Source: Dehalococcoidales bacterium
GTDB taxonomy: Bacteria; Chloroflexota; Dehalococcoidia; Dehalococcoidales; UBA5760
Length of the DNA stretch: 64,000 nt
Assembly (NCBI GenBank): GCA_028716225.1
Contig: JAQUQE010000008.1
Span: forward strand, 1 to 64,000
Direction of reading: 5' to 3'
Part shown: positions 1-64,000 of the stretch, in pieces
Position numbering within the stretch: position 1 is the first letter of the stretch
How the letters are laid out: every line of letters starts with the position of its first letter
The notes under the pieces: model-generated
Seen by the model: the letters and a program-made list of their open reading frames with translations, nothing else
What the model was told of the DNA's origin: nothing
The model's database searches: none
Made by a program: the position numbers and the translations under genes

Positions 1-132
1 AACAACTACTACAGTGGATACTCTATCATCGAGACATCAGACGGCGGTTGCGTAATAACTGGTGACATACTCTACTCAGGAAGGCCAGACTGGGACTTGT
101 GGGTTACTAAGCTGATGCCACCAGCCGGTTAA
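1..132 (+). CDS. C-terminal fragment of a beta-repeat surface/secreted protein
   Basis: Open from the window edge to a TAA at 130-132. The 43 visible residues include GYSIIETSDGGCVITGDI followed by DLWVTKL. This is the period typical of delta-60/PQQ-like beta-propeller repeats in secreted proteins, in which each blade reads roughly as 'D-LW-x-x-K'. The start and any signal peptide lie outside the window. The function cannot be given; a substrate-free structural repeat protein is the best reading. The repeat resemblance is seen in the sequence, the fold is inference. Confidence 0.6.
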   Translation, partial: NNYYSGYSIIETSDGGCVITGDILYSGRPDWDLWVTKLMPPAG

Positions 133-491
133 CGATTTGCCCTGCCCACAATAGTCAATTTACTTTCGAATCATCTAATAATTAGCATTTCATACAAGCG
201 CCACAATACAAAATTTTGCATTTTCTTCACAAGGCTGGGTAAAAGTCTAGGTTTGAAAGGTTAAGCTGGTTAGCTAGAAATAGTATATATGTATTTTGCC
301 TAACCCCTTTAACCCGTCTAACCCAAAAATAATTCCAAAGCGCTAGTATACAAAATACGCGTATTCTCAGCACATTGGTGGATTTTGCTACTTTCATTGT
401 GCGGAATTGCATTACAGCGTAAGTTTGCATGATTATAGAAAATTATATAGCATTCATAACACTGGCATAGTATTGTCTATGGAGGGGAATT
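133..491. other. AT-rich intergenic region
   Basis: About 360 bp between the surface-protein fragment and the TPR-like gene. I see no convincing coding frame, hairpin or repeat. The only clear signal is the Shine-Dalgarno GGAGGGG just before the ATG at 492. Confidence 0.5.
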
Positions 492-911
492 ATGGAGGTT
501 TCTCTTAAAGCAAAAATGATTGAATTGATGAAACAAGACCGCAAAAGGGAATATCTTAACCTATGTATTCAAGACTATGCACAAGCTGTGTCCATCATCC
601 AGGGACTATATCCAGAATTGTATCGGTCAAAGGATCCTTTTGATAGTCTGTACGATAAGGCTATGGAAAAGAAAAAGCAAGGGAATACAGATGATGAAAT
701 TCGAATACTAGAGACCGCGGTTGCTGATAATTCTAGAATGCCATATTGCTACGAACGATTGGCAATATTGTATTCCAAAGCTAAAGATTATAAGCAAGCA
801 TATGAAGTTTGTATAAAGTGGTTCAATTCTGATTTTTGGAAAATTCCTAATTCATCCACTACTAGTCTGCGTCTGCTCGATCGTCTGGAGAAACTGAAAG
901 CTAAGATATAA
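492..911 (+). CDS. small TPR-like helical protein
   Basis: 139 aa, preceded by a strong Shine-Dalgarno (GGAGGGG, 6-7 nt before ATG). Residues about 55-115 form a TPR-like helical repeat (KAMEKKKQGNTDDEIRILE, then YERLAILYSKAKDYKQAYE). No catalytic motif and no signal peptide are visible, so a cytoplasmic protein-protein interaction role is likely. It converges on the DUF4268 gene 45 bp downstream. The last 25 codons of this gene and the end of that neighbour recur, inverted, near 7.4-7.6 kb. That suggests the two genes once existed as a pair in two copies. Specific function unknown. Confidence 0.7.
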   Translation: MEVSLKAKMIELMKQDRKREYLNLCIQDYAQAVSIIQGLYPELYRSKDPFDSLYDKAMEKKKQGNTDDEIRILETAVADNSRMPYCYERLAILYSKAKDYKQAYEVCIKWFNSDFWKIPNSSTTSLRLLDRLEKLKAKI

Positions 912-1050
912 ATGCTAGACTTCCAGTTCTAGACTGGGCAAGTTAGCAGTAGTAACTAGCCAATATTACAGTATTTGGGGAAAGTAGTAGCGAATTTCCC
1001 AGCCATTTCTACCATCCATTTGTAAGCTTCTCTCCATTCCCCTCGTGATT
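835..1050. repeat. inverted duplication, arm 1
   Basis: Spans the 3' ends of the convergent TPR-like and DUF4268 genes. The same segment, reverse-complemented and diverged by substitutions and small indels, lies at 7370-7592. Stretches such as ACTGAAAGCTAAGATAT and TACAGTATTTGGG are shared by both arms. Confidence 0.85.
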
Positions 1051-1906
1051 TTAGCTTTATATTATTGTTTCGTATATGAGCACCTGAAGCTTTGGCTTTA
1101 GGATTTTCCTGCCATGCTAATTTAAGGTCTAGTTCTTCTTCAATTGCTGACCTATTTTGAAATACACTATGGTACAAGTCTTTGTTATTCGGTATGTAAA
1201 ATTCGCATCGTATAAAGTTCTGCCCAAAGGATACGGTTAATGATAAATATGCTTGCGTACTAGGGATATCCTTCAATGTTATATCATACCAATGCTGAGG
1301 TTGTGGCTTTTTACTTCGTAAATTAACATGATTGTTCTGAAGATAGGCATTAAAATCGGTCCAGAATTCTAATTGAAGCTTATTGGTTTCAGTTAATTCA
1401 TTAATGCCAAATTCCTTAACCGTTTTTGACCAGTTATTTGGGGAGCATATTATCTGAAACTTTGGGGCAGGTCGAGAGTCCCCAATTTTCCAAACCTCCA
1501 TCTTCACAAGGAAGATATTTACACTATTGTCCGTTTTTTCATTAAGCCAATCAATTGCCTTGCGATGCTCCTCTCTTACATCACTACATATCCAAACTAA
1601 TATGCCTGCATCATAACCAGAACCGTAAGTAAATAACTTGCCAAAATGGTCGTGGTCTGTTTGTCCTAACTGGTTTTCAATAATAACCATCCGTTCCGTC
1701 TTGTCTTCTTTTGCTAGGATATCTGCTGAGAACCTGCCCACATTCGCTTCAATACGCTCTAGCTGCATACTTATGCCGATTTCGGTAGCGAGTATAGATA
1801 AATTTTCTTCTTTGCTCAACCAGTGGGTAAAGTCAGTGGCTTCGCGTTTCCAGATCTCACGTAAATTGACCTTTTCTAATTTACCAAGCTGCATTTCCAT
1901 GGCCAT
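956..1906 (-). CDS. DUF4268 domain protein, nuclease-like fold
   Basis: 316 aa. It matches the DUF4268 family pattern: FSADILAKE, then VIIENQLGQTDHDHFGKL, then a WICSDVREEHRKAIDWLNE block and a C-terminal half with PAPKFQIICSPNNWSK. The D...E-N-Q arrangement (residues about 60-78) resembles a PD-(D/E)XK core, and members of this family are often found in defence or mobile islands. It sits head-to-tail with further minus-strand accessory genes and convergent with the TPR-like gene. A damaged duplicate of its last about 27 codons lies at 7368-7470. Family membership is confident. Nuclease activity is inference. Confidence 0.8.
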   Translation of the reverse strand: MAMEMQLGKLEKVNLREIWKREATDFTHWLSKEENLSILATEIGISMQLERIEANVGRFSADILAKEDKTERMVIIENQLGQTDHDHFGKLFTYGSGYDAGILVWICSDVREEHRKAIDWLNEKTDNSVNIFLVKMEVWKIGDSRPAPKFQIICSPNNWSKTVKEFGINELTETNKLQLEFWTDFNAYLQNNHVNLRSKKPQPQHWYDITLKDIPSTQAYLSLTVSFGQNFIRCEFYIPNNKDLYHSVFQNRSAIEEELDLKLAWQENPKAKASGAHIRNNNIKLKSRGEWREAYKWMVEMAGKFATTFPKYCNIG

Positions 1907-1954
1907 ATAAACCTCCGTTGCATCCTATTTACCTTTTAAGTTAAATAAGTAATG

Positions 1955-2317
1955 CTAAACGTAACTATCAAACTTGGCGCGAATATGTTTCGCTTTAAGT
2001 AAATCTCGGAATTCATCGAAAGCGCAAATATTACCGCCGTAGATCTGTTTGAGGAGTTCTAAAACTGCGTCGCCTTTGTTGAGGGGTAAGGATGTTATAC
2101 ATATCCCAATTTGATCACAGTGTTCGCTAAGTGCTTTGAGAACTTCTTCTTGATATTTCGGCTTTACCACTAGCCAATATTCATAGTCATCATCGCCCCA
2201 GACTTTGCGAGGGAGTTCGCCGACATCTTGTCCGGAAATGATCAGGTTACCACTGTAATCGATTGTGGCTTCGATGTGGATAGTTGTCCCCTTTTCCCTT
2301 TTTGAATAGAGTTCCAT
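1955..2317 (-). CDS. hypothetical protein
   Basis: 120 aa. Begins MELYSKREKG and contains a beta-rich N-terminal half (TIHIEATIDYSGNLIISGQD) followed by a helical C-terminal half. No family is recognised. The acidic WGDDDYEYWLVV block around residues 40-50 stands out but matches no motif I know. It is one of a run of minus-strand accessory genes (956-4745), possibly co-transcribed, but the 48-bp and 97-bp gaps do not prove an operon. Confidence 0.6.
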   Translation of the reverse strand: MELYSKREKGTTIHIEATIDYSGNLIISGQDVGELPRKVWGDDDYEYWLVVKPKYQEEVLKALSEHCDQIGICITSLPLNKGDAVLELLKQIYGGNICAFDEFRDLLKAKHIRAKFDSYV

Positions 2318-2414
2318 AGGCTACATATTGGGTTTTGCTATTAGCCTTTAGCAGTTTTACATTCTAGTGCAAGTATGCAACATGATATTTCAATAAGAGT
2401 TCTTAAAATATATG

Positions 2415-3455
2415 CTAGTAATCATACCTTTCTTTAACGTATTTACTCCACTCTCTAATGTAGGTACTACGGCTGCGTGATATCCACGAAACAAAGTCCT
2501 GATGTGTGAATGAGTGAAATCTTACCTTAGAATTATCGTTGAACAGCTTGGGCCAATCGGTCGTGAAATCGCTCCTCCCCAAATCACTCAGACATTGAAC
2601 CAGCTCAGTATTCCTTTCATCAAATGTAACTCCAGAGTATACATATTCAAACAATCCCGATTCAGCAATACCCTGAGCTAACGCCTGTTGGCGCAGTAGC
2701 TGATAGCCGTCTCTGAATGCGGGACAATATGGTAGACTTCGCCAAGCGTCTTTTTCAATGGAGTCAGCGAGTATTGACCAGTATTTTCGGCCCCAGGCTA
2801 TCTGATGACAATAGCCACTGGGGTTGTCGACTAATCCTTTAACATTTCTGCAACGCGTAGAATCTGGGTTAGGCTTCAATCCCTGTTGTAGGTGCTCCTT
2901 ACTGATGGTCTTCTTAGCTGCCGAACAACCATAGAAGTGGTGTTCAGTATACTTGTTCTCGATAAGATAGATTCCAGATGAGCCGTCTACGCAGCTGAAA
3001 AGTATAGCTATGTCGGGTGATGTCTGACCGCTACCACGCTTACCGCGCTCATTTAGAAGATGCTTGGGCGCTAGTCTACCCGGGGCTGCATATTCTAGTT
3101 CAACAGCGTCGATAGTTGATATATCAAGATTAAGTTCCCTTTTAAGGAAACTTCTTAACATATATCTCATGTGTGGGTCGTATCGGAAAGGGAAGAAGAG
3201 GTTAGCACATTGGACCCATGAGCTTTTGAGATTGTGCTTTCCTTCATTAGCCTGTACTTCGTCAGAGACTAAATAGTCGTCTAATGAGTCTCGTACAGGT
3301 TCCCAGATTCCAAGAAGCCACTGGTTGGCTGGTAGAATATAGTCTTTCTCCACGCCATTTTGTGTTCCGTTTTGCCCTATAAGTACCTCTTTATTTTCAC
3401 GCCAGTTAGTCTGATGAATACCAGCCGTGTTGCTCCAGGATAGTCCTCTTGCCAT
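2415..3455 (-). CDS. putative PD-(D/E)XK restriction endonuclease-like protein
   Basis: 346 aa. The centre holds SPDIAILFSC, then IYLIENKYTEHHFYGC. This is a clear PD...(E)xK arrangement (Asp of SPD, Glu and Lys of ENK). The cysteines after the ENK strand (YGCSAAKK and later RCRNVKG) recall the PGN_0703-like putative restriction endonucleases. I have not been able to confirm that family. No methyltransferase lies next to it, so if it is a nuclease it is not in an obvious type II pair. The protein is likely cytoplasmic. Confidence 0.6.
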   Translation of the reverse strand: MARGLSWSNTAGIHQTNWRENKEVLIGQNGTQNGVEKDYILPANQWLLGIWEPVRDSLDDYLVSDEVQANEGKHNLKSSWVQCANLFFPFRYDPHMRYMLRSFLKRELNLDISTIDAVELEYAAPGRLAPKHLLNERGKRGSGQTSPDIAILFSCVDGSSGIYLIENKYTEHHFYGCSAAKKTISKEHLQQGLKPNPDSTRCRNVKGLVDNPSGYCHQIAWGRKYWSILADSIEKDAWRSLPYCPAFRDGYQLLRQQALAQGIAESGLFEYVYSGVTFDERNTELVQCLSDLGRSDFTTDWPKLFNDNSKVRFHSFTHQDFVSWISRSRSTYIREWSKYVKERYDY

Positions 3456-3560
3456 AATACCTCCGATACTATAGATAGATTTAGATACATCTTGTTATAC
3501 ATTGGCGTTGTTTAATAGCAGTATGTTCTCCAGTATTCGGCAATCATTCATACATCAATA

Positions 3561-3977
3561 TCATGAACCCCAATCCATCTTTCCCACCAATTTCCCTTTT
3601 CCGCATCTAGGACAAACGATTTCTTCATTTTCCAGCGGCTTAAGTATCAAATCTGTGTTACCGCAAATAGGACACTTAACTGCGTCCTCTTGATTGTACT
3701 TATCCGTCGACTCGCATCTGCCAAGCCACATATCTATTTTATTGAAAGTAGGTTTTTTATACTCATCCAGAACGAGGTCGAATACCTTGTCGCATTTAGG
3801 GCAGTATAGATTTCCGAAGAGACCTTGAATACCACTTTGCCTTGCCTCTTCAGAATTTGGGCTTGGGTGTCCGAAAAACTTGCGATTACCTTCGCTATCG
3901 CGGTAAAACTCCCAAGGGCCCGAGGTGGAGACGGAGTACCCGCATTTATTGCATTTGTGAGTGTATTTGGCTCCCAT
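3561..3977 (-). CDS. multi-zinc-ribbon protein
   Basis: 138 aa with four CxxC knuckles: CNKC near residue 9, CPKC near 58, CPIC near 96 and CPRC near 119. These are enough for two zinc ribbons. Between them is a loop with FFGHPSPNSEEARQ. The gene ends 3 bp from the start of the RecB-like nuclease gene's 3' end (3981), so the pair is probably co-transcribed. Zinc binding follows from the cysteine pattern. A nucleic-acid or protein-binding role is inference. Confidence 0.65.
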   Translation of the reverse strand: MGAKYTHKCNKCGYSVSTSGPWEFYRDSEGNRKFFGHPSPNSEEARQSGIQGLFGNLYCPKCDKVFDLVLDEYKKPTFNKIDMWLGRCESTDKYNQEDAVKCPICGNTDLILKPLENEEIVCPRCGKGKLVGKMDWGS

Positions 3978-3980
3978 CTG

Positions 3981-4745
3981 TTATCCCCCTCCGTTGTTTA
4001 ATAGCAGTATGTTCTCTAGGATTCTGCAATCGTTACATCCCGGGCATCCGTCTGGAGGACTGTCCATATCGTGGATTTCCCTCACTCTGGCTAATAGCGG
4101 GTAGATGGACGGCAGGTCAACAGGTATCTCAAGTATGTTTGCCTTGAAGCCCATCAGAAAGCCGTCATCCCTGTAGTGCAGATTGAAGTCTAGGATATCT
4201 CTGTCGGTAACCGGCTCCATGTAGATCAGTGCCAGGTTCGATACCGGCTTGAATCCATGCTGCTCGCCTATCAAGGCGTAGGAATTAAGCTGGACCTGAT
4301 ACATGGGAAGCAGCTTGTCTTGACCTCCCGTGTATTTGGACGTTTTGTAGTCGGCTATGACGTAGTTGCAGTCTGATTTTATGAATATGGCGTCGGGACC
4401 GCCGCGTAAGAGGATATTGCTCTCTTCGTCGACGATGCCATACTTGCTCCAATGAGGCGGGTTCACGTATCCGGTCAGCTCACCGATGCCATTCAACCAT
4501 ATGGGCGATTTCCGATGCTCATCAAACCAACTGTGGACTATGGTCTTCGTGTATGAATCTATCGAGCTGAATATGCCGGGGAAGATCTGAAAGGGGAGCT
4601 TGTTGTGGAGGCGCAGCTTTAACCAGAAGCACCTTGGGCAGAAGGAAGGCAGTGCTAACTCCCCGAGGTTCTTAGCCGATATTGTGACTTGTTGCGAATG
4701 CATACCTTTGGCACATACTTTAACTGTGAAATGTGATTCTGTCAA
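3981..4745 (-). CDS. RecB/Cas4-like PD-(D/E)XK nuclease with probable Fe-S cysteines
   Basis: 254 aa. Core motifs are GGPDAIFI and VIADYKTSKYTGG, followed by a YQVQLNSYALI helix, as in RecB-family/Cas4 nucleases (Asp of PDA, Asp and Lys of DYK, Gln/Tyr of the QLNSY helix). An N-terminal FCPRC (about residues 35-39) and a C-terminal CPGCNDC (about 235-241) would bring four or more cysteines together. That is the layout of the iron-sulfur staple in Cas4/AddB. No cas1 or cas2 gene or CRISPR array is near, so a CRISPR role is not supported. A DNA-end processing or defence role is more likely. Confidence 0.7.
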   Translation of the reverse strand: MTESHFTVKVCAKGMHSQQVTISAKNLGELALPSFCPRCFWLKLRLHNKLPFQIFPGIFSSIDSYTKTIVHSWFDEHRKSPIWLNGIGELTGYVNPPHWSKYGIVDEESNILLRGGPDAIFIKSDCNYVIADYKTSKYTGGQDKLLPMYQVQLNSYALIGEQHGFKPVSNLALIYMEPVTDRDILDFNLHYRDDGFLMGFKANILEIPVDLPSIYPLLARVREIHDMDSPPDGCPGCNDCRILENILLLNNGGG

Positions 4746-4879
4746 TACTTGAGACAGCAGTTATATTGAAGCTGAACATTCCCGAACATTGTGCAATTTT
4801 GAGCATTTTCCGGAACAATTCCTACTCGAGAAGAAAAGTCTGATTCCAATCATGCATCAGCTTCGGCTAATCATAATCG

Positions 4880-6058
4880 CTAGCGTATCAAGTCCTTCAG
4901 CATTACGGCTCTCCCAGTCTGGATAGCACCAAAACCGTACCTGTTCCGGATGCGGTCTATCGCTTTATTCAACTCCTCTAGTTTTCGACCGGAAGGAGTA
5001 AAAAGTGCTGTCTGCCGGCTTGGTTCTGCCAGGTGGGATACACCAATTCCGATAAGCCGTACCCCTTGTTTTTCAACCGCCAGCGCTTTATGGAGCAGGA
5101 TGATCCCTATATCGAATATCTCTTTATCAGCACACAGACTTTGAGGAAGCGTGTGGCTCCGGGTGATGGTCGTAAAGTCTCCATATCTCAGTTTCAGCGT
5201 CACGCACTTTGCATCCCGCCCTTGTTTCCGGAGGTCAGCTCCAACCTTTTCACTTTGTGTCCATAAAGTTGCTTCCAGAAATGCCCTGTCGCAAGTATCT
5301 TCTCCGAAGGTGGTCTCCCTACTGATTGACTTGGCTTCTCCGGGAGGCATTACCTGGCTATCATCAATACCATTGGCATGCCGGTGCATCGTTTCCCCTG
5401 CAACCCCGAAGCGAACCCTGAGAGCATGAGATGGCATTCGAGCCAGATCACCTATCGTTCGTACCCCAAGACCGTTCAGGACTTTCACCGTTTGCTTTCC
5501 TACTCCGGGTAACTTATCTACCGCCAGCGGCGCAAGGAAATCCCGCTCGCCTCCACTGGGAACCTCTACCAGCCCGTCCGGTTTGGAGAAGTCTGACGCG
5601 ACCTTGGCCACTATCTTGCAACTGGCGATCCCTATTGAGGCAGGAAGTCCCAATTCGGCCCTGATTCGCTGTTTCATGGCAATTGCCATTTCCATTATTG
5701 ACCCGTGTAACGATTCGAACCCGGTCACGTCCAGGTATGCCTCGTCGAGACCGCCTGGTTCGATGAATGGAGAGAAGTCATTCAGAATCGTCATGAACCT
5801 GCGTGAGAAGTCCCGATACCTGGCAAAGTTCCCTTCGATGAAAATAGCGTGTGGACAGAGCCGAGCAGCTGTCACCAGCGGCATGGCCGAGTGCAGACCG
5901 AACTTTCTCGCTTCGTAAGAGGCTGTGGCAACAACTCCTCTCCGGTCAGGACTGCCTCCCACGACGACAGGTTTCCCGTTGAGTTCGGGATTGAGTACCC
6001 GTTCCACCGATACAAAGAAGGCATCGAGGTCAATATGAATAATGGTTCTTTCTGACAT
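4880..6058 (-). CDS. dinB: DNA polymerase IV (Y-family)
   Basis: 392 aa, a usual length for DinB. The N-terminus reads IIHIDLDAFFVSVE with the catalytic Asp pair. The second metal-binding motif reads GGLDEAYLD, where Ser-Ile is replaced by Gly-Leu relative to the common SIDEAYLD. Fingers and thumb follow, with the helix-hairpin-helix LPGVGKQTVKVLNGLG (about residues 180-197), then the little-finger domain ending in RNRYGF. The enzyme carries out error-prone translesion synthesis in the cytoplasm. It sits among accessory genes and its 5' end is 12 bp from the cyclophilin-like gene's 3' end. Identification is firm. Confidence 0.95.
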   Translation of the reverse strand: MSERTIIHIDLDAFFVSVERVLNPELNGKPVVVGGSPDRRGVVATASYEARKFGLHSAMPLVTAARLCPHAIFIEGNFARYRDFSRRFMTILNDFSPFIEPGGLDEAYLDVTGFESLHGSIMEMAIAMKQRIRAELGLPASIGIASCKIVAKVASDFSKPDGLVEVPSGGERDFLAPLAVDKLPGVGKQTVKVLNGLGVRTIGDLARMPSHALRVRFGVAGETMHRHANGIDDSQVMPPGEAKSISRETTFGEDTCDRAFLEATLWTQSEKVGADLRKQGRDAKCVTLKLRYGDFTTITRSHTLPQSLCADKEIFDIGIILLHKALAVEKQGVRLIGIGVSHLAEPSRQTALFTPSGRKLEELNKAIDRIRNRYGFGAIQTGRAVMLKDLIR

Positions 6059-6070
6059 GACTAGCGGTAA

Positions 6071-6463
6071 TTACGCTACTCTTTCAATCGATACTTTCTC
6101 CCCGTCGGATACGCGGCCAGGGATATTGCAGTCGCTCGTAACTTTCCCGAAAACATTAACCTTGCTGGCCGCCCTGATCTCATTGCCGCGGCTGCCCGGC
6201 GTCGGTCCAAAAAATATGCAAAATGCTTTCCCAGGTGGCCAGTATGCAATATCGCCCGCATTTACCACTTCCTGGCCGTTCTCTAGTCCGATACTCACCG
6301 GAATGTTGAAGTAGATCTCCTGGCCCCAAGTATTCACCATGCTTTCAAGAGGTAATGCCTTCCATATTGCGTCTGATGTCGCACAATCAATGAGTTCAGC
6401 TTCGATTTCTATCGAACTGGTTCGAATGATAATTCTTCTGCTCGTACCTGAATTCACCTCCAT
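6071..6463 (-). CDS. cyclophilin-like fold protein
   Basis: 130 aa. The pattern EIYFNIPVSIGLENGQE followed by GDIAYWPPGKAFCIFFGPTP matches the Cyclophil_like/TM1367 family (small beta-barrel proteins). These lack the canonical peptidyl-prolyl isomerase active-site residues and their substrate is unknown. The gene is only 9 bp downstream of the RNase H-like gene and 12 bp upstream of dinB. The three minus-strand genes therefore probably form a transcription unit in the order exonuclease, cyclophilin-like, dinB. Confidence 0.75.
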   Translation of the reverse strand: MEVNSGTSRRIIIRTSSIEIEAELIDCATSDAIWKALPLESMVNTWGQEIYFNIPVSIGLENGQEVVNAGDIAYWPPGKAFCIFFGPTPGSRGNEIRAASKVNVFGKVTSDCNIPGRVSDGEKVSIERVA

Positions 6464-6472
6464 CTTCTAAAG

Positions 6473-7324
6473 CTAGGTCCATCGTTCATGGACTTGCCTC
6501 AGCAGGTACTCTACCAGTTCGCCATCAAATGAAATATCATCGAGACAGTATTTCTGAGGCTTAGGGAGAGGGTCTACGAGTACCGGCAGCCTCGCAATAC
6601 TTGTGTTATACACTATATCAGAAAGATATTGCAGATTGACCACATCCTCCAGGTTATAGCGAATAAGCGTGCTTAATGCTGCCCGGTTGCCTCTCTCGTG
6701 TTCTCGCCAGAGTAGCACCGCCATAAAACCATCTATCTGTCGCAGGACTCCTTCACGCCCGATTCCCAGCTGCTCCTCTACCGACTTGAGCCCTCCCCGA
6801 TATCCGAGACGTCTTAAAGGATACATCAGATCAAGATGCGCCTGGTTTGCTGGTAAATCACCTAGTACACAACGTATGAATGGTACATCGAACCGCTTGC
6901 CATTGAAGGTGACAATAAGCTGATATTTCTTGATTTCATCATTGAACTGTTCGAGGTTGATGCCCTGGATAAAGACCTTGGTCTCAAGGCCATCGAAAAG
7001 ACCAATCAATGTGATGGCGTTAGGTCCCGCGCACAACCCGGTGGTCTCGATATCGAGAAACGCTGTCTTCGCCCTGAGCTCACCGTAGAGCCTCCACATT
7101 TCCCCGGATGGCATAAGGGATTCAAAATAACGGTAATTCGTATCATCTACAGCCAGTATCGAGTGTTCGAGGTACAACGAAATCCTGTCCCGCGTGATTG
7201 GAGATAATGTGCACTCGTGGCACCTTTCGAGATAGTCTTCCCACTTTTGGAAGCCCGTTGTCCAGAGCCAGTTTTCTCTGGAAGGTCCAATGCCCGGAAT
7301 ATGGATGAAGGTATTCTTTAGCAT
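6473..7324 (-). CDS. RNase H-like (YprB-type) exonuclease
   Basis: 283 aa. An N-terminal FIHIPGIG segment is followed at about residue 90 by TAFLDIETTGL (exonuclease motif I with D and E), then VTFNGKRFDVPFI (motif II) and RYNLEDVVNLQYL (motif III, D near 227). This is the RNase_H_2/YprB DEDD-type family. These are thought to be 3'-5' exonucleases in repair or defence contexts. It is the first gene of the likely exonuclease-cyclophilin-dinB unit. Family call is confident, substrate unknown. Confidence 0.85.
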   Translation of the reverse strand: MLKNTFIHIPGIGPSRENWLWTTGFQKWEDYLERCHECTLSPITRDRISLYLEHSILAVDDTNYRYFESLMPSGEMWRLYGELRAKTAFLDIETTGLCAGPNAITLIGLFDGLETKVFIQGINLEQFNDEIKKYQLIVTFNGKRFDVPFIRCVLGDLPANQAHLDLMYPLRRLGYRGGLKSVEEQLGIGREGVLRQIDGFMAVLLWREHERGNRAALSTLIRYNLEDVVNLQYLSDIVYNTSIARLPVLVDPLPKPQKYCLDDISFDGELVEYLLRQVHERWT

Positions 7325-7367
7325 GCTTGTTGTCCGCTTGGAGCCTGTTTACGAACCACCTCGTTCA

Positions 7368-7470
7368 AATTTTACCAATTCCAGGGTAGTGGAGAGAAGC
7401 TTACAAATGGATGGTCGAAATGGCCGGGAAATTCGCCACTACTTTTCCCAAATACTGTAACCTTGTCTAG
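7368..7470 (+). pseudogene. C-terminal remnant of a second DUF4268 gene
   Basis: From 7390 the frame reads WREAYKWMVEMAGKFATT then FPKYCNLV and a TAG at 7468-7470. It is nearly identical to the last residues of the intact DUF4268 protein encoded at 956-1906. Just upstream, AATTCCAGGG can be aligned only with a frameshift, so nothing functional remains. Confidence 0.85.
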
Positions 7471-7592
7471 TTATAACTGCTAAATTCCCCGCCCAGAATT
7501 ATAAGCCTAGCATCCATATCTTAGCTTTCAGTTTCTCAAGACGATCAAGCAGACTCAGACTAGTAGTGGATGAATTAGGAATCTTCCATGAC
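7370..7592. repeat. inverted duplication, arm 2
   Basis: Reverse complement of 835-1050. It contains the C-terminal remnants of both convergent genes and the spacer between them, in the opposite orientation to arm 1. Confidence 0.85.
7499..7592 (-). pseudogene. C-terminal remnant of a second TPR-like gene
   Basis: Reads SWKIPNSSTTSLSLLDRL then EKLKAKIWMLGL and a TAA at 7499-7501. The intact gene at 492-911 ends SLRLLDRLEKLKAKI, so the copy has lost the original stop and runs on a few codons. Upstream of about 7592 the similarity stops. Confidence 0.8.
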
Positions 7593-7619
7593 GCATCTGC
7601 TTCATTTACTTCTTAATTA

Positions 7620-7803
7620 CTATTGCCGCTCCAAAATGGCCTGTATATCCTTTCGAGAGCGGACTATCACTTCCCTAATCTCCTCCAGCTTTTCACGGTT
7701 AAGCCCTCGGGCTCTCCTAATCTGCCTTAGACGCTCGATAAGACCAACGTCGCTAATTGCCTTACTGCGACGGCTTGCGAAGCAACTAACGCTGTGCCAT
7801 CAT
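7620..7803 (-). pseudogene. helical coding remnant, unknown family
   Basis: A start-less frame ends at TAG 7620-7622 and reads AISDVGLIERLRQIRRARG then LNREKLEEIREVIVRSRKDI. It is strongly protein-like and amphipathic helical. No ATG, GTG or TTG is in frame before the upstream stop. An out-of-frame ATG-ATG lies just upstream, so a frameshifted gene is likely. Confidence 0.35.
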
Positions 7804-7834
7804 AATATCAAACGCTTCGGTAAAAGGATAGACT

Positions 7835-8848
7835 TTGGAAACACAGTATGAACCGCAGCATTACTTGATACTCTCACCAGCGGTCCCGCTTATGCCTTAC
7901 AACCTCGGCAATCGCCATATTCTCAGAGCGACCGTCCCGTCTGAATATATGTTCCAAGGTTTCGCGCCTTGCATACCACACGGATACCTGGCAATACTAG
8001 GACTCCCCTATGTCAATTTGAACTCGTATAGTATATATAGAGACCTAATAATGTTCCATTCTTTTGTATGCGACGACCCAGAGACTTACGAGTTTGGTGA
8101 GCGGGCGTGGACAAAGACAATTGTGAACACTAAACTGGAATTCATATGTAGCCCCGAGTACTTCCATAGAAATGCGATTCCGGCCGTAGACTTTGATAAG
8201 TTCCCGATAACTGTTTACCCGACAAGCAAGGAGACATCTGAAGAACCTCTGACCGTAGAACAGGAGCGGAGACTCAGAGAAACAGGAATGTGCTGGGGGC
8301 AAATAGCGCCTGAATTCTCGAGAGTAGTGAACTATAAGAAGGCGTTTCGCTTGTTCAGGGCACTTAGGTCCAAGAAGACAAGCCTTTTCAACCAAATATG
8401 CCTCTACGTCTTCAGTGCTAGCATTGCGGAATTCCGAGAGTTGTATAGGAACGACCATGGCACCATAGCTTTCCTGATGGCAATCCTTGAGGCGCTAGCC
8501 GGCGCCCCGCCTGTCTGCAAATCCGTGGCGAAATGTGACGAGTGCGGTAGGAAGATACCACATGGTACTTCGATAGAGAATCACCTACTAAACAAGTATG
8601 GAGCCTCTTTCATGCATCTACGCAAAATACGTCACAAGTTCTTCCATCAAGGTGACTACTTCAACATCGCCGACGTCCTATTCGATATTTATGACCGTAG
8701 GAGAATTGGCGGGAAGTCCCTTGAAGCCGGGCTCAGAACAGAGGAAAAGATAATCTCTGACCTTACTGATGAAATCGAATTACTTCAGAAGGTAGTGAGA
8801 AGAAGCCTGTTGGAAGCTTTCCTCGCCGAATATGACTTGACTCACTAG
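7835..8848 (+). CDS. HEPN-like protein with zinc knuckle
   Basis: 337 aa, not assigned to a named family. The C-terminal third has a CDECG knuckle (about residue 227) and then LRKIRHKFFHQGDYF. The R-x4-H of RHKFFH fits the HEPN ribonuclease signature. A long N-terminal domain of unknown fold precedes it, and a helical tail (DEIELLQKVVRRSLLEAF) follows, as in ApeA-like HEPN proteins. If the HEPN reading is right, the protein may be an RNA-cleaving defence effector, but no partner toxin/antitoxin gene is adjacent. The first codon read as start is TTG (TTGGAAACACAG), with no clear ribosome site. Confidence 0.6.
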   Translation: METQYEPQHYLILSPAVPLMPYNLGNRHILRATVPSEYMFQGFAPCIPHGYLAILGLPYVNLNSYSIYRDLIMFHSFVCDDPETYEFGERAWTKTIVNTKLEFICSPEYFHRNAIPAVDFDKFPITVYPTSKETSEEPLTVEQERRLRETGMCWGQIAPEFSRVVNYKKAFRLFRALRSKKTSLFNQICLYVFSASIAEFRELYRNDHGTIAFLMAILEALAGAPPVCKSVAKCDECGRKIPHGTSIENHLLNKYGASFMHLRKIRHKFFHQGDYFNIADVLFDIYDRRRIGGKSLEAGLRTEEKIISDLTDEIELLQKVVRRSLLEAFLAEYDLTH

Positions 8849-9481
8849 CCAATGACCGGACCTGCGCAACTGTTGGAGATAAAGTATAGTCTTAAGATAA
8901 CTCTCTTGAAGGATTTGGGAGAAGAACTATGAAGCGCTTACGTGCGTCTACGGATTAAGGAGCTAATTCAGCTAAGCCCGACGCGATGTCCCCCATCCAG
9001 TGTCACCCCACCCCTGAATCGAGCGAACGCAGTCATCTGGAGCGAGGGAGGGATGAAGTTACAGTCAGTAATACGAACCGAGCGAACTCACTGACCAAAT
9101 GTCAGTAATGAGTGCGGTATTCACTATATCGGTTAAGAAAGGGCTTCCTGTCTTTATCCTACTACCCATTCCGAGAATATTCAACTGATTATGGTAGCAA
9201 CGGTTTTTTATTCACATTATTCGCTCAAGCGTTCAACGAGTTAACATTTCTGAGAATCGGCTTCACTGAACAAATTTACAGATTTTTGTAGCGATGGCGA
9301 CTGTTCACCCAAAACGTTAATCTGAGTAATCCAATACGGTATAGAAAAGATTAACAAGAAGCTGTCAAGGTGATTCGTATACTCACTTCTTGACATTGGT
9401 ATAATATTTGGGAGTAGGTCACAGTTACTTGACTACCAATTAAAGCATTATAGCAATGATGATCGAGGGGAAAAATTAGAC
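8849..9481. other. intergenic region, no gene recognised
   Basis: About 630 bp. It holds scattered direct motifs (CGAGCGAAC at two places) and a short inverted pair GTCAGT/ACTGAC near 9063-9100. A TATAAT lies near 9403, but its nearest TTGACA is only 5 bp away, so it is not a standard promoter. No coding frame is convincing. Confidence 0.4.
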
Positions 9482-10867
9482 TCACTGGGAGATTTTGGAA
9501 TACAGGCTATGCTCATAGAACCAGTGCATTTTTGAGAGGATGTGAACTGCCGTTTCAGGGTCATCATACACCGGGAAACCTAGTTCCTCCAGTTTAATCA
9601 CGGAGGGCATAACAAAGTCTCGGGCAGGAATACTGATTAACAAAGGTTTACCGCAAAGGCTCAGTTCCCCAATTTTCTCGATATAAAGATCGGTCAATTC
9701 AGCTTGTAGAATGATTACAAAAGCGCTGACATCATCGTCTTTTGCACAGGTATTAATTACTTCGGCTACCTGAGCTGGTGTCTGATCAAAGGTTAAGTCG
9801 ACCGGGTTTTTTACTGTAACATAAGGCGGTATAATCTGGCTGAGACATTTTATTGAGGCCGATGATAACTCTGCCAGACGGAGACCTTTCTCGTAACAGG
9901 TATCAGTGCTGGTAACGCCCATAGCCCCGGTATAGCTAATGATCAATAAACCCGGGCCCTTAGGCAAGGGTTGTTTAGAAAAGGCCTTGGAAAGGTTGAA
10001 CATATCCCGGTAGCTTTCCGCCTGAATAACCCGGCTCTGCCTAAACACAGCGTTATAGATGTCGTTGTTACCGGCGATAGAGGCAGTGTGGGAAGCCGCT
10101 GTTCTAAGACCAACAGTAGTTCGCCCCCCCTTAAGGGCAATGATTGGCTTATGGCAGGTCACCTCCTTGGCTACATCAATGAACCGTCGCCCAGCTTTGA
10201 TATCTTCTAGGTACATGGAAATTACTCTAATGTTATCGTCTGTACCTAGATATTCCAGCATGTCCGTTTCGTTAATATCCAGCTTGTTGCCGATGGTAGC
10301 GATGACGCCGAATTCCATGGTTTGGCTAAAGCCCCACAGTAACCCCGCCGCGTAAACGCCGGCTTGGGCAACCACACCCAGATTTCCTTTTCTCAATAGC
10401 CCCACAATACCGAGCGACTGCACCATATTGTGATGAGTATTGATCAATCCCGAGCAGTTCGGGCCGACCATCCGGGTGCTGGAATTCCTTAAAGCCTGAA
10501 CGATTTCCTGCTCAATGGCAAACCCTTCCTGCCCGATCTCCGAAAAACCGGCGGCTTCGTTGATAACAAACTTTACCCCTTTTCGACAGCATTTTTTGAT
10601 AACCCCGGGGGTACTTTTAGCCGGAACGATGATGATGGCCGTATCAATCTCATCGTCAATATCACCGATGTCTTTATAGGCTTTGATGCCCTGTACGTAT
10701 TCCACACCAGGATTAACAGCATATAGCCTACCCTGATAATTATGAATGATTAGATTCTTAAAGACATTGTAGCCCAGTTTACCTACCGTGTTCGAGGCAC
10801 CTATAACAGCGATGTTTCTTGGATAAAAAAGTAGTTTCAGGGAATTGTCAGGTTGTACTGGTAACAT
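9482..10867 (-). CDS. ADP-forming acetyl/acyl-CoA synthetase, alpha subunit
   Basis: 461 aa from the ATG at 10867, chosen because AGGAG lies 7 nt upstream (an ATG at 10894 is in frame but lacks one). An N-terminal CoA-binding domain (FYPRNIAVIGASNTVGKLG) is followed by the ligase domain with VGPNCSGLINT and ASHTASIAGNN, whose His is the phosphorylated residue in this family. The enzyme converts acyl-CoA, ADP and phosphate to free acid, ATP and CoA in the cytoplasm. The beta subunit is encoded 77 bp upstream on the same strand. Such enzymes give substrate-level ATP in anaerobes. The substrate cannot be read from sequence. Confidence 0.9.
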   Translation of the reverse strand: MLPVQPDNSLKLLFYPRNIAVIGASNTVGKLGYNVFKNLIIHNYQGRLYAVNPGVEYVQGIKAYKDIGDIDDEIDTAIIIVPAKSTPGVIKKCCRKGVKFVINEAAGFSEIGQEGFAIEQEIVQALRNSSTRMVGPNCSGLINTHHNMVQSLGIVGLLRKGNLGVVAQAGVYAAGLLWGFSQTMEFGVIATIGNKLDINETDMLEYLGTDDNIRVISMYLEDIKAGRRFIDVAKEVTCHKPIIALKGGRTTVGLRTAASHTASIAGNNDIYNAVFRQSRVIQAESYRDMFNLSKAFSKQPLPKGPGLLIISYTGAMGVTSTDTCYEKGLRLAELSSASIKCLSQIIPPYVTVKNPVDLTFDQTPAQVAEVINTCAKDDDVSAFVIILQAELTDLYIEKIGELSLCGKPLLISIPARDFVMPSVIKLEELGFPVYDDPETAVHILSKMHWFYEHSLYSKISQ

Positions 10868-10944
10868 CTCGCAACTCCTGTTTAAATATGGCATACTACC
10901 GAACCTGCCGATAGTTCGATACCAGCTGCTCTGTATCAGACTAT

Positions 10945-11649
10945 TTAAGCGATCAAGGGCGTATCTTCAAGTAATACCCGTGCGTCTACTGCCACGGCAC
11001 CATTGGGGTATACGAAAACCGGGTTAATGTCCAGTTCCTTTATGCTTGGGTTTAGCATAACCAGTTCTGACACTTTTAGCAGCCAATCTTCAATGATTTC
11101 GGTGTCCGCTGCAGGCTGTCCCCTATATCCCTGAAGTAACTTGAATCCTTTAAGCTCATGGATCATCTCAGAGGCGTCTTCCTCATAAAGGGGTGCAATC
11201 CTCAACGAAAAATCCTTGAGCAGCTCAACCCAGACGCCGCCCAGCCCGAACATGATTGCCGGACCAAACTGGATGTCTCTTATCATACCAATTATTACTT
11301 CTACCCCACGGGGAGCCTGTGACTGCACCGATATGCCATCTATTGCAACTTCGGGATAATTTTGCCGAAGATTGCTCATCATGTTGTTATAGGCATGTCT
11401 GACTCCCTCCGGATCAGTTAATCTGGTGATTACGCACCCGGCGTCGCTCTTGTGAATGATGTCGGGTGAGACTACCTTGAGTACTACGGGATAGCCAAGG
11501 CTACAGGCAATGGCTACGGCTTCTGAATCAGAATTGGCTAAGAATGGTTCCGTAACCGTTAACCCTGCCTGCTTGAGAAGTTGTTTAGATTCTATTTCAT
11601 TAAGAAACTTGCCTGGTTTTTGACAAGATCCATTCGGCGTTCGTGTCAT
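10945..11649 (-). CDS. ADP-forming acetyl/acyl-CoA synthetase, beta subunit
   Basis: 234 aa from the ATG at 11649; a GTG at 11658 is an alternative. ATP-grasp type: FLNEIESKQLLKQAGL at the N-terminus, GYPVVLKVVSPDIIHKSDAG for nucleotide binding, IQFGPAIMFGLGGVWVELLKD, and a C-terminal ELDINPVFVYPNGAVAVDAR. This matches the acyl-CoA synthetase beta subunit and pairs with the alpha subunit downstream. A second, fused version of the same enzyme occurs at 45551-48265. Confidence 0.9.
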   Translation of the reverse strand: MTRTPNGSCQKPGKFLNEIESKQLLKQAGLTVTEPFLANSDSEAVAIACSLGYPVVLKVVSPDIIHKSDAGCVITRLTDPEGVRHAYNNMMSNLRQNYPEVAIDGISVQSQAPRGVEVIIGMIRDIQFGPAIMFGLGGVWVELLKDFSLRIAPLYEEDASEMIHELKGFKLLQGYRGQPAADTEIIEDWLLKVSELVMLNPSIKELDINPVFVYPNGAVAVDARVLLEDTPLIA

Positions 11650-11698
11650 TTTACCCACCCACGCGTTACTTTATAAATGATAAGATTGTCGATTGCGT

Positions 11699-11848
11699 TT
11701 ATTCTTCCGCTTGGTCCCCCTCTCTTTTCTTACCCTTGTTAATAACTTGCACGTTTACCGTCGTTGTTAAAATACTGGTTGTGACGGCCTGCCTAGCACG
11801 TTTCTTGGCCTTCTTTGGTTCTCTTCGGACGTAGTCGCGTCTGCCCAT
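11699..11848 (-). CDS. small basic protein (49 aa)
   Basis: Reads MGRRDYVRREPKKAKKRARQ then AVTTSILTTTVNVQVINKGK and a short acidic tail. An AGGTG Shine-Dalgarno lies about 6 nt before the ATG. The Lys/Arg-rich head and hydrophobic/Thr-rich middle look like a genuine tiny protein, perhaps nucleic-acid binding. It is the downstream-most gene of the copy A region on this strand. Confidence 0.6.
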   Translation of the reverse strand: MGRRDYVRREPKKAKKRARQAVTTSILTTTVNVQVINKGKKREGDQAEE

Positions 11849-11966
11849 ATTAACACCTATTTGTGCCGTGAAGTTTCTTTATTCAACCCTTATCTGTATT
11901 TATTGGTATGTCAGCCATCAGGAAAGCATGTTCATCATTAGTAAGATATCACTAGTAATTAGGTTG

Positions 11967-12077
11967 TTACTTCACCTTTCTTCCGGGCATTTTCCCCCGC
12001 TTTTTCCTCGCTTGTTTAAGAACTTTCTTGTGGTTCCTGCGTTCCTCCTCTCTTTCTGCAACTGATTTCCTCTTCAT
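11967..12077 (-). CDS. small basic protein (36 aa)
   Basis: Reads MKRKSVAEREEERRNHKKVL then KQARKKRGKMPGRKVK. It is preceded by AAGGAGG, 11 nt from the ATG. Almost entirely charged, helix-forming and very basic, so probably RNA- or DNA-associated. No homologue recognised. Confidence 0.5.
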   Translation of the reverse strand: MKRKSVAEREEERRNHKKVLKQARKKRGKMPGRKVK

Positions 12078-12101
12078 AATCGCTTATGCCTCCTTAATAT
12101 G

Positions 12102-12332
12102 TTACATATTCTTTGCCGCTTTGTACGGAGGCTGCATCTTTGGTCGATAATGATGGCAATTCTGTTGCGCTTGCGCCACAGTCCCGTTTGGCTTAGTAAT
12201 TCCCCATAGGGAAAACCAGCGTGGGTTCCTCCTATCAAAGCGCCCATATTGGCAACGATACTCTTCGGGCTCCGTTCTTTTCAGTAACCATTGGCAACGG
12301 GCGCATTCCGGTTGCTCCAATTCATTAATCAC
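12102..12332 (-). CDS. small cysteine-containing protein
   Basis: About 76 aa with CARCQWLLKR near the start, then YRCQYGRF and a late QQNCHHY, so four cysteines could bind one metal. The start is uncertain. The GTG at 12332 overlaps the only Shine-Dalgarno (AAGGAG), and a TTG four codons later is better spaced. It lies between the tiny basic genes and the methyltransferase-like gene of copy A. Confidence 0.5.
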   Translation of the reverse strand: MINELEQPECARCQWLLKRTEPEEYRCQYGRFDRRNPRWFSLWGITKPNGTVAQAQQNCHHYRPKMQPPYKAAKNM

Positions 12333-12420
12333 TCCTTAAGTTAGGCCATCCTGTTATCAATAAGGAATCATTTATGACAGGAATAGACATCCTTATAAGG
12401 TTAGTTACTCTTTGGTTACA

Positions 12421-13164
12421 CTATCTTTTCTTCCCTCTCCTTGTTTTAAGGCTGGTATCTGCATGCTTGTCTTCCTTTGCCTTTCTGATGTGCCTCTTTA
12501 CTCTTCCCGTTTCGGCCCCCTTAGCCTCGTTTATCAGCCGTTTAAAATTACGCTTCCTGCCGCAGTATTTACAGATCCCCTGACAGTCTGAATTAATGAT
12601 CCAGTAATGCACGCACTGGTCAATAGTAAATACTATCGTGTTGTCGATGGTCTGATCATATGTAAAATTCCCTTGGTCGCTGAGATATTCTTTAATAACC
12701 CGATTCGTTCCTGGCTTATTGTAATTGCTCATAACTACCCTCGCATCATGAGATAGATGGCTTTCCCAGCATCTTAGTATTCTCTTTAGGTCCTTATAAT
12801 CGCCAGGAGTATTAAGCCATAATAGGCCTATCTTATCCTTCCATCTCCTGGCGGAATCCTCATTCGATTCATGCCGTAACACCAGGATATTCTGTATATT
12901 ATCCCAGTCCAAGTCGCTGGTGAACTCCGGACTTTCTCGCGATGTGAAGCTAAACACCCTATTTTGCTTGCCTTCTTGCGAACCTCTAACCAAACACTGG
13001 GTTACCATATCTCTTTTTATCCCCACCGCAACGATAACCTGGCCTTCGGGTGCATCTCTAGCCAGCTCGTAAAGCAGTCCACATACAGCATTGGGTATTT
13101 CACCTTCATTATTCGTCGTAGTGTGCCCATAAGTTTCGATGTCAACACCTGTTAAGCCAATCGC
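12421..13164 (-). pseudogene. class I methyltransferase-like protein, start codon lost (copy A)
   Basis: The open frame runs well upstream of the first usable start (GTG 13026). It encodes IETYGHTTTNNEGEIPNA, then LLYELARDAPEGQVIVAVG, LLWLNTPGDYKDLKRILRCW, and a zinc knuckle CQGICKYCG. This resembles the Methyltransf_24/CmcI-like SAM-dependent family, with a degraded motif I (VAVGIKRD in place of an E-x-G-s-x-x-G pattern). The equivalent position in copy B (18868-18870) is GTG, overlapping the preceding stop as GTGA. Here it is GCG at 13162-13164. The gene has therefore probably lost its start codon. Family resemblance is moderate; loss of start is inferred from the comparison. Confidence 0.55.
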
Positions 13165-13256
13165 TTCGCCTTTATATTTGGCCTTTTCCTTAGATAGGAC
13201 TCTAGTTTTTTGACGGACCTTCGTTCTATTTGCTTTTCTTTTCCTTCCTTTCCCAA
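13152..13256 (-). CDS. tiny basic protein (copy A)
   Basis: 34 aa from a TTG at 13256, with AGGAGG exactly 7 nt upstream. It begins (M)GKEGKEKQIERRSVKKLES then YLRKRPNIKAKRLA. The copy B homologue at 18867-18962 has an ATG at the same place and identical Shine-Dalgarno spacing, which supports the start. Function unknown; strongly basic. Confidence 0.6.
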   Translation of the reverse strand: MGKEGKEKQIERRSVKKLESYLRKRPNIKAKRLA

Positions 13257-13272
13257 CTTTCTGCCTCCTATT

Positions 13273-13443
13273 CTATTCCTCGTCTTTCCTACCCTGACGG
13301 CGACGGATTTGAAGAAGCGTATCAACGAACCTCTGGATTTCCTTAAGTTGTGACCCATTCAAAGCGATGATTAGCTTCATTGTCTGGGACACTGTATCAG
13401 CACTCTGTTTTTCCGATTGTTCAACTGCTTGACCGTTGCTCAT
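13273..13443 (-). CDS. 56-aa helical protein (copy A)
   Basis: Begins MSNGQAVEQSEKQSADTVSQ and ends LLQIRRRQGRKDEE. An in-frame ATG at 13464 exists, but copy B starts at the MSNGQ position through an ATGA overlap, so 13443 is preferred. The protein is about 80-90% identical to its copy B paralogue (18979-19149). Followed 16 bp later by the tiny basic gene, as in copy B. Function unknown. Confidence 0.7.
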   Translation of the reverse strand: MSNGQAVEQSEKQSADTVSQTMKLIIALNGSQLKEIQRFVDTLLQIRRRQGRKDEE

Positions 13444-13514
13444 ATTAAATAATCGTCTGTACACTGTTGACCCACGTTCTTTATTTGTTTCATCAAATAC
13501 TCTGTTGGCAGTAC

Positions 13515-13625
13515 AGGCACTTATTCAAACGTAAAATGCGATACGCATTCACTGCAAGCCCGTATTCACCGTAGCGAAACATATCTGTTTTAGCTTGGTA
13601 TACCCGTCGTCGAAGGGACTAACCA
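13515..13625 (-). pseudogene. decayed zinc-ribbon gene (copy A)
   Basis: The DNA parallels copy B 19721-19830 (CGCTACGGTGAATACGG versus CGCTATGGGAAATAAAGG). It carries a 1-nt deletion, so the CSEC knuckle is no longer in frame. Not functional. Confidence 0.6.
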
Positions 13626-13734
13626 GTTGTTAACCTTAAGGTGTCCTCTATTATCTTCCTTGTAGCCGGATCAGAATGCTTGCTCCCCATCTATCGCTAG
13701 TGACTCCCCCTGCTATAACTGATAGGTTTTCTGA

Positions 13735-13970
13735 TGAAGCTACAGTCTATACGGCGAACGGCTTGCGGTAATATTCCGATCCACACCGGATCGATAGACT
13801 GCCCCCAATCTTGACAGATACCATAAGCCGCCATCGTCGATTATACGTGGACCTCGCTCCACATGTTGCTCTTTATCAGGGTTCTTGACGCCGATTTAGT
13901 CTAGTTCTTTGATCAATTTATTACGCTCCTGCTCCAGATTAGAGCGAATTGTACTTAGTTCAATTACCAT
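13735..13970 (-). pseudogene. decayed DksA/TraR-type gene (copy A)
   Basis: Starts MVIELSTIRSNLEQERNKL and hits TAA after IKELD. Past further deletions another frame reads YGICQDWGQSIDPVW and ILPQAVRRIDC. This matches YGICEDCGKPINPVRMEVVP of the copy B protein at 20014-20382, with one zinc cysteine changed to Trp. The start overlaps the end of the RRM gene. Confidence 0.75.
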
Positions 13971-14310
13971 TGTGCTCCTGCCTCCTAGCCTCATAGGCTC
14001 TCACGCTGTCGTATCTACTGAAACGGCTTATCACTCTGTTAGGTAATTTAACCTCGCTTTTTGAAAGCGGTAGCGCCTCAATAATCTTGATCACTTTGCC
14101 TTTGATTATTTTATTCGAAAGATTTCTAATCGCGGTCTTCGCCTCCGTGCCCGAAACCATTTCAACATAACCATACCTATTACTGTAATTACTGCCAATA
14201 TAATTACTGCGCATAATGATGATTGATAGTACATCTCCAAAAGTCGTAAATTCTTGCCGCAATTCGTCTTCTGTAAGTTCATTTGGTAGGTTTCCTACGA
14301 AGATATTCAT
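13960..14310 (-). CDS. RRM-type RNA-binding protein
   Basis: 116 aa from the ATG at 14310 (an upstream ATG at 14331 is also in frame). One RNA recognition motif fills residues 1-80: RNP2 reads NIFVGNLP and RNP1 reads RYGYVEM. The loop between them is unusual (RSNYIGSNYSNRYG). The C-terminal tail is Arg/Glu-rich. Bacterial single-RRM proteins bind RNA, often in cold or stress response. It is present only in copy A; copy B has no RRM gene between its two DksA-type genes. It is one of the few intact genes in copy A. Confidence 0.85.
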   Translation of the reverse strand: MNIFVGNLPNELTEDELRQEFTTFGDVLSIIIMRSNYIGSNYSNRYGYVEMVSGTEAKTAIRNLSNKIIKGKVIKIIEALPLSKSEVKLPNRVISRFSRYDSVRAYEARRQEHNGN

Positions 14311-14366
14311 AGTGACTTTCTCCCTAATCATCTGTGCATAACTTACAAGCGAGGTATTCTAAGTCA

Positions 14367-14455
14367 CTAGCCAACAAATACGTGAGTATACGGTAGTATT
14401 TCCTAGCATCCTGCTTGAATATACTTACCATTTCCGGTAACCTTATTCTGGATAC
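14367..14455 (-). pseudogene. decayed second DksA/TraR-type gene (copy A)
   Basis: Reads KYIQAGC, an in-frame TAG, then EILPYTHVFVG. The copy B gene at 20465-20776 reads KHIETGRLEILPYTPTCRRC at the same place. Only the C-terminal zinc-finger part is recognisable and its cysteines are gone. Confidence 0.65.
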
Positions 14456-14584
14456 CGGCGATCCCAAATAACTTCTGGTCTTAATGTGGTATAACCCGTC
14501 CGGTGTTTGCTATGCCACATCGTAGTAGATGAGTATGCACATGATACCAACAACGTAGATTCCTTTTACCTGCCGGTGTATTTA

Positions 14585-14899
14585 TTAATTACTCACCGCC
14601 GGTAAGGCATTGCTTTCATAACAGCCTACCGACTGTCCTATACCAACACATAATACCCATCTCTCGATGCCAGGAATGCTGGCTATCTTTGAGGTGACGA
14701 TATCGCCTATTTCGATCAACCCTTTAGCCTCAACCATGGCTATAATCTCGTAAGAGCCAGTAACGGCTTGGGCCAATAGTACCCCGTCTACCTTGCCAAT
14801 CGCCTCTAGGATCCTGTTTCTGGCCATTGCCCCAGAAAGAGATTTGGATTTTCCTGAAATTGTCTTGATCAGCATAAAGGCCCTCTTCACCATTTCCAA
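14585..14899 (-). CDS. stand-alone Lrp/AsnC RAM-domain protein (copy A)
   Basis: 104 aa with no helix-turn-helix. It begins MVKRAFMLIKT and continues EAIGKVDGVLLAQAVTGSYE, IIAMVEAKGLIEIGDIV and KIASIPGIERWVLC, the alpha-beta pattern of the Lrp/AsnC ligand-binding (RAM) domain. Such stand-alone domains form small-molecule-binding oligomers. It is paralogous to 21027-21344 and is the first gene behind the conserved leader described at 15005-15150. Ligand and partner unknown. Confidence 0.8.
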   Translation of the reverse strand: MEMVKRAFMLIKTISGKSKSLSGAMARNRILEAIGKVDGVLLAQAVTGSYEIIAMVEAKGLIEIGDIVTSKIASIPGIERWVLCVGIGQSVGCYESNALPAVSN

Positions 14900-15004
14900 T
14901 CATCTCCGATATGTAATACAAGTACTCACCCTGCATGCTAGAGTGTGCGACAGCACGAAGCGTTATAGAGTTGGGTAGAATGTAACGGATATGCGAGATA
15001 ACCG

Positions 15005-15150
15005 GGTATGGCTACGTAAAGTAGATAAGTCTATACTGCTAATGGTATAACAGTCATACGAAACTCTACGTAGCCAAAAGTCTGCTTCACTGTAACTTTG
15101 GCAATATAATTTAGTATACTCATGGGCACCTCCTGTTAATTGTCAAAGAT
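15005..15150 (-). promoter_or_regulatory. conserved leader: strong RBS, micro-ORF and stem-loop (copy A)
   Basis: AGGAGGT sits 4 nt before an ATG at 15123. The micro-ORF (30 codons, stop at 15031) begins MSILNYIAKVTVKQTFGY. Its end overlaps one arm of a long-range inverted repeat (TACGTAGCC 15067-15075 with GGCTACGTA 15010-15018). The Lrp-like gene starts about 110 nt further. The same design recurs in copy B. Attenuation or translational coupling is inference. Confidence 0.55.
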
Positions 15151-15455
15151 ACGCTACCACGAGAAAATGAAAGCTGAGTAGAGTTTGAACAAAATAAGGG
15201 AGTATAAAATTGCTACCAACGTTATTCTACCAAGCTGAGCAACCGTGAGCAAGCTCACAATAAGAGGTTTGCGCATGTTTGTAGCGGTTTGTGTGATACG
15301 CTAGTATGTGCCGGCTACTTTATCTCTGTTTTACTCGTGGATTCAAGGCATTTTGACCACACAAAGACTTGAATGTACTTCGGAGACACACTGGTATCGT
15401 TTTCGGTGGTATGTAATACCAATGTTAGAGTCAAATCAAAATGAAACGTCGCACC

Positions 15456-15661
15456 GCATTATTCAACGGGAAAATGACAGTTGAGCTTCTTAATCGGGAA
15501 CTATTTGTGACTCTGTAAGAAGTCAGGGTGCTGATAGAACAGTGGCGAATAAAATACAATTAGGTGCGTCCTGATAGCGCCAGGAATAACCGACCACCGG
15601 ATCTCGAAACTATCTTAACATTGGCTACGACTTAAGTGGTATCACTACTGGTGGCAGGTCA
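15456..15661 (+). mobile_element. IS3-family transposase 3' remnant and right end
   Basis: The frame reads ALFNGKMTVELLNRELFVTL, stop, EVRVLIEQWRIKYN, stop, VRPDSA. This is the C-terminus typical of IS3-family OrfB with two in-frame stops. It is followed by TAACATTGGCTACGACTTAA and a terminal GGTGGCAGGTCA at 15650-15661, like IS3-type right ends. Confidence 0.7.
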
Positions 15662-15709
15662 TAGCCCCGTCTGAGGTCAGGGTCATCGTTCCTAACCCGT
15701 TCCTCTTGC

Positions 15710-16774
15710 TTAATCACTTAGCACTGAAGCTTGAACGCCTTCTACGAATGGGTGTTTGTATTTAAGCCTTTCCCCCACGTTGGATTCCTTTGCCAGATAC
15801 AGTATGTCTTCGATGAAACTGTTGTAAGTAATCCCCATGGCTTCTATAAGAAACCGGGCTCCACCGCCGATAGAGATATCAGTGTTAGGATTTACATCGA
15901 TAACCATGAGCCCTCCATCGCGGTTCTGTCTCATGTCAATGCTGGCATATCCTCGGCAACCCAGTGCTTTAAAAGAATCCTTTAGCAGTTCCTCTATCTC
16001 GTTCTTGAGAGAAGCATCAATATCTGCAGGGCACTGTTCTCTTGTCCCGGCGAAATATTCATCCGCCTGAACCCATTTTGCGGAATAAGTTAACAGCCTT
16101 GGCTTATCGGGAGGCAGATTGTAGATTATCTCTTCAATAGGAAAAACCATCAAAAGCGAGTTTCCAGTGACCAGTCCGCGGAACTCCCTGCCGGGTAAAA
16201 AATCCTCGATGAGCGATTGCTGCTGATATGACTGCCAGATGAATTCTACCTGATTCCGCAATGATTGAAAATCATTGACCACGCTCTTTGCCGAAAGACC
16301 ATGACTGGCATGTTCGCCCAGAGGCTTGACGATGCAGGGAAATTCCAGACTAAACTCCTCGGCACAACCTGGATAGAGAACCTGCCAATCTGGGGTAGGA
16401 ACGCCGTACGCCCTCAAGCATTTGTTCACCGTAGCTTTGTTTTCACATATCCTGAGGTTCTTGCTGGAACAACCGGTAAAAGATAAGCCCAACTTCTCGA
16501 GGTACAGGACAATCGCCGCCTCGCTTTCCGGCCAGCCGTCAAAACCCTCAAACAGGTTGAAAACAATGTCCACATCCAGATCATTTAACTCTTCTTCTAC
16601 CAGAGAAAGCGGTGGAATCAGAGCTAAGGTAAAGGCATCGTACCCTAGTTCATGCAGTGCCCGATTCACCGCAATTACTGAATCGGTTACGCCTTCAACG
16701 GCACTGCCCTCTCCCAAGCTATGATATTTGCTGATATCAGGCTTGTTATATATAATCGCGACTCTTTCTGACAC
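15710..16774 (-). CDS. D-alanine-D-alanine ligase-like ATP-grasp protein
   Basis: 354 aa from a GTG at 16774, chosen for the GGGGGG ribosome site 8-9 nt upstream; an ATG at 16819 is an alternative. N-terminal domain SERVAIIYNKPD, LDVDIVFNLFEGFDGWPESE, then the ATP-grasp core FPCIVKPLGEHASHGLSAKS and a final metal-binding segment MVIDVNPNTDISIGGG (N and D residues). The family joins carboxylates to amines with ATP. The substrate may be D-Ala or another small amino acid, and no cell-wall gene is adjacent. It lies between the two copies of the regulatory module, so it could be part of the duplicated neighbourhood's cargo. Confidence 0.85.
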   Translation of the reverse strand: MSERVAIIYNKPDISKYHSLGEGSAVEGVTDSVIAVNRALHELGYDAFTLALIPPLSLVEEELNDLDVDIVFNLFEGFDGWPESEAAIVLYLEKLGLSFTGCSSKNLRICENKATVNKCLRAYGVPTPDWQVLYPGCAEEFSLEFPCIVKPLGEHASHGLSAKSVVNDFQSLRNQVEFIWQSYQQQSLIEDFLPGREFRGLVTGNSLLMVFPIEEIIYNLPPDKPRLLTYSAKWVQADEYFAGTREQCPADIDASLKNEIEELLKDSFKALGCRGYASIDMRQNRDGGLMVIDVNPNTDISIGGGARFLIEAMGITYNSFIEDILYLAKESNVGERLKYKHPFVEGVQASVLSD

Positions 16775-17168
16775 TGGTCTTACCCCCCTTTTTGATACGT
16801 TACCTGAGACCAACATCACTTTTAGTACTAACCAGTCCGCTTAAACTGATTTGCTGAGAGCTTAAGTTAATCCGTAACACGCTGTAGCCTTATTCAGTCC
16901 GGTTCATCCTGTTCTACAATTTGCATGATGTGAATCTGCCTCCGCCGAAATACCACGCGGTAAATTCCGAATCGAGTTGTCAGTAACTTTGTAACCGCTA
17001 CTAATTTCAATCGTAGCCAGTACCAGGTAGGCATTCTTACCATTCTGATTCTGAGTTAGAGGTACTATCGAAACACCTAGTCTCAGCTATTGCCAATACG
17101 CTATGTTTAACCACTTGTGTATCCAGAGAGGTCATTACTCTGGCACTGAGTACCGTTTTCAAACCCAG
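16775..17168. other. intergenic region with a possible RelE-like remnant
   Basis: About 390 bp. On the minus strand a 46-codon frame at 16894-17034 encodes MPTWYWLRLKLVAVTKLLT then FGIYRVVFRRRQIHIMQIVE. The second half resembles the C-terminus of RelE/ParE-type toxins. No good ribosome site and no antitoxin are seen; probably a remnant. Nothing else recognised. Confidence 0.35.
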
Positions 17169-17621
17169 CTACCTTGATAGTGATTCTATCTGTGCCATAT
17201 CTTCTATGTCCTCTAACGAATCAGCCATCATTGCCTTCTTATCGGCAAGGAATGGACACACTGCTCTAAGTCCCGGTCTAGCTTCCACAGATTCCTTTAC
17301 AGCTTTATCTTTGCCCTTGTCTTTCATATTCTCGAGCACCCAGAACCAGATATAGCCATCCACCAGGGCTACAGCGGTCTAGCCAACCAACGAAGCTATT
17401 CCAGTAGAGTAGTTGCCCTGGCCAAAACTGTAGCCGGTGAACATACTCCACGGTATGCTTACCGCCCCAAGGACAATGGTTGTTGCTTTCAGCGTAAGGT
17501 ATTTATTTCGTATCTTCATCTCTGCAACCTCCACTTTAATTCGGTCAGTAGGGTGATCTACCTTATCATCACAAAGTATTCCCCTCATACTTACATCCCG
17601 TTTAGTTATGACCGCTGCCAT
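17169..17621 (-). pseudogene. two-helix membrane protein interrupted by an in-frame amber codon
   Basis: Two segments in the same frame are separated only by TAG at 17379-17381. The first (80 codons) has a membrane helix KATTIVLGAVSIPWSMFTGY and ends GIASLVG. The second continues TAVALVDGYIWFWVLENMK and a charged tail RPGLRAVCPFLADKKAMMAD. Together they make a 150-residue protein with two membrane spans and a cytoplasmic tail. A nonsense mutation is the simplest reading. No homologue or function recognised. Other stops in this neighbourhood are ochre, so recoding of UAG is not supported. Confidence 0.6.
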
Positions 17622-17685
17622 TCAGTGAAAGCATATGGTTATATATACTTATTACTAACTAGTTACTATCTATTTACATTTTATA

Positions 17686-18705
17686 TTACAGGGCAAGATA
17701 AGCCGTGTTTAATTTCGGGGATGATAGAATGTGTGGATCCGCTTGTCTTTCGTTGGCGGACTTCCTAATAAATTCATTGCCCTGGCACCCTTTTGTCATC
17801 TTACAAGCTCGTACCAGTAACACCGGCGTCCTCCCGGCATGCAAAACCTTGTTGGTGACGCTGCCGAAAGCCCATCTCATGACACCGCTCCAGCCATGGC
17901 TGGACATAGCGATGAGATCTATATCGTTTGCTTCAGCATAGCTGATAATCTGATCAGGCGGATAACCTGATATGATATCAATAGAACTTATCAAGCCCTT
18001 TTCTTTAAGCGACATACTCACGTTTCCCAGGTATTCAGTGGCATCAACTATTCTTTCCTCATTCCCCTTTGCTGCCTGGTCAACCAGCCCCGCTATTTCC
18101 TCAGTGATGAAGCCATGAAAACTATCGAACTGGAGCGAGGATGGTACCACTACATGAAGCAATACCAGCTCTGCATCCAATAACCGCCCCAGCATTTCAG
18201 CGGTTGGAATAGCTGCTTCTCCGGTCCTTGAACCATCTAGTGGTAACAGGATCCTTTTTATCAGCTTTTTCCTTTGTAAAGCCCTATCGTTGGCCGGAGA
18301 CTTGACCAGCAACACCGATTGATGCGCGGCACGAAGGACTTTCTCTGCAATACCATTGATGATACAGGGCCCATCATCGTAGCAGCCCCGACCCGACATG
18401 ATTATTAGCTCAACGTTGTTATCATCGGAATAGCGTAGGATTTCAAGAGACGGGTTTCCTGTTAAAACCTGTCCCTGAACCGCTGCTGTTTTTTCACCAA
18501 ACCGGTAATTAATAATTTGTCTCACTTGTTCTGTTACTACAGCCAAGTAGTTGTGATGAAATTGCCCGGCGCATCTTGAAGTTGGTGGGGAAACTTTGAC
18601 CAAAATCAATTGGCCTCCAAGTCTACCAACAACCTCTACCGCATATGGCAGGACAGTTTCCGCAGTTCTAGACCCATCCAGAGGAACCAGTATTTTTTTA
18701 TACAT
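17686..18705 (-). CDS. tandem universal stress protein
   Basis: 339 aa with two UspA domains. The first starts MYKKILVPLDGSRTAETVLP and the second, at about residue 150, starts KRILLPLDGSRTGEAAIPTA. Each ends in a nucleotide-binding signature (MSGRGCYDDGP; MSSHGWSGVMRWAFGSVTNK, close to the G-x2-G-x9-G-S/T ATP motif). A strong AGGAGGAAG lies just before the start. The protein is cytoplasmic and stress related. It lies directly downstream of copy B; the truncated methyltransferase remnant of that copy ends in its ribosome site. Confidence 0.9.
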   Translation of the reverse strand: MYKKILVPLDGSRTAETVLPYAVEVVGRLGGQLILVKVSPPTSRCAGQFHHNYLAVVTEQVRQIINYRFGEKTAAVQGQVLTGNPSLEILRYSDDNNVELIIMSGRGCYDDGPCIINGIAEKVLRAAHQSVLLVKSPANDRALQRKKLIKRILLPLDGSRTGEAAIPTAEMLGRLLDAELVLLHVVVPSSLQFDSFHGFITEEIAGLVDQAAKGNEERIVDATEYLGNVSMSLKEKGLISSIDIISGYPPDQIISYAEANDIDLIAMSSHGWSGVMRWAFGSVTNKVLHAGRTPVLLVRACKMTKGCQGNEFIRKSANERQADPHILSSPKLNTAYLAL

Positions 18706-18870
18706 CTAACTTCCTCCTATCATATTGAATCCACTTCTTTTTGAGATTGCTACGGGCTCTTTAACCAGTGAAGTCAGCCGGCAGGGTACTTCACATGATG
18801 CATCAGGTATTTTGCCCTGGTCTGTAAGATGCCCTGTGGTTTCAATCCCACAAGCTGTAAAGCGTGTCAC
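18706..18870 (-). pseudogene. N-terminal remnant of the methyltransferase-like gene (copy B)
   Basis: 54 codons from a GTG at 18870 that overlaps the preceding stop as GTGA. FTACGIETTGHLTDQGKIPD parallels LTGVDIETYGHTTTNNEGEI of copy A. The rest of the domain is missing; the frame ends at 18706, inside the ribosome site of the stress-protein gene. Truncated and presumably non-functional. Confidence 0.55.
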
Positions 18871-18962
18871 CTTGACTTTCCTTTTGGTCCTTTTTTCAGA
18901 TATGATGCTGTTTTTTTCAGTGCCTTCCGCTCTGCTTGCTTTTCTTTTCCTTCCTTTCCCAT
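18867..18962 (-). CDS. tiny basic protein (copy B)
   Basis: 31 aa: MGKEGKEKQAERKALKKTAS then YLKKGPKGKSR. AGGAGG lies 7 nt upstream of the ATG. Paralogue of 13152-13256. Its TGA stop overlaps a GTG of the methyltransferase remnant, indicating former translational coupling. Confidence 0.65.
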   Translation of the reverse strand: MGKEGKEKQAERKALKKTASYLKKGPKGKSR

Positions 18963-18978
18963 CTTCCTGCCTCCTATT

Positions 18979-19149
18979 CTATTCCTCGTCATTCCTGCCC
19001 TGACGGTGACGGATTTGAAGAAGCGTATCGACGAATCTCCGGATTTCCTTAAGTTGTGATCCGTTTAAAACGATGATTAGCTTCATTGTCTGAGACACTG
19101 CTTCAGCACTCTGTTTTTCCGATGGTTCAACCGCTTGACCGTTGCTCAT
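18979..19149 (-). CDS. 56-aa helical protein (copy B)
   Basis: Begins MSNGQAVEPSEKQSAEAVSQ and ends QIRHRQGRNDEE. The ATG overlaps the stop of the upstream 174-aa gene (ATGA), which fixes the start for both paralogues. Conservation with copy A covers the whole length, with mostly conservative changes. Unknown function; the helical, charged sequence suggests a protein-binding role. Confidence 0.75.
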   Translation of the reverse strand: MSNGQAVEPSEKQSAEAVSQTMKLIIVLNGSQLKEIRRFVDTLLQIRHRQGRNDEE

Positions 19150-19670
19150 ATATGCGTAACCTCTTCCACTAGTGAAACATGTTCCCGGTTAACCGCTACA
19201 TAAGGACTGCCGTGCTTAACCCCAGATATCTGAGAACTGATCTCAACATCTGTGACCGGGGAAAAGCGGGGGACCAAACCCAGTGAATTCCTCCGGTACC
19301 TGATCATGTGGTATTGCTCCAATCCCGTTAACGTGTAGGACGGTAAATACAACCTTATTCTTCTGAGTTGTTTTTCGATGAGAGGGATACCCGTATGATC
19401 AATTGGCCGTATGAACGAGATATCGTCTTTGTTAATACTAGCTACCTCGGCTGTCTCACGCCTTTTGAGACAATAAATATTAACTTCCTTGATACGCAGG
19501 TATTCCTCGTTGCTATCTTGTGTCGTCATGGGTAATGTATTATTGATCACATCCAGTAACCGGTAATACGGACAATTTATATATCCACTGCAAACACCGC
19601 CACCTTTCAGGTAGATCATGATCCGTAGCCAGGTTCTTTTACTCTTCTCCAGTGACGACATTCCTATCAC
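19146..19670 (-). CDS. hypothetical protein of copy B
   Basis: 174 aa from GTG 19670, with GAGG about 8 nt upstream. It contains a SSLEKSKRTWLRIMIYLKGG start, VCSGYINCPYYRLLDVI with two cysteines, and ERRIRLYLPSY-like basic beta segments; no family is recognised. CSGYINCPYYR suggests a small metal or redox motif. It has no counterpart in copy A and is translationally coupled to the 56-aa gene by ATGA. Confidence 0.6.
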   Translation of the reverse strand: MIGMSSLEKSKRTWLRIMIYLKGGGVCSGYINCPYYRLLDVINNTLPMTTQDSNEEYLRIKEVNIYCLKRRETAEVASINKDDISFIRPIDHTGIPLIEKQLRRIRLYLPSYTLTGLEQYHMIRYRRNSLGLVPRFSPVTDVEISSQISGVKHGSPYVAVNREHVSLVEEVTHI

Positions 19671-19720
19671 TCTTCATTCCTCGTTTTTTCCATCAAAAAC
19701 CTTTTTGCCAGTACAGGCAG

Positions 19721-20014
19721 TTAGTCAAGCACAAATTCTCGGATACTTTTTACAGCACCCCTTCTTTTAGCCAGCTCGTAACGCGACGCGCATTCGCTGC
19801 AGAGCCTTTATTTCCCATAGCGAACCGCCTCTGCTATCGGCCGGGCATACCCACAGTTATGGCATATCACTCTGCTAGCAGCAGGTTTACCCAATATCAG
19901 GCCGAATTTTACCGGCTGCCGAAGTTCCCGTGACATCTTCACTTTTATTGAATCAAAAGTATTGCTCATCTTGGAGACTTTTCTCCTTTCACCGAACAAA
20001 CCTTTGCCCCACAC
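19721..20014 (-). pseudogene. zinc-ribbon protein with in-frame ochre stop (copy B)
   Basis: The frame reads VICHNCGYARPIAEAVRYGK, then TAA at 19808-19810, then RLCSECASRYELAKRRGAVK and a stop at 19721. The second CxxC knuckle needed to bind zinc lies beyond the TAA. The gene looks like a 97-residue zinc-ribbon protein with a nonsense mutation. The start is either GTG 20014, overlapping the DksA-type stop, or ATG 19969. Whether the truncated 52-68-residue form functions is unknown. Confidence 0.65.
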
Positions 20015-20382
20015 TACAATCTGTACACTCTATTCAGTTTTGCAGTGCTACAGTCTATACAGTGAACAGCGTGCGGTACTACTTCCATCCGTACTGGGTT
20101 GATAGGCTTCCCGCAATCTTCACAGATGCCGTATGTCCCCACACTGATTTTGCTCAGAGCGTGCTCTACAGCAGCCAGGCTATCTTTTATATGAACCTCC
20201 AGAACAAATCGTCTCTCCATATTTATTACTGCGTCCGCCGCTTCTCCTGTTTTGTTAAAAGAACTGGCTCTTTGCTGATCTTGATCATCGCTGTCATTAG
20301 ATCTTAACTGGTCTAACTCCTCCATTAATCTTTTACACTCCTGCTCAAGGTCGGATTGAATTACGCTTAATTCTGCTGCCAT
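20014..20382 (-). CDS. DksA/TraR-type C4 zinc-finger protein
   Basis: 122 aa. The N-terminal coiled coil (ELSVIQSDLEQECKRLMEEL) is followed by KISVGTYGICEDCGKPINP and VPHAVHCIDCS, a classic C4 zinc finger with CxxC...CxxC. DksA/TraR family members bind the RNA polymerase secondary channel. The start follows GGGGGGAGAAAA. It is the second DksA-type gene of copy B; its decayed paralogue is at 13735-13970. Confidence 0.85.
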   Translation of the reverse strand: MAAELSVIQSDLEQECKRLMEELDQLRSNDSDDQDQQRASSFNKTGEAADAVINMERRFVLEVHIKDSLAAVEHALSKISVGTYGICEDCGKPINPVRMEVVPHAVHCIDCSTAKLNRVYRL

Positions 20383-20464
20383 TTTTCTCCCCCCTGATGA
20401 TTTCTTGGTTTCTCATCCTGCCATTACCGCTAGAATGGGCTACCTCTTTAGCAAATAGATTTAC

Positions 20465-20776
20465 TTAATTATCATTTATGCTTTGTATACAGGGCTTTTT
20501 TAACTCGCACCGCCTACACGTAGGAGTATACGGTAGTATTTCCAGGCGGCCTGTCTCGATATGCTTTCCGCACCTATCGCAGATACCATATGTTCCGTCA
20601 TCTACTTTCTTTAGAGTATGCTCTATATCAGATAGAATGCCTCTTTTTTCATTCTTGATGGACTCCAGTTTTTCTGAGACAGAGCTAGAGTAACCTTTTA
20701 GCATTTCCAGTTCATCGATTAAGTGTTGTCGCGCTCGTTCTAGATTCAGGCGTAGGAATGCTAATTCGATTGTCAT
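20465..20776 (-). CDS. DksA/TraR-type C4 zinc-finger protein, second paralogue
   Basis: 103 aa from ATG 20776 (GGGAGG 7 nt upstream; a GTG two codons earlier is possible). Coiled coil LRLNLERARQHLIDELEML then KKVDDGTYGICDRCGKHIE and LPYTPTCRRCE. All four zinc cysteines are present. It differs clearly from its neighbour, so the two genes are old paralogues. Likely RNA polymerase-associated regulator. Confidence 0.85.
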   Translation of the reverse strand: MTIELAFLRLNLERARQHLIDELEMLKGYSSSVSEKLESIKNEKRGILSDIEHTLKKVDDGTYGICDRCGKHIETGRLEILPYTPTCRRCELKKPCIQSINDN

Positions 20777-21026
20777 TTTCACCCCTCCCTTGATTCATAA
20801 TTATTGGCTCTGCCTCATCGACTGATCGTTTTTCTCTTGTCCGATATCGAGGTGAAGAATACTCGGCTTCATCGTAATATCTATCCTTCCCCACATGTTA
20901 AAGTCCGGATCTAACAATAACCGACTGAGATACCCAGATTCGTTGATTACAGTCAGATATCTGCAGTGAGTTAGCATCCGCATAATCCAAGTAATTCTCA
21001 TAAGAGAGATTACTTGATATAAGCTG

Positions 21027-21344
21027 TTAACCAGTTACTTTCAAAGGTGATAGGTCGCCTTCACGATGGGCTACCACCTGTCCAGTTCCAAAACATACCG
21101 TACATCGATCAATGCAGGAAATACTGGCTATCTTTAAGATAATGGTATCTACTATCTCAGTAAATCTCTCAGCTTCAATCACGGCTATTATTTCGTAAGG
21201 TCCGGTTACGGCCTGAGCAAATATCACCCCTTCTATCTTGCCAATTACGGCAAGGAGACTATTTCTGTCCATTGCCACAAAGAAGCCCTTGGTCTTTCTT
21301 GAAGCCACATTAATCAGTACAAAAACTCTCTTCGTCATTCCCAA
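21027..21344 (-). CDS. stand-alone Lrp/AsnC RAM-domain protein (copy B)
   Basis: 105 aa without a DNA-binding domain. MTKRVFVLINVASRKTKGFF, VIGKIEGVIFAQAVTGPYEI and ILKIASISCIDRCTVCFGTG align with the copy A protein over the full length. The C-terminal part carries three cysteines (SCIDRCTVC) that are absent from copy A except one, so metal or redox sensing by this paralogue is possible. First gene behind the copy B leader. Confidence 0.8.
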   Translation of the reverse strand: MGMTKRVFVLINVASRKTKGFFVAMDRNSLLAVIGKIEGVIFAQAVTGPYEIIAVIEAERFTEIVDTIILKIASISCIDRCTVCFGTGQVVAHREGDLSPLKVTG

Positions 21345-21902
21345 TCGCCTTAACTGTTGTCGTAGAAATACTTCTCAGAGATAATAGGGTGCGTGGCAGC
21401 ACGAAGCATAAATGAGTAGATGGGATTTAACGGCTACGCTAAACGGTGAAAGTCTCTAAATGAATGAGAAAAGAAAACTCACCAAGCGTAGCCTAAGACA
21501 TGCTTTAGCGTAACTTTGGCAACATAATTCAGTACACTCATGGGCACCTCCTACTAATTGTCAAAGACACGCCAACACACAAAAGGAGTTGGGTGGATAA
21601 TGAATAAAAACGTTTGGAAGGGTAGTATCACTACTGGTAATAGCATACCAGAATGAGTGGCTCTGAGCAACTTCAGAACAAGAGGTTTGCGCGTGTTTGC
21701 AGCGGTTTGTGTAGTGCGATAGTATGTGCCGATTGCTTTATCTCTGTTTTGCTCATGAATTCAGGGTGTTTAGGTCACACGAAGACTCGGGCATCTTTCA
21801 GGGGCACGCTGGTATTCTACTATGGTGGCGACCTGCCCTCCGAAAACGATACCAGTTATAATCTCATAAAAAGGGAGCATCTCTATTAACATTGGCTGTG
21901 AC
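21345..21902. other. non-coding region: leader and conserved module (copy B)
   Basis: About 560 bp with no gene. It holds the micro-ORF/stem-loop leader and the block AGAGGTTTGCGC...TTTATCTCTGTTTT (21680-21755) shared with copy A. A possible IS3 left-end motif CCGAAAACGATACCAGT lies at 21840-21856; its reverse complement is at 15390-15406. TAACATTGGCTGTGACTTAA follows at 21887-21906. Confidence 0.6.
21430..21565 (-). promoter_or_regulatory. conserved leader: strong RBS, micro-ORF and stem-loop (copy B)
   Basis: AGGAGGT 4 nt before an ATG at 21541 opens a 20-codon ORF (MSVLNYVAKVTLKHVLGYAW) stopping at 21479. Its end overlaps the arm AGCGTAGCC (21485-21493), which can pair with GGCTACGCT (21432-21440). 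Compared with copy A, both arms have changed yet still pair, so the structure is likely selected. Confidence 0.6.
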
Positions 21903-22016
21903 TTAAGAATGTGAAATCAGGAAATGCTGTAAAGCTGGAAGCAATTGTTTCTTCTCAAACAGGAGTTCGAGAACTGTCCCGAAAGGATATCCTTCATAAA
22001 CATCAACATAATGAAG
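21903..22016 (-). pseudogene. C-terminal gene remnant, left flank of the restriction block
   Basis: Reads LHYVDVYEGYPFGTVLELLF then EKKQLLPALQHFLISHS, stop at 21903. A homologous end (PFGTIPELLFEKKTLIPDLQ) lies at 30786-30881. No start in either; family unknown. Confidence 0.5.
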
Positions 22017-22264
22017 TCCCACCACCTAATTTAACAACCTCAACATCATTACCGCAGACTTTATATTAGTAAATTTAGCATAATTACTTAGTAGCCATGG
22101 CACATATACTGACTTGCTCTTGGCGATACATAAAATAGTCTTTTTTGTATCGGAGGGGTAAATCATTACACTTTAGTCAGGAAAGTGCAGTGGTATCTGG
22201 CATATGCCGTTGGGGAATCGGGCCAGGCCAAGGTGGATTTACTATGACTACACGAATACAAACT

Positions 22265-23371
22265 TTACTTAGAAACAACCTTAGTAATGAAGCTCTCTAG
22301 CGGCACATCAATCATCTTTTTCTTCAGAAACTGCTGGATTTTATCTTCTGGCATACGTGTCAGCTCGTGGGTAAACCCAGTTCTATTGTTCAATTCTAAA
22401 GCTACCTGCTTCGGCCAATACGCCATACTCATTTGAATAATTGTGCCCTGGATTGCTTTAGCAAGCTCTACTATTCTACTTCTCTTGCCTATCGTGTCTA
22501 CCAATATGATTGTGCCCATGAACCATTTGGTACTTCCAAGTTCAATTTCCCTCTCAAATCTCGAAACCTTGTCTAAAGATATTTCTGGATTACCTCTACC
22601 GATGAATCCGATATCAAAACGGATTCCTTTGCCTGCTTGGTATAGAAGAGTGGCATCGCTTTCACGCTTATCGCCTATAGAAGAAAGCCAGAATACGCCT
22701 TTTGGAGTGGTTATGTTGTTCTTTGGCACAAGTTTGAAGCCAAATATGCTGAGTAATGAACCTAGAATGAGGCGCTCGAATAATTTGCCATAAGTTGATT
22801 TCTCAGAGCCACGTATTGCTAGGGTCTGAGCGCCGATGGTCTGTAGGAGCTCAATCATGAAGTTCCAGTCTACGCCCGTTTTTCCATGAGAGCCAAGTTG
22901 GAGTTCGCCTCGGAGTTTACCATAATCAGTTTCACATGTCGAGATCACATCTTCGCAAGTCTTTAAGTATTCGTCCCTGTATTTGCTTAACGAGTCAGTG
23001 CTGTCTCGCAGGACGTTCTGGGTGGCCTTATTCGTTAGTCCTAAGAACCATTGGAGGATCTGCCGTTCCTCTCCATTGAGTTTACGCTGCAATTCTTCTG
23101 AGGCAATCACAGGTAAGTGCTGAGCAAACCCTTTTGATTGCGCCTCGCCACGTATGAACATTACCAGGGTTGCAGCGTTTATTGTGGCCAGTTTCTTTCG
23201 AGTGAGGACCTCCGTTGAATCTCGGAGGTTTTTGCCGCATAAGACGTCGCATACTATGTCGCGTATGACATCCAAGCCGACCTGACGAACTACTTCTTTG
23301 CCTTTGCCAGAAACAAGTGCCCTAGCTTTCGGGGGCATCAGATTTATTACTTTACCGTTGGCATCCTTCAC
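22265..23371 (-). CDS. putative type II restriction endonuclease (CfrBI-like)
   Basis: 368 aa. The gene ends next to a DNA methyltransferase gene in the same orientation, as in type II systems. The central part YGKLFERLILGSLLSIFGFK followed by FWLSSIGDKRESDATLLY and IRFDIGFIGRGNPEISLDKV recalls the CfrBI endonuclease family (CCWWGG). Here FDIGF and E-x-x-x-x-K are candidate catalytic residues. Family assignment is from memory of the pattern and is moderate. The endonuclease role is strongly supported by context. Cytoplasmic. Confidence 0.6.
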   Translation of the reverse strand: MKDANGKVINLMPPKARALVSGKGKEVVRQVGLDVIRDIVCDVLCGKNLRDSTEVLTRKKLATINAATLVMFIRGEAQSKGFAQHLPVIASEELQRKLNGEERQILQWFLGLTNKATQNVLRDSTDSLSKYRDEYLKTCEDVISTCETDYGKLRGELQLGSHGKTGVDWNFMIELLQTIGAQTLAIRGSEKSTYGKLFERLILGSLLSIFGFKLVPKNNITTPKGVFWLSSIGDKRESDATLLYQAGKGIRFDIGFIGRGNPEISLDKVSRFEREIELGSTKWFMGTIILVDTIGKRSRIVELAKAIQGTIIQMSMAYWPKQVALELNNRTGFTHELTRMPEDKIQQFLKKKMIDVPLESFITKVVSK

Positions 23372-23400
23372 TGCTCACTTCTCCATAAGATATCAAGTCA

Positions 23401-24585
23401 CTACAGTAATATATTCGACTTTGGCTCTTCGCAATTTACAAACATTACCTCCTTGACTGCCTTACCTAGCCATGAAGAAATGTTATCTGTGATAACGCTG
23501 ACATATTTAGGGTCGTTTTCGATCAATACAAACCTACGTTTCAGCGAAGCTGCTACTCTACCCACAGTACCAATCCCGGCAAAAGGGTCAAGAACAACAT
23601 CGTTCTTGAAAGAATAGTACTTAACAACCCTTTTGACTAGGTCATCCGGGAAAATGGCGGGGTGATTAGGATCAGAAGCCGGTTTAATATACCAGACGTT
23701 AGTTTTCTCATAGTCGTCGTCTATTTTGGATTGTCTCACTAATTCCTGATTGGGATGACATCGGATATTCCAATCGATGAGTTTGTCTGTATGTTTACGA
23801 TATACTAAAACATATTCCGTGACGGGGACAGTTTTGTATTGCAGAGGATTTCTATCTGCTGCGAAGCGACGTCCCCTTCCTGTCGCCCAACCTGCACCAT
23901 CCGGCTTAACCCAGATAATGTCATCAATGAAATCGAAAGACTCTTCAACGAACAGTCTATGTATGTCAAATGGGACTGCCAGTCTTTTTGATGACTCGCT
24001 TCTGGTGCTCCGGCGTATTAAAATTGGAGCAATATTGATGACAAAAAACCTACCTTCGTTTAATACTCTGTGTATACTCTGAATGACTTTCCGTAGTTTT
24101 AGAAGGTATTCCTCGTAGCTTATATAGTCGGAGTATTCTGGTCTGGCGTTGAAATATGGGGGTGAAGTAAAAACTAGGTCAACAGATTCCGCAGGTAGAT
24201 CCTGTAAGACCTCTTCGCTATCACCCGAAGCAACCATGTTTCTGAGAGATGACACTTTACAATAACCATTCGTGATCCTTTTCTTGGTGGTTGTGGGTTC
24301 TATCTTTCGCAGAAGCCTAGCCTCGAGGGTATTTTGCTTTGTTGACTTATCTTCCCTGATTAACGAGGTCTTTGCATCTATAACTACCTCTCCAATCTTA
24401 TCAGTAGCATTACTTGAGATTAGAGGTACTCGCCAAATGTGATAGCGGTCGTCGACTTCAGGTAGACCAAATGAAATAGCTTTTTCCAGCCCCATGTTTT
24501 GAGTCCATAACAATGCTATCTTACGGGCTTCTTCGACATTACGAACCGCGTATCTTCTTAATTCGCTGGTAGTAGAGATTCTCAT
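23401..24585 (-). CDS. site-specific DNA methyltransferase (beta-type, N4-C or N6-A)
   Basis: 394 aa from ATG 24585, which has GGGAGGAGG 8 nt upstream (an ATG at 24648 is in frame but less likely). Residues 1-110 form an extra N-terminal domain (VEEARKIALLWTQNMGLEKA). The catalytic motif IV is LVFTSPPYFNARPEYSDY; motif I comes near the C-terminus as VVLDPFAGIGTVGRVA. The order IV before I is the beta class, and TSPPY is common in N4-cytosine enzymes. It should protect the host site cut by the neighbouring endonuclease, 29 bp downstream. Confidence 0.9.
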   Translation of the reverse strand: MRISTTSELRRYAVRNVEEARKIALLWTQNMGLEKAISFGLPEVDDRYHIWRVPLISSNATDKIGEVVIDAKTSLIREDKSTKQNTLEARLLRKIEPTTTKKRITNGYCKVSSLRNMVASGDSEEVLQDLPAESVDLVFTSPPYFNARPEYSDYISYEEYLLKLRKVIQSIHRVLNEGRFFVINIAPILIRRSTRSESSKRLAVPFDIHRLFVEESFDFIDDIIWVKPDGAGWATGRGRRFAADRNPLQYKTVPVTEYVLVYRKHTDKLIDWNIRCHPNQELVRQSKIDDDYEKTNVWYIKPASDPNHPAIFPDDLVKRVVKYYSFKNDVVLDPFAGIGTVGRVAASLKRRFVLIENDPKYVSVITDNISSWLGKAVKEVMFVNCEEPKSNILL

Positions 24586-24727
24586 AGAAATAGCCTCCTC
24601 CCTCACCATTGCAACAATTATAACACCCATCTTGATGACTGTCAGCAACTACTGTGAAGTCGGTGCCCGTCACACGAAACGTCACAATGTTTGGGCAATA
24701 TCGTGGCACAGCAAGCTACCAGTACAA

Positions 24728-25486
24728 TCAGGTCAAGAACTTGATGCCGAAGATATCGTCCAGATCTCTAGTTAGATTGCTGACTTTTTCCTGCAAGAGC
24801 AGGTTTTTCTTAAAGAATTGGTTGAATTGACCTACCAGGAAGAACAATACGTTAGCGCAGACCTGGTTAGCTAGATTTAAGGAGGAATGAATACCCTCCT
24901 CACGTAATTCATCACCTAGCAATGTAGAGGACCCTGGCTTCGCGAGAGCAGAGTAAGACCGTGCGGTGGCTAGTGGATGTGCCCCTCCTTTACTCAGACG
25001 GTCAAGCAATCTTATAAGCTCTTGAACCGGTGGAGCCAAAGTGAAATTATGAGGTTTCCTGTAATTGCCATTTCGAAGCCATTCCCGAGCAACCTCAGCG
25101 CTATAAGCAGCGGTGTTTGCCCAACGCAGAGCTTCAGCTACATTACGTAAACATGAATTTACAACGGACAGGTATCCATGGAGCAGGTTTAATCGCATTG
25201 CTTGCAGGTTATCTAGGGCTTGAAACATCAAGAAAGCTGGTACCATAAAACGTATAAGTTCTTCGTTCTGGCTATTCTTTAGTTCCTTAATCGTCAGGCC
25301 GGTTCCCTTTCTAGCTTTACCCAAATCATTTACATAAACCGATATAACGTTTATTTGTCGCTCGAGTAGGCTAATCTCATTTTTGAAATTGCTGCGTATG
25401 CCCCAACTGCATCCTTCTTCTAACTGGTCTAACCAACGTAAAGGTAGATCTTCTGGCATTTCTACTAGCTCCTGGGTTACACCCAA
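24728..25486 (-). CDS. hypothetical helical protein
   Basis: 252 aa, almost all alpha-helical. Segments such as LNLLHGYLSVVNSCLRNVAE, ALRWANTAAYSAEVAREWLR and LSKGGAHPLATARSY resemble proteins of the DUF5677/AbiV-like helical class, but no diagnostic motif is present, so no family is claimed. It lies 142 bp upstream of the methyltransferase, in the same orientation, and may belong to the same defence unit. Confidence 0.55.
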   Translation of the reverse strand: MGVTQELVEMPEDLPLRWLDQLEEGCSWGIRSNFKNEISLLERQINVISVYVNDLGKARKGTGLTIKELKNSQNEELIRFMVPAFLMFQALDNLQAMRLNLLHGYLSVVNSCLRNVAEALRWANTAAYSAEVAREWLRNGNYRKPHNFTLAPPVQELIRLLDRLSKGGAHPLATARSYSALAKPGSSTLLGDELREEGIHSSLNLANQVCANVLFFLVGQFNQFFKKNLLLQEKVSNLTRDLDDIFGIKFLT

Positions 25487-25653
25487 CTAAATTGCTTCCG
25501 GTTGGTCAGAATTATATATCATAATCAAATTTTTATCTAAAACAGCCAGCCATTTTATTTTATTGCGTAATCTATTCTATCCACCCTTGCTTTTCGTTCA
25601 TGTTGAAGACTAATATCGTGAGAAGATATGACATGTTACTGGAGGCATGTGAT

Positions 25654-25698
25654 ATGATCAAAGTGGTTTTATTCGACTGGATGAATACTTTCACTTGA
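25654..25698 (+). pseudogene. N-terminal remnant of a HAD-family hydrolase
   Basis: GGAGG, 8 nt, then ATG encoding MIKVVLFDWMNTFT and a TGA. This is HAD motif I (DxxxT with a preceding hydrophobic strand). The rest of the gene is gone; the next gene begins inside it. Confidence 0.55.
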
Positions 25699-25709
25699 AA
25701 GAGGAAATC

Positions 25710-27422
25710 ATGCCGTGGATAGCCAAATTCAATGAGACGGGAACACACGCAAAGGGTATCTTCAAGAGAAGGCCAACCGAGGAAGAATGGAAAGACCCTA
25801 TAAAGCTAATATCTGTTCCTAGAGACCACTATATAAAAGTACGGGTTGATCTATATCCAGCCGAAGGAACTAAAACATATACCCAGCAGTACATAGATGA
25901 GACCGTTTGGGATGAAGATAGGCAAGAGGTCATCCTGACTGGCAAAAAGAAACTCAACCCTTGCCTTTGCCATTTCATCAAGATAGACCCGGAGACCACT
26001 AGGGCGGAACTCGAAGCTTATGTGCGTAGTATCTTCGATAGTAGCACAAGAGCTAGTCTTGACATCGCCCTAGCGTCAGGTAATTCTAACGCAGTCTCAA
26101 GTATCATGAAGTCTAGAGCCGGCTTTGGGAGGCTGCAGACCGAGTACAGAGATTACTTAATCGGCGAGTTCCTGACTCCCGACGATGCAATTGTTTTAGA
26201 TGAAGCTAGGCATGGTAGAGCCGCTCCTCAAGATGCACAGGTGGTAATTCAGCGAGCTGAACAACGACTTAAGACTACTCGCCAGCCCGTAGTCTACAAA
26301 GCCCTTAACGATCGCTTTCTAGGTTTGGAAATTGAGCTATCGGATATAGAGACTGCTATAGCGCAAAAAGATAACAAACCGATTACATATATATGGCGTG
26401 TTGCTGTCGTTATAAATTTTCCTAGACATCTTCCGGCAACATCACCACCGTATCCTGGACAGGTGATCAAAGCTGTAAGTAGAATTCCACAAGGATCCTA
26501 TCTAAACGCTGGCGGCGTTTTTGTAACAATAACTCCTTGGCCGAATGTAAAAATATCTTCACTTCCCTACGGACCTTCCGGGCTACAAGATGAACCAGCA
26601 GCTTTGGTATTCTACGTTACTGGTGAGTACGTTGAGGCGATGAACAGAACGAGGGGTCTCATTGAACCATTGTTGGATAGTCTATCTTTTCAATTACAGA
26701 CTGCCATACATGCCTATGAAATGCAAGTGCTTGACATGACACCACCTGTATCAATTGGGATGGAACGAGATTTGTTTGTTAGCAAGTATGCCTCAGGTAA
26801 ATTCATACCAGCGTTTCCTCCTACTAACGTTAACACATTAATACAGCCACAGCTTGACCTAAGTTTAGAAAAAGCGAGTGCCAGGACACGGTCAGCGTTA
26901 CGTTGGTATATAAAGGGATTAGCAGCAATTTATGAAGTGGACAAGTTCGTGTTCTTTTGGGCATCGTTAGAGATCCTACGTGCACAAAGTGGCGTATCTG
27001 TTATTGCGCCTTATCAAGCTCCGTGCAGACACGAGATACCTAATTGCCCTACCTGTGGGATAGCTACATTCAAGGAAGTACTTGGGCAGAGTATGAAGAA
27101 ATTCCTTGTAGAAAAAGCGAATATTTCGCCGGAGACAGCTAATAAGCTATGGCAATTCAGACAGATAGTCCATGGCACCAAAGATCTCACTTATGAAGAC
27201 ATGCGTGATTTACCAATGATGGCTAATTCATTGAGGAGGGCACTTTTAATTCTGCTCAAATCGGCACTTGGCTGGCCTCTTGATCAACCACCGGTAATGT
27301 CGACTGGCGGTTCTGGTATTATCACAAGTCACGTCATCAACAGCAGGCATACATTAGACACCTACGATATTGAATTGGCTATCCATGCAGGCGATTTATT
27401 CCGTAATAAGCCTTCAGGTTAA
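25710..27422 (+). CDS. large hypothetical protein with HEPN-like C-terminus
   Basis: 570 aa from ATG 25710 (AAGAGG 5 nt upstream; a TTG at 25695 is in frame). The N-terminal 350 residues are of unknown fold. The C-terminal part has FVFFWASLEILRAQSG, a CRHEIPNCPTCG zinc knuckle and LWQFRQIVHGTKDLTYEDM. This is the layout of ApeA-like HEPN domains. The signature is R-x3-H rather than the usual R-x4-6-H, so catalysis is doubtful. It is divergent from the restriction-modification genes and probably a defence-associated protein. Confidence 0.55.
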   Translation: MPWIAKFNETGTHAKGIFKRRPTEEEWKDPIKLISVPRDHYIKVRVDLYPAEGTKTYTQQYIDETVWDEDRQEVILTGKKKLNPCLCHFIKIDPETTRAELEAYVRSIFDSSTRASLDIALASGNSNAVSSIMKSRAGFGRLQTEYRDYLIGEFLTPDDAIVLDEARHGRAAPQDAQVVIQRAEQRLKTTRQPVVYKALNDRFLGLEIELSDIETAIAQKDNKPITYIWRVAVVINFPRHLPATSPPYPGQVIKAVSRIPQGSYLNAGGVFVTITPWPNVKISSLPYGPSGLQDEPAALVFYVTGEYVEAMNRTRGLIEPLLDSLSFQLQTAIHAYEMQVLDMTPPVSIGMERDLFVSKYASGKFIPAFPPTNVNTLIQPQLDLSLEKASARTRSALRWYIKGLAAIYEVDKFVFFWASLEILRAQSGVSVIAPYQAPCRHEIPNCPTCGIATFKEVLGQSMKKFLVEKANISPETANKLWQFRQIVHGTKDLTYEDMRDLPMMANSLRRALLILLKSALGWPLDQPPVMSTGGSGIITSHVINSRHTLDTYDIELAIHAGDLFRNKPSG

Positions 27423-27585
27423 TTCCGACTGAGGAGATACAGCTACCCTTGCCACAACCATAGTTAGCCTTGGGCACTTATCTAGCCGCTTAATCCATTT
27501 TTCAGGCGAAATCCGACTCTGTTATTTTATTCGTCACAATGTCGAATTGGCCTGACTTGAGCAGGTGTTCTGTGCGTCCGTAAAT
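27414..27585 (-). pseudogene. decayed coding remnant of unknown family
   Basis: Two adjacent frames read IYGRTEHLLKSGQFDIVTNK and then, after a one-base shift, EKWIKRLDKCPRLTMVVARV. Both are protein-like and end at TGA 27414-27416, within the 3' end of the opposite-strand gene. No start seen. Confidence 0.4.
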
Positions 27586-27606
27586 AATGTCTGGTAGTCT
27601 TCATCG

Positions 27607-28566
27607 TCAAGCAACTAGAGGTTTATGATGCTTGTCTTTTATGTAGATGTGGGTCCTGCGGCTCTCTTTCGAGACGGCTAACAGTATGCCTTTGTAGCCT
27701 TCGAAAGGGACGAATTTATCTCTCTGCACAATTGACACTTCATTCGAAAGGTCATAAGGACCCCTGACAAAACTACGCATTGCGGTGTAGGCCAAAAAGT
27801 CGGCAAGTTGGACGCCGTAGGAAGCGGAGGAATCGATTTCATTAACTGTATTTCCTAAATGCCAATCAGGTTGGTTTCTCGCTGGCCACCCCGGGAAAAA
27901 GAACCGCGATTTCGCGATAGGCCAAGCGGCCGCCAGTATCCGAAATAAGACTTGCCAAGCCTTGGTTCCCTTTACAAACTGCTTATCCACCACTAGTTGA
28001 TTGTCATCTTTCAAACCTACCCAATGCATCAATCCAGTCGTCAATCCAAAGAGGACACCTGTTAGGCTAGCGAGTTGTCCGGGGCCCTTCCTTTTGATCA
28101 AGCTACTTGCAAGAGCTATGAAGGCATTTTTCTCTTTCTCCGAAAGTAATGTCAGAACTTCGTCTTTATATTTTACGATGTCTTTGGAGAACCGCTGGAC
28201 ACTCTCCAAACCACCATTGTTTTTGTCTATCAGCACAAGAGCAAAGTGGACGTGCGGTATAATTCGTGTTCGACCACCCCTCTTACAAGTTACGATTCGG
28301 CTAATCCTGTGCAATAGGTCTCTTTTCTGCGATTCGCTGATCCCTCGCCACTCCCGATCAGTATTGAAAACTCTCCCTGTGTGGAATTCGAAGTCATTAC
28401 GATTGACATCAATGCCCCAATCTGCAACATAATTCCTTATGCGGTTATAGCGTGGTACCACTCGCAGTGCCAGTTCTTCCTCAGAGACTATTAGAGCTGC
28501 CAAGACAACCACAGGTTGAGAGTTGTCCTTTATGTCTCCTGCATAGTCAGCAAAGATAATATTCAT
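27607..28566 (-). CDS. DUF3800 domain protein
   Basis: 319 aa. The first strand IIFADYAGDIKDNSQPVVVL carries the conserved Asp pair region, and the late YGVQLADFLAYTAMR matches the second acidic motif of DUF3800, an RNase H-like fold often linked to mobile or defence loci. A catalytic role is unproven for the family. It is one of three minus-strand genes in the second accessory block. Confidence 0.8.
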   Translation of the reverse strand: MNIIFADYAGDIKDNSQPVVVLAALIVSEEELALRVVPRYNRIRNYVADWGIDVNRNDFEFHTGRVFNTDREWRGISESQKRDLLHRISRIVTCKRGGRTRIIPHVHFALVLIDKNNGGLESVQRFSKDIVKYKDEVLTLLSEKEKNAFIALASSLIKRKGPGQLASLTGVLFGLTTGLMHWVGLKDDNQLVVDKQFVKGTKAWQVLFRILAAAWPIAKSRFFFPGWPARNQPDWHLGNTVNEIDSSASYGVQLADFLAYTAMRSFVRGPYDLSNEVSIVQRDKFVPFEGYKGILLAVSKESRRTHIYIKDKHHKPLVA

Positions 28567-28692
28567 ACTTCCATTATACCTTTACATCTTGAGCTAAGCG
28601 GTAGAGTGCTGCGTTTAACTACCTAGCTTAAGAATTGGCTCGAGGGTTTAGAGCTCACCAACTTTTAGTAGGTCACACATTCCTTCATAGTG

Positions 28693-28790
28693 AGAGTGCT
28701 GAAAAAGTCTAAAAAATCAAGAATTCTGACATTTTGTAGGCACGATTTTTAAGACAAAACCAGATAAAAGTGGGATTTTTCAGCACTCTC
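28693..28790. mobile_element. MITE-like element
   Basis: 98 bp bounded by perfect 15-bp inverted repeats (GAGAGTGCTGAAAAA and its complement) and flanked by the direct repeat ATAGT (28688-28692 and 28791-28795). It has an internal inverted pair (TAAAAAATC/GATTTTTA) and no coding capacity. It lies 9 bp past the end of the downstream gene's stop. Compatible with a transposon derivative; it could also act as a terminator. Confidence 0.7.
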
Positions 28791-28799
28791 ATAGTGTTA

Positions 28800-30701
28800 C
28801 TAGGACAACTCATACCCTTGTTTGATCGTTACTTTGTTGGCTGCGTTCTCAATAGTATCTCTGTCCTCGATAAGCGCTTCGAACTCTTGGGGAGTTAACA
28901 CCCGCGGGATGTCTTTTGATAGCCAATAGCGCCGATCCATGCTCGGTATGAACTCAACAAAAGGGCTCACGGCTACAGGCACGATGTACTTGTATTTGCT
29001 TATGTCGTAGTTCGTGCCCACAGGGTTATTTGCCAACCATTCTGCCTTTTCGTCGATTTGGGTCAAGGCCAATTCCACCATATTTTCGACATGATGCTTG
29101 ATAGCTTGTGGCTCGCCACGCTCAAAGGCAATTGACCGGGCAACAGCTTTGCACTCGGCAATTATCAAGTAGTCACCCATAGCTGCTGCATAATCGATTT
29201 GATGCTTGTCGCCATGGTCTGCCTTGCAGGGTCCTGTGGGAAGCATAGATGCCTTGCTGCGAAGGGCGTTTTCCAAAGCGACACCCTTGAAATTCTGGTC
29301 GGGTATAGACACACCGATGAATAGATCATGCAGCCTTCGGAGGATCCAAGCATAATCTACGAAGAGCGCATTATTTTTGATGGGTAGGAACAAATAGTGA
29401 GGTCCCGGATAAGCCAAGCTAATATCCCGTCGGTTCGATGCGTTCAGAGTCCAAAAATTGATGGCCAGGTCGATTTCTTTGGAATCGATGGTCGTCTTCT
29501 CAATGGCCAGCACCTCATGAGCATCAGATAGAAAAGTCATTATTTCGTTGCGAAGGAATTCTTTCCGACACGGGCCTTCGTATGCCCTTTGCCAGTACCT
29601 AAATACCGACATACCCCGAGTCTCATTCCAAGAGTGGAATACTCTAGAACACAGAGCAGCAACCACGACGATTACTGCGTCAAAAGATGAGCCATATCGC
29701 TCGCGAAACGCGCTTGAGAAAGGAAGATGGGCCTGCCGATACTCCCTCAGGTTGAATGGTACCCAGACGAAGTTCGGAACGAAATCAGGGCTCAGTCTTA
29801 TCCGGTAGAGCTTGCTGAATAGCTTTTGGAGGTCCTTGCCAGTCACGTCACCGAGGTTGTATACCGGTAAAAAAACGCAACCTGATGCCGAATTCTCCGT
29901 CACGTCAGGAAAAACAACGCCTGTCGCTGAGTGTGAAGCTCCGAATTTGCTAGCGCGTTTGTCGAAGTTGCTGACTAGGAAGTCGAGTTCCTCGGAGCGA
30001 TCATCGATGAAACACTCTGGTGGTTCACACACAATTAGGTTGGCTCCTTTTCCAGTTGTTCTAAGTGCGGCGCCAACGCGCCAAATCTCATAGGCTAACT
30101 TTTCAAGGTTATAGCACGCTTCGAGGTCAAACCCTGAGAAATCGGTGAGGACAAGCTGATTACCCTGGGCAAGGATTTCTCTCTCTACCTCAAACTCTGG
30201 AGCCATCAGAAGGCCACCAAGAACTCTCTCGATAGGTATTGTTTGACTTTCCGCGATCTTGGTGCACAATGCAAAGCCCGCGTATTTCTGAAAGGCAGCT
30301 TCGAGGATAGCCCTTGTTAAGCCGATAGTTGCCCCTTGTTTATCTTGTCCAATTGCCCCAGGCGATAAACGCCGGTAGAGGTGCAGACAGTAGGCAAGTG
30401 ACAAGTCACTTATTGACTTTCGTAACTCGGCCTCCACGCTTTGAAGGTAGCTGTTCAGTAATACCTTCGCTTGATTCCACTGGTATTCACCAGATTGAAT
30501 GAGTTGCCAGAACCGATTTCGAATAGGGTGGGGTGTTGTAATATCTGACGAGGCGCGGGCTTTCTCTGCGTGTAGCAGTAAGAACGGCCTCTGATAGTAG
30601 TCGGTAATAAGTATAGACTCGCTTTCGCCTCCACTACTTGACTGCATTGGTAGTGAGTCTTCCCTGTCAGCGTACTTCATATCGACATCCGTATCCTTCA
30701 A
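28800..30701 (-). CDS. hypothetical protein with C-terminal PD-(D/E)XK-like motif
   Basis: 633 aa. No recognised domain covers residues 1-490. Near residue 520 QIDYAAAMGDYLIIAECKAV gives I-D...E-C-K, a plausible nuclease core (Asp of QID, Glu and Lys of ECK). The gene begins MKDTDVDMKYADREDSLP. An in-frame ATG at 30678 is a possible later start. It is the last gene of the second accessory block. A nuclease or restriction-like role is inference. Confidence 0.6.
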   Translation of the reverse strand: MKDTDVDMKYADREDSLPMQSSSGGESESILITDYYQRPFLLLHAEKARASSDITTPHPIRNRFWQLIQSGEYQWNQAKVLLNSYLQSVEAELRKSISDLSLAYCLHLYRRLSPGAIGQDKQGATIGLTRAILEAAFQKYAGFALCTKIAESQTIPIERVLGGLLMAPEFEVEREILAQGNQLVLTDFSGFDLEACYNLEKLAYEIWRVGAALRTTGKGANLIVCEPPECFIDDRSEELDFLVSNFDKRASKFGASHSATGVVFPDVTENSASGCVFLPVYNLGDVTGKDLQKLFSKLYRIRLSPDFVPNFVWVPFNLREYRQAHLPFSSAFRERYGSSFDAVIVVVAALCSRVFHSWNETRGMSVFRYWQRAYEGPCRKEFLRNEIMTFLSDAHEVLAIEKTTIDSKEIDLAINFWTLNASNRRDISLAYPGPHYLFLPIKNNALFVDYAWILRRLHDLFIGVSIPDQNFKGVALENALRSKASMLPTGPCKADHGDKHQIDYAAAMGDYLIIAECKAVARSIAFERGEPQAIKHHVENMVELALTQIDEKAEWLANNPVGTNYDISKYKYIVPVAVSPFVEFIPSMDRRYWLSKDIPRVLTPQEFEALIEDRDTIENAANKVTIKQGYELS

Positions 30702-30785
30702 ACACGTACATCATACGCCACGACGGGGACTTAGACAACGCAACAGACTAGAGAGGTCAGCCCCATGCCTCTTGCCACGTCAACA

Positions 30786-30881
30786 CTAGGTCTGGTATGA
30801 TGCCAGGATCTCCTGCAAATCTGGAATCAGAGTTTTCTTTTCAAACAGAAGTTCGGGAATTGTTCCGAAAGGCCCACCAAG
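30786..30881 (-). pseudogene. C-terminal gene remnant, right flank of the restriction block
   Basis: Reads PFGTIPELLFEKKTLIPDLQ then EILASYQT, stop 30786-30788. Homologous to the remnant at 21903-22016, so the same gene family once lay on both sides of the block. Confidence 0.5.
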
Positions 30882-30883
30882 GG

Positions 30884-31064
30884 GTACGATAGGCAGAACT
30901 TCGGTTACCTCTCGACCACTGCCATGTCCCGCAGTTTCCTTGAAGCATTAACTCACCTTCCGGACCGCGGTGGCGCTGCCATTGGCATGGACCGGCTGGT
31001 AATGATCCTGTGCGATCTTGACTCGATAGACGAAGCCATCGCTTTTACAGCAGACACGGCATGA
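30884..31064 (+). pseudogene. 3' end of an EpmA-like class II tRNA-synthetase-related gene
   Basis: The frame (from about YDRQNFGYLSTTAMSRSF) continues LEALTHLPDRGGAAIGMDRL and ends DSIDEAIAFTADTA-TGA. It matches the class II motif 3 region of EF-P-lysine ligase (EpmA/PoxA) proteins. The 5' part is missing; 30884 adjoins the remnant above. The stop overlaps the maf start as ATGA, so the two were one operon before the truncation. Confidence 0.7.
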
Positions 31065-31636
31065 AAGAAATAATACTAGCCTCAGCATCACCAAGAAGAA
31101 AGGAATTACTGGGGAAAATAGGCCTCAGATTTGAGGTCGAACCAAGCAACTACACAGAAGATATAACTTCGGGGTTACAGCCGCACGCTCTTGCCCGGAA
31201 AATATCCCTTGAAAAAGCCAGGGCGGTTGCGGATAGACATAGAAATGCCATAGTCATTGCCGCTGATACTTTTATTGTTTTCGGTAGCCAAATATTGGGT
31301 AAGCCACACACAGAAATAGAGGCACGGAAAATGCTGGAGGCGATAAGCGGCAAGTCCCATTCTGTAATCACGGGTTTTAGTATAATAGACACCGGTAAAA
31401 ACAAAACACTCTCCAGATCAGTAGAAACAAAAGTTTATTTCAGAAGATTGACATTGTCCGAGATTGATAACTATATCAAATCGAAGGAGCCATTAGATAA
31501 AGCAGGTGCCTACGCCATCCATGGGTTGGGTGCTGTTTTCGTTGATAAGATTGAGGGTGATTATTTCAATGTAGTTGGGCTCCCATTGAGTGCTCTAACG
31601 GAAGCCTTAAAAGAATTCGGCATCAACATACTGTAG
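31061..31636 (+). CDS. maf: Maf-type nucleoside triphosphate pyrophosphatase
   Basis: 191 aa, typical length. Signature ILASASPRRKELLGKIGL at the N-terminus, IAADTFIVFGSQILGKP at the active site, and ISGKSHSVITGFSII. Maf proteins hydrolyse non-canonical or damaged nucleotides in the cytoplasm. The start ATG overlaps the stop of the truncated EpmA-like gene. Firm identification. Confidence 0.95.
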   Translation: MKEIILASASPRRKELLGKIGLRFEVEPSNYTEDITSGLQPHALARKISLEKARAVADRHRNAIVIAADTFIVFGSQILGKPHTEIEARKMLEAISGKSHSVITGFSIIDTGKNKTLSRSVETKVYFRRLTLSEIDNYIKSKEPLDKAGAYAIHGLGAVFVDKIEGDYFNVVGLPLSALTEALKEFGINIL

Positions 31637-31682
31637 AGATTGGCGCTGTATGACATGGGACAGTGATAGGATTGATAAAAGT

Positions 31683-33050
31683 CTAATGGTGTGCAGCACC
31701 GAGAGCAAAGTTAGTCGCATTCTCACCAGCGACATAGCCGGTAGAAAAAGCAGCCTGCAGATTATAACCACCAGTCTCAGCATCAATGTCCATCACCTCA
31801 CCACAAAAATAAAGCCCTGCGACTAGGCGTGAGGCCATAGTGCGAGGGTCAATCTCTTTCAAGGAGACACCACCAGCAGTCACCATAGCCGAAGTTAATG
31901 GCAATGGAACCCTAATGTTAAAACGGAGCGACTTAATCAGTATCAACAGCTGCTCTCGTTCTTCAGCATTAATCTGGTAGCCACATTTTTTAGACGGTAT
32001 ACCAGTCATCTCAACAAATGGCTCAACCAGTTTTTGTGGTAAGAGTCCCTTGAGGATGTTGCGATAGTTTCGTTTCCCATAGTTGTCAAAATCTCGTTGT
32101 AGTCGCTTGCGTAGCTCCTTATCGCTGAGTGCTGGTTTGAGGTCAATGGATACGCTGACCGGCCCGCGTCTAAGGGCATCGACTATGGCTAGGCTCATTT
32201 GTAGTGTGATTGGCCCGCCTATGCCAAAATGGGTCATCATCATCTCACCCATACGACTTTCTATAACAGGCAGCCGCGGGTGTGTGCCAATTATACCCCG
32301 TCCTGAGTCTCTGGCTGGTATCATTGAAGTATTGATCTCGTCAGCCGTGCACTGATATGCCGTCAAGCGTACATTACGTAAACTGACGCCCTGCATACTT
32401 CTGGCGCGCTCTACCTCAAATACAACCAGAGGCACCAGAGCAGGACGTAACTCGGTAATGGTATGGCCAATATCAGCAGCCATACGATACCCGTCACCAG
32501 TAGAACCAGTACCTGGAAAAGAAGCGCCACCAGTGCCCAGGATAACTGCCGCGGCAGGATATGTCTGTGAGCCAGTTTGTACACCTACTACCCGCCCTTT
32601 ATCCACCATTATGTTAGTTACGCGGGCACCAGTCTGTATCTGGACCCGATGATCGGCCAAGTAGTGTTTAAAGGCTTCGACGATGTCCCGAGCATCATCA
32701 GACGCAGGAAAGACTCGCCCACCACGTTCAGTCTTGGTTTCCACAGCGTAATACCTTAAAAAATCCAATAAGTCATTTCGAAAGTAACGCTTGAAGGCAC
32801 TATAAAGAAAGCGACCATTAGCACCATACATGGCAATAAAGTCATCCCACTCTTTCGCATTGGTCAGGTTACAGCGTTTCTTGCCGCTGATACTAACTTT
32901 TCTACCGAGACGTTCGGTCTTTTCCAGGAGAAGCACATGGGCACCCGATTCGGCAGCTCGCCCGGCAGCCATCATGCCACTGGCTCCACCACCGACAACA
33001 ACGACCCGTTTAGTAGTCATATCTACCATTCCTAATTCACTTCCGTCCAA
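31683..33050 (-). CDS. FAD-dependent oxidoreductase, HI0933/BaiN family
   Basis: 455 aa. The FAD-binding motif VVVVGGGASGMMAAGRAAES is followed by LGRKVSISGKKRCNLTN, characteristic of the HI0933/YhiN family. The C-terminal FAD motif is LYFCGEVMDIDAETGGYNLQ. Several starts are in frame (ATG 33050, ATG 33020). Substrate unknown. The stop lies 46 bp from maf's stop (convergent), with no strong terminator in between. Confidence 0.85.
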   Translation of the reverse strand: MDGSELGMVDMTTKRVVVVGGGASGMMAAGRAAESGAHVLLLEKTERLGRKVSISGKKRCNLTNAKEWDDFIAMYGANGRFLYSAFKRYFRNDLLDFLRYYAVETKTERGGRVFPASDDARDIVEAFKHYLADHRVQIQTGARVTNIMVDKGRVVGVQTGSQTYPAAAVILGTGGASFPGTGSTGDGYRMAADIGHTITELRPALVPLVVFEVERARSMQGVSLRNVRLTAYQCTADEINTSMIPARDSGRGIIGTHPRLPVIESRMGEMMMTHFGIGGPITLQMSLAIVDALRRGPVSVSIDLKPALSDKELRKRLQRDFDNYGKRNYRNILKGLLPQKLVEPFVEMTGIPSKKCGYQINAEEREQLLILIKSLRFNIRVPLPLTSAMVTAGGVSLKEIDPRTMASRLVAGLYFCGEVMDIDAETGGYNLQAAFSTGYVAGENATNFALGAAHH

Positions 33051-33231
33051 TGCTAGCTCCTATCGACAAATTGTGCTTTAGCAGCCTGAGCTTGTCAAGA
33101 GGAAGGGGATAAATCCTTGATTGATCGGGTTATCACACAAAACTCGGTAACGTGCAGCCCTGTATAAAACCTGCCTGGCTATGATATTATTCTCGTTGGA
33201 ACCATTTTCTTTGGACATAAGACGGGTGTGA

Positions 33232-33732
33232 TTGAAGAAAAAGCAAATGCGGAAGCTTACTATTTGCCTCGTAGTCTTCTTAGTTATAGTCTCGGCTGTA
33301 TCCAGCTGTAGCGGGCTTGGCGGATCCCAGGTAAACCTGAATGAGGAGTTTGCCTTATCTCCGGGCCAGCTTGCCTTCGTTGAGGGAGAGAACCTGTCAG
33401 TCAAGTTTTTGGAGGTAGTGGAAGATAGCCGTTGTCCGAGAGGTGTGACCTGTATCTGGACAGGTAGGATTGCTGTCATAGTCGAACTTACACACGCAGG
33501 CTCGTCCGACCGGCTAACATTGACCGAGCCCGGCCTGACCGACGAATATTCCAAAGAAAGTCACCAGGGGTATGAACTTGCCTTTCAGGTGACTCCATAT
33601 CCTCAGGCTGCCGAGGAAATACCCACCAGTGCCTACCGTTTACACTTGATTATCAGAAAGCTACCCGAGCTGACAAGTATATCCAGTGATGTATCGCTAT
33701 ATACTGAGAGTAAAGGTTATGCCGTACATTAA
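33232..33732 (+). CDS. secreted lipoprotein
   Basis: 166 aa from a TTG at 33232; the ATG six codons later is an alternative. A signal peptide MRKLTICLVVFLVIVSAVSS is followed by C in a lipobox-like SAVSSC. The mature part has two cysteines in DSRCPRGVTCIWTG, a pattern shared by small bacterial lipoproteins of unknown function. Probably anchored on the outer face of the membrane. Confidence 0.65.
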   Translation: MKKKQMRKLTICLVVFLVIVSAVSSCSGLGGSQVNLNEEFALSPGQLAFVEGENLSVKFLEVVEDSRCPRGVTCIWTGRIAVIVELTHAGSSDRLTLTEPGLTDEYSKESHQGYELAFQVTPYPQAAEEIPTSAYRLHLIIRKLPELTSISSDVSLYTESKGYAVH

Positions 33733-34064
33733 TCGATAACCTCATTCAGTCCTTCCACAATCTTTATTAATTCTTCCTGCGATACATTGCCAATGAGATT
33801 ACCTATTCTTTCCGTAGAAAGTGTTCTTATCTGGCTGATTTTGGCCCAGGAGCGCTTGGGCAAATTACCGGTTTTTAATTCCAGCGTCAAGGGAAAACCT
33901 GCCTTTTGCGGTTGGCTGGTTATTGCTACTGCAACCACAGTCCCGGAATTCTCATTGAAGACATCGTGACTGAGAATTATCACCGGACGTAGTCCGGTTT
34001 GTTCTCGTCCCCGGCCTGGATTTAAATCCGCCCAACGAATCTCACCCCTTAATATTCCGGCCAT
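33729..34064 (-). CDS. MazF/PemK-type toxin
   Basis: 111 aa. GEIRWADLNPGRGREQTGLR followed by PVIILSHDVFNENSGTVVAV is the MazF/PemK RNase fold, with the conserved G-R-E-Q-x-G-x-R-P and later ITSQPQ. It would cleave mRNA when freed from its antitoxin. The start overlaps the antitoxin gene's end by 16 nt. Confidence 0.9.
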   Translation of the reverse strand: MAGILRGEIRWADLNPGRGREQTGLRPVIILSHDVFNENSGTVVAVAITSQPQKAGFPLTLELKTGNLPKRSWAKISQIRTLSTERIGNLIGNVSQEELIKIVEGLNEVID

Positions 34065-34291
34065 TCTTTCACGTCCCCGGCAATTCCTTCCTCGGATAAC
34101 TTTCTCTCAAATACCGCATCGAGTTTAGAACTTTCAGCAATTAATCTGGTCTTTTTCAGGCGCAGCAGTTTTTCACTTATTGCTTCTTGAATAGCCTGAC
34201 TGCGATTCCGGAAAACATCTTCTTGAATCAGCCTATCAAGTTCACCAATTGACTGCTTGTCTAACGTGATTGCTATCTTTTCCTTACCCAT
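34049..34291 (-). CDS. ribbon-helix-helix antitoxin
   Basis: 80 aa from the ATG at 34291 (AAGGAGG 5 nt upstream). MGKEKIAITLDKQSIGELDR then RNRSQAIQEAISEKLLR is the RHH fold. The C-terminal acidic tail EEGIAGDVKEWPEY would bind the toxin. It forms a toxin-antitoxin pair with 33729-34064 and likely autoregulates. Confidence 0.85.
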   Translation of the reverse strand: MGKEKIAITLDKQSIGELDRLIQEDVFRNRSQAIQEAISEKLLRLKKTRLIAESSKLDAVFERKLSEEGIAGDVKEWPEY

Positions 34292-34378
34292 ACCGACCTC
34301 CTTGGTATTACATATTATCATACCATATACGGGATATCAAAATGGAAATTCCAAAAATTAAATACATTAACCAAGGCA

Positions 34379-34416
34379 AGGCCCGGGCGAATGAATCTAT
34401 TCACCCGGGCCTTTTG
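34379..34416. terminator. hairpin terminator
   Basis: A near-perfect GC-rich stem (AAGGCCCGGGCGAAT with ATTCACCCGGGCCTT) followed by TTTTGATTT on the + strand. The T-run is on the + strand, but the hairpin lies just past the end of the minus-strand secreted-peptide gene, so it may also act on that transcript. Confidence 0.75.
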
Positions 34417-34473
34417 ATTTGCCCGAATCTACGATACTATTTCTTTACCCCGGTAATAATCTACACCGGAGAG

Positions 34474-34725
34474 CTAGAAGCCGCTGCCATCGGGAATGCC
34501 GTCGCCGGAGTTGGGGGCAGGACCGACCGGCCCGGAACCGGAACCGACCTCGCCATTAGCTCCGTTAGGGCCGTCAAATCCGCTGCCATCGGAAATACCA
34601 TCTCCGGCATTAGGAGCGGGCCCCATCGGTCCGGAACTGGCGGAGGCAATACCCGCAAAAGCAATTGTCATGATTGCGGCTAATGCCATTGTCAACCCCA
34701 CTATTTTCAGCGTTCTCCTCATCAA
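34474..34725 (-). CDS. small secreted protein with GPAPN repeats
   Basis: 83 aa. The signal peptide TLKIVGLTMALAAIMTIAFA ends near AGIASA. The mature part has two imperfect repeats: GPMGPAPNAGDGISDGSGF and GPVGPAPNSGDGIPDGSGF, joined by a Gly/Asn linker. The repeats are acidic and Gly-rich, with D-x-D-x-S/T character that could bind calcium. The region is followed by the hairpin above. Exported, function unknown. Confidence 0.75.
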   Translation of the reverse strand: MMRRTLKIVGLTMALAAIMTIAFAGIASASSGPMGPAPNAGDGISDGSGFDGPNGANGEVGSGSGPVGPAPNSGDGIPDGSGF

Positions 34726-34797
34726 CTAGACTCCTTTCTTTCTATTTATTATATTCGGTATTTTCATTTTAGCGATGCTTATCAACGAGCTAACCGG

Positions 34798-35757
34798 TTA
34801 AGATTGTTGCCCCTTCTGAGCGCCGCCCTGCCCACCGGGTGTTGTGTTTGGCCCGTTGGCATCGTCGGATTGACCCGACTGGCCGGACTGCTGATGCGAC
34901 TGCTGTGCACCCGCACCTTGATGCTGCGCGTTCCGGATAGTCTGGCGAATCTGTTCCATTTTCTGATCGCAATGGCCGATCGCCGCCTGGATAGCAGCTT
35001 GGGCTACCTCCGGAGCCTTGGCCATAACCTGCTCCAGCACGCCCCTTTTTCTCAACATCAAGCCTTCCAGCTTCTCGCCCAATCGAGCCATCTTTTGCTC
35101 TCTCGCCTGCACCTCAGCCTGGGTGGCGACCTGCTCATCGGCCAGTGCATTCAACCGGGTCTGGAGCCGGGCTTGAACCTCGGCTGCGGTCTGAGTACCG
35201 CTGGCTACGAAATTTCCCTTCCCGCCGGATTGGCGCACCGCTACTGAAATAAAATCCCCCACCACGCCGCCTTTTACTCCCTCGGGGAGCTCGATTGTCA
35301 TCGTCTCGCCGGCGGCGTTGATGATAGTCATCACCCCGTCTTCCACGGAGACAACCACTCCGCTGAGGTGCTGTCGCGTGGCTACGGCGGGGACAATCAT
35401 AACCCGGGTTGCCGTATAGCTCCCGTCCCCGGCTATCGCCGCCAGTACTGCCAGGCGGTCTCCTACCTCAATATCATCCTTTACGGCTGCTTCCTGGCCC
35501 GGTACCCGGTAAATCGTATCTTCGGTCAGAAGAACCGATACTGCGCCGAGGTTGTTGGTCTCGAGTACGATAATACCGTTAGCAATATCGCTGTCAGCGC
35601 TAACGACGCCGACAACCCCCTGATAAGGCTGGGTAGCCTGAGCCACTGCGACATTATGGGCCGTTGCAGCTTCGCCGGCAGCCAGAACAATACCTCCGCT
35701 GCCGACCAGCGTCGCGGCGGCGACCATTACACCTACGATAACCCCTGTCTTTTTCAT
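34798..35757 (-). CDS. secreted DUF5666-like protein
   Basis: 319 aa. Signal peptide KKTGVIVGVMVAAATLVGSG and LAAGEAA. Two DUF5666-like beta units (QGVVGVVSADSDIANGIIVL; LSGVVVSVEDGVMTIINAAG), each a short five-strand pattern, followed by a long helical coiled region (EVQARLQTRLNALADEQVAT) and a disordered Gln/Gly tail. Exported. Part of a minus-strand group with the lipoprotein and DUF5667 genes that is likely run by the ECF sigma factor. Confidence 0.75.
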   Translation of the reverse strand: MKKTGVIVGVMVAAATLVGSGGIVLAAGEAATAHNVAVAQATQPYQGVVGVVSADSDIANGIIVLETNNLGAVSVLLTEDTIYRVPGQEAAVKDDIEVGDRLAVLAAIAGDGSYTATRVMIVPAVATRQHLSGVVVSVEDGVMTIINAAGETMTIELPEGVKGGVVGDFISVAVRQSGGKGNFVASGTQTAAEVQARLQTRLNALADEQVATQAEVQAREQKMARLGEKLEGLMLRKRGVLEQVMAKAPEVAQAAIQAAIGHCDQKMEQIRQTIRNAQHQGAGAQQSHQQSGQSGQSDDANGPNTTPGGQGGAQKGQQS

Positions 35758-35811
35758 CTCTATTTCCTCCCTATTCTTTTTGGTAGTAAAAATTCAATAT
35801 GATTACCGGTT

Positions 35812-36408
35812 TTAAGGATTGTATATTACCGTGATAAGTACCGATGCTGAATTGCCGTAGAAATCACTGGCCAGTACCTCGATGAGATTGGGCCCCGGAT
35901 CCAGAGCAACGGGCCCACTGAAATCGCCGGTTTCATCGACGGAAACGATGTTACCGTTGACACTGACCACGGCATCCGTATTCGTGATACCCTTCACTGT
36001 CACCGTCGGCGAGGTTACAACGGAGTCATTTACCGGCTCGACAACAGTAACCGGTAGTGCGGCAGCATATATCACGGTGAGAACCGCTGATTTTTCGTTG
36101 CCGTAGAAGTCGCTGGCAACAACTTCTATCACATTGGGCCCGGCTTCCAGATTGATTTCGCCGTTAAAGATTCCCTCGGCATCAACGTCAGCAACTATGC
36201 CATTAATGCTGACCACCGCATCCGCCGCGGTCTTTCCGGAGACCGTAATGCGGGATACGCTAACGACGGCCTCGTCGGCCGGTTCGTTTATCTCCAGGGA
36301 TAGCTCTTCCGTTGCCGCCGGTGCTACCAGCGGGCTACCGGCACAGCCTGTCGCAAGTAGAATAGATAGCGTCAGGATAGCGATCACCACCGGACTTTTC
36401 TGCATCAC
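35812..36408 (-). CDS. lipoprotein with two Ig-like repeats
   Basis: 198 aa. Signal peptide with lipobox LLATGC (Cys about 22). Two repeats of about 75 residues (SVSRITVSGKTAADAVVSIN and TSPTVTVKGITNTDAVVSVN), each ending VIEV-ASDFYGN, match the glucodextranase-B/bacterial Ig-like fold. Surface anchored; a stalk or adhesion role is likely. Confidence 0.75.
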   Translation of the reverse strand: MMQKSPVVIAILTLSILLATGCAGSPLVAPAATEELSLEINEPADEAVVSVSRITVSGKTAADAVVSINGIVADVDAEGIFNGEINLEAGPNVIEVVASDFYGNEKSAVLTVIYAAALPVTVVEPVNDSVVTSPTVTVKGITNTDAVVSVNGNIVSVDETGDFSGPVALDPGPNLIEVLASDFYGNSASVLITVIYNP

Positions 36409-36583
36409 TCCCCCCGTCTTTCTTTGCCCAACAAACCACGCCGTGCTGTTTTACTATATCTAACGGAAGCAAGGCGCTATTCGTTACAGGTGCAGGCCAT
36501 TTGGGGGAGAATAATTCGGGAAAGCAGGAGGCTGCTAAACGTCAGGAGAACCGCTGACTATGCGAATGCAAAGACGGGTCCAG

Positions 36584-37900
36584 TCATAACTGCCGTATAT
36601 CGTCGCCGCTTCCGCCGCGGGTATCGCCCGGCTGCCGGGTGGCAGCAGCGGCTCCGCCGGCGGCTGCGCCCGGTTTCGGAGCCTCACTGGATTGGCTACC
36701 CGGTCCACCTTGCTGCTGATTTCCGGCATCCTGTCCATCACCCGATGGTTTGGTACTCTCGCCGGAGTTTGGGGGGGTTTTTCCATTATTAGAATTCGAT
36801 CCGGAAGACCCCTCCTGCTCTGATGGAGAAGAAGCTCCGGATCCCTGATCGGCTTCTTGACCGCTCTCTTCTCCACCACTCCGGTCCGGCACGGCGTTGC
36901 CAAAACGGCGCATCTTCTCCGAATCCTGTAAAGCGTCCTGGGCGCCCTTCCCGTTGCCTCTGGCAGCCTGGGCTTCGGCTCTCTCCAGTCTACCCTGTAC
37001 TGCCTGCTGATTTATCTGGTTGGCCCGGGACGGGTTTAACGCCGCCAGGTTCCGCACCGCATGCATATGGCCGTTGATCGCGATTTCCCGGGAACCGACC
37101 ACCGCCGTATGATTAACCCCGGGAGTTTTATCTTCAATGCCATCAATTCTATCCAGGTGGCCTAATATGGCCAGGGCGACTGTTTCCAGCAGCGCTTCGT
37201 TATCTTTCAACTGCTCCGATTTTGAAATCGCCAGGTTCAGGTTTTTCTGATAGCCGGCTACGGCCTGAGAGATCCGTTCTGCCTGCGTAGCGGAGACCGC
37301 GGCCCATCGGTCGGATAAAGAGCCGGCTACCGACAGAGCGTAAATCTTGCCTGTGCCGTCGTTAATGGCAGCCTGGTCTACCGGCATAGTTACCAGTTCT
37401 TCCAACTCATCAAGGCGAATACCGGCAAAGCTAAGCTCCAACTCCACCTCGGCGGCGGCATCGAGGGTGAACACCCTTTGAACCTGCTCTTTACCCAGTT
37501 TGACAGAGTATAAGGTCTCACCGGGCAAACTGGATTGTGAAGCGTAGGCGGCGCCGGTAAACACCGCGGCAACCGTCACTACCACCGCAGCGGTAACCGC
37601 TGCCGCCCTCACCCTCCCGGTAAACCAACCGCAGCCGATGCCGGGTCGTGGTGAAGCAGCGCTAGCGCTCTTAGCGGACTGGCTGATGCGGATCTGCTCC
37701 ATCAGGCTGGCCCTGGCCTGTAATTTGAACGATTCGGCAGGCTTGATATCCGGGTCCGCCTTTATGCTGAGCGCCACTCTGAGCAAAGGCTCCAGCTCGG
37801 TGCGGGCGTCAGGATAGCGCTTGAGGCACTCGGGAAGGGTGGCTCTACCCGCCCTGATATCCTCGATACACCGGACCAGTATTTCCGCTCTATTTTTCAC
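36584..37900 (-). CDS. DUF5667 membrane protein, probable sigma-factor partner
   Basis: 438 aa from a GTG at 37900, overlapping the sigma factor's stop (GTGA). The N-terminal 90 residues (CIEDIRAGRATLPECLKRYP) recall anti-sigma-like zinc-free domains, then one membrane helix (VTAAVVVTVAAVFTGAAYAS). The extracytoplasmic DUF5667 part reads LPGETLYSVKLGKEQVQRVF. The tail (PNSGESTKPSGDGQDAG) is Gly/Ser/Pro-rich and disordered. Its position beside an ECF sigma gene suggests that it controls the factor's activity. Confidence 0.8.
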   Translation of the reverse strand: MKNRAEILVRCIEDIRAGRATLPECLKRYPDARTELEPLLRVALSIKADPDIKPAESFKLQARASLMEQIRISQSAKSASAASPRPGIGCGWFTGRVRAAAVTAAVVVTVAAVFTGAAYASQSSLPGETLYSVKLGKEQVQRVFTLDAAAEVELELSFAGIRLDELEELVTMPVDQAAINDGTGKIYALSVAGSLSDRWAAVSATQAERISQAVAGYQKNLNLAISKSEQLKDNEALLETVALAILGHLDRIDGIEDKTPGVNHTAVVGSREIAINGHMHAVRNLAALNPSRANQINQQAVQGRLERAEAQAARGNGKGAQDALQDSEKMRRFGNAVPDRSGGEESGQEADQGSGASSPSEQEGSSGSNSNNGKTPPNSGESTKPSGDGQDAGNQQQGGPGSQSSEAPKPGAAAGGAAAATRQPGDTRGGSGDDIRQL

Positions 37901-38463
37901 TGCCGCGCCTTCTCCAGAATCGTTCTTAGTTTCGCCAACCCGCGGTGTTGAATCACCCTGATCGCCCCCTCGCTCTTCCCCAGGGCAGCGGCGATTTCCG
38001 GATAAGAGAAATCCTCGATAAACCGCAGCAGGATAACCTGCTGCTGGTCGCCTTTAAGCTGGCGGATAGCCTTCCTCAGGTATTCCCGGTTAAATTCAGC
38101 CTCCGCGATATTGGCGGGGTCTTTTTCCGGTTCGGCGGCAATGGCATCAAAATCAATGCGCGACTCCGATTTCTTGGACCGGTAAAAATCGATGACCAGA
38201 TTATGGCCGATCTTTATCAACCAGGCCAGAAACGGACTGGCGGTCTTCTTATACCGGCCGATTGCCTGCCATGCCTTGATAAAGACCTGCTGGGTGAGGT
38301 CTTCGGCATCGGCATTACTGCTGACGCGGTAAAAGATATGCCGGTAAACCCGATCGACATGCATATCATAGAGTATCCCGAAGGCGCCGCTATCTCCAGC
38401 CATAGCCCTCTCTACCAGCTTTTCAAGGTCGGTTGATACGTCAGGAGTCTTATCTTCCGGCAA
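37897..38463 (-). CDS. ECF-type RNA polymerase sigma factor
   Basis: 188 aa from a TTG at 38463 with GAGGG about 9 nt upstream. Region 2 (DRVYRHIFYRVSSNADAEDL then TQQVFIKAWQAIGRYK) and region 4 (LIRF-IEDFSYPEIAAALGKS and GAIRVIQHRGLAKLRTIL) are intact. The following gene overlaps it by 4 nt. It probably recognises the promoters of the adjacent surface genes. Confidence 0.9.
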   Translation of the reverse strand: MPEDKTPDVSTDLEKLVERAMAGDSGAFGILYDMHVDRVYRHIFYRVSSNADAEDLTQQVFIKAWQAIGRYKKTASPFLAWLIKIGHNLVIDFYRSKKSESRIDFDAIAAEPEKDPANIAEAEFNREYLRKAIRQLKGDQQQVILLRFIEDFSYPEIAAALGKSEGAIRVIQHRGLAKLRTILEKARQ

Positions 38464-38799
38464 ATTACTTTCCCTCTGTTAAACGAAATCGGAGGAGTTA
38501 TTGTTACAGAATTCAGAAGTTGCAGGAGCGGTAGTAAAACTATATTGTAGGCTAACGACCCGCCTGATGTCCATGAAAAAACCCTCATCGCCAAGGGACC
38601 CGCTGTCTAAAACACCGGTAATCTGCTATAATCCAGCTACTTAAGGTCGTCCCGGCCGGTTATTGAGGACTCCGAAAGAAATCGTCAGCCGTAGCACTGT
38701 GCGGCTACGGCTCTGGCGTCACGCCGGCATCAATAATGAGCCGGGGAAAACAACCGCTCAACCGGCATAAGCTGTAGGAATAGCTTACCCTGGCAACAT
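38464..38799. other. divergent intergenic region with likely promoter and hairpin
   Basis: An extended -10 TGCTATAAT lies at 38624-38632, pointing toward the transporter gene and leaving a 5' leader of about 165 nt. A perfect 8-bp hairpin (AGCCGTAG with CTACGGCT) is in that leader near 38688-38713. No -35 match is convincing. Nothing else seen. Confidence 0.45.
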
Positions 38800-40032
38800 A
38801 TGATATCGATAGTAATCCTCATCGTCGTCTTCGTCCTGATTGCGGTCAGGCAGATCGGCCGGGTCAGATTCCAAATCTGGCAGATAATGCTGTTCGGGGC
38901 CATCGGCGTGCTGGTCTCAGGGCAGATCTCTCTCGCCCAGGCAGCAAGGTCGATCAATCTCGACGTGATACTGTTCCTCTTCGGGGTTTTCGTGGTCGGC
39001 GAGGCCCTGGAGCAGAGCGGCTACCTCTCCGAGCTGTCGAACCGGCTGTTCCGTAGAGCGAGGTCCTTCGACAGCCTGCTCCTGGCCATCCTCTTCGGGG
39101 CCGGGATCATGTCGACCTTCCTGATGAACGACACGCTGGCCATTATCGGCACTCCGGTGGTTCTGCTCATGGCAAGGAGGAACAACCTGCCGGTCAAGCC
39201 GTTGCTGCTGACGCTGGCCTTTGCCGTGACCATCGGCAGCGTGATGAGCCCCATCGGCAATCCCCAGAATCTGCTGATCGCCCTCGAGGGCGAAATGGCC
39301 AACCCCTTTGTTACCTTTGCCGGCTATCTCTTTTTGCCCACAATGGTCAACCTGCTGGCGGCCTATCTTCTCTTACGGCTGTTTTTCCGCAAGCACCTTC
39401 ACCTCCGGGTCTGTCCCGACGGCGGGGAGCTGATCACCGACCCCAAGCTGGCCCGGCTGACTAAGGGATCTCTCATCATACTGCTTGCCCTGATCGCGGC
39501 CCGGGTGGCAATGGTCTTTCTGGGGGTAAGTTTCGATTTCCGGCTGACCTACATCGCCCTGGCCGCCGCGGCGCCGGTAATACTGGGCAGCCCGAAGCGG
39601 GCGGCAGTCTTAAAGAGCATCGACTGGCACACGCTGGTATTCTTCGCCGCCATGTTTGTCCTGACCGCCAGTGCCTGGAATTCGGGTTTCTTCCAGTCGA
39701 TACTGGATAACGGCTACTACAGCCTGACCTCGGTAGTCCCGATACTGGGGATCAGCACGGCACTGAGCCAGCTCATCTCGAACGTTCCCATGGTGGCGCT
39801 GTACCTGCCCACGCTGATGCAGCTGGGCGGGGGGACCGGGGAGATGATGGCGCTGGCGGCGGGCAGCACCATCGCCGGCAACCTTTCCATCCTGGGAGCG
39901 GCCAGCAACGTGATCATCATACAGAACGCGGAGAAGAGGGCCAAAGTGATGCTCACCTTCCCGGAATTCATCCGGGTGGGGCTGCCGCTAACGGCGGTAA
40001 ATATTCTGATATACTGGGCCTTTCTGCATTGA
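38800..40032 (+). CDS. SLC13/ArsB-family anion transporter
   Basis: 410 aa with about eleven membrane helices. Conserved re-entrant features: NDTLAIIGTPVVLLMARRNN, SPIGNPQNLLIALEGEMANP in the first half, and QLISNVPMVALYLPTLMQLG, STIAGNLSILGAASNVIIIQ in the second. This repeated N-x-P/GxxxN signature is typical of the ArsB/NhaD/SLC13 group (arsenite, dicarboxylate or sulfate export/import). The substrate cannot be chosen. The gene is monocistronic, read toward the surface-protein gene. Confidence 0.85.
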   Translation: MISIVILIVVFVLIAVRQIGRVRFQIWQIMLFGAIGVLVSGQISLAQAARSINLDVILFLFGVFVVGEALEQSGYLSELSNRLFRRARSFDSLLLAILFGAGIMSTFLMNDTLAIIGTPVVLLMARRNNLPVKPLLLTLAFAVTIGSVMSPIGNPQNLLIALEGEMANPFVTFAGYLFLPTMVNLLAAYLLLRLFFRKHLHLRVCPDGGELITDPKLARLTKGSLIILLALIAARVAMVFLGVSFDFRLTYIALAAAAPVILGSPKRAAVLKSIDWHTLVFFAAMFVLTASAWNSGFFQSILDNGYYSLTSVVPILGISTALSQLISNVPMVALYLPTLMQLGGGTGEMMALAAGSTIAGNLSILGAASNVIIIQNAEKRAKVMLTFPEFIRVGLPLTAVNILIYWAFLH

Positions 40033-40390
40033 CAGGACTATTGAAGTGAAATCAGCGATAAAAGACGGGTTATACCTAAACTAATATCTATAGGTTACTT
40101 TAATTAAGCAAAACTATTCCAACTATTGACAGGGTGTGATATAATACGGACGGTCAAATATGGAACCAAAGCATATCGCTCTAAAGTATGGAGCGAGAAG
40201 GGGGTGGTGCCAGTAGAGAGAGCCCGGAGGGACACCCGGCTATCACCGTCCCGAAGGGAAGCGCCCCGGTTAAGGCGGCATTTCGGACTGTTGGATAACA
40301 CAGCCTTATCTCCGTAAGGAAAAGAGAGATGTGGCTACATATTCTTTTTATGGAGAAGGCAATAAAAAATAAAGGAGAAAATAAAGGTCG
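40033..40390 (+). promoter_or_regulatory. promoter and structured leader of the surface-protein gene
   Basis: An extended -10 (TGATATAAT, 40137-40145) is followed by about 240 nt before the ATG at 40391. The leader folds: TCGCTC/GAGCGA hairpin near 40170-40195, GGGAC (40229) with GTCCC (40251), a TCCC-GAA-GGGA loop, and GGGGG (40201) with CCCC (40270). A TGGTG/CACC pair crosses the GGGAC/GTCCC stem, a possible pseudoknot. No known riboswitch class was matched. A Shine-Dalgarno (AAAGGAG) precedes the gene. Confidence 0.55.
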
Positions 40391-43300
40391 ATGAAGACCA
40401 AACTAATATCCAAGATTTTAGGCGTAGGCCTTGCCCTTGGTCTGACTCTTTCGCTCGGTGCCGCCTTCATTGCCGCTCCCGCGGCCCAGGCCGACGAGAT
40501 GGAGTGGGGCCAGGTCAACACGCCGAGCTGGGCGGATATGGTTATCCTGCCCGATTCAGATATAATCGACTATGCCGTCGGCGGCGACGAGGGCGAGATC
40601 ATCTACGCTGTCCTCGAGCTCAATGGCTATTGTACCGAGGTCGGCTATGATAGTGCTTACCCTCCTAATGACCCTGGTAATGCCTATTATGCCCTAGTCA
40701 AGTCCGATGACGGCGGCGTCACCTGGAGCGACATCACCGAGGCGGTCGTCGAGGCCAGCAGCGCTCCCTGGGATGATACTGACGTCGATGACAATGACGT
40801 TATCAGCCTGAACCTGGTGGCGCTGGCGCCCGATGACGAGGACTGGGTGGCCGTGGCCGGATACTGGGATGGTGCGAGTAATCCCACTGCTCTGGGCACA
40901 CCCTTCGTACTCGCCTCCGAGGACGGCGGCTCTAACTTCACCTACGCCCACCCCGTTGAGGATACCTCAGCTAATACTGAGCTAGCCGTTATGATGGACA
41001 TGGCCGTCTCGCCGGCGGTGGGCAGCATCCACAACATCGCCCTGGCCGGTAAATCTGATGATCAACTATGTAATAGCTTCTGTAGCGGCTACGGAGTGGT
41101 CTACCGCCTCGAGGCGGGGACATGGCTCACCGGTGGCTGGGTGGATACCCGCACCTACCCCGGCTGGAACGACAGCACCGATGCCATGGACGACTGGGCC
41201 TTCGCAACCGAGGCTGTGGTTGCCGTGGACTTCTCGCCCAACTTCGACATGGACGACACCATCGTCTGCATGAGTGTCGGCGATTATCTTGATAGTGCTA
41301 CGGATGTCGACAATATGCCCTTTATCCAGGAAGGCACCCTGGACGGCGACGGCGCCTGGAACGCCGAGGCCGGCTTTGGTGACGCCATCCTGATCACCGA
41401 TGAAGGCGCTGACATACGCACTATCGCCGCCCGCTACATGATGGGCTTCGCCCTGCCCGCCGACTTCGACGGTGCCGAACCGGCCGACAACAACATCTAC
41501 TTCTACGTCAATGCCATAGATTTTACTGCGATGGACCCGGTGGCTAAAGGCTACGTGATGATATCCGAGGACGGCGCCCTGACCGGCCGCTGCGGCCCCT
41601 CGGGAGACCCGGTGCTGGCCAGCATCGACGTCTACGGTGATGCCGACACCTGCAAGGCGATGGTCGGTACCCTGGGCGTGGATTTTGATATTTCATTGGA
41701 TGAGGAGGCAATATCAGAGATTGAACCCTGTGCCGGCGTGGCGGTCTACCACACCGTCGAGCTGGATGACTGCTGCCCGGAGTGGGAATCCGCCTGCAAG
41801 GACCCCTCGGGACCCACCCTGGCAGTTGTTATGTACACCCCCGACGGTGAGAAGGCATTTGCCACCACCAGCGGCAGCCGCAGCTTCCTCTTGGAAACCG
41901 AAGGTGCAGGCTACATGGGAATGTGGTTCGGATGGTGCGGTAACGCACTGGACGAGTCCGCCTTCTCGGTGAGCCTGGATGACGCCGTCTCCTTCAACCA
42001 GATCGGCTTAATCGACACCGATATCGACTACCTCTCCGATGTGGTGGTCTGCCCGGACTGCAGCGTGATCTACCTGGCCACCATCAATGCAGCGGTCGGC
42101 ACGCGCGATAGTGGTGTTGCCTACGGTGCCTACCCCTGCGGAACTGCCTGCAATTTACCGGATAATAGACAAGGCTGGTTTGCCTGCGACTCCGTCTGGA
42201 GGAGCTACGACGACGGCGACACCTGGGAGCGCGTCTACCACGGCGACTGGACCGATTCCAGATGGACCGGCGATCCATGGCCATACAGCGATGAAATTCC
42301 CGACCGCATTCTGCTCAAGCTGCCCTGCGACGACCTGGAGGAGTGCTGCACCGTCTACATGGGCATTCAGGATACCCAGGACCTCTTCTACAGCCGCGAC
42401 TGCGGCCAGTGCTGGAACAAGGCGGTCAACCAGAAGCTGGTCATCCAGGACATCGCCGTCGAGACTGAGAACGTGGTCTACATCCTGGACCGCTCCGGAC
42501 AGGTATCCAGCTCGACCCAGTACGGCCGGCGCCCTTCTGACGGCGTCGATACCGGTCTTGACACTGGCCACATGATAATCTCCTGCTGTGACGAGGGCTG
42601 GGTGGTCGTCGGCGGCGCTGCTGACGAACCGGTAGCCTGGTCTGAGGACGGCGGCGAGACCTGGGATGTTACCGATGATCTTCCTGGCGGTTCTGGAATG
42701 ACCCCCGGACCAGACTCTGTTCATATCGCCTGCGACCCGGTCTGTGAGAATATCGTCTACGCCGCCATCGACGGCGAGGGCATCTACCGCACCGACCTCA
42801 ATGAAGGCACCTGGGATGACTTGAACGCCATGCCCTACGACTACACCGGCATCGTGGTCGCCCGCGAGGGCACCCTCTACGCCTCCAGCGATGACATCTG
42901 GGCCAATACCGACTGCTTCTGCGGCCCTGCCGCTGATCCTTTAGACGAGTGTGAACGGTACGGCGATCCCGGTTTTGATAGCGTTTACGAGAATTACAGC
43001 GGCGTGGCCCGCAACCTGACCCCCTGCGAGACCGACTGCTGCGGCACCGAGGACTGGGACTACCTTATCGCCGGACTCAGTGTGGCAACTGAAGGTGGCG
43101 AGGACTTCGACGCCCAGCCCAACGGGCTGGACATCTGCGGCTGTCTCTCCGCGGACACCAACTCGGTACTCTGGGCCATCGATAGGAACGGTAGCAGCGG
43201 CTACTGCGTATACGACGGTTCCGACGGCAGCCTGTGGAGCTACGAGGACTGTGCCGCCAAGCACGGCCCGGAACTGACATCTCCCGAGGACGGGGCAGTT

Positions 43301-44035
43301 CTTGCCTGTGACGTCTGTGACAGCTGCGTAAGCGCTGCCATGACCCTCGAGTGGGAGAGAATGTGCCTGGCCTGTAGCTACGACATCGAGATTATGGACG
43401 AGGACGGCAACGTCATTGCCGATTGGATTGATGAGGAGATTACCGGCGACCCACCTACCTTCTACGTTGATGCAGGTCTGGAGTGCGGCCGCACCTACAC
43501 CTGGCACGTTCGAGAGGCCAACACCGAGACCGATGAGTGCGTCCACAGCCCCTGGTCGGAGACATGGAGCTTCACCATCGAGGCCTCTTCGGCTAACGCA
43601 GTTCACCTGATCGCCCCCGAACAGGGTGCGGTAGTTGCTCAGCGCACCGGAGTCGGCTTCTCCTGGAGCAGCGTCTATGACGCCACCACCTACAGCTTCG
43701 TCCTCTCGGCCAGCCCCGACCTCTCCGGCGCCCTGGCCAGTGCTGATGTCAGCGGTACCGCCTACGCCTACTCGGGTACCCTGGACTACGAGACCACCTA
43801 CTACTGGCAGGTAACCGCCTGGAAGGACGGCACCATGCTCTCCCAGAGCGATGTCGGCACCTTTGCCGTCGCTGCTGAGGAGTACATACCGCCCGAACCA
43901 GAACCGGCCGAGCCGGTGGTGATCGATATCCCGGCCACCCAGCAGATCACCCCGATGTGGATCTACGCCATGATCGGCATCGGAGCGGCACTGGTGGTAG
44001 TGGTAATCGTCCTGATTGTCCGGAGCCGAAGGTAA
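40391..44035 (+). CDS. 1214-aa cysteine-rich cell-surface protein
   Basis: Signal peptide (KILGVGLALGLTLSLGAAFI, cleaved near AAQADE). The body has repeated D-G-G-x-T/N-F/W 'Asp-box' turns (KSDDGGVTWSDITE, ASEDGGSNFTYA, SYDDGDTWERVY) as in BNR/sialidase-like beta-propellers, and many cysteine pairs. Two fibronectin-III-like domains (about residues 960-1070 and 1075-1160) precede a Pro/Glu linker and a C-terminal helix IYAMIGIGAALVVVVIVLIV with RSRR. It is very acidic and long, and is a good candidate for an S-layer or major surface protein. Catalysis is not apparent. The structured leader suggests abundant, regulated expression. Confidence 0.75.
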   Translation: MKTKLISKILGVGLALGLTLSLGAAFIAAPAAQADEMEWGQVNTPSWADMVILPDSDIIDYAVGGDEGEIIYAVLELNGYCTEVGYDSAYPPNDPGNAYYALVKSDDGGVTWSDITEAVVEASSAPWDDTDVDDNDVISLNLVALAPDDEDWVAVAGYWDGASNPTALGTPFVLASEDGGSNFTYAHPVEDTSANTELAVMMDMAVSPAVGSIHNIALAGKSDDQLCNSFCSGYGVVYRLEAGTWLTGGWVDTRTYPGWNDSTDAMDDWAFATEAVVAVDFSPNFDMDDTIVCMSVGDYLDSATDVDNMPFIQEGTLDGDGAWNAEAGFGDAILITDEGADIRTIAARYMMGFALPADFDGAEPADNNIYFYVNAIDFTAMDPVAKGYVMISEDGALTGRCGPSGDPVLASIDVYGDADTCKAMVGTLGVDFDISLDEEAISEIEPCAGVAVYHTVELDDCCPEWESACKDPSGPTLAVVMYTPDGEKAFATTSGSRSFLLETEGAGYMGMWFGWCGNALDESAFSVSLDDAVSFNQIGLIDTDIDYLSDVVVCPDCSVIYLATINAAVGTRDSGVAYGAYPCGTACNLPDNRQGWFACDSVWRSYDDGDTWERVYHGDWTDSRWTGDPWPYSDEIPDRILLKLPCDDLEECCTVYMGIQDTQDLFYSRDCGQCWNKAVNQKLVIQDIAVETENVVYILDRSGQVSSSTQYGRRPSDGVDTGLDTGHMIISCCDEGWVVVGGAADEPVAWSEDGGETWDVTDDLPGGSGMTPGPDSVHIACDPVCENIVYAAIDGEGIYRTDLNEGTWDDLNAMPYDYTGIVVAREGTLYASSDDIWANTDCFCGPAADPLDECERYGDPGFDSVYENYSGVARNLTPCETDCCGTEDWDYLIAGLSVATEGGEDFDAQPNGLDICGCLSADTNSVLWAIDRNGSSGYCVYDGSDGSLWSYEDCAAKHGPELTSPEDGAVLACDVCDSCVSAAMTLEWERMCLACSYDIEIMDEDGNVIADWIDEEITGDPPTFYVDAGLECGRTYTWHVREANTETDECVHSPWSETWSFTIEASSANAVHLIAPEQGAVVAQRTGVGFSWSSVYDATTYSFVLSASPDLSGALASADVSGTAYAYSGTLDYETTYYWQVTAWKDGTMLSQSDVGTFAVAAEEYIPPEPEPAEPVVIDIPATQQITPMWIYAMIGIGAALVVVVIVLIVRSRR

Positions 44036-44070
44036 AACTGACGCCACAAGGACAATAGCTAGATAATGCA

Positions 44071-44108
44071 AAGAGCCCCCCGAAGTTCGGGGGGCTCTTC
44101 TTTGTTAG
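44071..44108. terminator. strong bidirectional terminator
   Basis: Perfect 14-bp hairpin AAGAGCCCCCCGAA/TTCGGGGGGCTCTT followed by CTTTGTT. It lies between the convergent surface-protein and ribonuclease genes, so it can end both transcripts. Confidence 0.9.
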
Positions 44109-44134
44109 ACCGCTATAGTAAGGTCTGTGCCGGG

Positions 44135-45544
44135 TTAGTCCAGGATAACCTGAGACCTGTATTTGGGGGGAGAGACCCGCCAGCCCAGCTTATTCCTGAT
44201 ATGACTGGCAAAATCCTTAGTCACTTTGGCATCGCCATGGGTGACAAAAGCCTGCCTCGGGGTATGCTCAAAGGCAGACAGCCACTTGATCAGCTCGTCC
44301 CGGTCGGCATGCGCGGAAAGGCCGTCCAACTGCTCTATCCGGGCCCGGACCCGCCTCTTCTGACCCAGTATTCTCACCTCCGGGCTGCCCTCGACGATGT
44401 GCCGCCCCAGGGTGCCATGAGCCTGATAGCCGATAAAAAGTATCGTGCTCTCGGGACGGGAGATGTTATTGACCAGGTGGTGCTTGATCCGCCCGCCGGT
44501 ACACATGCCGGAGCCCGCGATGATGATGGCCGGGTGATTAAGTGTGTTGATGGCCTTGGAATCATCGGTGCTGGTGGTCATCTTAAGTCCGGGGAAGCGG
44601 AAGGGAGACCGGTTCAACTCCAGCAGCCGGGTCATATCCCGGTCGTAGACGGCGGGATAGTCCTTGAATATCTCGGTTATCTTGATCGCCATCGGGCTGT
44701 CGAGATAGACGGGCAGATGCGGAATCTTGCCGCCGACGAGCAGTTCGTTAAGGTGATAGAGTATCTCCTGAGCGCGTTCCAGGGCGAAACTGGGGATGAC
44801 GATGTGCCCGCCGGCGTGATAGGTCGAGTTGATGATTTCAGCCAGGTCCCCGGCTACGCCGGCCTGCTCGCCGTGCAGCCTGCTGCCGTAGGTGGACTCA
44901 ACCAGTACGTAGTCCGCCTCGGGAAACAGGGTCGGGTCGCGCAGTATGGGAACGTGCCAGCGGCCGATGTCGCCGGAGAATACGATCGTCCTTTTCCCGC
45001 CACCCGCGCTAACGGTGAGCTTGATCATCGCCGAGCCCAGAACGTGCCCGGCATCGTAAAAACCGGCTTCTATGCCGTCGCCAACGCCGACCGTCTCGGC
45101 GTATTTTACCCGGGAAGAAAAACAGGTCAGGGACTCCTCGGCATCGTCGACCGTATAGAGGGGAACCTCCGGGTAGCGGCCTCTTCTGCCTTCACGCTGA
45201 TGTCGCTTTTTCTTGAACTCGGCATCCTCTTCCTGCAGCTTTGCCGAATCAAGCAGCATCACCTCGGCAATATCGGCGGTGGCATGGGTGGATATCACCC
45301 GGCCGCGGAATCCCTCGCGGTATATGCGGGGAATAAAGCCGCAGTGGTCGAGGTGAGCGTGAGTGAGCAGTACGGCATCGATGCTGCCGGCCGCAACGGG
45401 AAACAGCTCCCAGTTCCGGGAGAGAAACTCCCGCTCCTGAAAAAGGCCGCAGTCGATCAGGATTCGGGTGCCGTTGGCTTCCAGCAGGTAGCGGGAGCCG
45501 GTTACGCTTTGGGCTGCGCCCAGAAAAGTCAGCTTTATCTTCAT
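44135..45544 (-). CDS. MBL-fold beta-CASP ribonuclease-like protein
   Basis: 469 aa. Motifs in order: LTFLGAAQSVTGSRYLLEAN, HAHLDHCGFIPRIYREGFRG (metal-binding HxHxDH), GHVLGSAMIKLT, FSGDIGRWHVPILRDP, then the beta-CASP signature ILFIGYQAHGTLGRHIVEG and a late LSAHADRDELIKWLS. This is the Zn-dependent RNA endo/exonuclease family (CPSF73/YSH1-like). Acts on RNA in the cytoplasm. Followed 6 bp upstream by the fused acyl-CoA synthetase gene, so probably co-transcribed. Confidence 0.9.
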   Translation of the reverse strand: MKIKLTFLGAAQSVTGSRYLLEANGTRILIDCGLFQEREFLSRNWELFPVAAGSIDAVLLTHAHLDHCGFIPRIYREGFRGRVISTHATADIAEVMLLDSAKLQEEDAEFKKKRHQREGRRGRYPEVPLYTVDDAEESLTCFSSRVKYAETVGVGDGIEAGFYDAGHVLGSAMIKLTVSAGGGKRTIVFSGDIGRWHVPILRDPTLFPEADYVLVESTYGSRLHGEQAGVAGDLAEIINSTYHAGGHIVIPSFALERAQEILYHLNELLVGGKIPHLPVYLDSPMAIKITEIFKDYPAVYDRDMTRLLELNRSPFRFPGLKMTTSTDDSKAINTLNHPAIIIAGSGMCTGGRIKHHLVNNISRPESTILFIGYQAHGTLGRHIVEGSPEVRILGQKRRVRARIEQLDGLSAHADRDELIKWLSAFEHTPRQAFVTHGDAKVTKDFASHIRNKLGWRVSPPKYRSQVILD

Positions 45545-45550
45545 TATCCC

Positions 45551-48265
45551 TTACTTCAGCGTCGCCCGGGCATCGACCACCCAGTAGCCCTTGCCCTGCG
45601 CCATCACCTTGACCGGATTAAGGTCCATCTCGGCAAGCTCGGGGACATCCTCGACCAGCGCCGAGATTCTGAGCAGCAGGTCCTCGAGGGCGGCAACGTC
45701 GCTGGGGGGGTCGCCCCTGAAGCCGGCAAACAGCTTGGCCATCTTGACCGAGCTGATCAGCTCTTTGGCATCCAGATCGGTAAGCGGGTGCAGCCGGACC
45801 ACGATATCCTTAAGCAACTCGGCGTATACCCCGCCCAGACCGAACATGATCAGCGGCCCGAACAGGGGGTCCTGGGTGACACCGACAATGGCTTCGGTAC
45901 CGCCCTTGACCATCTTCTGTACGATAACCCCGTCCATCTCGTCCTGGCGGCCGATTCCAGCCAGTTTGCTCCGAATATCCCGGAAGGCTTCCTCAACCTC
46001 TTTGTCCGACTTAAGACCCAGCACCACCCCGCCGACATCGGTCTTGTGGGTAATGGTAGCCGAGGCCAGCTTGACCGCCACCGGGAAGCCGATGCGCGAG
46101 GCCGCTTTACCCGCCTCGGACTCCGTTTTCGCCATCACCGTCTCGGCAACCCGTATTCCGTAGCAGGAAAGCAGCTCCTTAATCTCATCGGCAGAAAGCC
46201 AGAGCGGTCGCTTGGTGGTACCGGTCAATGCCGATTCCACTATTCTGCGCGCCCGGCTCCGTTTGATGCCGGTAAACTTGACCTCCTTGCCCTTGGGACG
46301 CCGTACCCAGTCACCGTATTCGGTAGCCCGGGCCAGGGCCAGAACAGCATCCTCCGGGAAGGGGTAGCAGGGCACAAACTGATCTTGAGAACCCAGCTTG
46401 CCCTTAAAGCCCTGTTGTCCCATAGCACAGACCAGCAAGGGCTTGCCTTTCTTGAGGAAGAGAGGCGCTACCTTGCGAAGCGCATCCTCCATTTCCACGG
46501 GGTCGATAAACAGCGGCGGCAGGAAGATCACAATGACGGCATCGTTATCCTTATCCTGCGCCAGCACCTTGAGGATTTCCTCGAACTCCTCTCCGACCGC
46601 CCCCGCCGTGGTATCGAGGGGGTTATTGAGGGGAATCCTCCGCCGCAGCACTGACTTCAGCTTGCCCTTGGTCTCCTCGCTGAGCTCGGGCAACTGCAAG
46701 CCGTGCTGCTCGCAGGCATCGGCAGCCAGAATGCCCGGACCGCCTCCGTTGGTGACCACAACCACCCGGCGGCCCTTTGCCACCGGCTGACCGGAAAGCA
46801 GCGTGGCCACATCGAAGAGCTCTCCCATGGTATCGACCCGGATGATACCCGCCTGGCGGAACAGGGCCCCGGAGGCTACTTCGGAGGTAGCCAGGGCCCC
46901 GGTGTGCGACGATGCCGCCCGCGACCCGGCCGCAGTCCGGCCGCTCTTAACGGCAACTATCGGCTTGGCGGCAGAGACCCTGCGGGCGATACGGCCGAAG
47001 CTGCGCGGATTGCCGAACGACTCCAGATAGAGCAGCAGCACTCGGGTCGACGGGTCCTCCTCCCAGTACTGCAAAAAGTCATTGGCCGAGATATCGGCAC
47101 TGTTGCCGACACTGGCAAAACCGGAGATGCCCATATCGACGCTCCGGGCATAGTCGAGAACAGCCAGGCCCATAGCACCGCTCTGGGATAGAAAGGCAAC
47201 GTTACCGTGCGGGGGATAGATCGGCGAGAAGCTGGCATTCATGCTGATGGTCGGAGCCGTGTTGATCACGCCCATACAGTTCGGCCCGACCAGCCGCATC
47301 CCGTATCCCAGGGCGACCGAACGGAGCTCACGCTCACGGGCGGCTCCTTCGGCGCCGCTTTCGCTGAATCCGTCCGAGATAACGATGAGCGCCCGTACTC
47401 CTTTACTGCCGCACTCATCAACTACCTTAACCACCTGTGGCGCCGGCACGACTACGATGGCCAGATCGACATCGCCCGGTACGTCAAGTATCGAGGGATA
47501 AGTCCGGACCGACATCACCGATTCGGCTTTGGGGTTAACCGGATAGACCACTCCGGAAAAACGGTTCTGCATAATACACTGGAAGAGGAGCTGCCCGATG
47601 GTACCGGGCCTCCTGGAGGCTCCGATTACCGCCATCGAGCGTGGCGATAAGACATAGCGCAGTGAAGCGAGCGTCGAAAAACGCTCCCTTTCCTCCTCCT
47701 TCTTCACCACTATCTTTGTGCGTGCTATGGGAAAGACGACATGGTAGACGCCCTCTTCAAGGGCACTGGTAATGTGGAAACCGTAGTCGCGGAAAACGCT
47801 CATCATTTCGTCGTTTTCCAGCAGCACGTCCGCTTCAAAGACGTTGATACCGTTATCCCGGGCCACGTTAGCCAGCCACTCGATGAGCTTGGTGCCGATG
47901 CCCCGACCGTGATAGGCGTCTTCGATTACGAAAGCTACCTCAGCAGAGGTCTTATTAGGTAGACGGTAGTAACGTCCGATCGCTATTATTTCCCGGCGAC
48001 TGCCCTTCATCTTCTCGGCAACAAAGGCAAAGGTGTTATGATAGTCCACCGTACAGAAACGGACGGCATCTTCGCGCCCCAGCTTGGGGACATGATGAAA
48101 TCGCAAATAGAGAGTACGCTCGCTGAGCCGTGATATGAAAGAGAGCCATTGATCTATGTCATCACGCCATATTGGCCTTAGCATAAGGCGCATGCCATCC
48201 TTGAGCAAAACCTCGGTTTCATACTGGGCCGGATATAACCCTGCTGCTTCCTCAGCCATGTTCAT
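45551..48265 (-). CDS. GNAT acetyltransferase fused to ADP-forming acyl-CoA synthetase
   Basis: 904 aa. Residues 1-165 form a GNAT domain (FVIEDAYHGRGIGTKLIEWL binds acetyl-CoA). Next come a CoA-binding domain (YVLSPRSMAVIGASRRPGTI), the ligase domain with ASSHTGALATSEVASGALFR (phospho-His), and a C-terminal ATP-grasp (GFPVAVKLASATITHKTDVG; ending MDLNPVKVMAQGKGYWVVD). Proteins of this Pat/AcuA-like layout act in acetyl-lysine signalling or acyl-CoA energy conservation. A separate alpha/beta pair occurs at 9482-11649, so the genome has two such systems. Confidence 0.9.
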   Translation of the reverse strand: MNMAEEAAGLYPAQYETEVLLKDGMRLMLRPIWRDDIDQWLSFISRLSERTLYLRFHHVPKLGREDAVRFCTVDYHNTFAFVAEKMKGSRREIIAIGRYYRLPNKTSAEVAFVIEDAYHGRGIGTKLIEWLANVARDNGINVFEADVLLENDEMMSVFRDYGFHITSALEEGVYHVVFPIARTKIVVKKEEERERFSTLASLRYVLSPRSMAVIGASRRPGTIGQLLFQCIMQNRFSGVVYPVNPKAESVMSVRTYPSILDVPGDVDLAIVVVPAPQVVKVVDECGSKGVRALIVISDGFSESGAEGAARERELRSVALGYGMRLVGPNCMGVINTAPTISMNASFSPIYPPHGNVAFLSQSGAMGLAVLDYARSVDMGISGFASVGNSADISANDFLQYWEEDPSTRVLLLYLESFGNPRSFGRIARRVSAAKPIVAVKSGRTAAGSRAASSHTGALATSEVASGALFRQAGIIRVDTMGELFDVATLLSGQPVAKGRRVVVVTNGGGPGILAADACEQHGLQLPELSEETKGKLKSVLRRRIPLNNPLDTTAGAVGEEFEEILKVLAQDKDNDAVIVIFLPPLFIDPVEMEDALRKVAPLFLKKGKPLLVCAMGQQGFKGKLGSQDQFVPCYPFPEDAVLALARATEYGDWVRRPKGKEVKFTGIKRSRARRIVESALTGTTKRPLWLSADEIKELLSCYGIRVAETVMAKTESEAGKAASRIGFPVAVKLASATITHKTDVGGVVLGLKSDKEVEEAFRDIRSKLAGIGRQDEMDGVIVQKMVKGGTEAIVGVTQDPLFGPLIMFGLGGVYAELLKDIVVRLHPLTDLDAKELISSVKMAKLFAGFRGDPPSDVAALEDLLLRISALVEDVPELAEMDLNPVKVMAQGKGYWVVDARATLK

Positions 48266-48647
48266 CTACCTCTTAATAATTTGTTTCTGCGAATACACAA
48301 ATCCCTGTTTTAAGACGCGAAGCTATCTCTTCAATCTCAAATCAGGGATATTAGGACCTCACCGGTAATGCCGGGGTGGAGAAACGATACAAAACCCTGT
48401 CCGTAACACTACTGAAAACCCCCTTACCGGGTCTTGAGCGAACACGGAACCTTCTCCAGATAGCAAGTTGCCAACCAGCGGCCCCACTACCAGAATACGG
48501 TCTTTGCTAGTCCTGTTTTATGATAAGTCAAGAAGCAGTCCATGTCAAATCAGCCCGGTACTGCCCGGATTACTTTCCTCTTTTCACCAAGAAACGCCGA
48601 AAGGGCCGGGGAATCGGTCATAATCCATAATATCCGGAGTATAACGG
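48266..48647. other. intergenic region
   Basis: About 380 bp. A loose inverted pair ATCCCTG/CAGGGAT (48301-48350) flanks a 35-nt loop; no T-run follows. No gene or clear promoter is evident. It separates the acyl-CoA synthetase gene from the end of the C1 operon. Confidence 0.4.
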
Positions 48648-48950
48648 CTAGGCCAGCTTCCTCGCCACCGATTGCATTTTATCTTCCGCTGATGATTCTC
48701 GGTCACGGCGCTCATCAATCCGAACCGTGGTGACCACTCTCTGCACCCGGTCGCCAAAGACGGAGTCGTGCATTTTTCGAACCGCCTCCAGCACGTCGGC
48801 AAGATTACCCTCCAGTATGGTCCCCATACCGGTCAGCGTGTATTTGATGTTTTTCTGCTGACCGAGTGCTGCGATTGCTCTGGCCACATACTGACTGACC
48901 GACGGCGTACCGGTTCCAATGGGTACTACTGATATCTCGGCAATAGTCAT
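48648..48950 (-). CDS. MTH1187-type thiamine-binding protein
   Basis: 100 aa. TIAEISVVPIGTGTPSVSQY, YTLTGMGTILEGNLADVLEA and RVVTTVRIDERRDRESSAED match the MTH1187/YkoF (DUF77) thiamine-binding family exactly in length and order. Cytoplasmic. The last gene of the C1 operon on this strand, 63 bp downstream of DUF3786. Confidence 0.85.
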   Translation of the reverse strand: MTIAEISVVPIGTGTPSVSQYVARAIAALGQQKNIKYTLTGMGTILEGNLADVLEAVRKMHDSVFGDRVQRVVTTVRIDERRDRESSAEDKMQSVARKLA

Positions 48951-49013
48951 CTTCCCCTCCCTTCTTTTTAGCAGGATACTGCCAGGAGCCGGATATATCC
49001 GGCTGCATTCGCC

Positions 49014-49667
49014 TTATGCCAGCGACTTGATCAACTTCCAGACTACGGTCTCACAGAGCACGGTGATGTCCTCGGTAGACAGGTAATCGGTAATACCGGA
49101 GTCGAAGATTATGCTCGCTGAAGGAGCAAACTCGGCGTCGCCTCTCCACAGGACCGGCGTTATCGTTACGAAAGGGAAGGCCTGGATAGCTACCGCCGTA
49201 TCACCGTAGTCCGCCCTACGACCGCCCAGCTTTTCAGCAGCGTCGAGCATCCGGTCGGGCTCTTTGCCGAAGCGGGCCAGCAGCGGATCCAACGTTCTCT
49301 TGGCAAAGGTCGGGAAATAAACCGGCCCTTCGGGCAGCTCCTTGAAGGTGATGGCCCTGCCGGCGGCCGGAGTTCTCCGGGCCAGAGTCAGGTAGTGCAG
49401 CATCAGGACCTTCTCTCTGATCGACACCGGCTCCTGACTGCCGGCCGGAGTGATATCGACATCGGGCAGGGTAATCCAGTACGACCGGTTGAGGTAGGTA
49501 AGGGCGATAGCCATCGGGGCGCCGCCCTCGAGATAGCGGGCACCGCTCATAGCGCACAGCTTGCTGATATCACGGCGGTTAAGCTCTTCAGCAGCGAGCC
49601 GATAGGCCAGGCCATAGGCCTGTTCATAGTGACGCTGGTGGGGAAGTGGAAGACGGCTGTTTTCCAT
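49014..49667 (-). CDS. DUF3786 protein
   Basis: 217 aa from the ATG at 49667. The longer in-frame extension to 49817 would overlap metF and is not supported. GGAPMAIALTYLNRSYWITL, FPTFAKRTLDPLLARFGKEP and PFVTITPVLWRGDAEFAPSA match DUF3786, which repeatedly occurs with corrinoid iron-sulfur and acetyl-CoA synthase genes. A folding or cofactor role is likely but unproven. Between metF and the thiamine-binding gene. Confidence 0.8.
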   Translation of the reverse strand: MENSRLPLPHQRHYEQAYGLAYRLAAEELNRRDISKLCAMSGARYLEGGAPMAIALTYLNRSYWITLPDVDITPAGSQEPVSIREKVLMLHYLTLARRTPAAGRAITFKELPEGPVYFPTFAKRTLDPLLARFGKEPDRMLDAAEKLGGRRADYGDTAVAIQAFPFVTITPVLWRGDAEFAPSASIIFDSGITDYLSTEDITVLCETVVWKLIKSLA

Positions 49668-49741
49668 TCTAAAAATACCGCGGCAACTTATCCTTGAGCG
49701 GAGAACTCCTGCCAACCTTAATATTCCCCTCTTATCGAGGG

Positions 49742-50626
49742 TTATAGCCCAGAGGCTTTCAGGATAGCCGGTACGTACCTGTCCCAGCCCAGGGTCATCA
49801 GGTGAGCACCCTGGCACATATCCTTCATCTCTTTGAGCAATCCGGCGGTAATCTCTATCGAGGTCTTCACCTTATCGTCGGCACCGGCCATCCGGTCAAT
49901 AATATCCTGGGGCACGAAAATACCCGAGACATTCTTGTTCATATACCGGGCCATACCGGCATTCTTGAGGGGTATCAACCCCACCAGAACAGGGACCTTA
50001 AAACCTTCCTGCTCCACCCTCTTCATGAACTTCTCGAAGAGCCGAACATCAAAGACGGCCTGGGTCTGAAAGAACCTGGCCCCGGCTTCAATCTTTTTCG
50101 CCATCTTGATAATCTGCAGCTCGAAGGAGGCTTCGGAATCAGCTCCCGGGTTGACCACCGCTCCGGCGAAGAAATCGGGCGTGCCCTGAAGCTCATTCCC
50201 CACCATATCGTGGCCCCCGTTCAGTGTTTTGATCATCTCGAGGAGCTGTACCGAGTCCACATCATAGACCAGCTTGGCCTGGGGGTGATCACCGAACGAG
50301 GGCAAGTCTCCGGTGATTGCCAGGACGTTCTCCAGGCCCAGGACGGCTGCGCTCAGCAGGTCCGATTCCAGAGCTATCCGGTTACGGTCCCGGGTGACAA
50401 CCTCAAACACGATCTCGAGTCCGGCGTCCAAGGCCAGGTGACAGGCAGCCAGCGCTCCCAGCTTCATCACCGCACTCTGCTGATCGGTAACGTTGGCGGC
50501 AGCCACCCTGCCCTTAAGAATCCTGGCCGCCTCCCGGATCCCGCTGGTATCGGTCCCCTTCAGCGGGACTATCTCGGCGGTAACGGTAAATTCTCCCGCC
50601 TCAAGTTGAGATCGCATCAAGCTCAA
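49742..50626 (-). CDS. metF: methylenetetrahydrofolate reductase
   Basis: 294 aa from a TTG at 50626 with AGGAGG 9 nt upstream (an ATG at 50617 and longer readings exist). TIM-barrel MTHFR: FTVTAEIVPLKGTDTSGIRE, AANVTDQQSAVMKLGALAAC, VLAITGDLPSFGDHPQAKLV and IEAGARFFQTQAVFDVRLFE. Reduces 5,10-methylene-THF to 5-methyl-THF for the methyl branch. No metV (zinc-protein partner) gene is in the window. Its start lies 14 bp from the acsE stop. Confidence 0.85.
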   Translation of the reverse strand: MSLMRSQLEAGEFTVTAEIVPLKGTDTSGIREAARILKGRVAAANVTDQQSAVMKLGALAACHLALDAGLEIVFEVVTRDRNRIALESDLLSAAVLGLENVLAITGDLPSFGDHPQAKLVYDVDSVQLLEMIKTLNGGHDMVGNELQGTPDFFAGAVVNPGADSEASFELQIIKMAKKIEAGARFFQTQAVFDVRLFEKFMKRVEQEGFKVPVLVGLIPLKNAGMARYMNKNVSGIFVPQDIIDRMAGADDKVKTSIEITAGLLKEMKDMCQGAHLMTLGWDRYVPAILKASGL

Positions 50627-50639
50627 TTTATTATTCCTC

Positions 50640-51530
50640 CTACACCTCAAGCCAGGAAACGGAATAGAGCGACTCGCCGGTAAGTACTCTGACCGTTTTT
50701 GCGTACCTGGTCTCCTCTTGATCCAAAGAGGCAAGGTCCGGCCCCTCGCCGTCCATCAAACGTTGTACCAGATCAACCAGGTCCGGCCGCCTGCCCCGGG
50801 CAATTTCAATCAACTCGGAGTCAAAGGCATCCACTATTGCCGAGTGCAGCCCGTATTTCATCAACATCATCAAATAGGTCCGGTTGAGATACGGCCGGAG
50901 ATCCTTAGGAGTTCCGTTGGAGACATTGGACAGCCCCACGGTAGACTTGCAACCCGGAGCAATATCCTGAAGCATACTCATAAACTCCAGACAGGGCTGT
51001 ACCTGGTTAGTATCGGCACTGCTGGCCGGGGTCACAATCGGGTCGAGCCAGATATCCTCATTGGGTATCCCCGCTTTGTTCGCTTCATAGACAAGCTCCG
51101 CCGCTATCATGCCTCTTTCCGCAGCATCCCGGGGCATTCCCTCTCTGCCCCACAAGAGGCCAATCATCTCGGCACCATAACGCTTGACTAGGGGAAATCC
51201 TGCTTCCATCCGGACCAGGGATATCGAGTTAACCAGCGCCCGGTCATCTCCACAGATCCTCAGCCCGGCTTCTATCGCCGCCGGGTTAGTCGTATCAAGG
51301 GACAGGGGCTTATCGGTAACATCGCGCACGGTCTTGACTACCCATTCCATCAAATCCTCTCCCGCCCGGCGGGCGGGGCCGATATTGAGGTCAAGGTAGT
51401 CCATCCCGGCCTCGACCTGGGCCCGAACCATCTCCTGAACCGGCCCGGGGGTTCTTTTCTTAAAGGCAGGCCCGAGAGTGGTCGATACGATATTAATATT
51501 TTCTCCGATCAGAATCACCGCTCTCCTCAC
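50640..51530 (-). CDS. acsE: methyltetrahydrofolate:corrinoid iron-sulfur protein methyltransferase
   Basis: 296 aa; a GTG at 51530 or a GTG four codons later (MILIGENINIV) may be the start. LIGENINIVSTTLG, MDYLDLNIGPARRAGEDLME, KPLSLDTTNPAAIEAGLRIC and TVGLSNVSNGTPKDLRPYLN are the pterin-binding TIM-barrel motifs of AcsE. It passes the methyl group of methyl-THF to cobalt in the AcsCD protein. Start overlaps the acsC stop by 1 nt. Confidence 0.92.
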   Translation of the reverse strand: MRRAVILIGENINIVSTTLGPAFKKRTPGPVQEMVRAQVEAGMDYLDLNIGPARRAGEDLMEWVVKTVRDVTDKPLSLDTTNPAAIEAGLRICGDDRALVNSISLVRMEAGFPLVKRYGAEMIGLLWGREGMPRDAAERGMIAAELVYEANKAGIPNEDIWLDPIVTPASSADTNQVQPCLEFMSMLQDIAPGCKSTVGLSNVSNGTPKDLRPYLNRTYLMMLMKYGLHSAIVDAFDSELIEIARGRRPDLVDLVQRLMDGEGPDLASLDQEETRYAKTVRVLTGESLYSVSWLEV

Positions 51531-52873
51531 TATCCCTGCCAGGCTTTAAGATAAGCTGTGATGTGAGCCCCTTCCCGGGGCCCGACCTGGATTTCCCAAC
51601 CGGGTAATTCCTCCTCCAATCCCCCGCTCTCAACGGCAAGATAGCCGGGGATAGTCAGCTTCCTGTGTTTGATCCGGTCACCGATAGCACACTTCTTAAC
51701 GAAGGTGCCGATGACATCGGCGCTGAATTTCCCGGCTGCCCAGGCAGTCAGGACGGAAAGACCTTCGGTATCCATAACGATAAGATAGCTGGAGACCCGG
51801 CTGCTTTCAATCTCACCGGAGACAATAAAGTAGGTCAGGGAGAAGTTGCAGGTAAGCAACACCGGGGAATTCTCGTCTGGCCCGCCGATCTCGTAAATAC
51901 CCGCGGTGGTCGCCAGAGGACGCTGGGGGTCGGTATAGATATTCATCCTCTCCACAAGCAGGGGGAACAGGCTCTCCCCTTGAAAATCGGAGAGGACGAC
52001 AATCCCTCCGTATTTGGCAATGAACATGGAGGCAATCAGGGCTTCCTTCATCGGATCACCAGTCATCTCGGCAGGGAAGACGATGGTAGGAAAGCCTAGG
52101 GGCCGGAACTTCTTATTCAGGGCAAGGCTCCTGATGTTTACCTGGTCCTCCAACGCCCGGCGGACCGACCTTGCTCCGGAATCGATCACGATATCCTTAA
52201 CGCCGGCTCCGGTAAGCCGGGCGGTCAGCTGGCTGAGCTCTTCCAGACCGGAGCCCTTCACTACTACCGGACAGGAATGTGCTTTGGCCAGTTCCGCTAC
52301 CGACTCCAGATTATCTTTACCGGCGGCATATATCAGGGGCCTCCGGTCGGCACAGGCCTTCAGGCCGGAGGCTAGAACAGCCGGATCATCGCTCATCAGG
52401 ATAATACCAACATCACTCTTTTCCTTTACCCTGCCGGACAGGGCAGCAAACCGGGCCGCATCTCCGGAATCGCACTTCAGTGCGACCAGCTCGGGACGGA
52501 GGATGACCCCTACCCTCTCATAACTAATGTCGGATCTAGCCAACCTGTTATCGACCTCAGCATCACTCATTGTATCGCTGATGAGGATGGCAAACCCCGG
52601 GGGGTTCTCAAACCTCTTTTCATGGCGGAACATAACCGTCTCACCGCCAACCTTGAGAGCCCGGGGGCCGGTACCAATGGTCACTGTGGCCACCGGCGGT
52701 GCTGAGGCCTCCGACAGCTTCTCCCTGGCCTGATCGGAAACATAGGGACAGGAGGAGAGCTCCGCCTTGCCCGCCGCCAGACCCATGGCAAAGGCAAGGC
52801 AGGTGGGCACTCCACACTCGCCGCAGTTCGTCTTGGGAAGCAGCTTGAATATCTCTATTCCGGTAAGTGGCAT
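51530..52873 (-). CDS. acsC: corrinoid iron-sulfur protein, large subunit
   Basis: 447 aa, usual length. N-terminal 4Fe-4S motif PKTNCGECGVPTCLAFAMGL with C17, C20, C25 and C42. TIM-barrel middle, then the C-terminal corrinoid-binding region (FSLTYFIVSGEIESSRVSSY and LSVLTAWAAGKFSADVIGTF). With AcsD it carries methyl-cobamide to the acetyl-CoA synthase. 16 bp from acsB. Firm. Confidence 0.93.
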   Translation of the reverse strand: MPLTGIEIFKLLPKTNCGECGVPTCLAFAMGLAAGKAELSSCPYVSDQAREKLSEASAPPVATVTIGTGPRALKVGGETVMFRHEKRFENPPGFAILISDTMSDAEVDNRLARSDISYERVGVILRPELVALKCDSGDAARFAALSGRVKEKSDVGIILMSDDPAVLASGLKACADRRPLIYAAGKDNLESVAELAKAHSCPVVVKGSGLEELSQLTARLTGAGVKDIVIDSGARSVRRALEDQVNIRSLALNKKFRPLGFPTIVFPAEMTGDPMKEALIASMFIAKYGGIVVLSDFQGESLFPLLVERMNIYTDPQRPLATTAGIYEIGGPDENSPVLLTCNFSLTYFIVSGEIESSRVSSYLIVMDTEGLSVLTAWAAGKFSADVIGTFVKKCAIGDRIKHRKLTIPGYLAVESGGLEEELPGWEIQVGPREGAHITAYLKAWQG

Positions 52874-52889
52874 TAGATAGACTCCTCTC

Positions 52890-55097
52890 TTAGTCCAGTA
52901 TCGACTCCATGTTCAGGGCAGGGTGTTCCTTCTCCTGAAGGAAGGGGAGAATCTCTTCTTCCGTACAGCCCACCGTTTCGTCGGCGATCCTGTCAAACAG
53001 GTCGGGAACACCGAGCTCATCGGCCCTGGCCCGGATACGTTCGCGAAGCTCTTCCTTGAGCATCTTAGGCATCCAGACCATCCTCAACAGGCCGCCATCG
53101 GCACTTATGAACTTTCTCTGGCAGATATTATACTTGCCATGACCGATAAAACCGGGGGTGCTGATGCCACCGCCGATAGTCCCGGCCAGGGTAGTAAACT
53201 TCATCCCGCAGGGGGTCATCCCGGTGAACTCCCGGTTTACCGTCATTACGCCATTGCACAGGGGCAGGACGGCAGCGACACACTCACAGCACCCACAGGT
53301 AGTCCACGGATCATTGACGATACTGTACATGCAGTAGTGGTCCAGGTTACCGCGGGAAGCCTTGTAGATGAAATCGTTAACCCCCTGCCACATCCCTAAC
53401 TTGGTGTCAAGAGCCTCACCCTTCTCTATCGGCTGGTTGGGCCCGGTAGGGTTAATCTCAAAAGCGGCTTTACAGTCCATCCAGTTGTAAGAACCGCAGA
53501 GGCCAGTCTTCTCCGGGGTAATGACACAGACATGACTGGGAGCGAACGACTGACAGAGCAAGCAGGAGTAATAGGTATCCGTAGTCTCATCGGTCATCCC
53601 CTCAATCCGGGCATCCCTGGCGGCATATATTGCCTTTGACTGCTCCAATACCTGCCTTACTCCGTCCTCATCGGTGTAGAGCTTGACCTGCAGCTTATCG
53701 AATATACGTCCGAAGCTCTGGTGCAGCTTGGCATGGAGCAAAGAACCGATATGACCTATCTTGAAGCCCTTTTCCTTGGCCGTGTTGCTAATGCGCATCC
53801 AGGCAATGTCCCGCTGCCCGCTGTGCCATACTCCCTGCGCATAATTAACCAGGTGATGGATCTGGCGTTCCAGGATTGGTTCGTAGTCCTCCTGGAGCTC
53901 CCTGCCGGCAACCTCAACGACAATCGCCAGCGGTAGAGTACCACCCGGCTCGACATCGTCTATATCGGGACCGATCACCTCAACCTTACCATCTTCTACT
54001 TCGTCCATCCGCCGTGAGGTTACCAGTTCAACCATCGGAGACCGGTTGCCACCCATCTCCAGATAGAACTCACCCTTGCGTATACGCTCACCCTCGAAGG
54101 CAGGCCCGAAGGCTACCGGGATGGGTACCTCGGCAACACTGGTCTTCAGTCCCCTTACCTCCACTGCCTTAGCTACGATATTATCATGCGGGATATTAGA
54201 GACAACGTGCTCATAGGTACAGATACCGGTGGGCAAAATCTCGGGTATCGGGGTGTCGGCAATGGTGGGGAACCCCCAGTTGACCGCTCCCACCGCATTA
54301 GCATACCACTCATCGGTAACGTAACCCATCGGCATGACGAAGGAAAAGACCCGGTCTTTATTATAGATAAGTATCTTCCTGAAATCACCGGGCTCAACAC
54401 CGCCGAAGGAAAGAGCAACCCTGGTAGCAAAGCCCATGGCAAACACGGCCGAGGTGATATCGGGTCCGAAGGAAACCAGTCGGGTCGGCCACCCGATCTG
54501 TACGCCGGCCTGCAACAGCTGCTCGGCAAACCCCTGACCGTTGTACCGGCCGACCATAAAAACATAGAGGTTCTTCTCCTGAAGCTCCTGGGCCACCTTC
54601 TTGGCTATCTCCGCATTAGGTGCCGCGCCGACGATAGCGGCAAAGCCGGGGGCAGTACCATCAACAAACTCGACTCCCCGCTTCCTCAGAATAATGTCAT
54701 CGGCAGTCCCCAGCCAGATGGTACTCCCGGTGACATCTTCCTGCCTGGTGTAAAAATCGGGCTGCTCCAGATACCTGATTGCCTCGATGATTTCCTCAGC
54801 GAAGAAGGTGGCCATGCCGGCATCAAGCGCCGGCGCCAGATAGGGTAGAGCATGCTCTTCTCTTACCGGCGGCGGCAGCAGAGAGCGACATCTTTCCAGT
54901 ACCGGCCCGGCGTCACCCAGCTTCTCCACCTTAAGTCCCAGTATTCCGTAGATTACCGGCAGATAGTAGGCGGTATCGGGAAAGCCTATCGGCTCATTAG
55001 CTCCCCACTTATCCATTGCCTCCCGCCACTTCTGATTAGCCTGTCCTACAATCTTGTGGGCTCCGCGGATAGCAGCTGATGCGATTATCTTCGACAC
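52890..55097 (-). CDS. acsB: acetyl-CoA synthase (A-cluster subunit)
   Basis: 735 aa, full length relative to the Moorella enzyme (729). All A-cluster ligands are present: YSCLLCQSFAPSHVCVITPE gives C512, C515 and C524; TGLCGSYNWMDC gives C534; TTCGCCECV gives C601 and C603, matching Moorella C506, C509, C518, C528, C595 and C597 at a constant +6 offset. The gating Phe (F518) is kept, and the N-terminal domain that docks on CODH is also present. The enzyme assembles acetyl-CoA from methyl, CO and CoA (or cleaves it). Located directly after the CooS-like gene (33 bp). Confidence 0.95.
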   Translation of the reverse strand: MSKIIASAAIRGAHKIVGQANQKWREAMDKWGANEPIGFPDTAYYLPVIYGILGLKVEKLGDAGPVLERCRSLLPPPVREEHALPYLAPALDAGMATFFAEEIIEAIRYLEQPDFYTRQEDVTGSTIWLGTADDIILRKRGVEFVDGTAPGFAAIVGAAPNAEIAKKVAQELQEKNLYVFMVGRYNGQGFAEQLLQAGVQIGWPTRLVSFGPDITSAVFAMGFATRVALSFGGVEPGDFRKILIYNKDRVFSFVMPMGYVTDEWYANAVGAVNWGFPTIADTPIPEILPTGICTYEHVVSNIPHDNIVAKAVEVRGLKTSVAEVPIPVAFGPAFEGERIRKGEFYLEMGGNRSPMVELVTSRRMDEVEDGKVEVIGPDIDDVEPGGTLPLAIVVEVAGRELQEDYEPILERQIHHLVNYAQGVWHSGQRDIAWMRISNTAKEKGFKIGHIGSLLHAKLHQSFGRIFDKLQVKLYTDEDGVRQVLEQSKAIYAARDARIEGMTDETTDTYYSCLLCQSFAPSHVCVITPEKTGLCGSYNWMDCKAAFEINPTGPNQPIEKGEALDTKLGMWQGVNDFIYKASRGNLDHYCMYSIVNDPWTTCGCCECVAAVLPLCNGVMTVNREFTGMTPCGMKFTTLAGTIGGGISTPGFIGHGKYNICQRKFISADGGLLRMVWMPKMLKEELRERIRARADELGVPDLFDRIADETVGCTEEEILPFLQEKEHPALNMESILD

Positions 55098-55130
55098 TTT
55101 GCTCCCCTTCCCCTCTTGGAATTTTGTCTC

Positions 55131-56897
55131 TCAGGCTGCGTCCAGTTCACGTCTCATATCCATATCATAGAGGATTCTCTCTCTGGCCTTATCGATACCT
55201 AATGCCCTGCGCTTTCGGTCAATATGCTCAATCATCAGTCGAGATGCCCCAATCGGGTCCGGCTCAAACGCCCACATACCACCATAAAGCTTCTCGAAAT
55301 CATTAGATAGGAAATCGGTCATCCCCCGGCTACCCAGAGCCGAGCCGTCTATGCCCAGCACGGTAAATACTCCCGAGCCGACAAAGTACTGACCGATTGA
55401 GGCTGCCGGCTCACTGACCCACTCCAGGTCAGCTCCGGCTACCGGCAGTTCGCTGATATCATCACCCAAACCGCCATCCTTAACCATCATCGTCGCTGCA
55501 ACCAAGATACGGGTATTATCGACATCGGAGCCGAGGTGCAATACCGGTGGAATACCAACAGCTTCGCAGACCGAGGCCAGTCCTTTACCGGCATACTCGG
55601 CAGCCGCTTCAGGCACCATCAGGCCGGCTTCGGCACAGGCTATAGCGCTGAAACCGGTCTGCAAAACCAGGACATCATTTTTGATAAGCTCCTTAACCAG
55701 AACAACGTGAGCGCCATCGGGAGTAACCCGGACACCATCTCCGCCGACAACGCCGGCCACCCCTCTTATCCTGCCGTTAATAATGTTCTCATTCAAAGGG
55801 CGATAAGATGCCCGGAACAGCCCACCCAGAAGGTAATTGATAGTCTCGTGGCTGAAGCCGGCAATAAGGTCAACTTCTCGTCGCGGCACCGGTATACCGG
55901 CATCCCGATTGGTGAAGTTATCAATGGCTATCCGGACAATTTCCCGCGCCGATTCTGCAGCATTATGTCCACTGAATTCAATATGCGGAGCACCTGCAAC
56001 ACGAGCACGGGGATCGGTAGTAATCACCCTGGTGTGGTAGCACCGGGCTACATCGGCCAGACCATGCATAATACACCGGGCATCAACTACTACGGCATCC
56101 AACAATCCGCTCAGAACAGCCAGTTCTTGCTGCAGAACGCTACCGGCAGGAGGTATGCCGTGACGCATTAATACCTCGTCGGCGATGCCGCCCATACCGG
56201 CCAGGTTTATTCCTTTGGCCCCCCTGGACCTGGCGTATTCGATAATATCAGGCTCTTTAATCACCGCTGTCAGCATAACGGCAAGCTCGGGATCGTGCCC
56301 ATTAATAAGCAGATTGACGGCATCCTTCTTAAGAGTGCCGGGGCATATCCTGCCCAGAAAAGGAGCCGGAGTACCGAAGATGACATCCTTTAGCTCAGTG
56401 GCAATCATACTGCCCCCCCAGCCATCAGAAAGCGCGGTCCGAACCGTCTGTTTCAGCAAACTCTTGAAATCCTGGTCGGCCCCCATATCAGTAGAGTGCA
56501 TCGTCGCCGCTACTTCCCTGTCTATGCCGCGCGGGGCAACCCACTGTTTGCGCCAGAGTTCCTGCCGCCTGAGTGGCGCTCGCCTGAGAAACAGGGCTTC
56601 TCCCGCCTGTCCGTCAAACGCCTTCATGACAGCTTCGCCAACATCAATGGCGATTGCCTCACTGCTACGCTCACCGATCTCCACACCGAGTTCCAGAGCC
56701 AGCTGCAGCAGCTTCTGCTCATCCTTTATCCCATAGCCCGGTACCTCATCTCTTGCCACGGCGAGGAACAGCTCAGTAACACTGCGGGCATGATTACCAT
56801 GGGCAGTCGCACCACCGGCAACCATACGAGCAAAATTACCAGCGGCAACAGACTCGGCATTAGCTTTGTTTTCTTTTTCCAATATTTTCCGCCTCAC
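55131..56897 (-). CDS. CooS-family carbon monoxide dehydrogenase homologue lacking cluster ligands
   Basis: 588 aa from a GTG at 56897, 2 nt after the acsD stop. CooS family is clear: TELKDVIFGTPAP, INGHDPELAV, ADEVLMRHGIPPAG, CIMHGLADVARCYHTRVITT, PVLHLGSDVDNTRILVAAT. Compared with C. hydrogenoformans CODH-II, about 60 N-terminal residues holding the B- and D-cluster cysteines are absent. C-cluster ligands: His261 kept (H201), Cys333 kept (C275), but Cys295 is Gly (G236/G237), Cys446 is Gly (G386), Cys476 is Phe (F416), Cys526 is Asp (D458). Lys563 is Pro (P497). Only five cysteines occur in total. A catalytically dead scaffold is the simplest reading; residue equivalences are from memory of the CODH-II sequence. 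Confidence 0.85.
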   Translation of the reverse strand: MRRKILEKENKANAESVAAGNFARMVAGGATAHGNHARSVTELFLAVARDEVPGYGIKDEQKLLQLALELGVEIGERSSEAIAIDVGEAVMKAFDGQAGEALFLRRAPLRRQELWRKQWVAPRGIDREVAATMHSTDMGADQDFKSLLKQTVRTALSDGWGGSMIATELKDVIFGTPAPFLGRICPGTLKKDAVNLLINGHDPELAVMLTAVIKEPDIIEYARSRGAKGINLAGMGGIADEVLMRHGIPPAGSVLQQELAVLSGLLDAVVVDARCIMHGLADVARCYHTRVITTDPRARVAGAPHIEFSGHNAAESAREIVRIAIDNFTNRDAGIPVPRREVDLIAGFSHETINYLLGGLFRASYRPLNENIINGRIRGVAGVVGGDGVRVTPDGAHVVLVKELIKNDVLVLQTGFSAIACAEAGLMVPEAAAEYAGKGLASVCEAVGIPPVLHLGSDVDNTRILVAATMMVKDGGLGDDISELPVAGADLEWVSEPAASIGQYFVGSGVFTVLGIDGSALGSRGMTDFLSNDFEKLYGGMWAFEPDPIGASRLMIEHIDRKRRALGIDKARERILYDMDMRRELDAA

Positions 56898-56899
56898 AA

Positions 56900-57847
56900 T
56901 TATGATATCGTAAGCTCAGCCATCATCTCCCGAACCAACCTGATTGCTTCGGGGTGTCTCATAATTATCACATCGCCACCGGCCAGGAGCAATACCATCG
57001 CCGATATCGCCTCCATCAGGATCCCCCTCTTTTTAGCATTACCCAGTGCCGAAGCTTCTTCATCGGGGGCGTGAGCCTCCCTGGTCTTCCACACCTCTTT
57101 GGCCAGGTTACAGATGATGGGGAACTGCAGTTTTTCATCCTGCTGGGCCAATCCGGCCACCCGCATTCTCTCCATTACCGAATAGCTGTACTCGATGCCA
57201 TAGCCCACACCGCTGGCGGTAGGGTCCATAATAATCTGCTCGTTGGGAACACCGAGATTCCCCAAGAGGATATTAAGCTGCTTGGCCAGGTTGATGTCGA
57301 TGGGCGAAGATGCGATCAGGGTATGCTTATAAGCAATAGCCTGAGCACCGATCTTCTTATAATTCCCTTCCTCGACCGGTCCGATGATCAGGTTCTTCCC
57401 CTGACAGACCTCAGCCACTCTTCTCAACACCCCGGTATCCTTCTCCAGATTGGCGGTACCCCATACGATTAAGGGAACATCAACGGCATCAGCTACCTTT
57501 TTCACCACCTCCGCCGCTTCATCAGCGCCGCGATCCAGGCCGTTGGGATCGGTGCTTTCTAGCTGCAGAGCAACCAGATCCGCTCCATAATCATCGACAC
57601 ATTTTTTCGCCCAGGCCACCGGGTCGCCAGTCACTCCCTCAAAGGGTTCCAGAGCAGCTTCGGCCCAATCCCTCGGCGGCGTATCGTAAACCTCCATAGC
57701 TATTCGGGGCAGCCTGGGCATCTCTCCTTCGAAAAGGTAGAAAGGGTAAGCGGTCTCGCCACCGACAACTACCTGCTTCGCTCCTTTACCAAGGGTGATC
57801 TCCCTTATCCGACCGTTATATATTGTTTTCGGAATTTCGAGAGCCAT
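56900..57847 (-). CDS. acsD: corrinoid iron-sulfur protein, small subunit
   Basis: 315 aa. TIM-barrel type: FYLFEGEMPRLPRIAMEVYD, VALQLESTDPNGLDRG, IIGPVEEGNYKKIGAQAIAY and IIMDPTASGVGYGIEYSYSV match AcsD. It partners AcsC, providing the cobalamin-capping domain. GGAG precedes the ATG by 7 nt. Followed directly by the CooS-like gene. Confidence 0.92.
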   Translation of the reverse strand: MALEIPKTIYNGRIREITLGKGAKQVVVGGETAYPFYLFEGEMPRLPRIAMEVYDTPPRDWAEAALEPFEGVTGDPVAWAKKCVDDYGADLVALQLESTDPNGLDRGADEAAEVVKKVADAVDVPLIVWGTANLEKDTGVLRRVAEVCQGKNLIIGPVEEGNYKKIGAQAIAYKHTLIASSPIDINLAKQLNILLGNLGVPNEQIIMDPTASGVGYGIEYSYSVMERMRVAGLAQQDEKLQFPIICNLAKEVWKTREAHAPDEEASALGNAKKRGILMEAISAMVLLLAGGDVIIMRHPEAIRLVREMMAELTIS

Positions 57848-57852
57848 CGACT

Positions 57853-58133
57853 AACTCCTTTCTCCAGGCCGGCCTTTTTCTCTTCTCACTGCCATACCAG
57901 CCTTTACCGTACAAATATCGCTCGCCAGTCTGTAGATATTTAAGCTTTTTATCACAGTCGTTAAGCTCATTTCACCACAGTTCTATCTATTTTCCATTTT
58001 CCCTCAGGATTACTCACTTAACAGATTGCCCCCAGAATCATTGCCTTCTCTCCATCAGAGACGATTATTCCCTCAATCTAGCATTCCATATCGATCTTCT
58101 TCCCATCCTTAACACCTTCTATACTAAACCTGT
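57853..58133 (-). pseudogene. decayed gene between folD and acsD
   Basis: Protein-like but broken frame: FSIEGVKDGKKIDMEC, TAG, IEGIIVSDGEKAMILGAIC, TAA, NPEGKWKIDRTVVK, then in another frame KLKYLQTGERYLYGKGWYGS. At least two stops and one shift. No start codon; unknown family. A short ORF (57851-57970) in yet another frame is probably a shadow. Confidence 0.45.
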
Positions 58134-59012
58134 CACCAGCTTAGCTGCCTTTACCGTATTCAGCATTAGCATAGTGATGGTCATCGGACCGACACCACCA
58201 GGCACCGGAGTAATTGCTTTGGCCTTTTTCTTCACGGCATCGAAATCCACGTCGCCAACCAAAATATCCTTACCCTCAGCAGTCTTCCCAACCCGGTTAA
58301 CTCCGACATCAATGACTACTACCCCCTCTCTGACCATATCAGCAGTAACAGCTTTAGGCTTACCTACAGCCACTATTATGATATCAGCTCGCTTAGTGTG
58401 AAATAGAACATTTCTGGTTCGGGTATGACAGACGGTAACGGTAGCATTAGCCCCATCACTATTCTGAAGGAGAATATTGGCTATCGGCTTACCGACGATG
58501 TTACTCCGACCAACTACGACCACTTCTGCCCCTTCAAGTTTAACCCCGCTGCGCACCAAAAGTTGCTGTATGCCATGAGGGGTGCAAGGTAGATAATCTG
58601 GCTGGCCGATCATTAGCTTACCCAAATTCATCGGATGGAAACAATCGACATCCTTCTTTGGATTAATGGTATATATGACTTTAGCCTCATTAATATGCTT
58701 AGGCAGCGGTAGCTGTACTAAAATCCCGTGAATATTTGGTGATTCATTAAGTCTACCAATCAAAGCTAAGAGATTCTCTTCACTGGTATCCGTAGACAGA
58801 TCGTACCTTTCGGAATAAATCCCCATAATATTAGAAGTCTTTTCCTTCTGTCCAACGTAGACTTGAGACGCTGGGTCTTCGCCAACTAGAACCGTAGCCA
58901 GTCCTGGGACTAGTCCATGTTTCTCCTTGAGTATAGCTATTTCCGCCTTCAGTTCCTCACGAATTTGCTTAGCAATCTCAGTACCACTAATAATACGTGC
59001 TGACATCTTCAT
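58119..59012 (-). CDS. folD: bifunctional methylenetetrahydrofolate dehydrogenase/cyclohydrolase
   Basis: 297 aa, typical length. Conserved: GLATVLVGEDPASQVYVGQK with the catalytic Lys region (YVGQKEK), HGILVQLPLPKHINEAKVIY, DVDCFHPMNLGKLMIG, VVVGRSNIVGKPIANILLQN and PVPGGVGPMTITMLMLNTVK. It produces 5,10-methylene-THF for MetF. Cytoplasmic. In the C1 operon between cooC and acsD. Confidence 0.95.
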   Translation of the reverse strand: MKMSARIISGTEIAKQIREELKAEIAILKEKHGLVPGLATVLVGEDPASQVYVGQKEKTSNIMGIYSERYDLSTDTSEENLLALIGRLNESPNIHGILVQLPLPKHINEAKVIYTINPKKDVDCFHPMNLGKLMIGQPDYLPCTPHGIQQLLVRSGVKLEGAEVVVVGRSNIVGKPIANILLQNSDGANATVTVCHTRTRNVLFHTKRADIIIVAVGKPKAVTADMVREGVVVIDVGVNRVGKTAEGKDILVGDVDFDAVKKKAKAITPVPGGVGPMTITMLMLNTVKAAKLVTGLV

Positions 59013-59099
59013 CTCCCTTACATTAATTCATATTTACCCTAATTCCAGCTCTAGTCTATCCCTGAAACTCTCAGAACCTGTTTCGTGTCACAACCCAAT

Positions 59100-59855
59100 T
59101 TATCTAAAAAGCTTAGCCATCAAATCATTAACTGCTGTAACCGCTTTGGAAGTACCGGGTAAATCGAGTAACGGCCTTAACTCGACATCGTACTGACACA
59201 CTTCTTCGTCCAGAGGTATCAAGGCCGCCGGTTCGATTGCCAGCCGGAGCAACTCCTTCTGGACGATAGGGGCCAACCGGAGTGGAGCGGGGTTGATTAT
59301 TACCGACTGCCTCTTTACACTGAGTTTTAGCTGGGCGACAATATCCCTGACACGTGCGACAGTGCGCACCCCTTTAACCGTCGGGTTAGCGATAATAAGC
59401 AATTCATCGACATCCTGGGTGGTTCTCCGCGACAGGTGCTCCAACCCCGCCTCATTATCCATAACCACATAGGCATAATTTTCGGCCAGTCTATCCACAA
59501 ACTTCCGTAAGACAAGGTTGGGATAGCAATAGCACCCGGATCCCTCCCCCCTACCCATCGTCACCAGGTCAAGCTTATCGTCTTCGACGATAACCCCGTT
59601 TAACCGGCACTCCAGGTAGGCTTCTTTAGTCATTCCCGGAGGAATTTCTATATTGTCCCTCTGGAACTCATCGAGAATCATACCGACCGTCCTTTTAACC
59701 TCAAGACCCAGACTCTCGCCCAGGTTGGCATTAGGATCAGCATCAATAGCCAGTATCGAACCGGAACCATTCTCCTTGAGGTAACGGATAATCAGACTGG
59801 CTATTGATGTCTTACCGCTGCCGCCTTTTCCCGCCAGAGCTATGGAAAGAGTCAA
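59100..59855 (-). CDS. cooC: nickel-insertion ATPase CooC/AcsF type
   Basis: 251 aa. Deviant Walker A ALAGKGGSGKTSIASLIIRY, then the CooC signature GRGEGSGCYCYPN with C108 and C110 forming the dimer metal site. Switch residues DNEAGLEHLSRRTTQDVDEL are also typical. It matures the Ni site of CODH or ACS; here AcsB is the only cluster-bearing client in the operon. Overlaps the RACo gene by 4 nt. Confidence 0.92.
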   Translation of the reverse strand: MTLSIALAGKGGSGKTSIASLIIRYLKENGSGSILAIDADPNANLGESLGLEVKRTVGMILDEFQRDNIEIPPGMTKEAYLECRLNGVIVEDDKLDLVTMGRGEGSGCYCYPNLVLRKFVDRLAENYAYVVMDNEAGLEHLSRRTTQDVDELLIIANPTVKGVRTVARVRDIVAQLKLSVKRQSVIINPAPLRLAPIVQKELLRLAIEPAALIPLDEEVCQYDVELRPLLDLPGTSKAVTAVNDLMAKLFR

Positions 59856-61840
59856 ACCGTTAACCTCCCCCTCGTTTTCCCGCCCGCCAGTCCGGATAGT
59901 CTCTTGCTTACATTGGGAAACTCATCGGCATTGGTATGGGGTAAGAAGAGAGCAGCGACGTAGTGGTGCATAAAATCGGGACTTTCGCCGAGTTCAAGAC
60001 TGGTCATCATCATGGCTACCCTCCTGGCGTCATCAAGCAGGTCGGTAGAGTAGGAGACCAGCCTGCTCCCGTTCAGAGAACCATTGCCAACAAAGATAAA
60101 CCTATCCCGGGGAATATCGGGAAGGAGGCCGATGGTAATACTCTTCTCAATGTCAATATGACTGCCGAAGGCCCCGGCGATAATTATCTGCTCCAGATCG
60201 GCGCAGGTAATCCCGACACTTCCGGTCAGTGTCTGACAGCCAGCATACATCGCCGCCTTGGCCCGGATGAGATTGTCAATGTCCACTTCGGTAATCACGA
60301 TATCCCTACCGGTCTGGTTCTCTATCGCCCGGGAAAGAACGTATTCGTAACCATCGCTACCTTTTCTAATTCTATCGGTGACCAGGTCGGTGTTGAATTT
60401 GCCGTTGCGGCCGATAACCCCGGCTTCAAGCAGCCCGGCAACAATATTCAGCAGGCCCGAACCGCAGATTCCCTTCGGTTTGACTCCGCCGATAGTATGT
60501 ACCTCCGGCTCCAGATCTGCCAGGCTGATAGCAAAGTCTTCAATCGCTCCGCTGGTGGCTATCATACCGTGCTTGATACCACCGCCTTCAAAAGCAGGAC
60601 CGGCCGAGCAGGCAGCGGTTACCATCCATTCCGAATTACCGATCACTATCTCGCCGTTGGTGCCGATGTCCATATAGAGAGTAAGCCTCTCCCGCTGGTG
60701 GATCCCGGCCGCCACCACTCCTGAGACAATATCACCGCCGACATAGCTGGCTACGGAAGGAAAGACGAAAATATGGACATGCTTTGCCGCGTTAATACCC
60801 AGTGACCTTGCCTTCACCGGAGGGAAAAAGCTGGCCGCCGGGGTATAAGGGGCTAACCTGATATATTTAGGATTGATGCCGAGCAGGATATGGGTCATTG
60901 TGGTATTACCGGCGATGGTCACATGCCCGATGTCTGCCGCCCTGACCTGGCTCCGGGCCGAAAGATCGTCGATAACCTGATTGATAGTAGCCACCACAGC
61001 CTGCTGCAGCTTTTTAAGACCGCCCGGTTTCAGACAGTAGGAGATGCGGGTAATAACATCTGCTCCGTAGTCCACCTGTCCGTTGTAGGCCATACCTTCG
61101 GTAATGACCTCACCCCGGCTCAGATCCAGCAGCTGCCCGCAGACGGTAGTCGTCCCGATGTCAAACGCCAGTGAGAAGTACCTCTGGCTGGTGTTTCCCG
61201 GTTCTATGTTTATTATCGTGGGCTTACGCTTATCGGCTTTCGTCTTGACCGCCTTGACCAGAGTTGTCGCAGTAACATGGTAGTTTTTCTTGCGCAGAAC
61301 CGAAGGCAGTTTCCTTACCACATCAAGGGCTACTCCGGTATGATTAAGGCTGCACTGCTTCTTTAAGCCTCTCAACAAACGGGACAGGTCCGAGGTATTA
61401 TCCGCCGAGGTCGGTGGCGGCAGTTCAAGATAACACTTGCTTAGGGGCGGATTAAATCTCCAACCGGTAGCGATCGCCTCAGCAGGCCCTACTCTACCCC
61501 CCGTCATCTTTACTTCCCGGTTTACTACCGCGGTCTCCAGCCTTGACTCTACCGGAACATTAACAATCAAATCGGTGAGCACCCTGCTCCGGCAAGCCTG
61601 CCGGATACCCTGCTGCCACTCTTCCGGAGAGAGCTTCTCACTACGACTACTCTCCACCTCACCGCTTTCAATCCGTACCTTACAGGTGCCACAGACACCG
61701 GCTCCTCCGCAAGAGGCGATGACACGCACGCCGGCATCAACAGCCGTCTGGAGCAGGTTAGCCCCCCTCTCCACGACAATGCTAACATTATCGGGCTCAA
61801 AACGAACCTTTACCTTCTTGTAAGCACTACCTTCCTTCAT
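59852..61840 (-). CDS. reductive activator of corrinoid iron-sulfur protein (RACo-type)
   Basis: 662 aa. N-terminal plant-type 2Fe-2S domain with C44, C50, C53 and C83 (ASCGGAGVCGTCKVRIESG), a linker, then an ASKHA ATPase domain (FDIGTTTVCGQLLDLS, MDIGTNGEIVIGNSEWMVTA and VGITCADLEQIIIAGAFGSH). It reduces inactive Co(II) corrinoid to Co(I) with ATP, keeping AcsCD active. First gene of the C1 operon. Confidence 0.9.
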   Translation of the reverse strand: MKEGSAYKKVKVRFEPDNVSIVVERGANLLQTAVDAGVRVIASCGGAGVCGTCKVRIESGEVESSRSEKLSPEEWQQGIRQACRSRVLTDLIVNVPVESRLETAVVNREVKMTGGRVGPAEAIATGWRFNPPLSKCYLELPPPTSADNTSDLSRLLRGLKKQCSLNHTGVALDVVRKLPSVLRKKNYHVTATTLVKAVKTKADKRKPTIINIEPGNTSQRYFSLAFDIGTTTVCGQLLDLSRGEVITEGMAYNGQVDYGADVITRISYCLKPGGLKKLQQAVVATINQVIDDLSARSQVRAADIGHVTIAGNTTMTHILLGINPKYIRLAPYTPAASFFPPVKARSLGINAAKHVHIFVFPSVASYVGGDIVSGVVAAGIHQRERLTLYMDIGTNGEIVIGNSEWMVTAACSAGPAFEGGGIKHGMIATSGAIEDFAISLADLEPEVHTIGGVKPKGICGSGLLNIVAGLLEAGVIGRNGKFNTDLVTDRIRKGSDGYEYVLSRAIENQTGRDIVITEVDIDNLIRAKAAMYAGCQTLTGSVGITCADLEQIIIAGAFGSHIDIEKSITIGLLPDIPRDRFIFVGNGSLNGSRLVSYSTDLLDDARRVAMMMTSLELGESPDFMHHYVAALFLPHTNADEFPNVSKRLSGLAGGKTRGRLTV

Positions 61841-61995
61841 CTAACTCCGATGTTATACTGCCATAAAGCAGTCCTAAATTCCTTTCACAGGATATACAAC
61901 CTGTAATCTGCTCGCCCACCATATAGATCCAATTTAGCCAATGACTACTGCTATCATGGTATGAGACTAGGCAAGATTACTGGTTAGAGGTTAAT

Positions 61996-63816
61996 TCATG
62001 CTGGGAAATCTACAACCACTGTTGTGCCTTTACCCTTATGCGAATCAATTCTGAGACTACCGTCTAATAGTCGTACTCGTTCACTCACGCTGACCAAACC
62101 TAATTTTCCTTTACGGGCTAGGTTACTTAATTCTTGAGGCGGATCGAAACCAATACCATTGTCGTTCACACAGAGTCTAACCTTCTTTCTCGCAAAACAA
62201 ACTTCTATTGAAGCTTCTGTCGCTTGAGAGTGTTTCTTAACATTATTCAATGCCTCTTGAGCAATACGAAATAATAACAACTCTTGCTCTGATGGTAATC
62301 GAAGCTCATATCCGATTTTTTTTACAGTGGTATGGGGGCCTCCTGTTAGCTCGGATTCTTTAGCCAATAATTCCAGGGCGACTGATATTCCTAATTCATC
62401 TAAGAGATCAGGGCGAAGATTATGGCTAAAGCGCCGAACTCCGTCAGCTATGCTTCTAGTAGTACGTTGAATATTTCTGAGCTTTTCTATCAAAGACAAT
62501 GGCATCCGTTTTTCCGTGCGTATAATAGTCTCAATATTGATCCCTAGGGTAAGTAAAGACTGAACTGTATCATCGTGAAGTTCACGAGCGATACGTTTCC
62601 TCTCCTCCTCTTGTGCCTTAGTAATCTCCGTTACGTACAACTGTAAATTTTCCTTCAGTCTTTCACGTTCTGTTATATCAGTCCAAGTTTCTAGAGAGTA
62701 GCGATACCTTCCATATCGCTTTATTGGTATCGATGTTGTTTCAACCAATAGCCGCCTACCATTTCTTCCTCTAAACAATCGTTCAACAGCTCTATTTCCT
62801 TTGAGTAAATCATGACGTAAGGAATCAAGTCTCTTATCACGTGTTTCCTCTGGCCACCAAGGATATGGTGCTCTACTACCAATAACCTTTGCAGAAGAGA
62901 AACCTGTAATTCTTTCTAGTGCTGGATTAATATATCTAACCGATGTGTCTTCGTTAATAACGATTATTGGATTCGGAGAATTACTCAGCAACTTAGAACT
63001 AAATTCCTCGCTCTCCTGTAAAGCCTCTTCCATCTTTTTACGCTCGGTCATGTCTCTTATTGTGTGTATTAGGCATATTTCACCACTGATTTCTATCAAA
63101 TCTGCCGACAGTAAACCAAAACGTAGTTCACCCGATTTAGATCTAAAAGATACTTCAAGATCTCTTATCACCCCATCTTTCCGCAGCAAACGAGCCATTT
63201 CATTACGATCATCAGGATGTGGCCAGAAGCCTAGTTCAATTCCGGTACGGCCGACAACCTCATCACGCTGATAGCCCCAAATACGAAGAAAAATGTCATT
63301 TATCTCAATATATCTTCCCTCACTCAGGGTACTAATAGCCATCGGTTCGGGATTAGAATAGAAAGCCTTTGAGAACTTTTCTTCGGAGACAAGTAAAGCC
63401 TCTTCCATCTTTTTACGCTCGGTCATGTCTCTTATTGTGTGTATTAGGCATATTTCACCACTGATTTCTATCAAATCTGCCGACAGTAAACCAAAACGTA
63501 GTTCACCCGATTTAGATCTAAAAGATACTTCAAGATCTCTTATCACCCCATCTTTCCGCAGCAAACGAGCCATTTCATTACGATCATCAGGATGTGGCCA
63601 GAAGCCTAGTTCAATTCCGGTACGGCCGACAACCTCATCACGCTGATAGCCCCAAATACGAAGAAAAATGTCATTTATCTCAATATATCTTCCCTCACTC
63701 AGGGTACTAATAGCCATCGGTTCGGGATTAGAATAGAAAGCCTTTGAGAACTTTTCTTCGGAGACAAGTAAAGCCTCTTCCATCTTTTTGGTAACAGCCT
63801 TTTTACCTGTGGTCAT
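61996..63816 (-). CDS. PAS-domain sensor histidine kinase with exact tandem repeat
   Basis: 606 aa. Two identical PAS/PAC units of 125 residues (EEALLVSEEKFSKAFYSNPE to IHTIRDMTERKKM) at about 10-260, a third, divergent PAS at about 265-390, then a HisKA_3 domain (ERKRIARELHDDTVQSLLTL with the phospho-His) and a HATPase (LRLPSEQELLLFRIAQEALN, VNDNGIGFDPPQ). NarL-family type kinase. No response regulator is adjacent in the window. Soluble: no membrane segment is seen. Confidence 0.9.
   Translation of the reverse strand: MTTGKKAVTKKMEEALLVSEEKFSKAFYSNPEPMAISTLSEGRYIEINDIFLRIWGYQRDEVVGRTGIELGFWPHPDDRNEMARLLRKDGVIRDLEVSFRSKSGELRFGLLSADLIEISGEICLIHTIRDMTERKKMEEALLVSEEKFSKAFYSNPEPMAISTLSEGRYIEINDIFLRIWGYQRDEVVGRTGIELGFWPHPDDRNEMARLLRKDGVIRDLEVSFRSKSGELRFGLLSADLIEISGEICLIHTIRDMTERKKMEEALQESEEFSSKLLSNSPNPIIVINEDTSVRYINPALERITGFSSAKVIGSRAPYPWWPEETRDKRLDSLRHDLLKGNRAVERLFRGRNGRRLLVETTSIPIKRYGRYRYSLETWTDITERERLKENLQLYVTEITKAQEEERKRIARELHDDTVQSLLTLGINIETIIRTEKRMPLSLIEKLRNIQRTTRSIADGVRRFSHNLRPDLLDELGISVALELLAKESELTGGPHTTVKKIGYELRLPSEQELLLFRIAQEALNNVKKHSQATEASIEVCFARKKVRLCVNDNGIGFDPPQELSNLARKGKLGLVSVSERVRLLDGSLRIDSHKGKGTTVVVDFPA
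63028..63777. repeat. exact 375-bp tandem repeat within the kinase gene
   Basis: Two adjacent 375-bp units (about 63028-63402 and 63403-63777) are identical as far as read. The period equals 125 codons, so the duplication keeps the frame and gives two identical PAS domains. Confidence 0.9.
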
Positions 63817-64000
63817 TTCAATATAAATTTGGTTGATCTAACCGATTTAATAATTGAGCCCAACTGGCGATCACGACGGAAATATCATATTTGAAATTGT
63901 GAGATATCAAATAATATTTTGTGAATTATATGACTTAGTCTTTGTTCAAAACTATTAGCTAAATATTGAATACAGTCAATACGCGCATCACGTACATGTA
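63817..64000. other. AT-rich upstream region of the kinase gene
   Basis: 184 bp to the window edge; no gene, clear Shine-Dalgarno or hairpin is seen. Confidence 0.4.

Follow-up and report, generated by a model that had tools for sequence, protein, structure and literature searches.

CODH/ACS ranks among the oldest and best-studied metalloenzyme complexes, with the CODH half usually regarded purely as the CO source. What, then, could a CODH subunit be doing beside acetyl-CoA synthase once most of its metal ligands are lost? This question is raised by an acs operon in the window, the whole stretch of 64,000 nucleotides that was analysed, which comes from a Dehalococcoidales bacterium genome (G000, 96% complete). 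The operon runs in the order acsV, cooC-like, folD, acsD, pseudo-CODH, acsB, acsC, acsE, metF-like, DUF3786, where pseudo-CODH designates a CooS/AcsA-family pseudoenzyme. Its main features are the following.

59852..61840, minus strand: acsV-like corrinoid activation protein (profile search, operon comparison)
59100..59855, minus strand: CooC/AcsF-like ATPase of the MinD/ParA P-loop type (profile search, operon comparison)
58119..59012, minus strand: folD (operon comparison; identity read from the sequence)
56900..57847, minus strand: acsD, CoFeSP delta subunit (profile search)
55131..56897, minus strand: pseudo-CODH, listed length 588 aa, true start probably TTG 56882
56889..56895, minus strand: Shine-Dalgarno-like GAGGCGG, 6 nt ahead of the likely TTG start (read from the sequence)
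52890..55097, minus strand: acsB, acetyl-CoA synthase, 735 aa, with the A1 (CODH-binding) domain and the A-cluster cysteines present (profile search, alignment)
51530..52873, minus strand: acsC, CoFeSP gamma subunit (profile search)
50640..51530, minus strand: acsE, methyltransferase (profile search)
49742..50734, minus strand: metF-like gene (MTHFR; weak PF02219 match), its true start likely downstream of the listed one

The CooC/AcsF-like ATPase may be involved in nickel insertion, judging from its place in the operon.

An earlier sequence-only reading of this DNA had reported a CooS homologue of 588 aa with an intact frame, packed 2 nt after acsD and 33 nt before acsB. The ORF, on the minus strand (which that reading did not give), contains no internal stop, the protein matches PF03063 (E=1e-124, profile search), and the coordinates agree with both spacings, which confirms that description. 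The protein falls below the curated cut-off of NCBIfam CO_DH_cata (TIGR01702; 458.9 vs 478 bits), and its best relatives of solved structure are the CODHs of D. vulgaris and Thermococcus. The listed GTG start at 56897 overlaps the likely ancestral Shine-Dalgarno sequence, and initiation at TTG 56882, giving 583 aa, appears more likely from the placement of GAGGCGG. A relative has ATG at the position of this TTG, the ancestral ATG having become ATA-TTG in the window gene. The same GAGGCGG is found in a second species, Dehalococcoidales bacterium STD1_192 (G396), and GAGGTGG in G397, the nearest congener, which carries a normal CODH.

Metal ligands were located by alignment with the D. vulgaris CODH and about 70 canonical relatives, including CODHs of the order, and are numbered after C. 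hydrogenoformans CODH-II (ChCODH-II).

56864..56865, minus strand: junction of a 71-codon in-frame deletion (DNA of G000, G396 and G397)
56295..56297, minus strand: H201 (ChCODH-II H261), C-cluster ligand kept (alignment)
56187..56192, minus strand: G236-G237 replacing the Cys295 pair, C295 and the neighbouring Cys (alignment)
56073..56075, minus strand: C275 (C333), the sole C-cluster Cys kept (alignment)
55740..55742, minus strand: G386 replacing C446 (alignment)
55650..55652, minus strand: F416 replacing C476 (alignment)
55524..55526, minus strand: D458 replacing C526 (alignment)
55407..55409, minus strand: P497 replacing the catalytic (acid-base) K563 (alignment)

Four of the five C-cluster cysteines are thus replaced, leaving the His and one Cys, and all six B/D-cluster cysteines are absent. 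The changes named beforehand (C295G, C446G, C476F, C526D and K563P, with H201 and C275 kept) were each found again in the alignment; no cysteine of the protein aligned at the replaced C-cluster positions, and the earlier account was correct in each detail checked. The missing N-terminal segment with the B/D cysteines, also part of that account, is borne out both by the alignment and by comparison with the DNA of G397, in which the loss appears as a single in-frame deletion of 71 codons. G397 and the window are common up to ...GAAAAAGAAAACAAA, and the window resumes at the Ala codon after the VCG of G397, so that ...EKENK is joined to (G)ATAE.... A hidden upstream frame carrying the B/D cysteines is ruled out by the same comparison. 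Lacking these residues, the pseudo-CODH cannot hold any of the three CODH clusters (B, D and C), and would therefore neither produce nor oxidize CO.

The same 71-codon deletion and the same six replacements are present in G396, where the gene was joined from two contigs sharing an exact 126-nt overlap; G386, F416, D458 and P497 are identical in both species. Sequencing error, misassembly or chance is judged unlikely, as this independent MAG has every change. By parsimony, the ligand losses precede the split between G000 and G396, so that the divergence of these two genomes measures selection after the loss. The domains carrying the strongest signal are these.

55197..55859, minus strand: Rossmann fold 2 (RF2, residues 347-567), most constrained domain (alignment, omega)
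55134..55196, minus strand: C-terminal tail helix (residues 568-588, ...DKARERILYDMDMRREL), with 11/11 invariants in all six pseudo-CODHs of the order

For the whole gene, pairwise maximum likelihood gives an omega of 0.215 (likelihood ratio 98.7; p=3e-23 vs 1), far below 1, and counting methods concur (0.17 to 0.25). By the same pairwise method, omega is 0.49 in the helical part, 0.21 in Rossmann fold 1 (RF1) and 0.083 in RF2 with the tail, and 0.080 in AcsB. Purifying selection acts on the pseudo-CODH, most strongly over the last 240 residues. The gene is not decaying and is not a pseudogene; it combines the loss of catalytic residues with maintained selection, as a pseudoenzyme does. The earlier proposal of selection on a non-catalytic product is supported by the values for the whole gene and for RF2 with the tail, and by the recurrence of such genes in two further lineages.

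This recurrence emerged from a survey of 156 genomes of the order, in which 97 CODH frames were examined. The full ligand set is present in 74 of them, and the others include contig-edge fragments; N-terminal truncations among these other frames coincide with contig ends or, in G430, with an N-filled gap. Four further frames are degenerate and intact, measuring about 419-437 aa: one in G439 (STB_90; 419 aa), one in G422 and two in G423. In these short versions the B/D segment is missing, as is the entire middle Rossmann fold, which carries H261, C295 and C333; C476 is replaced by Ser or Asp, and position 526 is Cys or Ser. All pseudo-CODHs sit between acsD and acsB, none of the six copies contains a stop or frameshift, and no canonical CODH was found in G000, G396, G439, G422 or G423.

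In the CODH tree, G000 and G396 group with the canonical G397, and G422/G423 with their canonical congener G424, whereas G439 stands apart. This tree and the AcsB tree each require three changes. One common origin for the six pseudo-CODHs is rejected (p-AU 0.021) and a grouping of G439, G422 and G423 weakly so (p 0.079), whereas the CODH gene on its own does not reject a clade of G000, G396 and G439 (p 0.40). Because of parsimony and the AcsB tree, about three independent origins are likely, though not proven. Two acs operons (L133 and L134) occur in the G423 MAG, and the short pseudo-CODH that each encodes shares about 50% identity with that of G439.

What the six proteins keep was counted over residues invariant in canonical CODHs, a comparison that rests on few independent events in draft, mostly metagenome-assembled genomes. 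Almost none of the B/D-segment invariants are kept, against 36-56 of 69 in the helical part. For RF1, 42-45 of 60 are retained in the window and G396, and almost none in the other four. At the RF2 start (39 aligned columns), the window and G396 have 33/33 and the others 22-29 of 33; alignment with the C. autoethanogenum CODH is weak here, at the docking loop. In the C-terminal tail, all six retain 11/11, the short ones being about 50-60% identical overall to their canonical sisters. The tail follows the pattern GIDKARERxLYDMxMRREL and forms a helix in both predicted models (window and G439). It is present in acs-operon CODHs of Chloroflexota, Myxococcota, Spirochaetota and others, and extends past the aligned end of the D. 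vulgaris, Thermococcus and C. autoethanogenum CODHs. Matches to CODHs on contigs without acsB end ahead of it, an association that has one exception (G100, with acsB nearby and no tail match) and is confounded with phylogeny. From this distribution, the tail may be the docking element here.

The AlphaFold2 model of the window protein (pLDDT 84, pTM 0.85) has a TM of 0.89 to CODH structures, including that of C. autoethanogenum CODH/ACS (6YTT), and the model of the G439 protein (pLDDT 79) reaches 0.83 over its own length, with a CODH as best match; as the input alignments contained canonical CODHs, these scores indicate compatibility with the CODH fold, not proof of it. Common descent with CODH is also seen in the PF03063 match and in the tree position beside the G397 CODH, while the place between acsD and acsB and the conserved tail are those of an acs-operon CODH. 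A role as scaffold or gas-channel partner for AcsB had been suggested. The scaffold is the better supported of the two, because the versions of G439, G422 and G423 retain RF2 and the C-terminal helix and have dropped the middle Rossmann fold, half of the C-cluster pocket; this deletion speaks against the gas channel.

In published structures, the A1 domain of ACS binds CODH. Continued binding of AcsB would be expected to leave A1 conserved where a pseudo-CODH is present and relaxed where CODH is gone. The comparison used about 150 A1 positions and 195 A2/A3 positions that are invariant in AcsB beside canonical CODH. In Dehalococcoidaceae and G287, whose operons lack CODH, AcsB lost 17-39 of the A1 invariants vs 7-16 of those in A2/A3, whereas A1 losses beside a pseudo-CODH amount to 4/151 in the window, 3 in G396, 8 in G439 and 11 in G423, a comparison confounded by age since the AcsB tree shows a single, old CODH-less clade. 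AcsB beside a pseudo-CODH has probably had less time for A1 losses, those lineages likely being younger. The 11 losses of G423 (vs 2 in A2/A3) fit some relaxation of A1, in keeping with its smaller subunit. Residues such as V78, P85, L243, N246, F251, Y295 and H297 show little or no variation between phyla; AcsB retains them wherever a pseudo-CODH is present, and most CODH-less AcsBs carry substitutions there.

The operon of Dehalococcoidaceae is otherwise the same, with acsD adjoining acsB, CODH absent and cooC present, so that the parallel drawn earlier with D. mccartyi holds. In G229 (L196, 5395-6705), AcsB is about 436 aa long and lacks the whole A1 domain, and its operon contains neither CODH nor cooC, a state that may represent the final stage of CODH loss. 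Within AcsB, T513L beside the A-cluster was considered as a compensating change and rejected, as the canonical G397 has it too. Separately, in the AcsBs of L098, L133, L134 and L135, Tyr265, invariant in canonical rows, is replaced by Cys, Ala or Gly, and Pro283 by Gln or Ala. Both lineages with a pseudo-CODH devoid of the middle domain show these changes, which look like parallel co-adaptation.

The reading favoured here, which is considered probable, is that the pseudo-CODH is a non-catalytic docking subunit kept for AcsB, representing an extant step on the way to the CODH-free ACS found in Dehalococcoides. It is supported by purifying selection, about three origins, the retention pattern, the tail distribution, the retention of AcsB A1 and the fold match. 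The two proteins would bind physically, RF2 and the C-terminal helix of the pseudo-CODH holding the A1 domain, and this docking may keep AcsB assembled, positioned, stabilised or regulated. Deprived of CODH, AcsB is limited to external CO or to CO release; it would then use CO from solution, or release CO on acetyl-CoA cleavage, as proposed for D. mccartyi. ACS is reported to take up dissolved CO even when the tunnel is blocked (PMC12289521), and D. mccartyi is described as cleaving acetyl-CoA for methyl groups and leaking toxic CO (PMC6113397, PMC7005905). As the window operon retains acsE and the metF-like gene, either direction of ACS is compatible with it, whereas in G439 ACS more likely cleaves acetyl-CoA to supply methyl groups because, as in the D. 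mccartyi-type G013, acsE and metF gave no match. Counting against docking are the fast helical region (omega 0.49) and the weak TTG start, as partial decay would give.

A broader proposal, plausible though held with somewhat less than even confidence, is that CODH turned about three times into a dead structural AcsB subunit, that the stepwise series is the route to the Dehalococcoides ACS, and that the conserved helix is the docking element. The series would lead from a normal CODH to a ligand-less pseudo-CODH, then to one with the middle domain deleted, to a CODH-free AcsB and lastly to an AcsB without the CODH-binding domain.

The gene could instead be a recently dead CODH heading for the complete loss seen in Dehalococcoidaceae, its constraint being a leftover, for example of avoiding toxic misfolding or of keeping translational coupling to acsB. 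The helical omega of 0.49, the TTG start, the long stem branch in the CODH tree (0.6 vs 0.06-0.14 for the tips) and the absence of the CODH gene from Dehalococcoidaceae and G287 are all in line with this. It is nevertheless unlikely, as omega in RF2 with the tail equals that of AcsB, whole domains were removed in frame elsewhere while the tail stayed complete despite such low identity to the sister proteins, and six copies are free of stops and frameshifts.

Less probable again is a chaperone or gate, whereby transient binding to A1 would aid nickel loading together with CooC/AcsF, or limit CO inhibition by restraining AcsB conformations. Indeed, the cooC-like gene stays in the operon, G229 lacks CODH, operon cooC and A1 alike, and CO is reported not to inhibit an ACS from which the N-terminal domain is missing (PMC12289521). 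Against it, cooC and AcsB persist in the CODH-less Dehalococcoidaceae, which have no pseudo-CODH, and no direct link of the pseudo-CODH to metal loading was found.

Binding of another cofactor or metal by H201, C275 and the new D458, with a new reaction, is very improbable. The identity of D458, P497, F416 and G386 in both species and the retention of H201 and C275 would agree with such a site, and the changed C-cluster site of C. hydrogenoformans CODH-V is cited as holding another cluster (PMC13240472), whereas here the electron-relay cysteines are all gone and H261 and C333 are deleted outright in the G439, G422 and G423 versions.

A search for another cooS, which the sequence-only reading had advised, found no second Ni-CODH in the G000 genome. 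Its only other Prismane-family gene, considered as another CODH, matches TIGR01703 and is a hybrid cluster protein (HCP); no Mo-CODH (CoxL) scored above the cut-off. That CODH activity comes from an unassembled CooS or the HCP, the pseudo-CODH being a leftover or mixed-dimer subunit, is the least probable of all: a gene could be missing from a genome 96% complete, and in another organism HCP has been suggested, though not proven, to stand in for CODH (PMC7000372), but canonical CODH is absent from all five pseudo-CODH genomes as assembled.

Compared with known systems, the docking subunit proposed here is homologous over residues 12-568 to the CODH subunit of bacterial CODH/ACS (C. autoethanogenum 6YTT, Moorella thermoacetica 1MJG). 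The two are alike in predicted fold (TM 0.89 to 6YTT) and in operon place beside acsB, and differ in that the pseudo-CODH is without the B-, D- and C-cluster ligand sets and the catalytic Lys. Changed C-cluster ligands are also described in CODH-V and in the Inoue groups A-4, A-6, B-1 to B-3, D-1 and G-1, and C. hydrogenoformans CODH-V is reported to lack CO/CO2 catalysis (PMC6344411, PMC13240472). As described in the broad CODH classification, such variants have one or two C-cluster changes and the B-cluster Cys are highly conserved (PMC6344411), whereas the pseudo-CODH has lost four of the five C-cluster Cys and all B/D Cys. The CODH-less acs operon of D. mccartyi (Zhuang et al. 2014, cited in PMC6113397 and PMC7005905) has the same order and an AcsB without a working CODH, but there the CODH gene is missing and A1 has diverged, whereas the window has a constrained pseudo-CODH and a conserved A1. 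HCP (prismane) belongs to the same Pfam family, PF03063; the pseudo-CODH has no TIGR01703 match (E<=0.001), and its nearest kin are acs-operon CODHs (75% identity).

No earlier description of such pseudo-CODHs was found in the openly licensed literature. A 2026 survey excluded every sequence in which a C-cluster Cys was missing or the B/D region was deleted (PMC13240472), and active-site filters in Ni-CODH surveys also appear in PMC11338639; filtering on these residues would discard, and so hide, the whole class. A pseudo-CODH under selection would mean that CODH serves AcsB in a second, non-catalytic way. How AcsB functions without CODH in Dehalococcoides becomes testable stage by stage, and the short versions (419-437 aa) are natural minimal constructs for mapping the docking surface.

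Several minor observations concern the operon and its surroundings. A metF-like gene is present in the acs operon of the window, G396 and G397, while metF is described as absent from all Dehalococcoidia genomes then known (PMC7005905). Formyl-THF synthetase is present in G000, split between contig ends. The G000 genome measures 2.64 Mb vs 0.8-1.3 Mb in eight others of its genus; among these eight, G156 (98% complete) has neither acsB nor CODH. The DUF3786 gene (49014-49817, minus strand) comes after the acs operon, an arrangement shared with many relatives, G013 among them, and is possibly linked to ACS. Near the operon, 45551-48265 (minus strand) encodes a GNAT-like domain fused to an apparent ADP-forming acyl/acetyl-CoA synthetase, a possible acetate/ATP link. 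Upstream, at 61996-63816 (minus strand), a PAS-domain histidine kinase carries at its N-terminus two modules of about 125 aa (MEEALLVSEEKFSKAFYSNPEP...) that appear identical, which suggests a recent internal tandem duplication.
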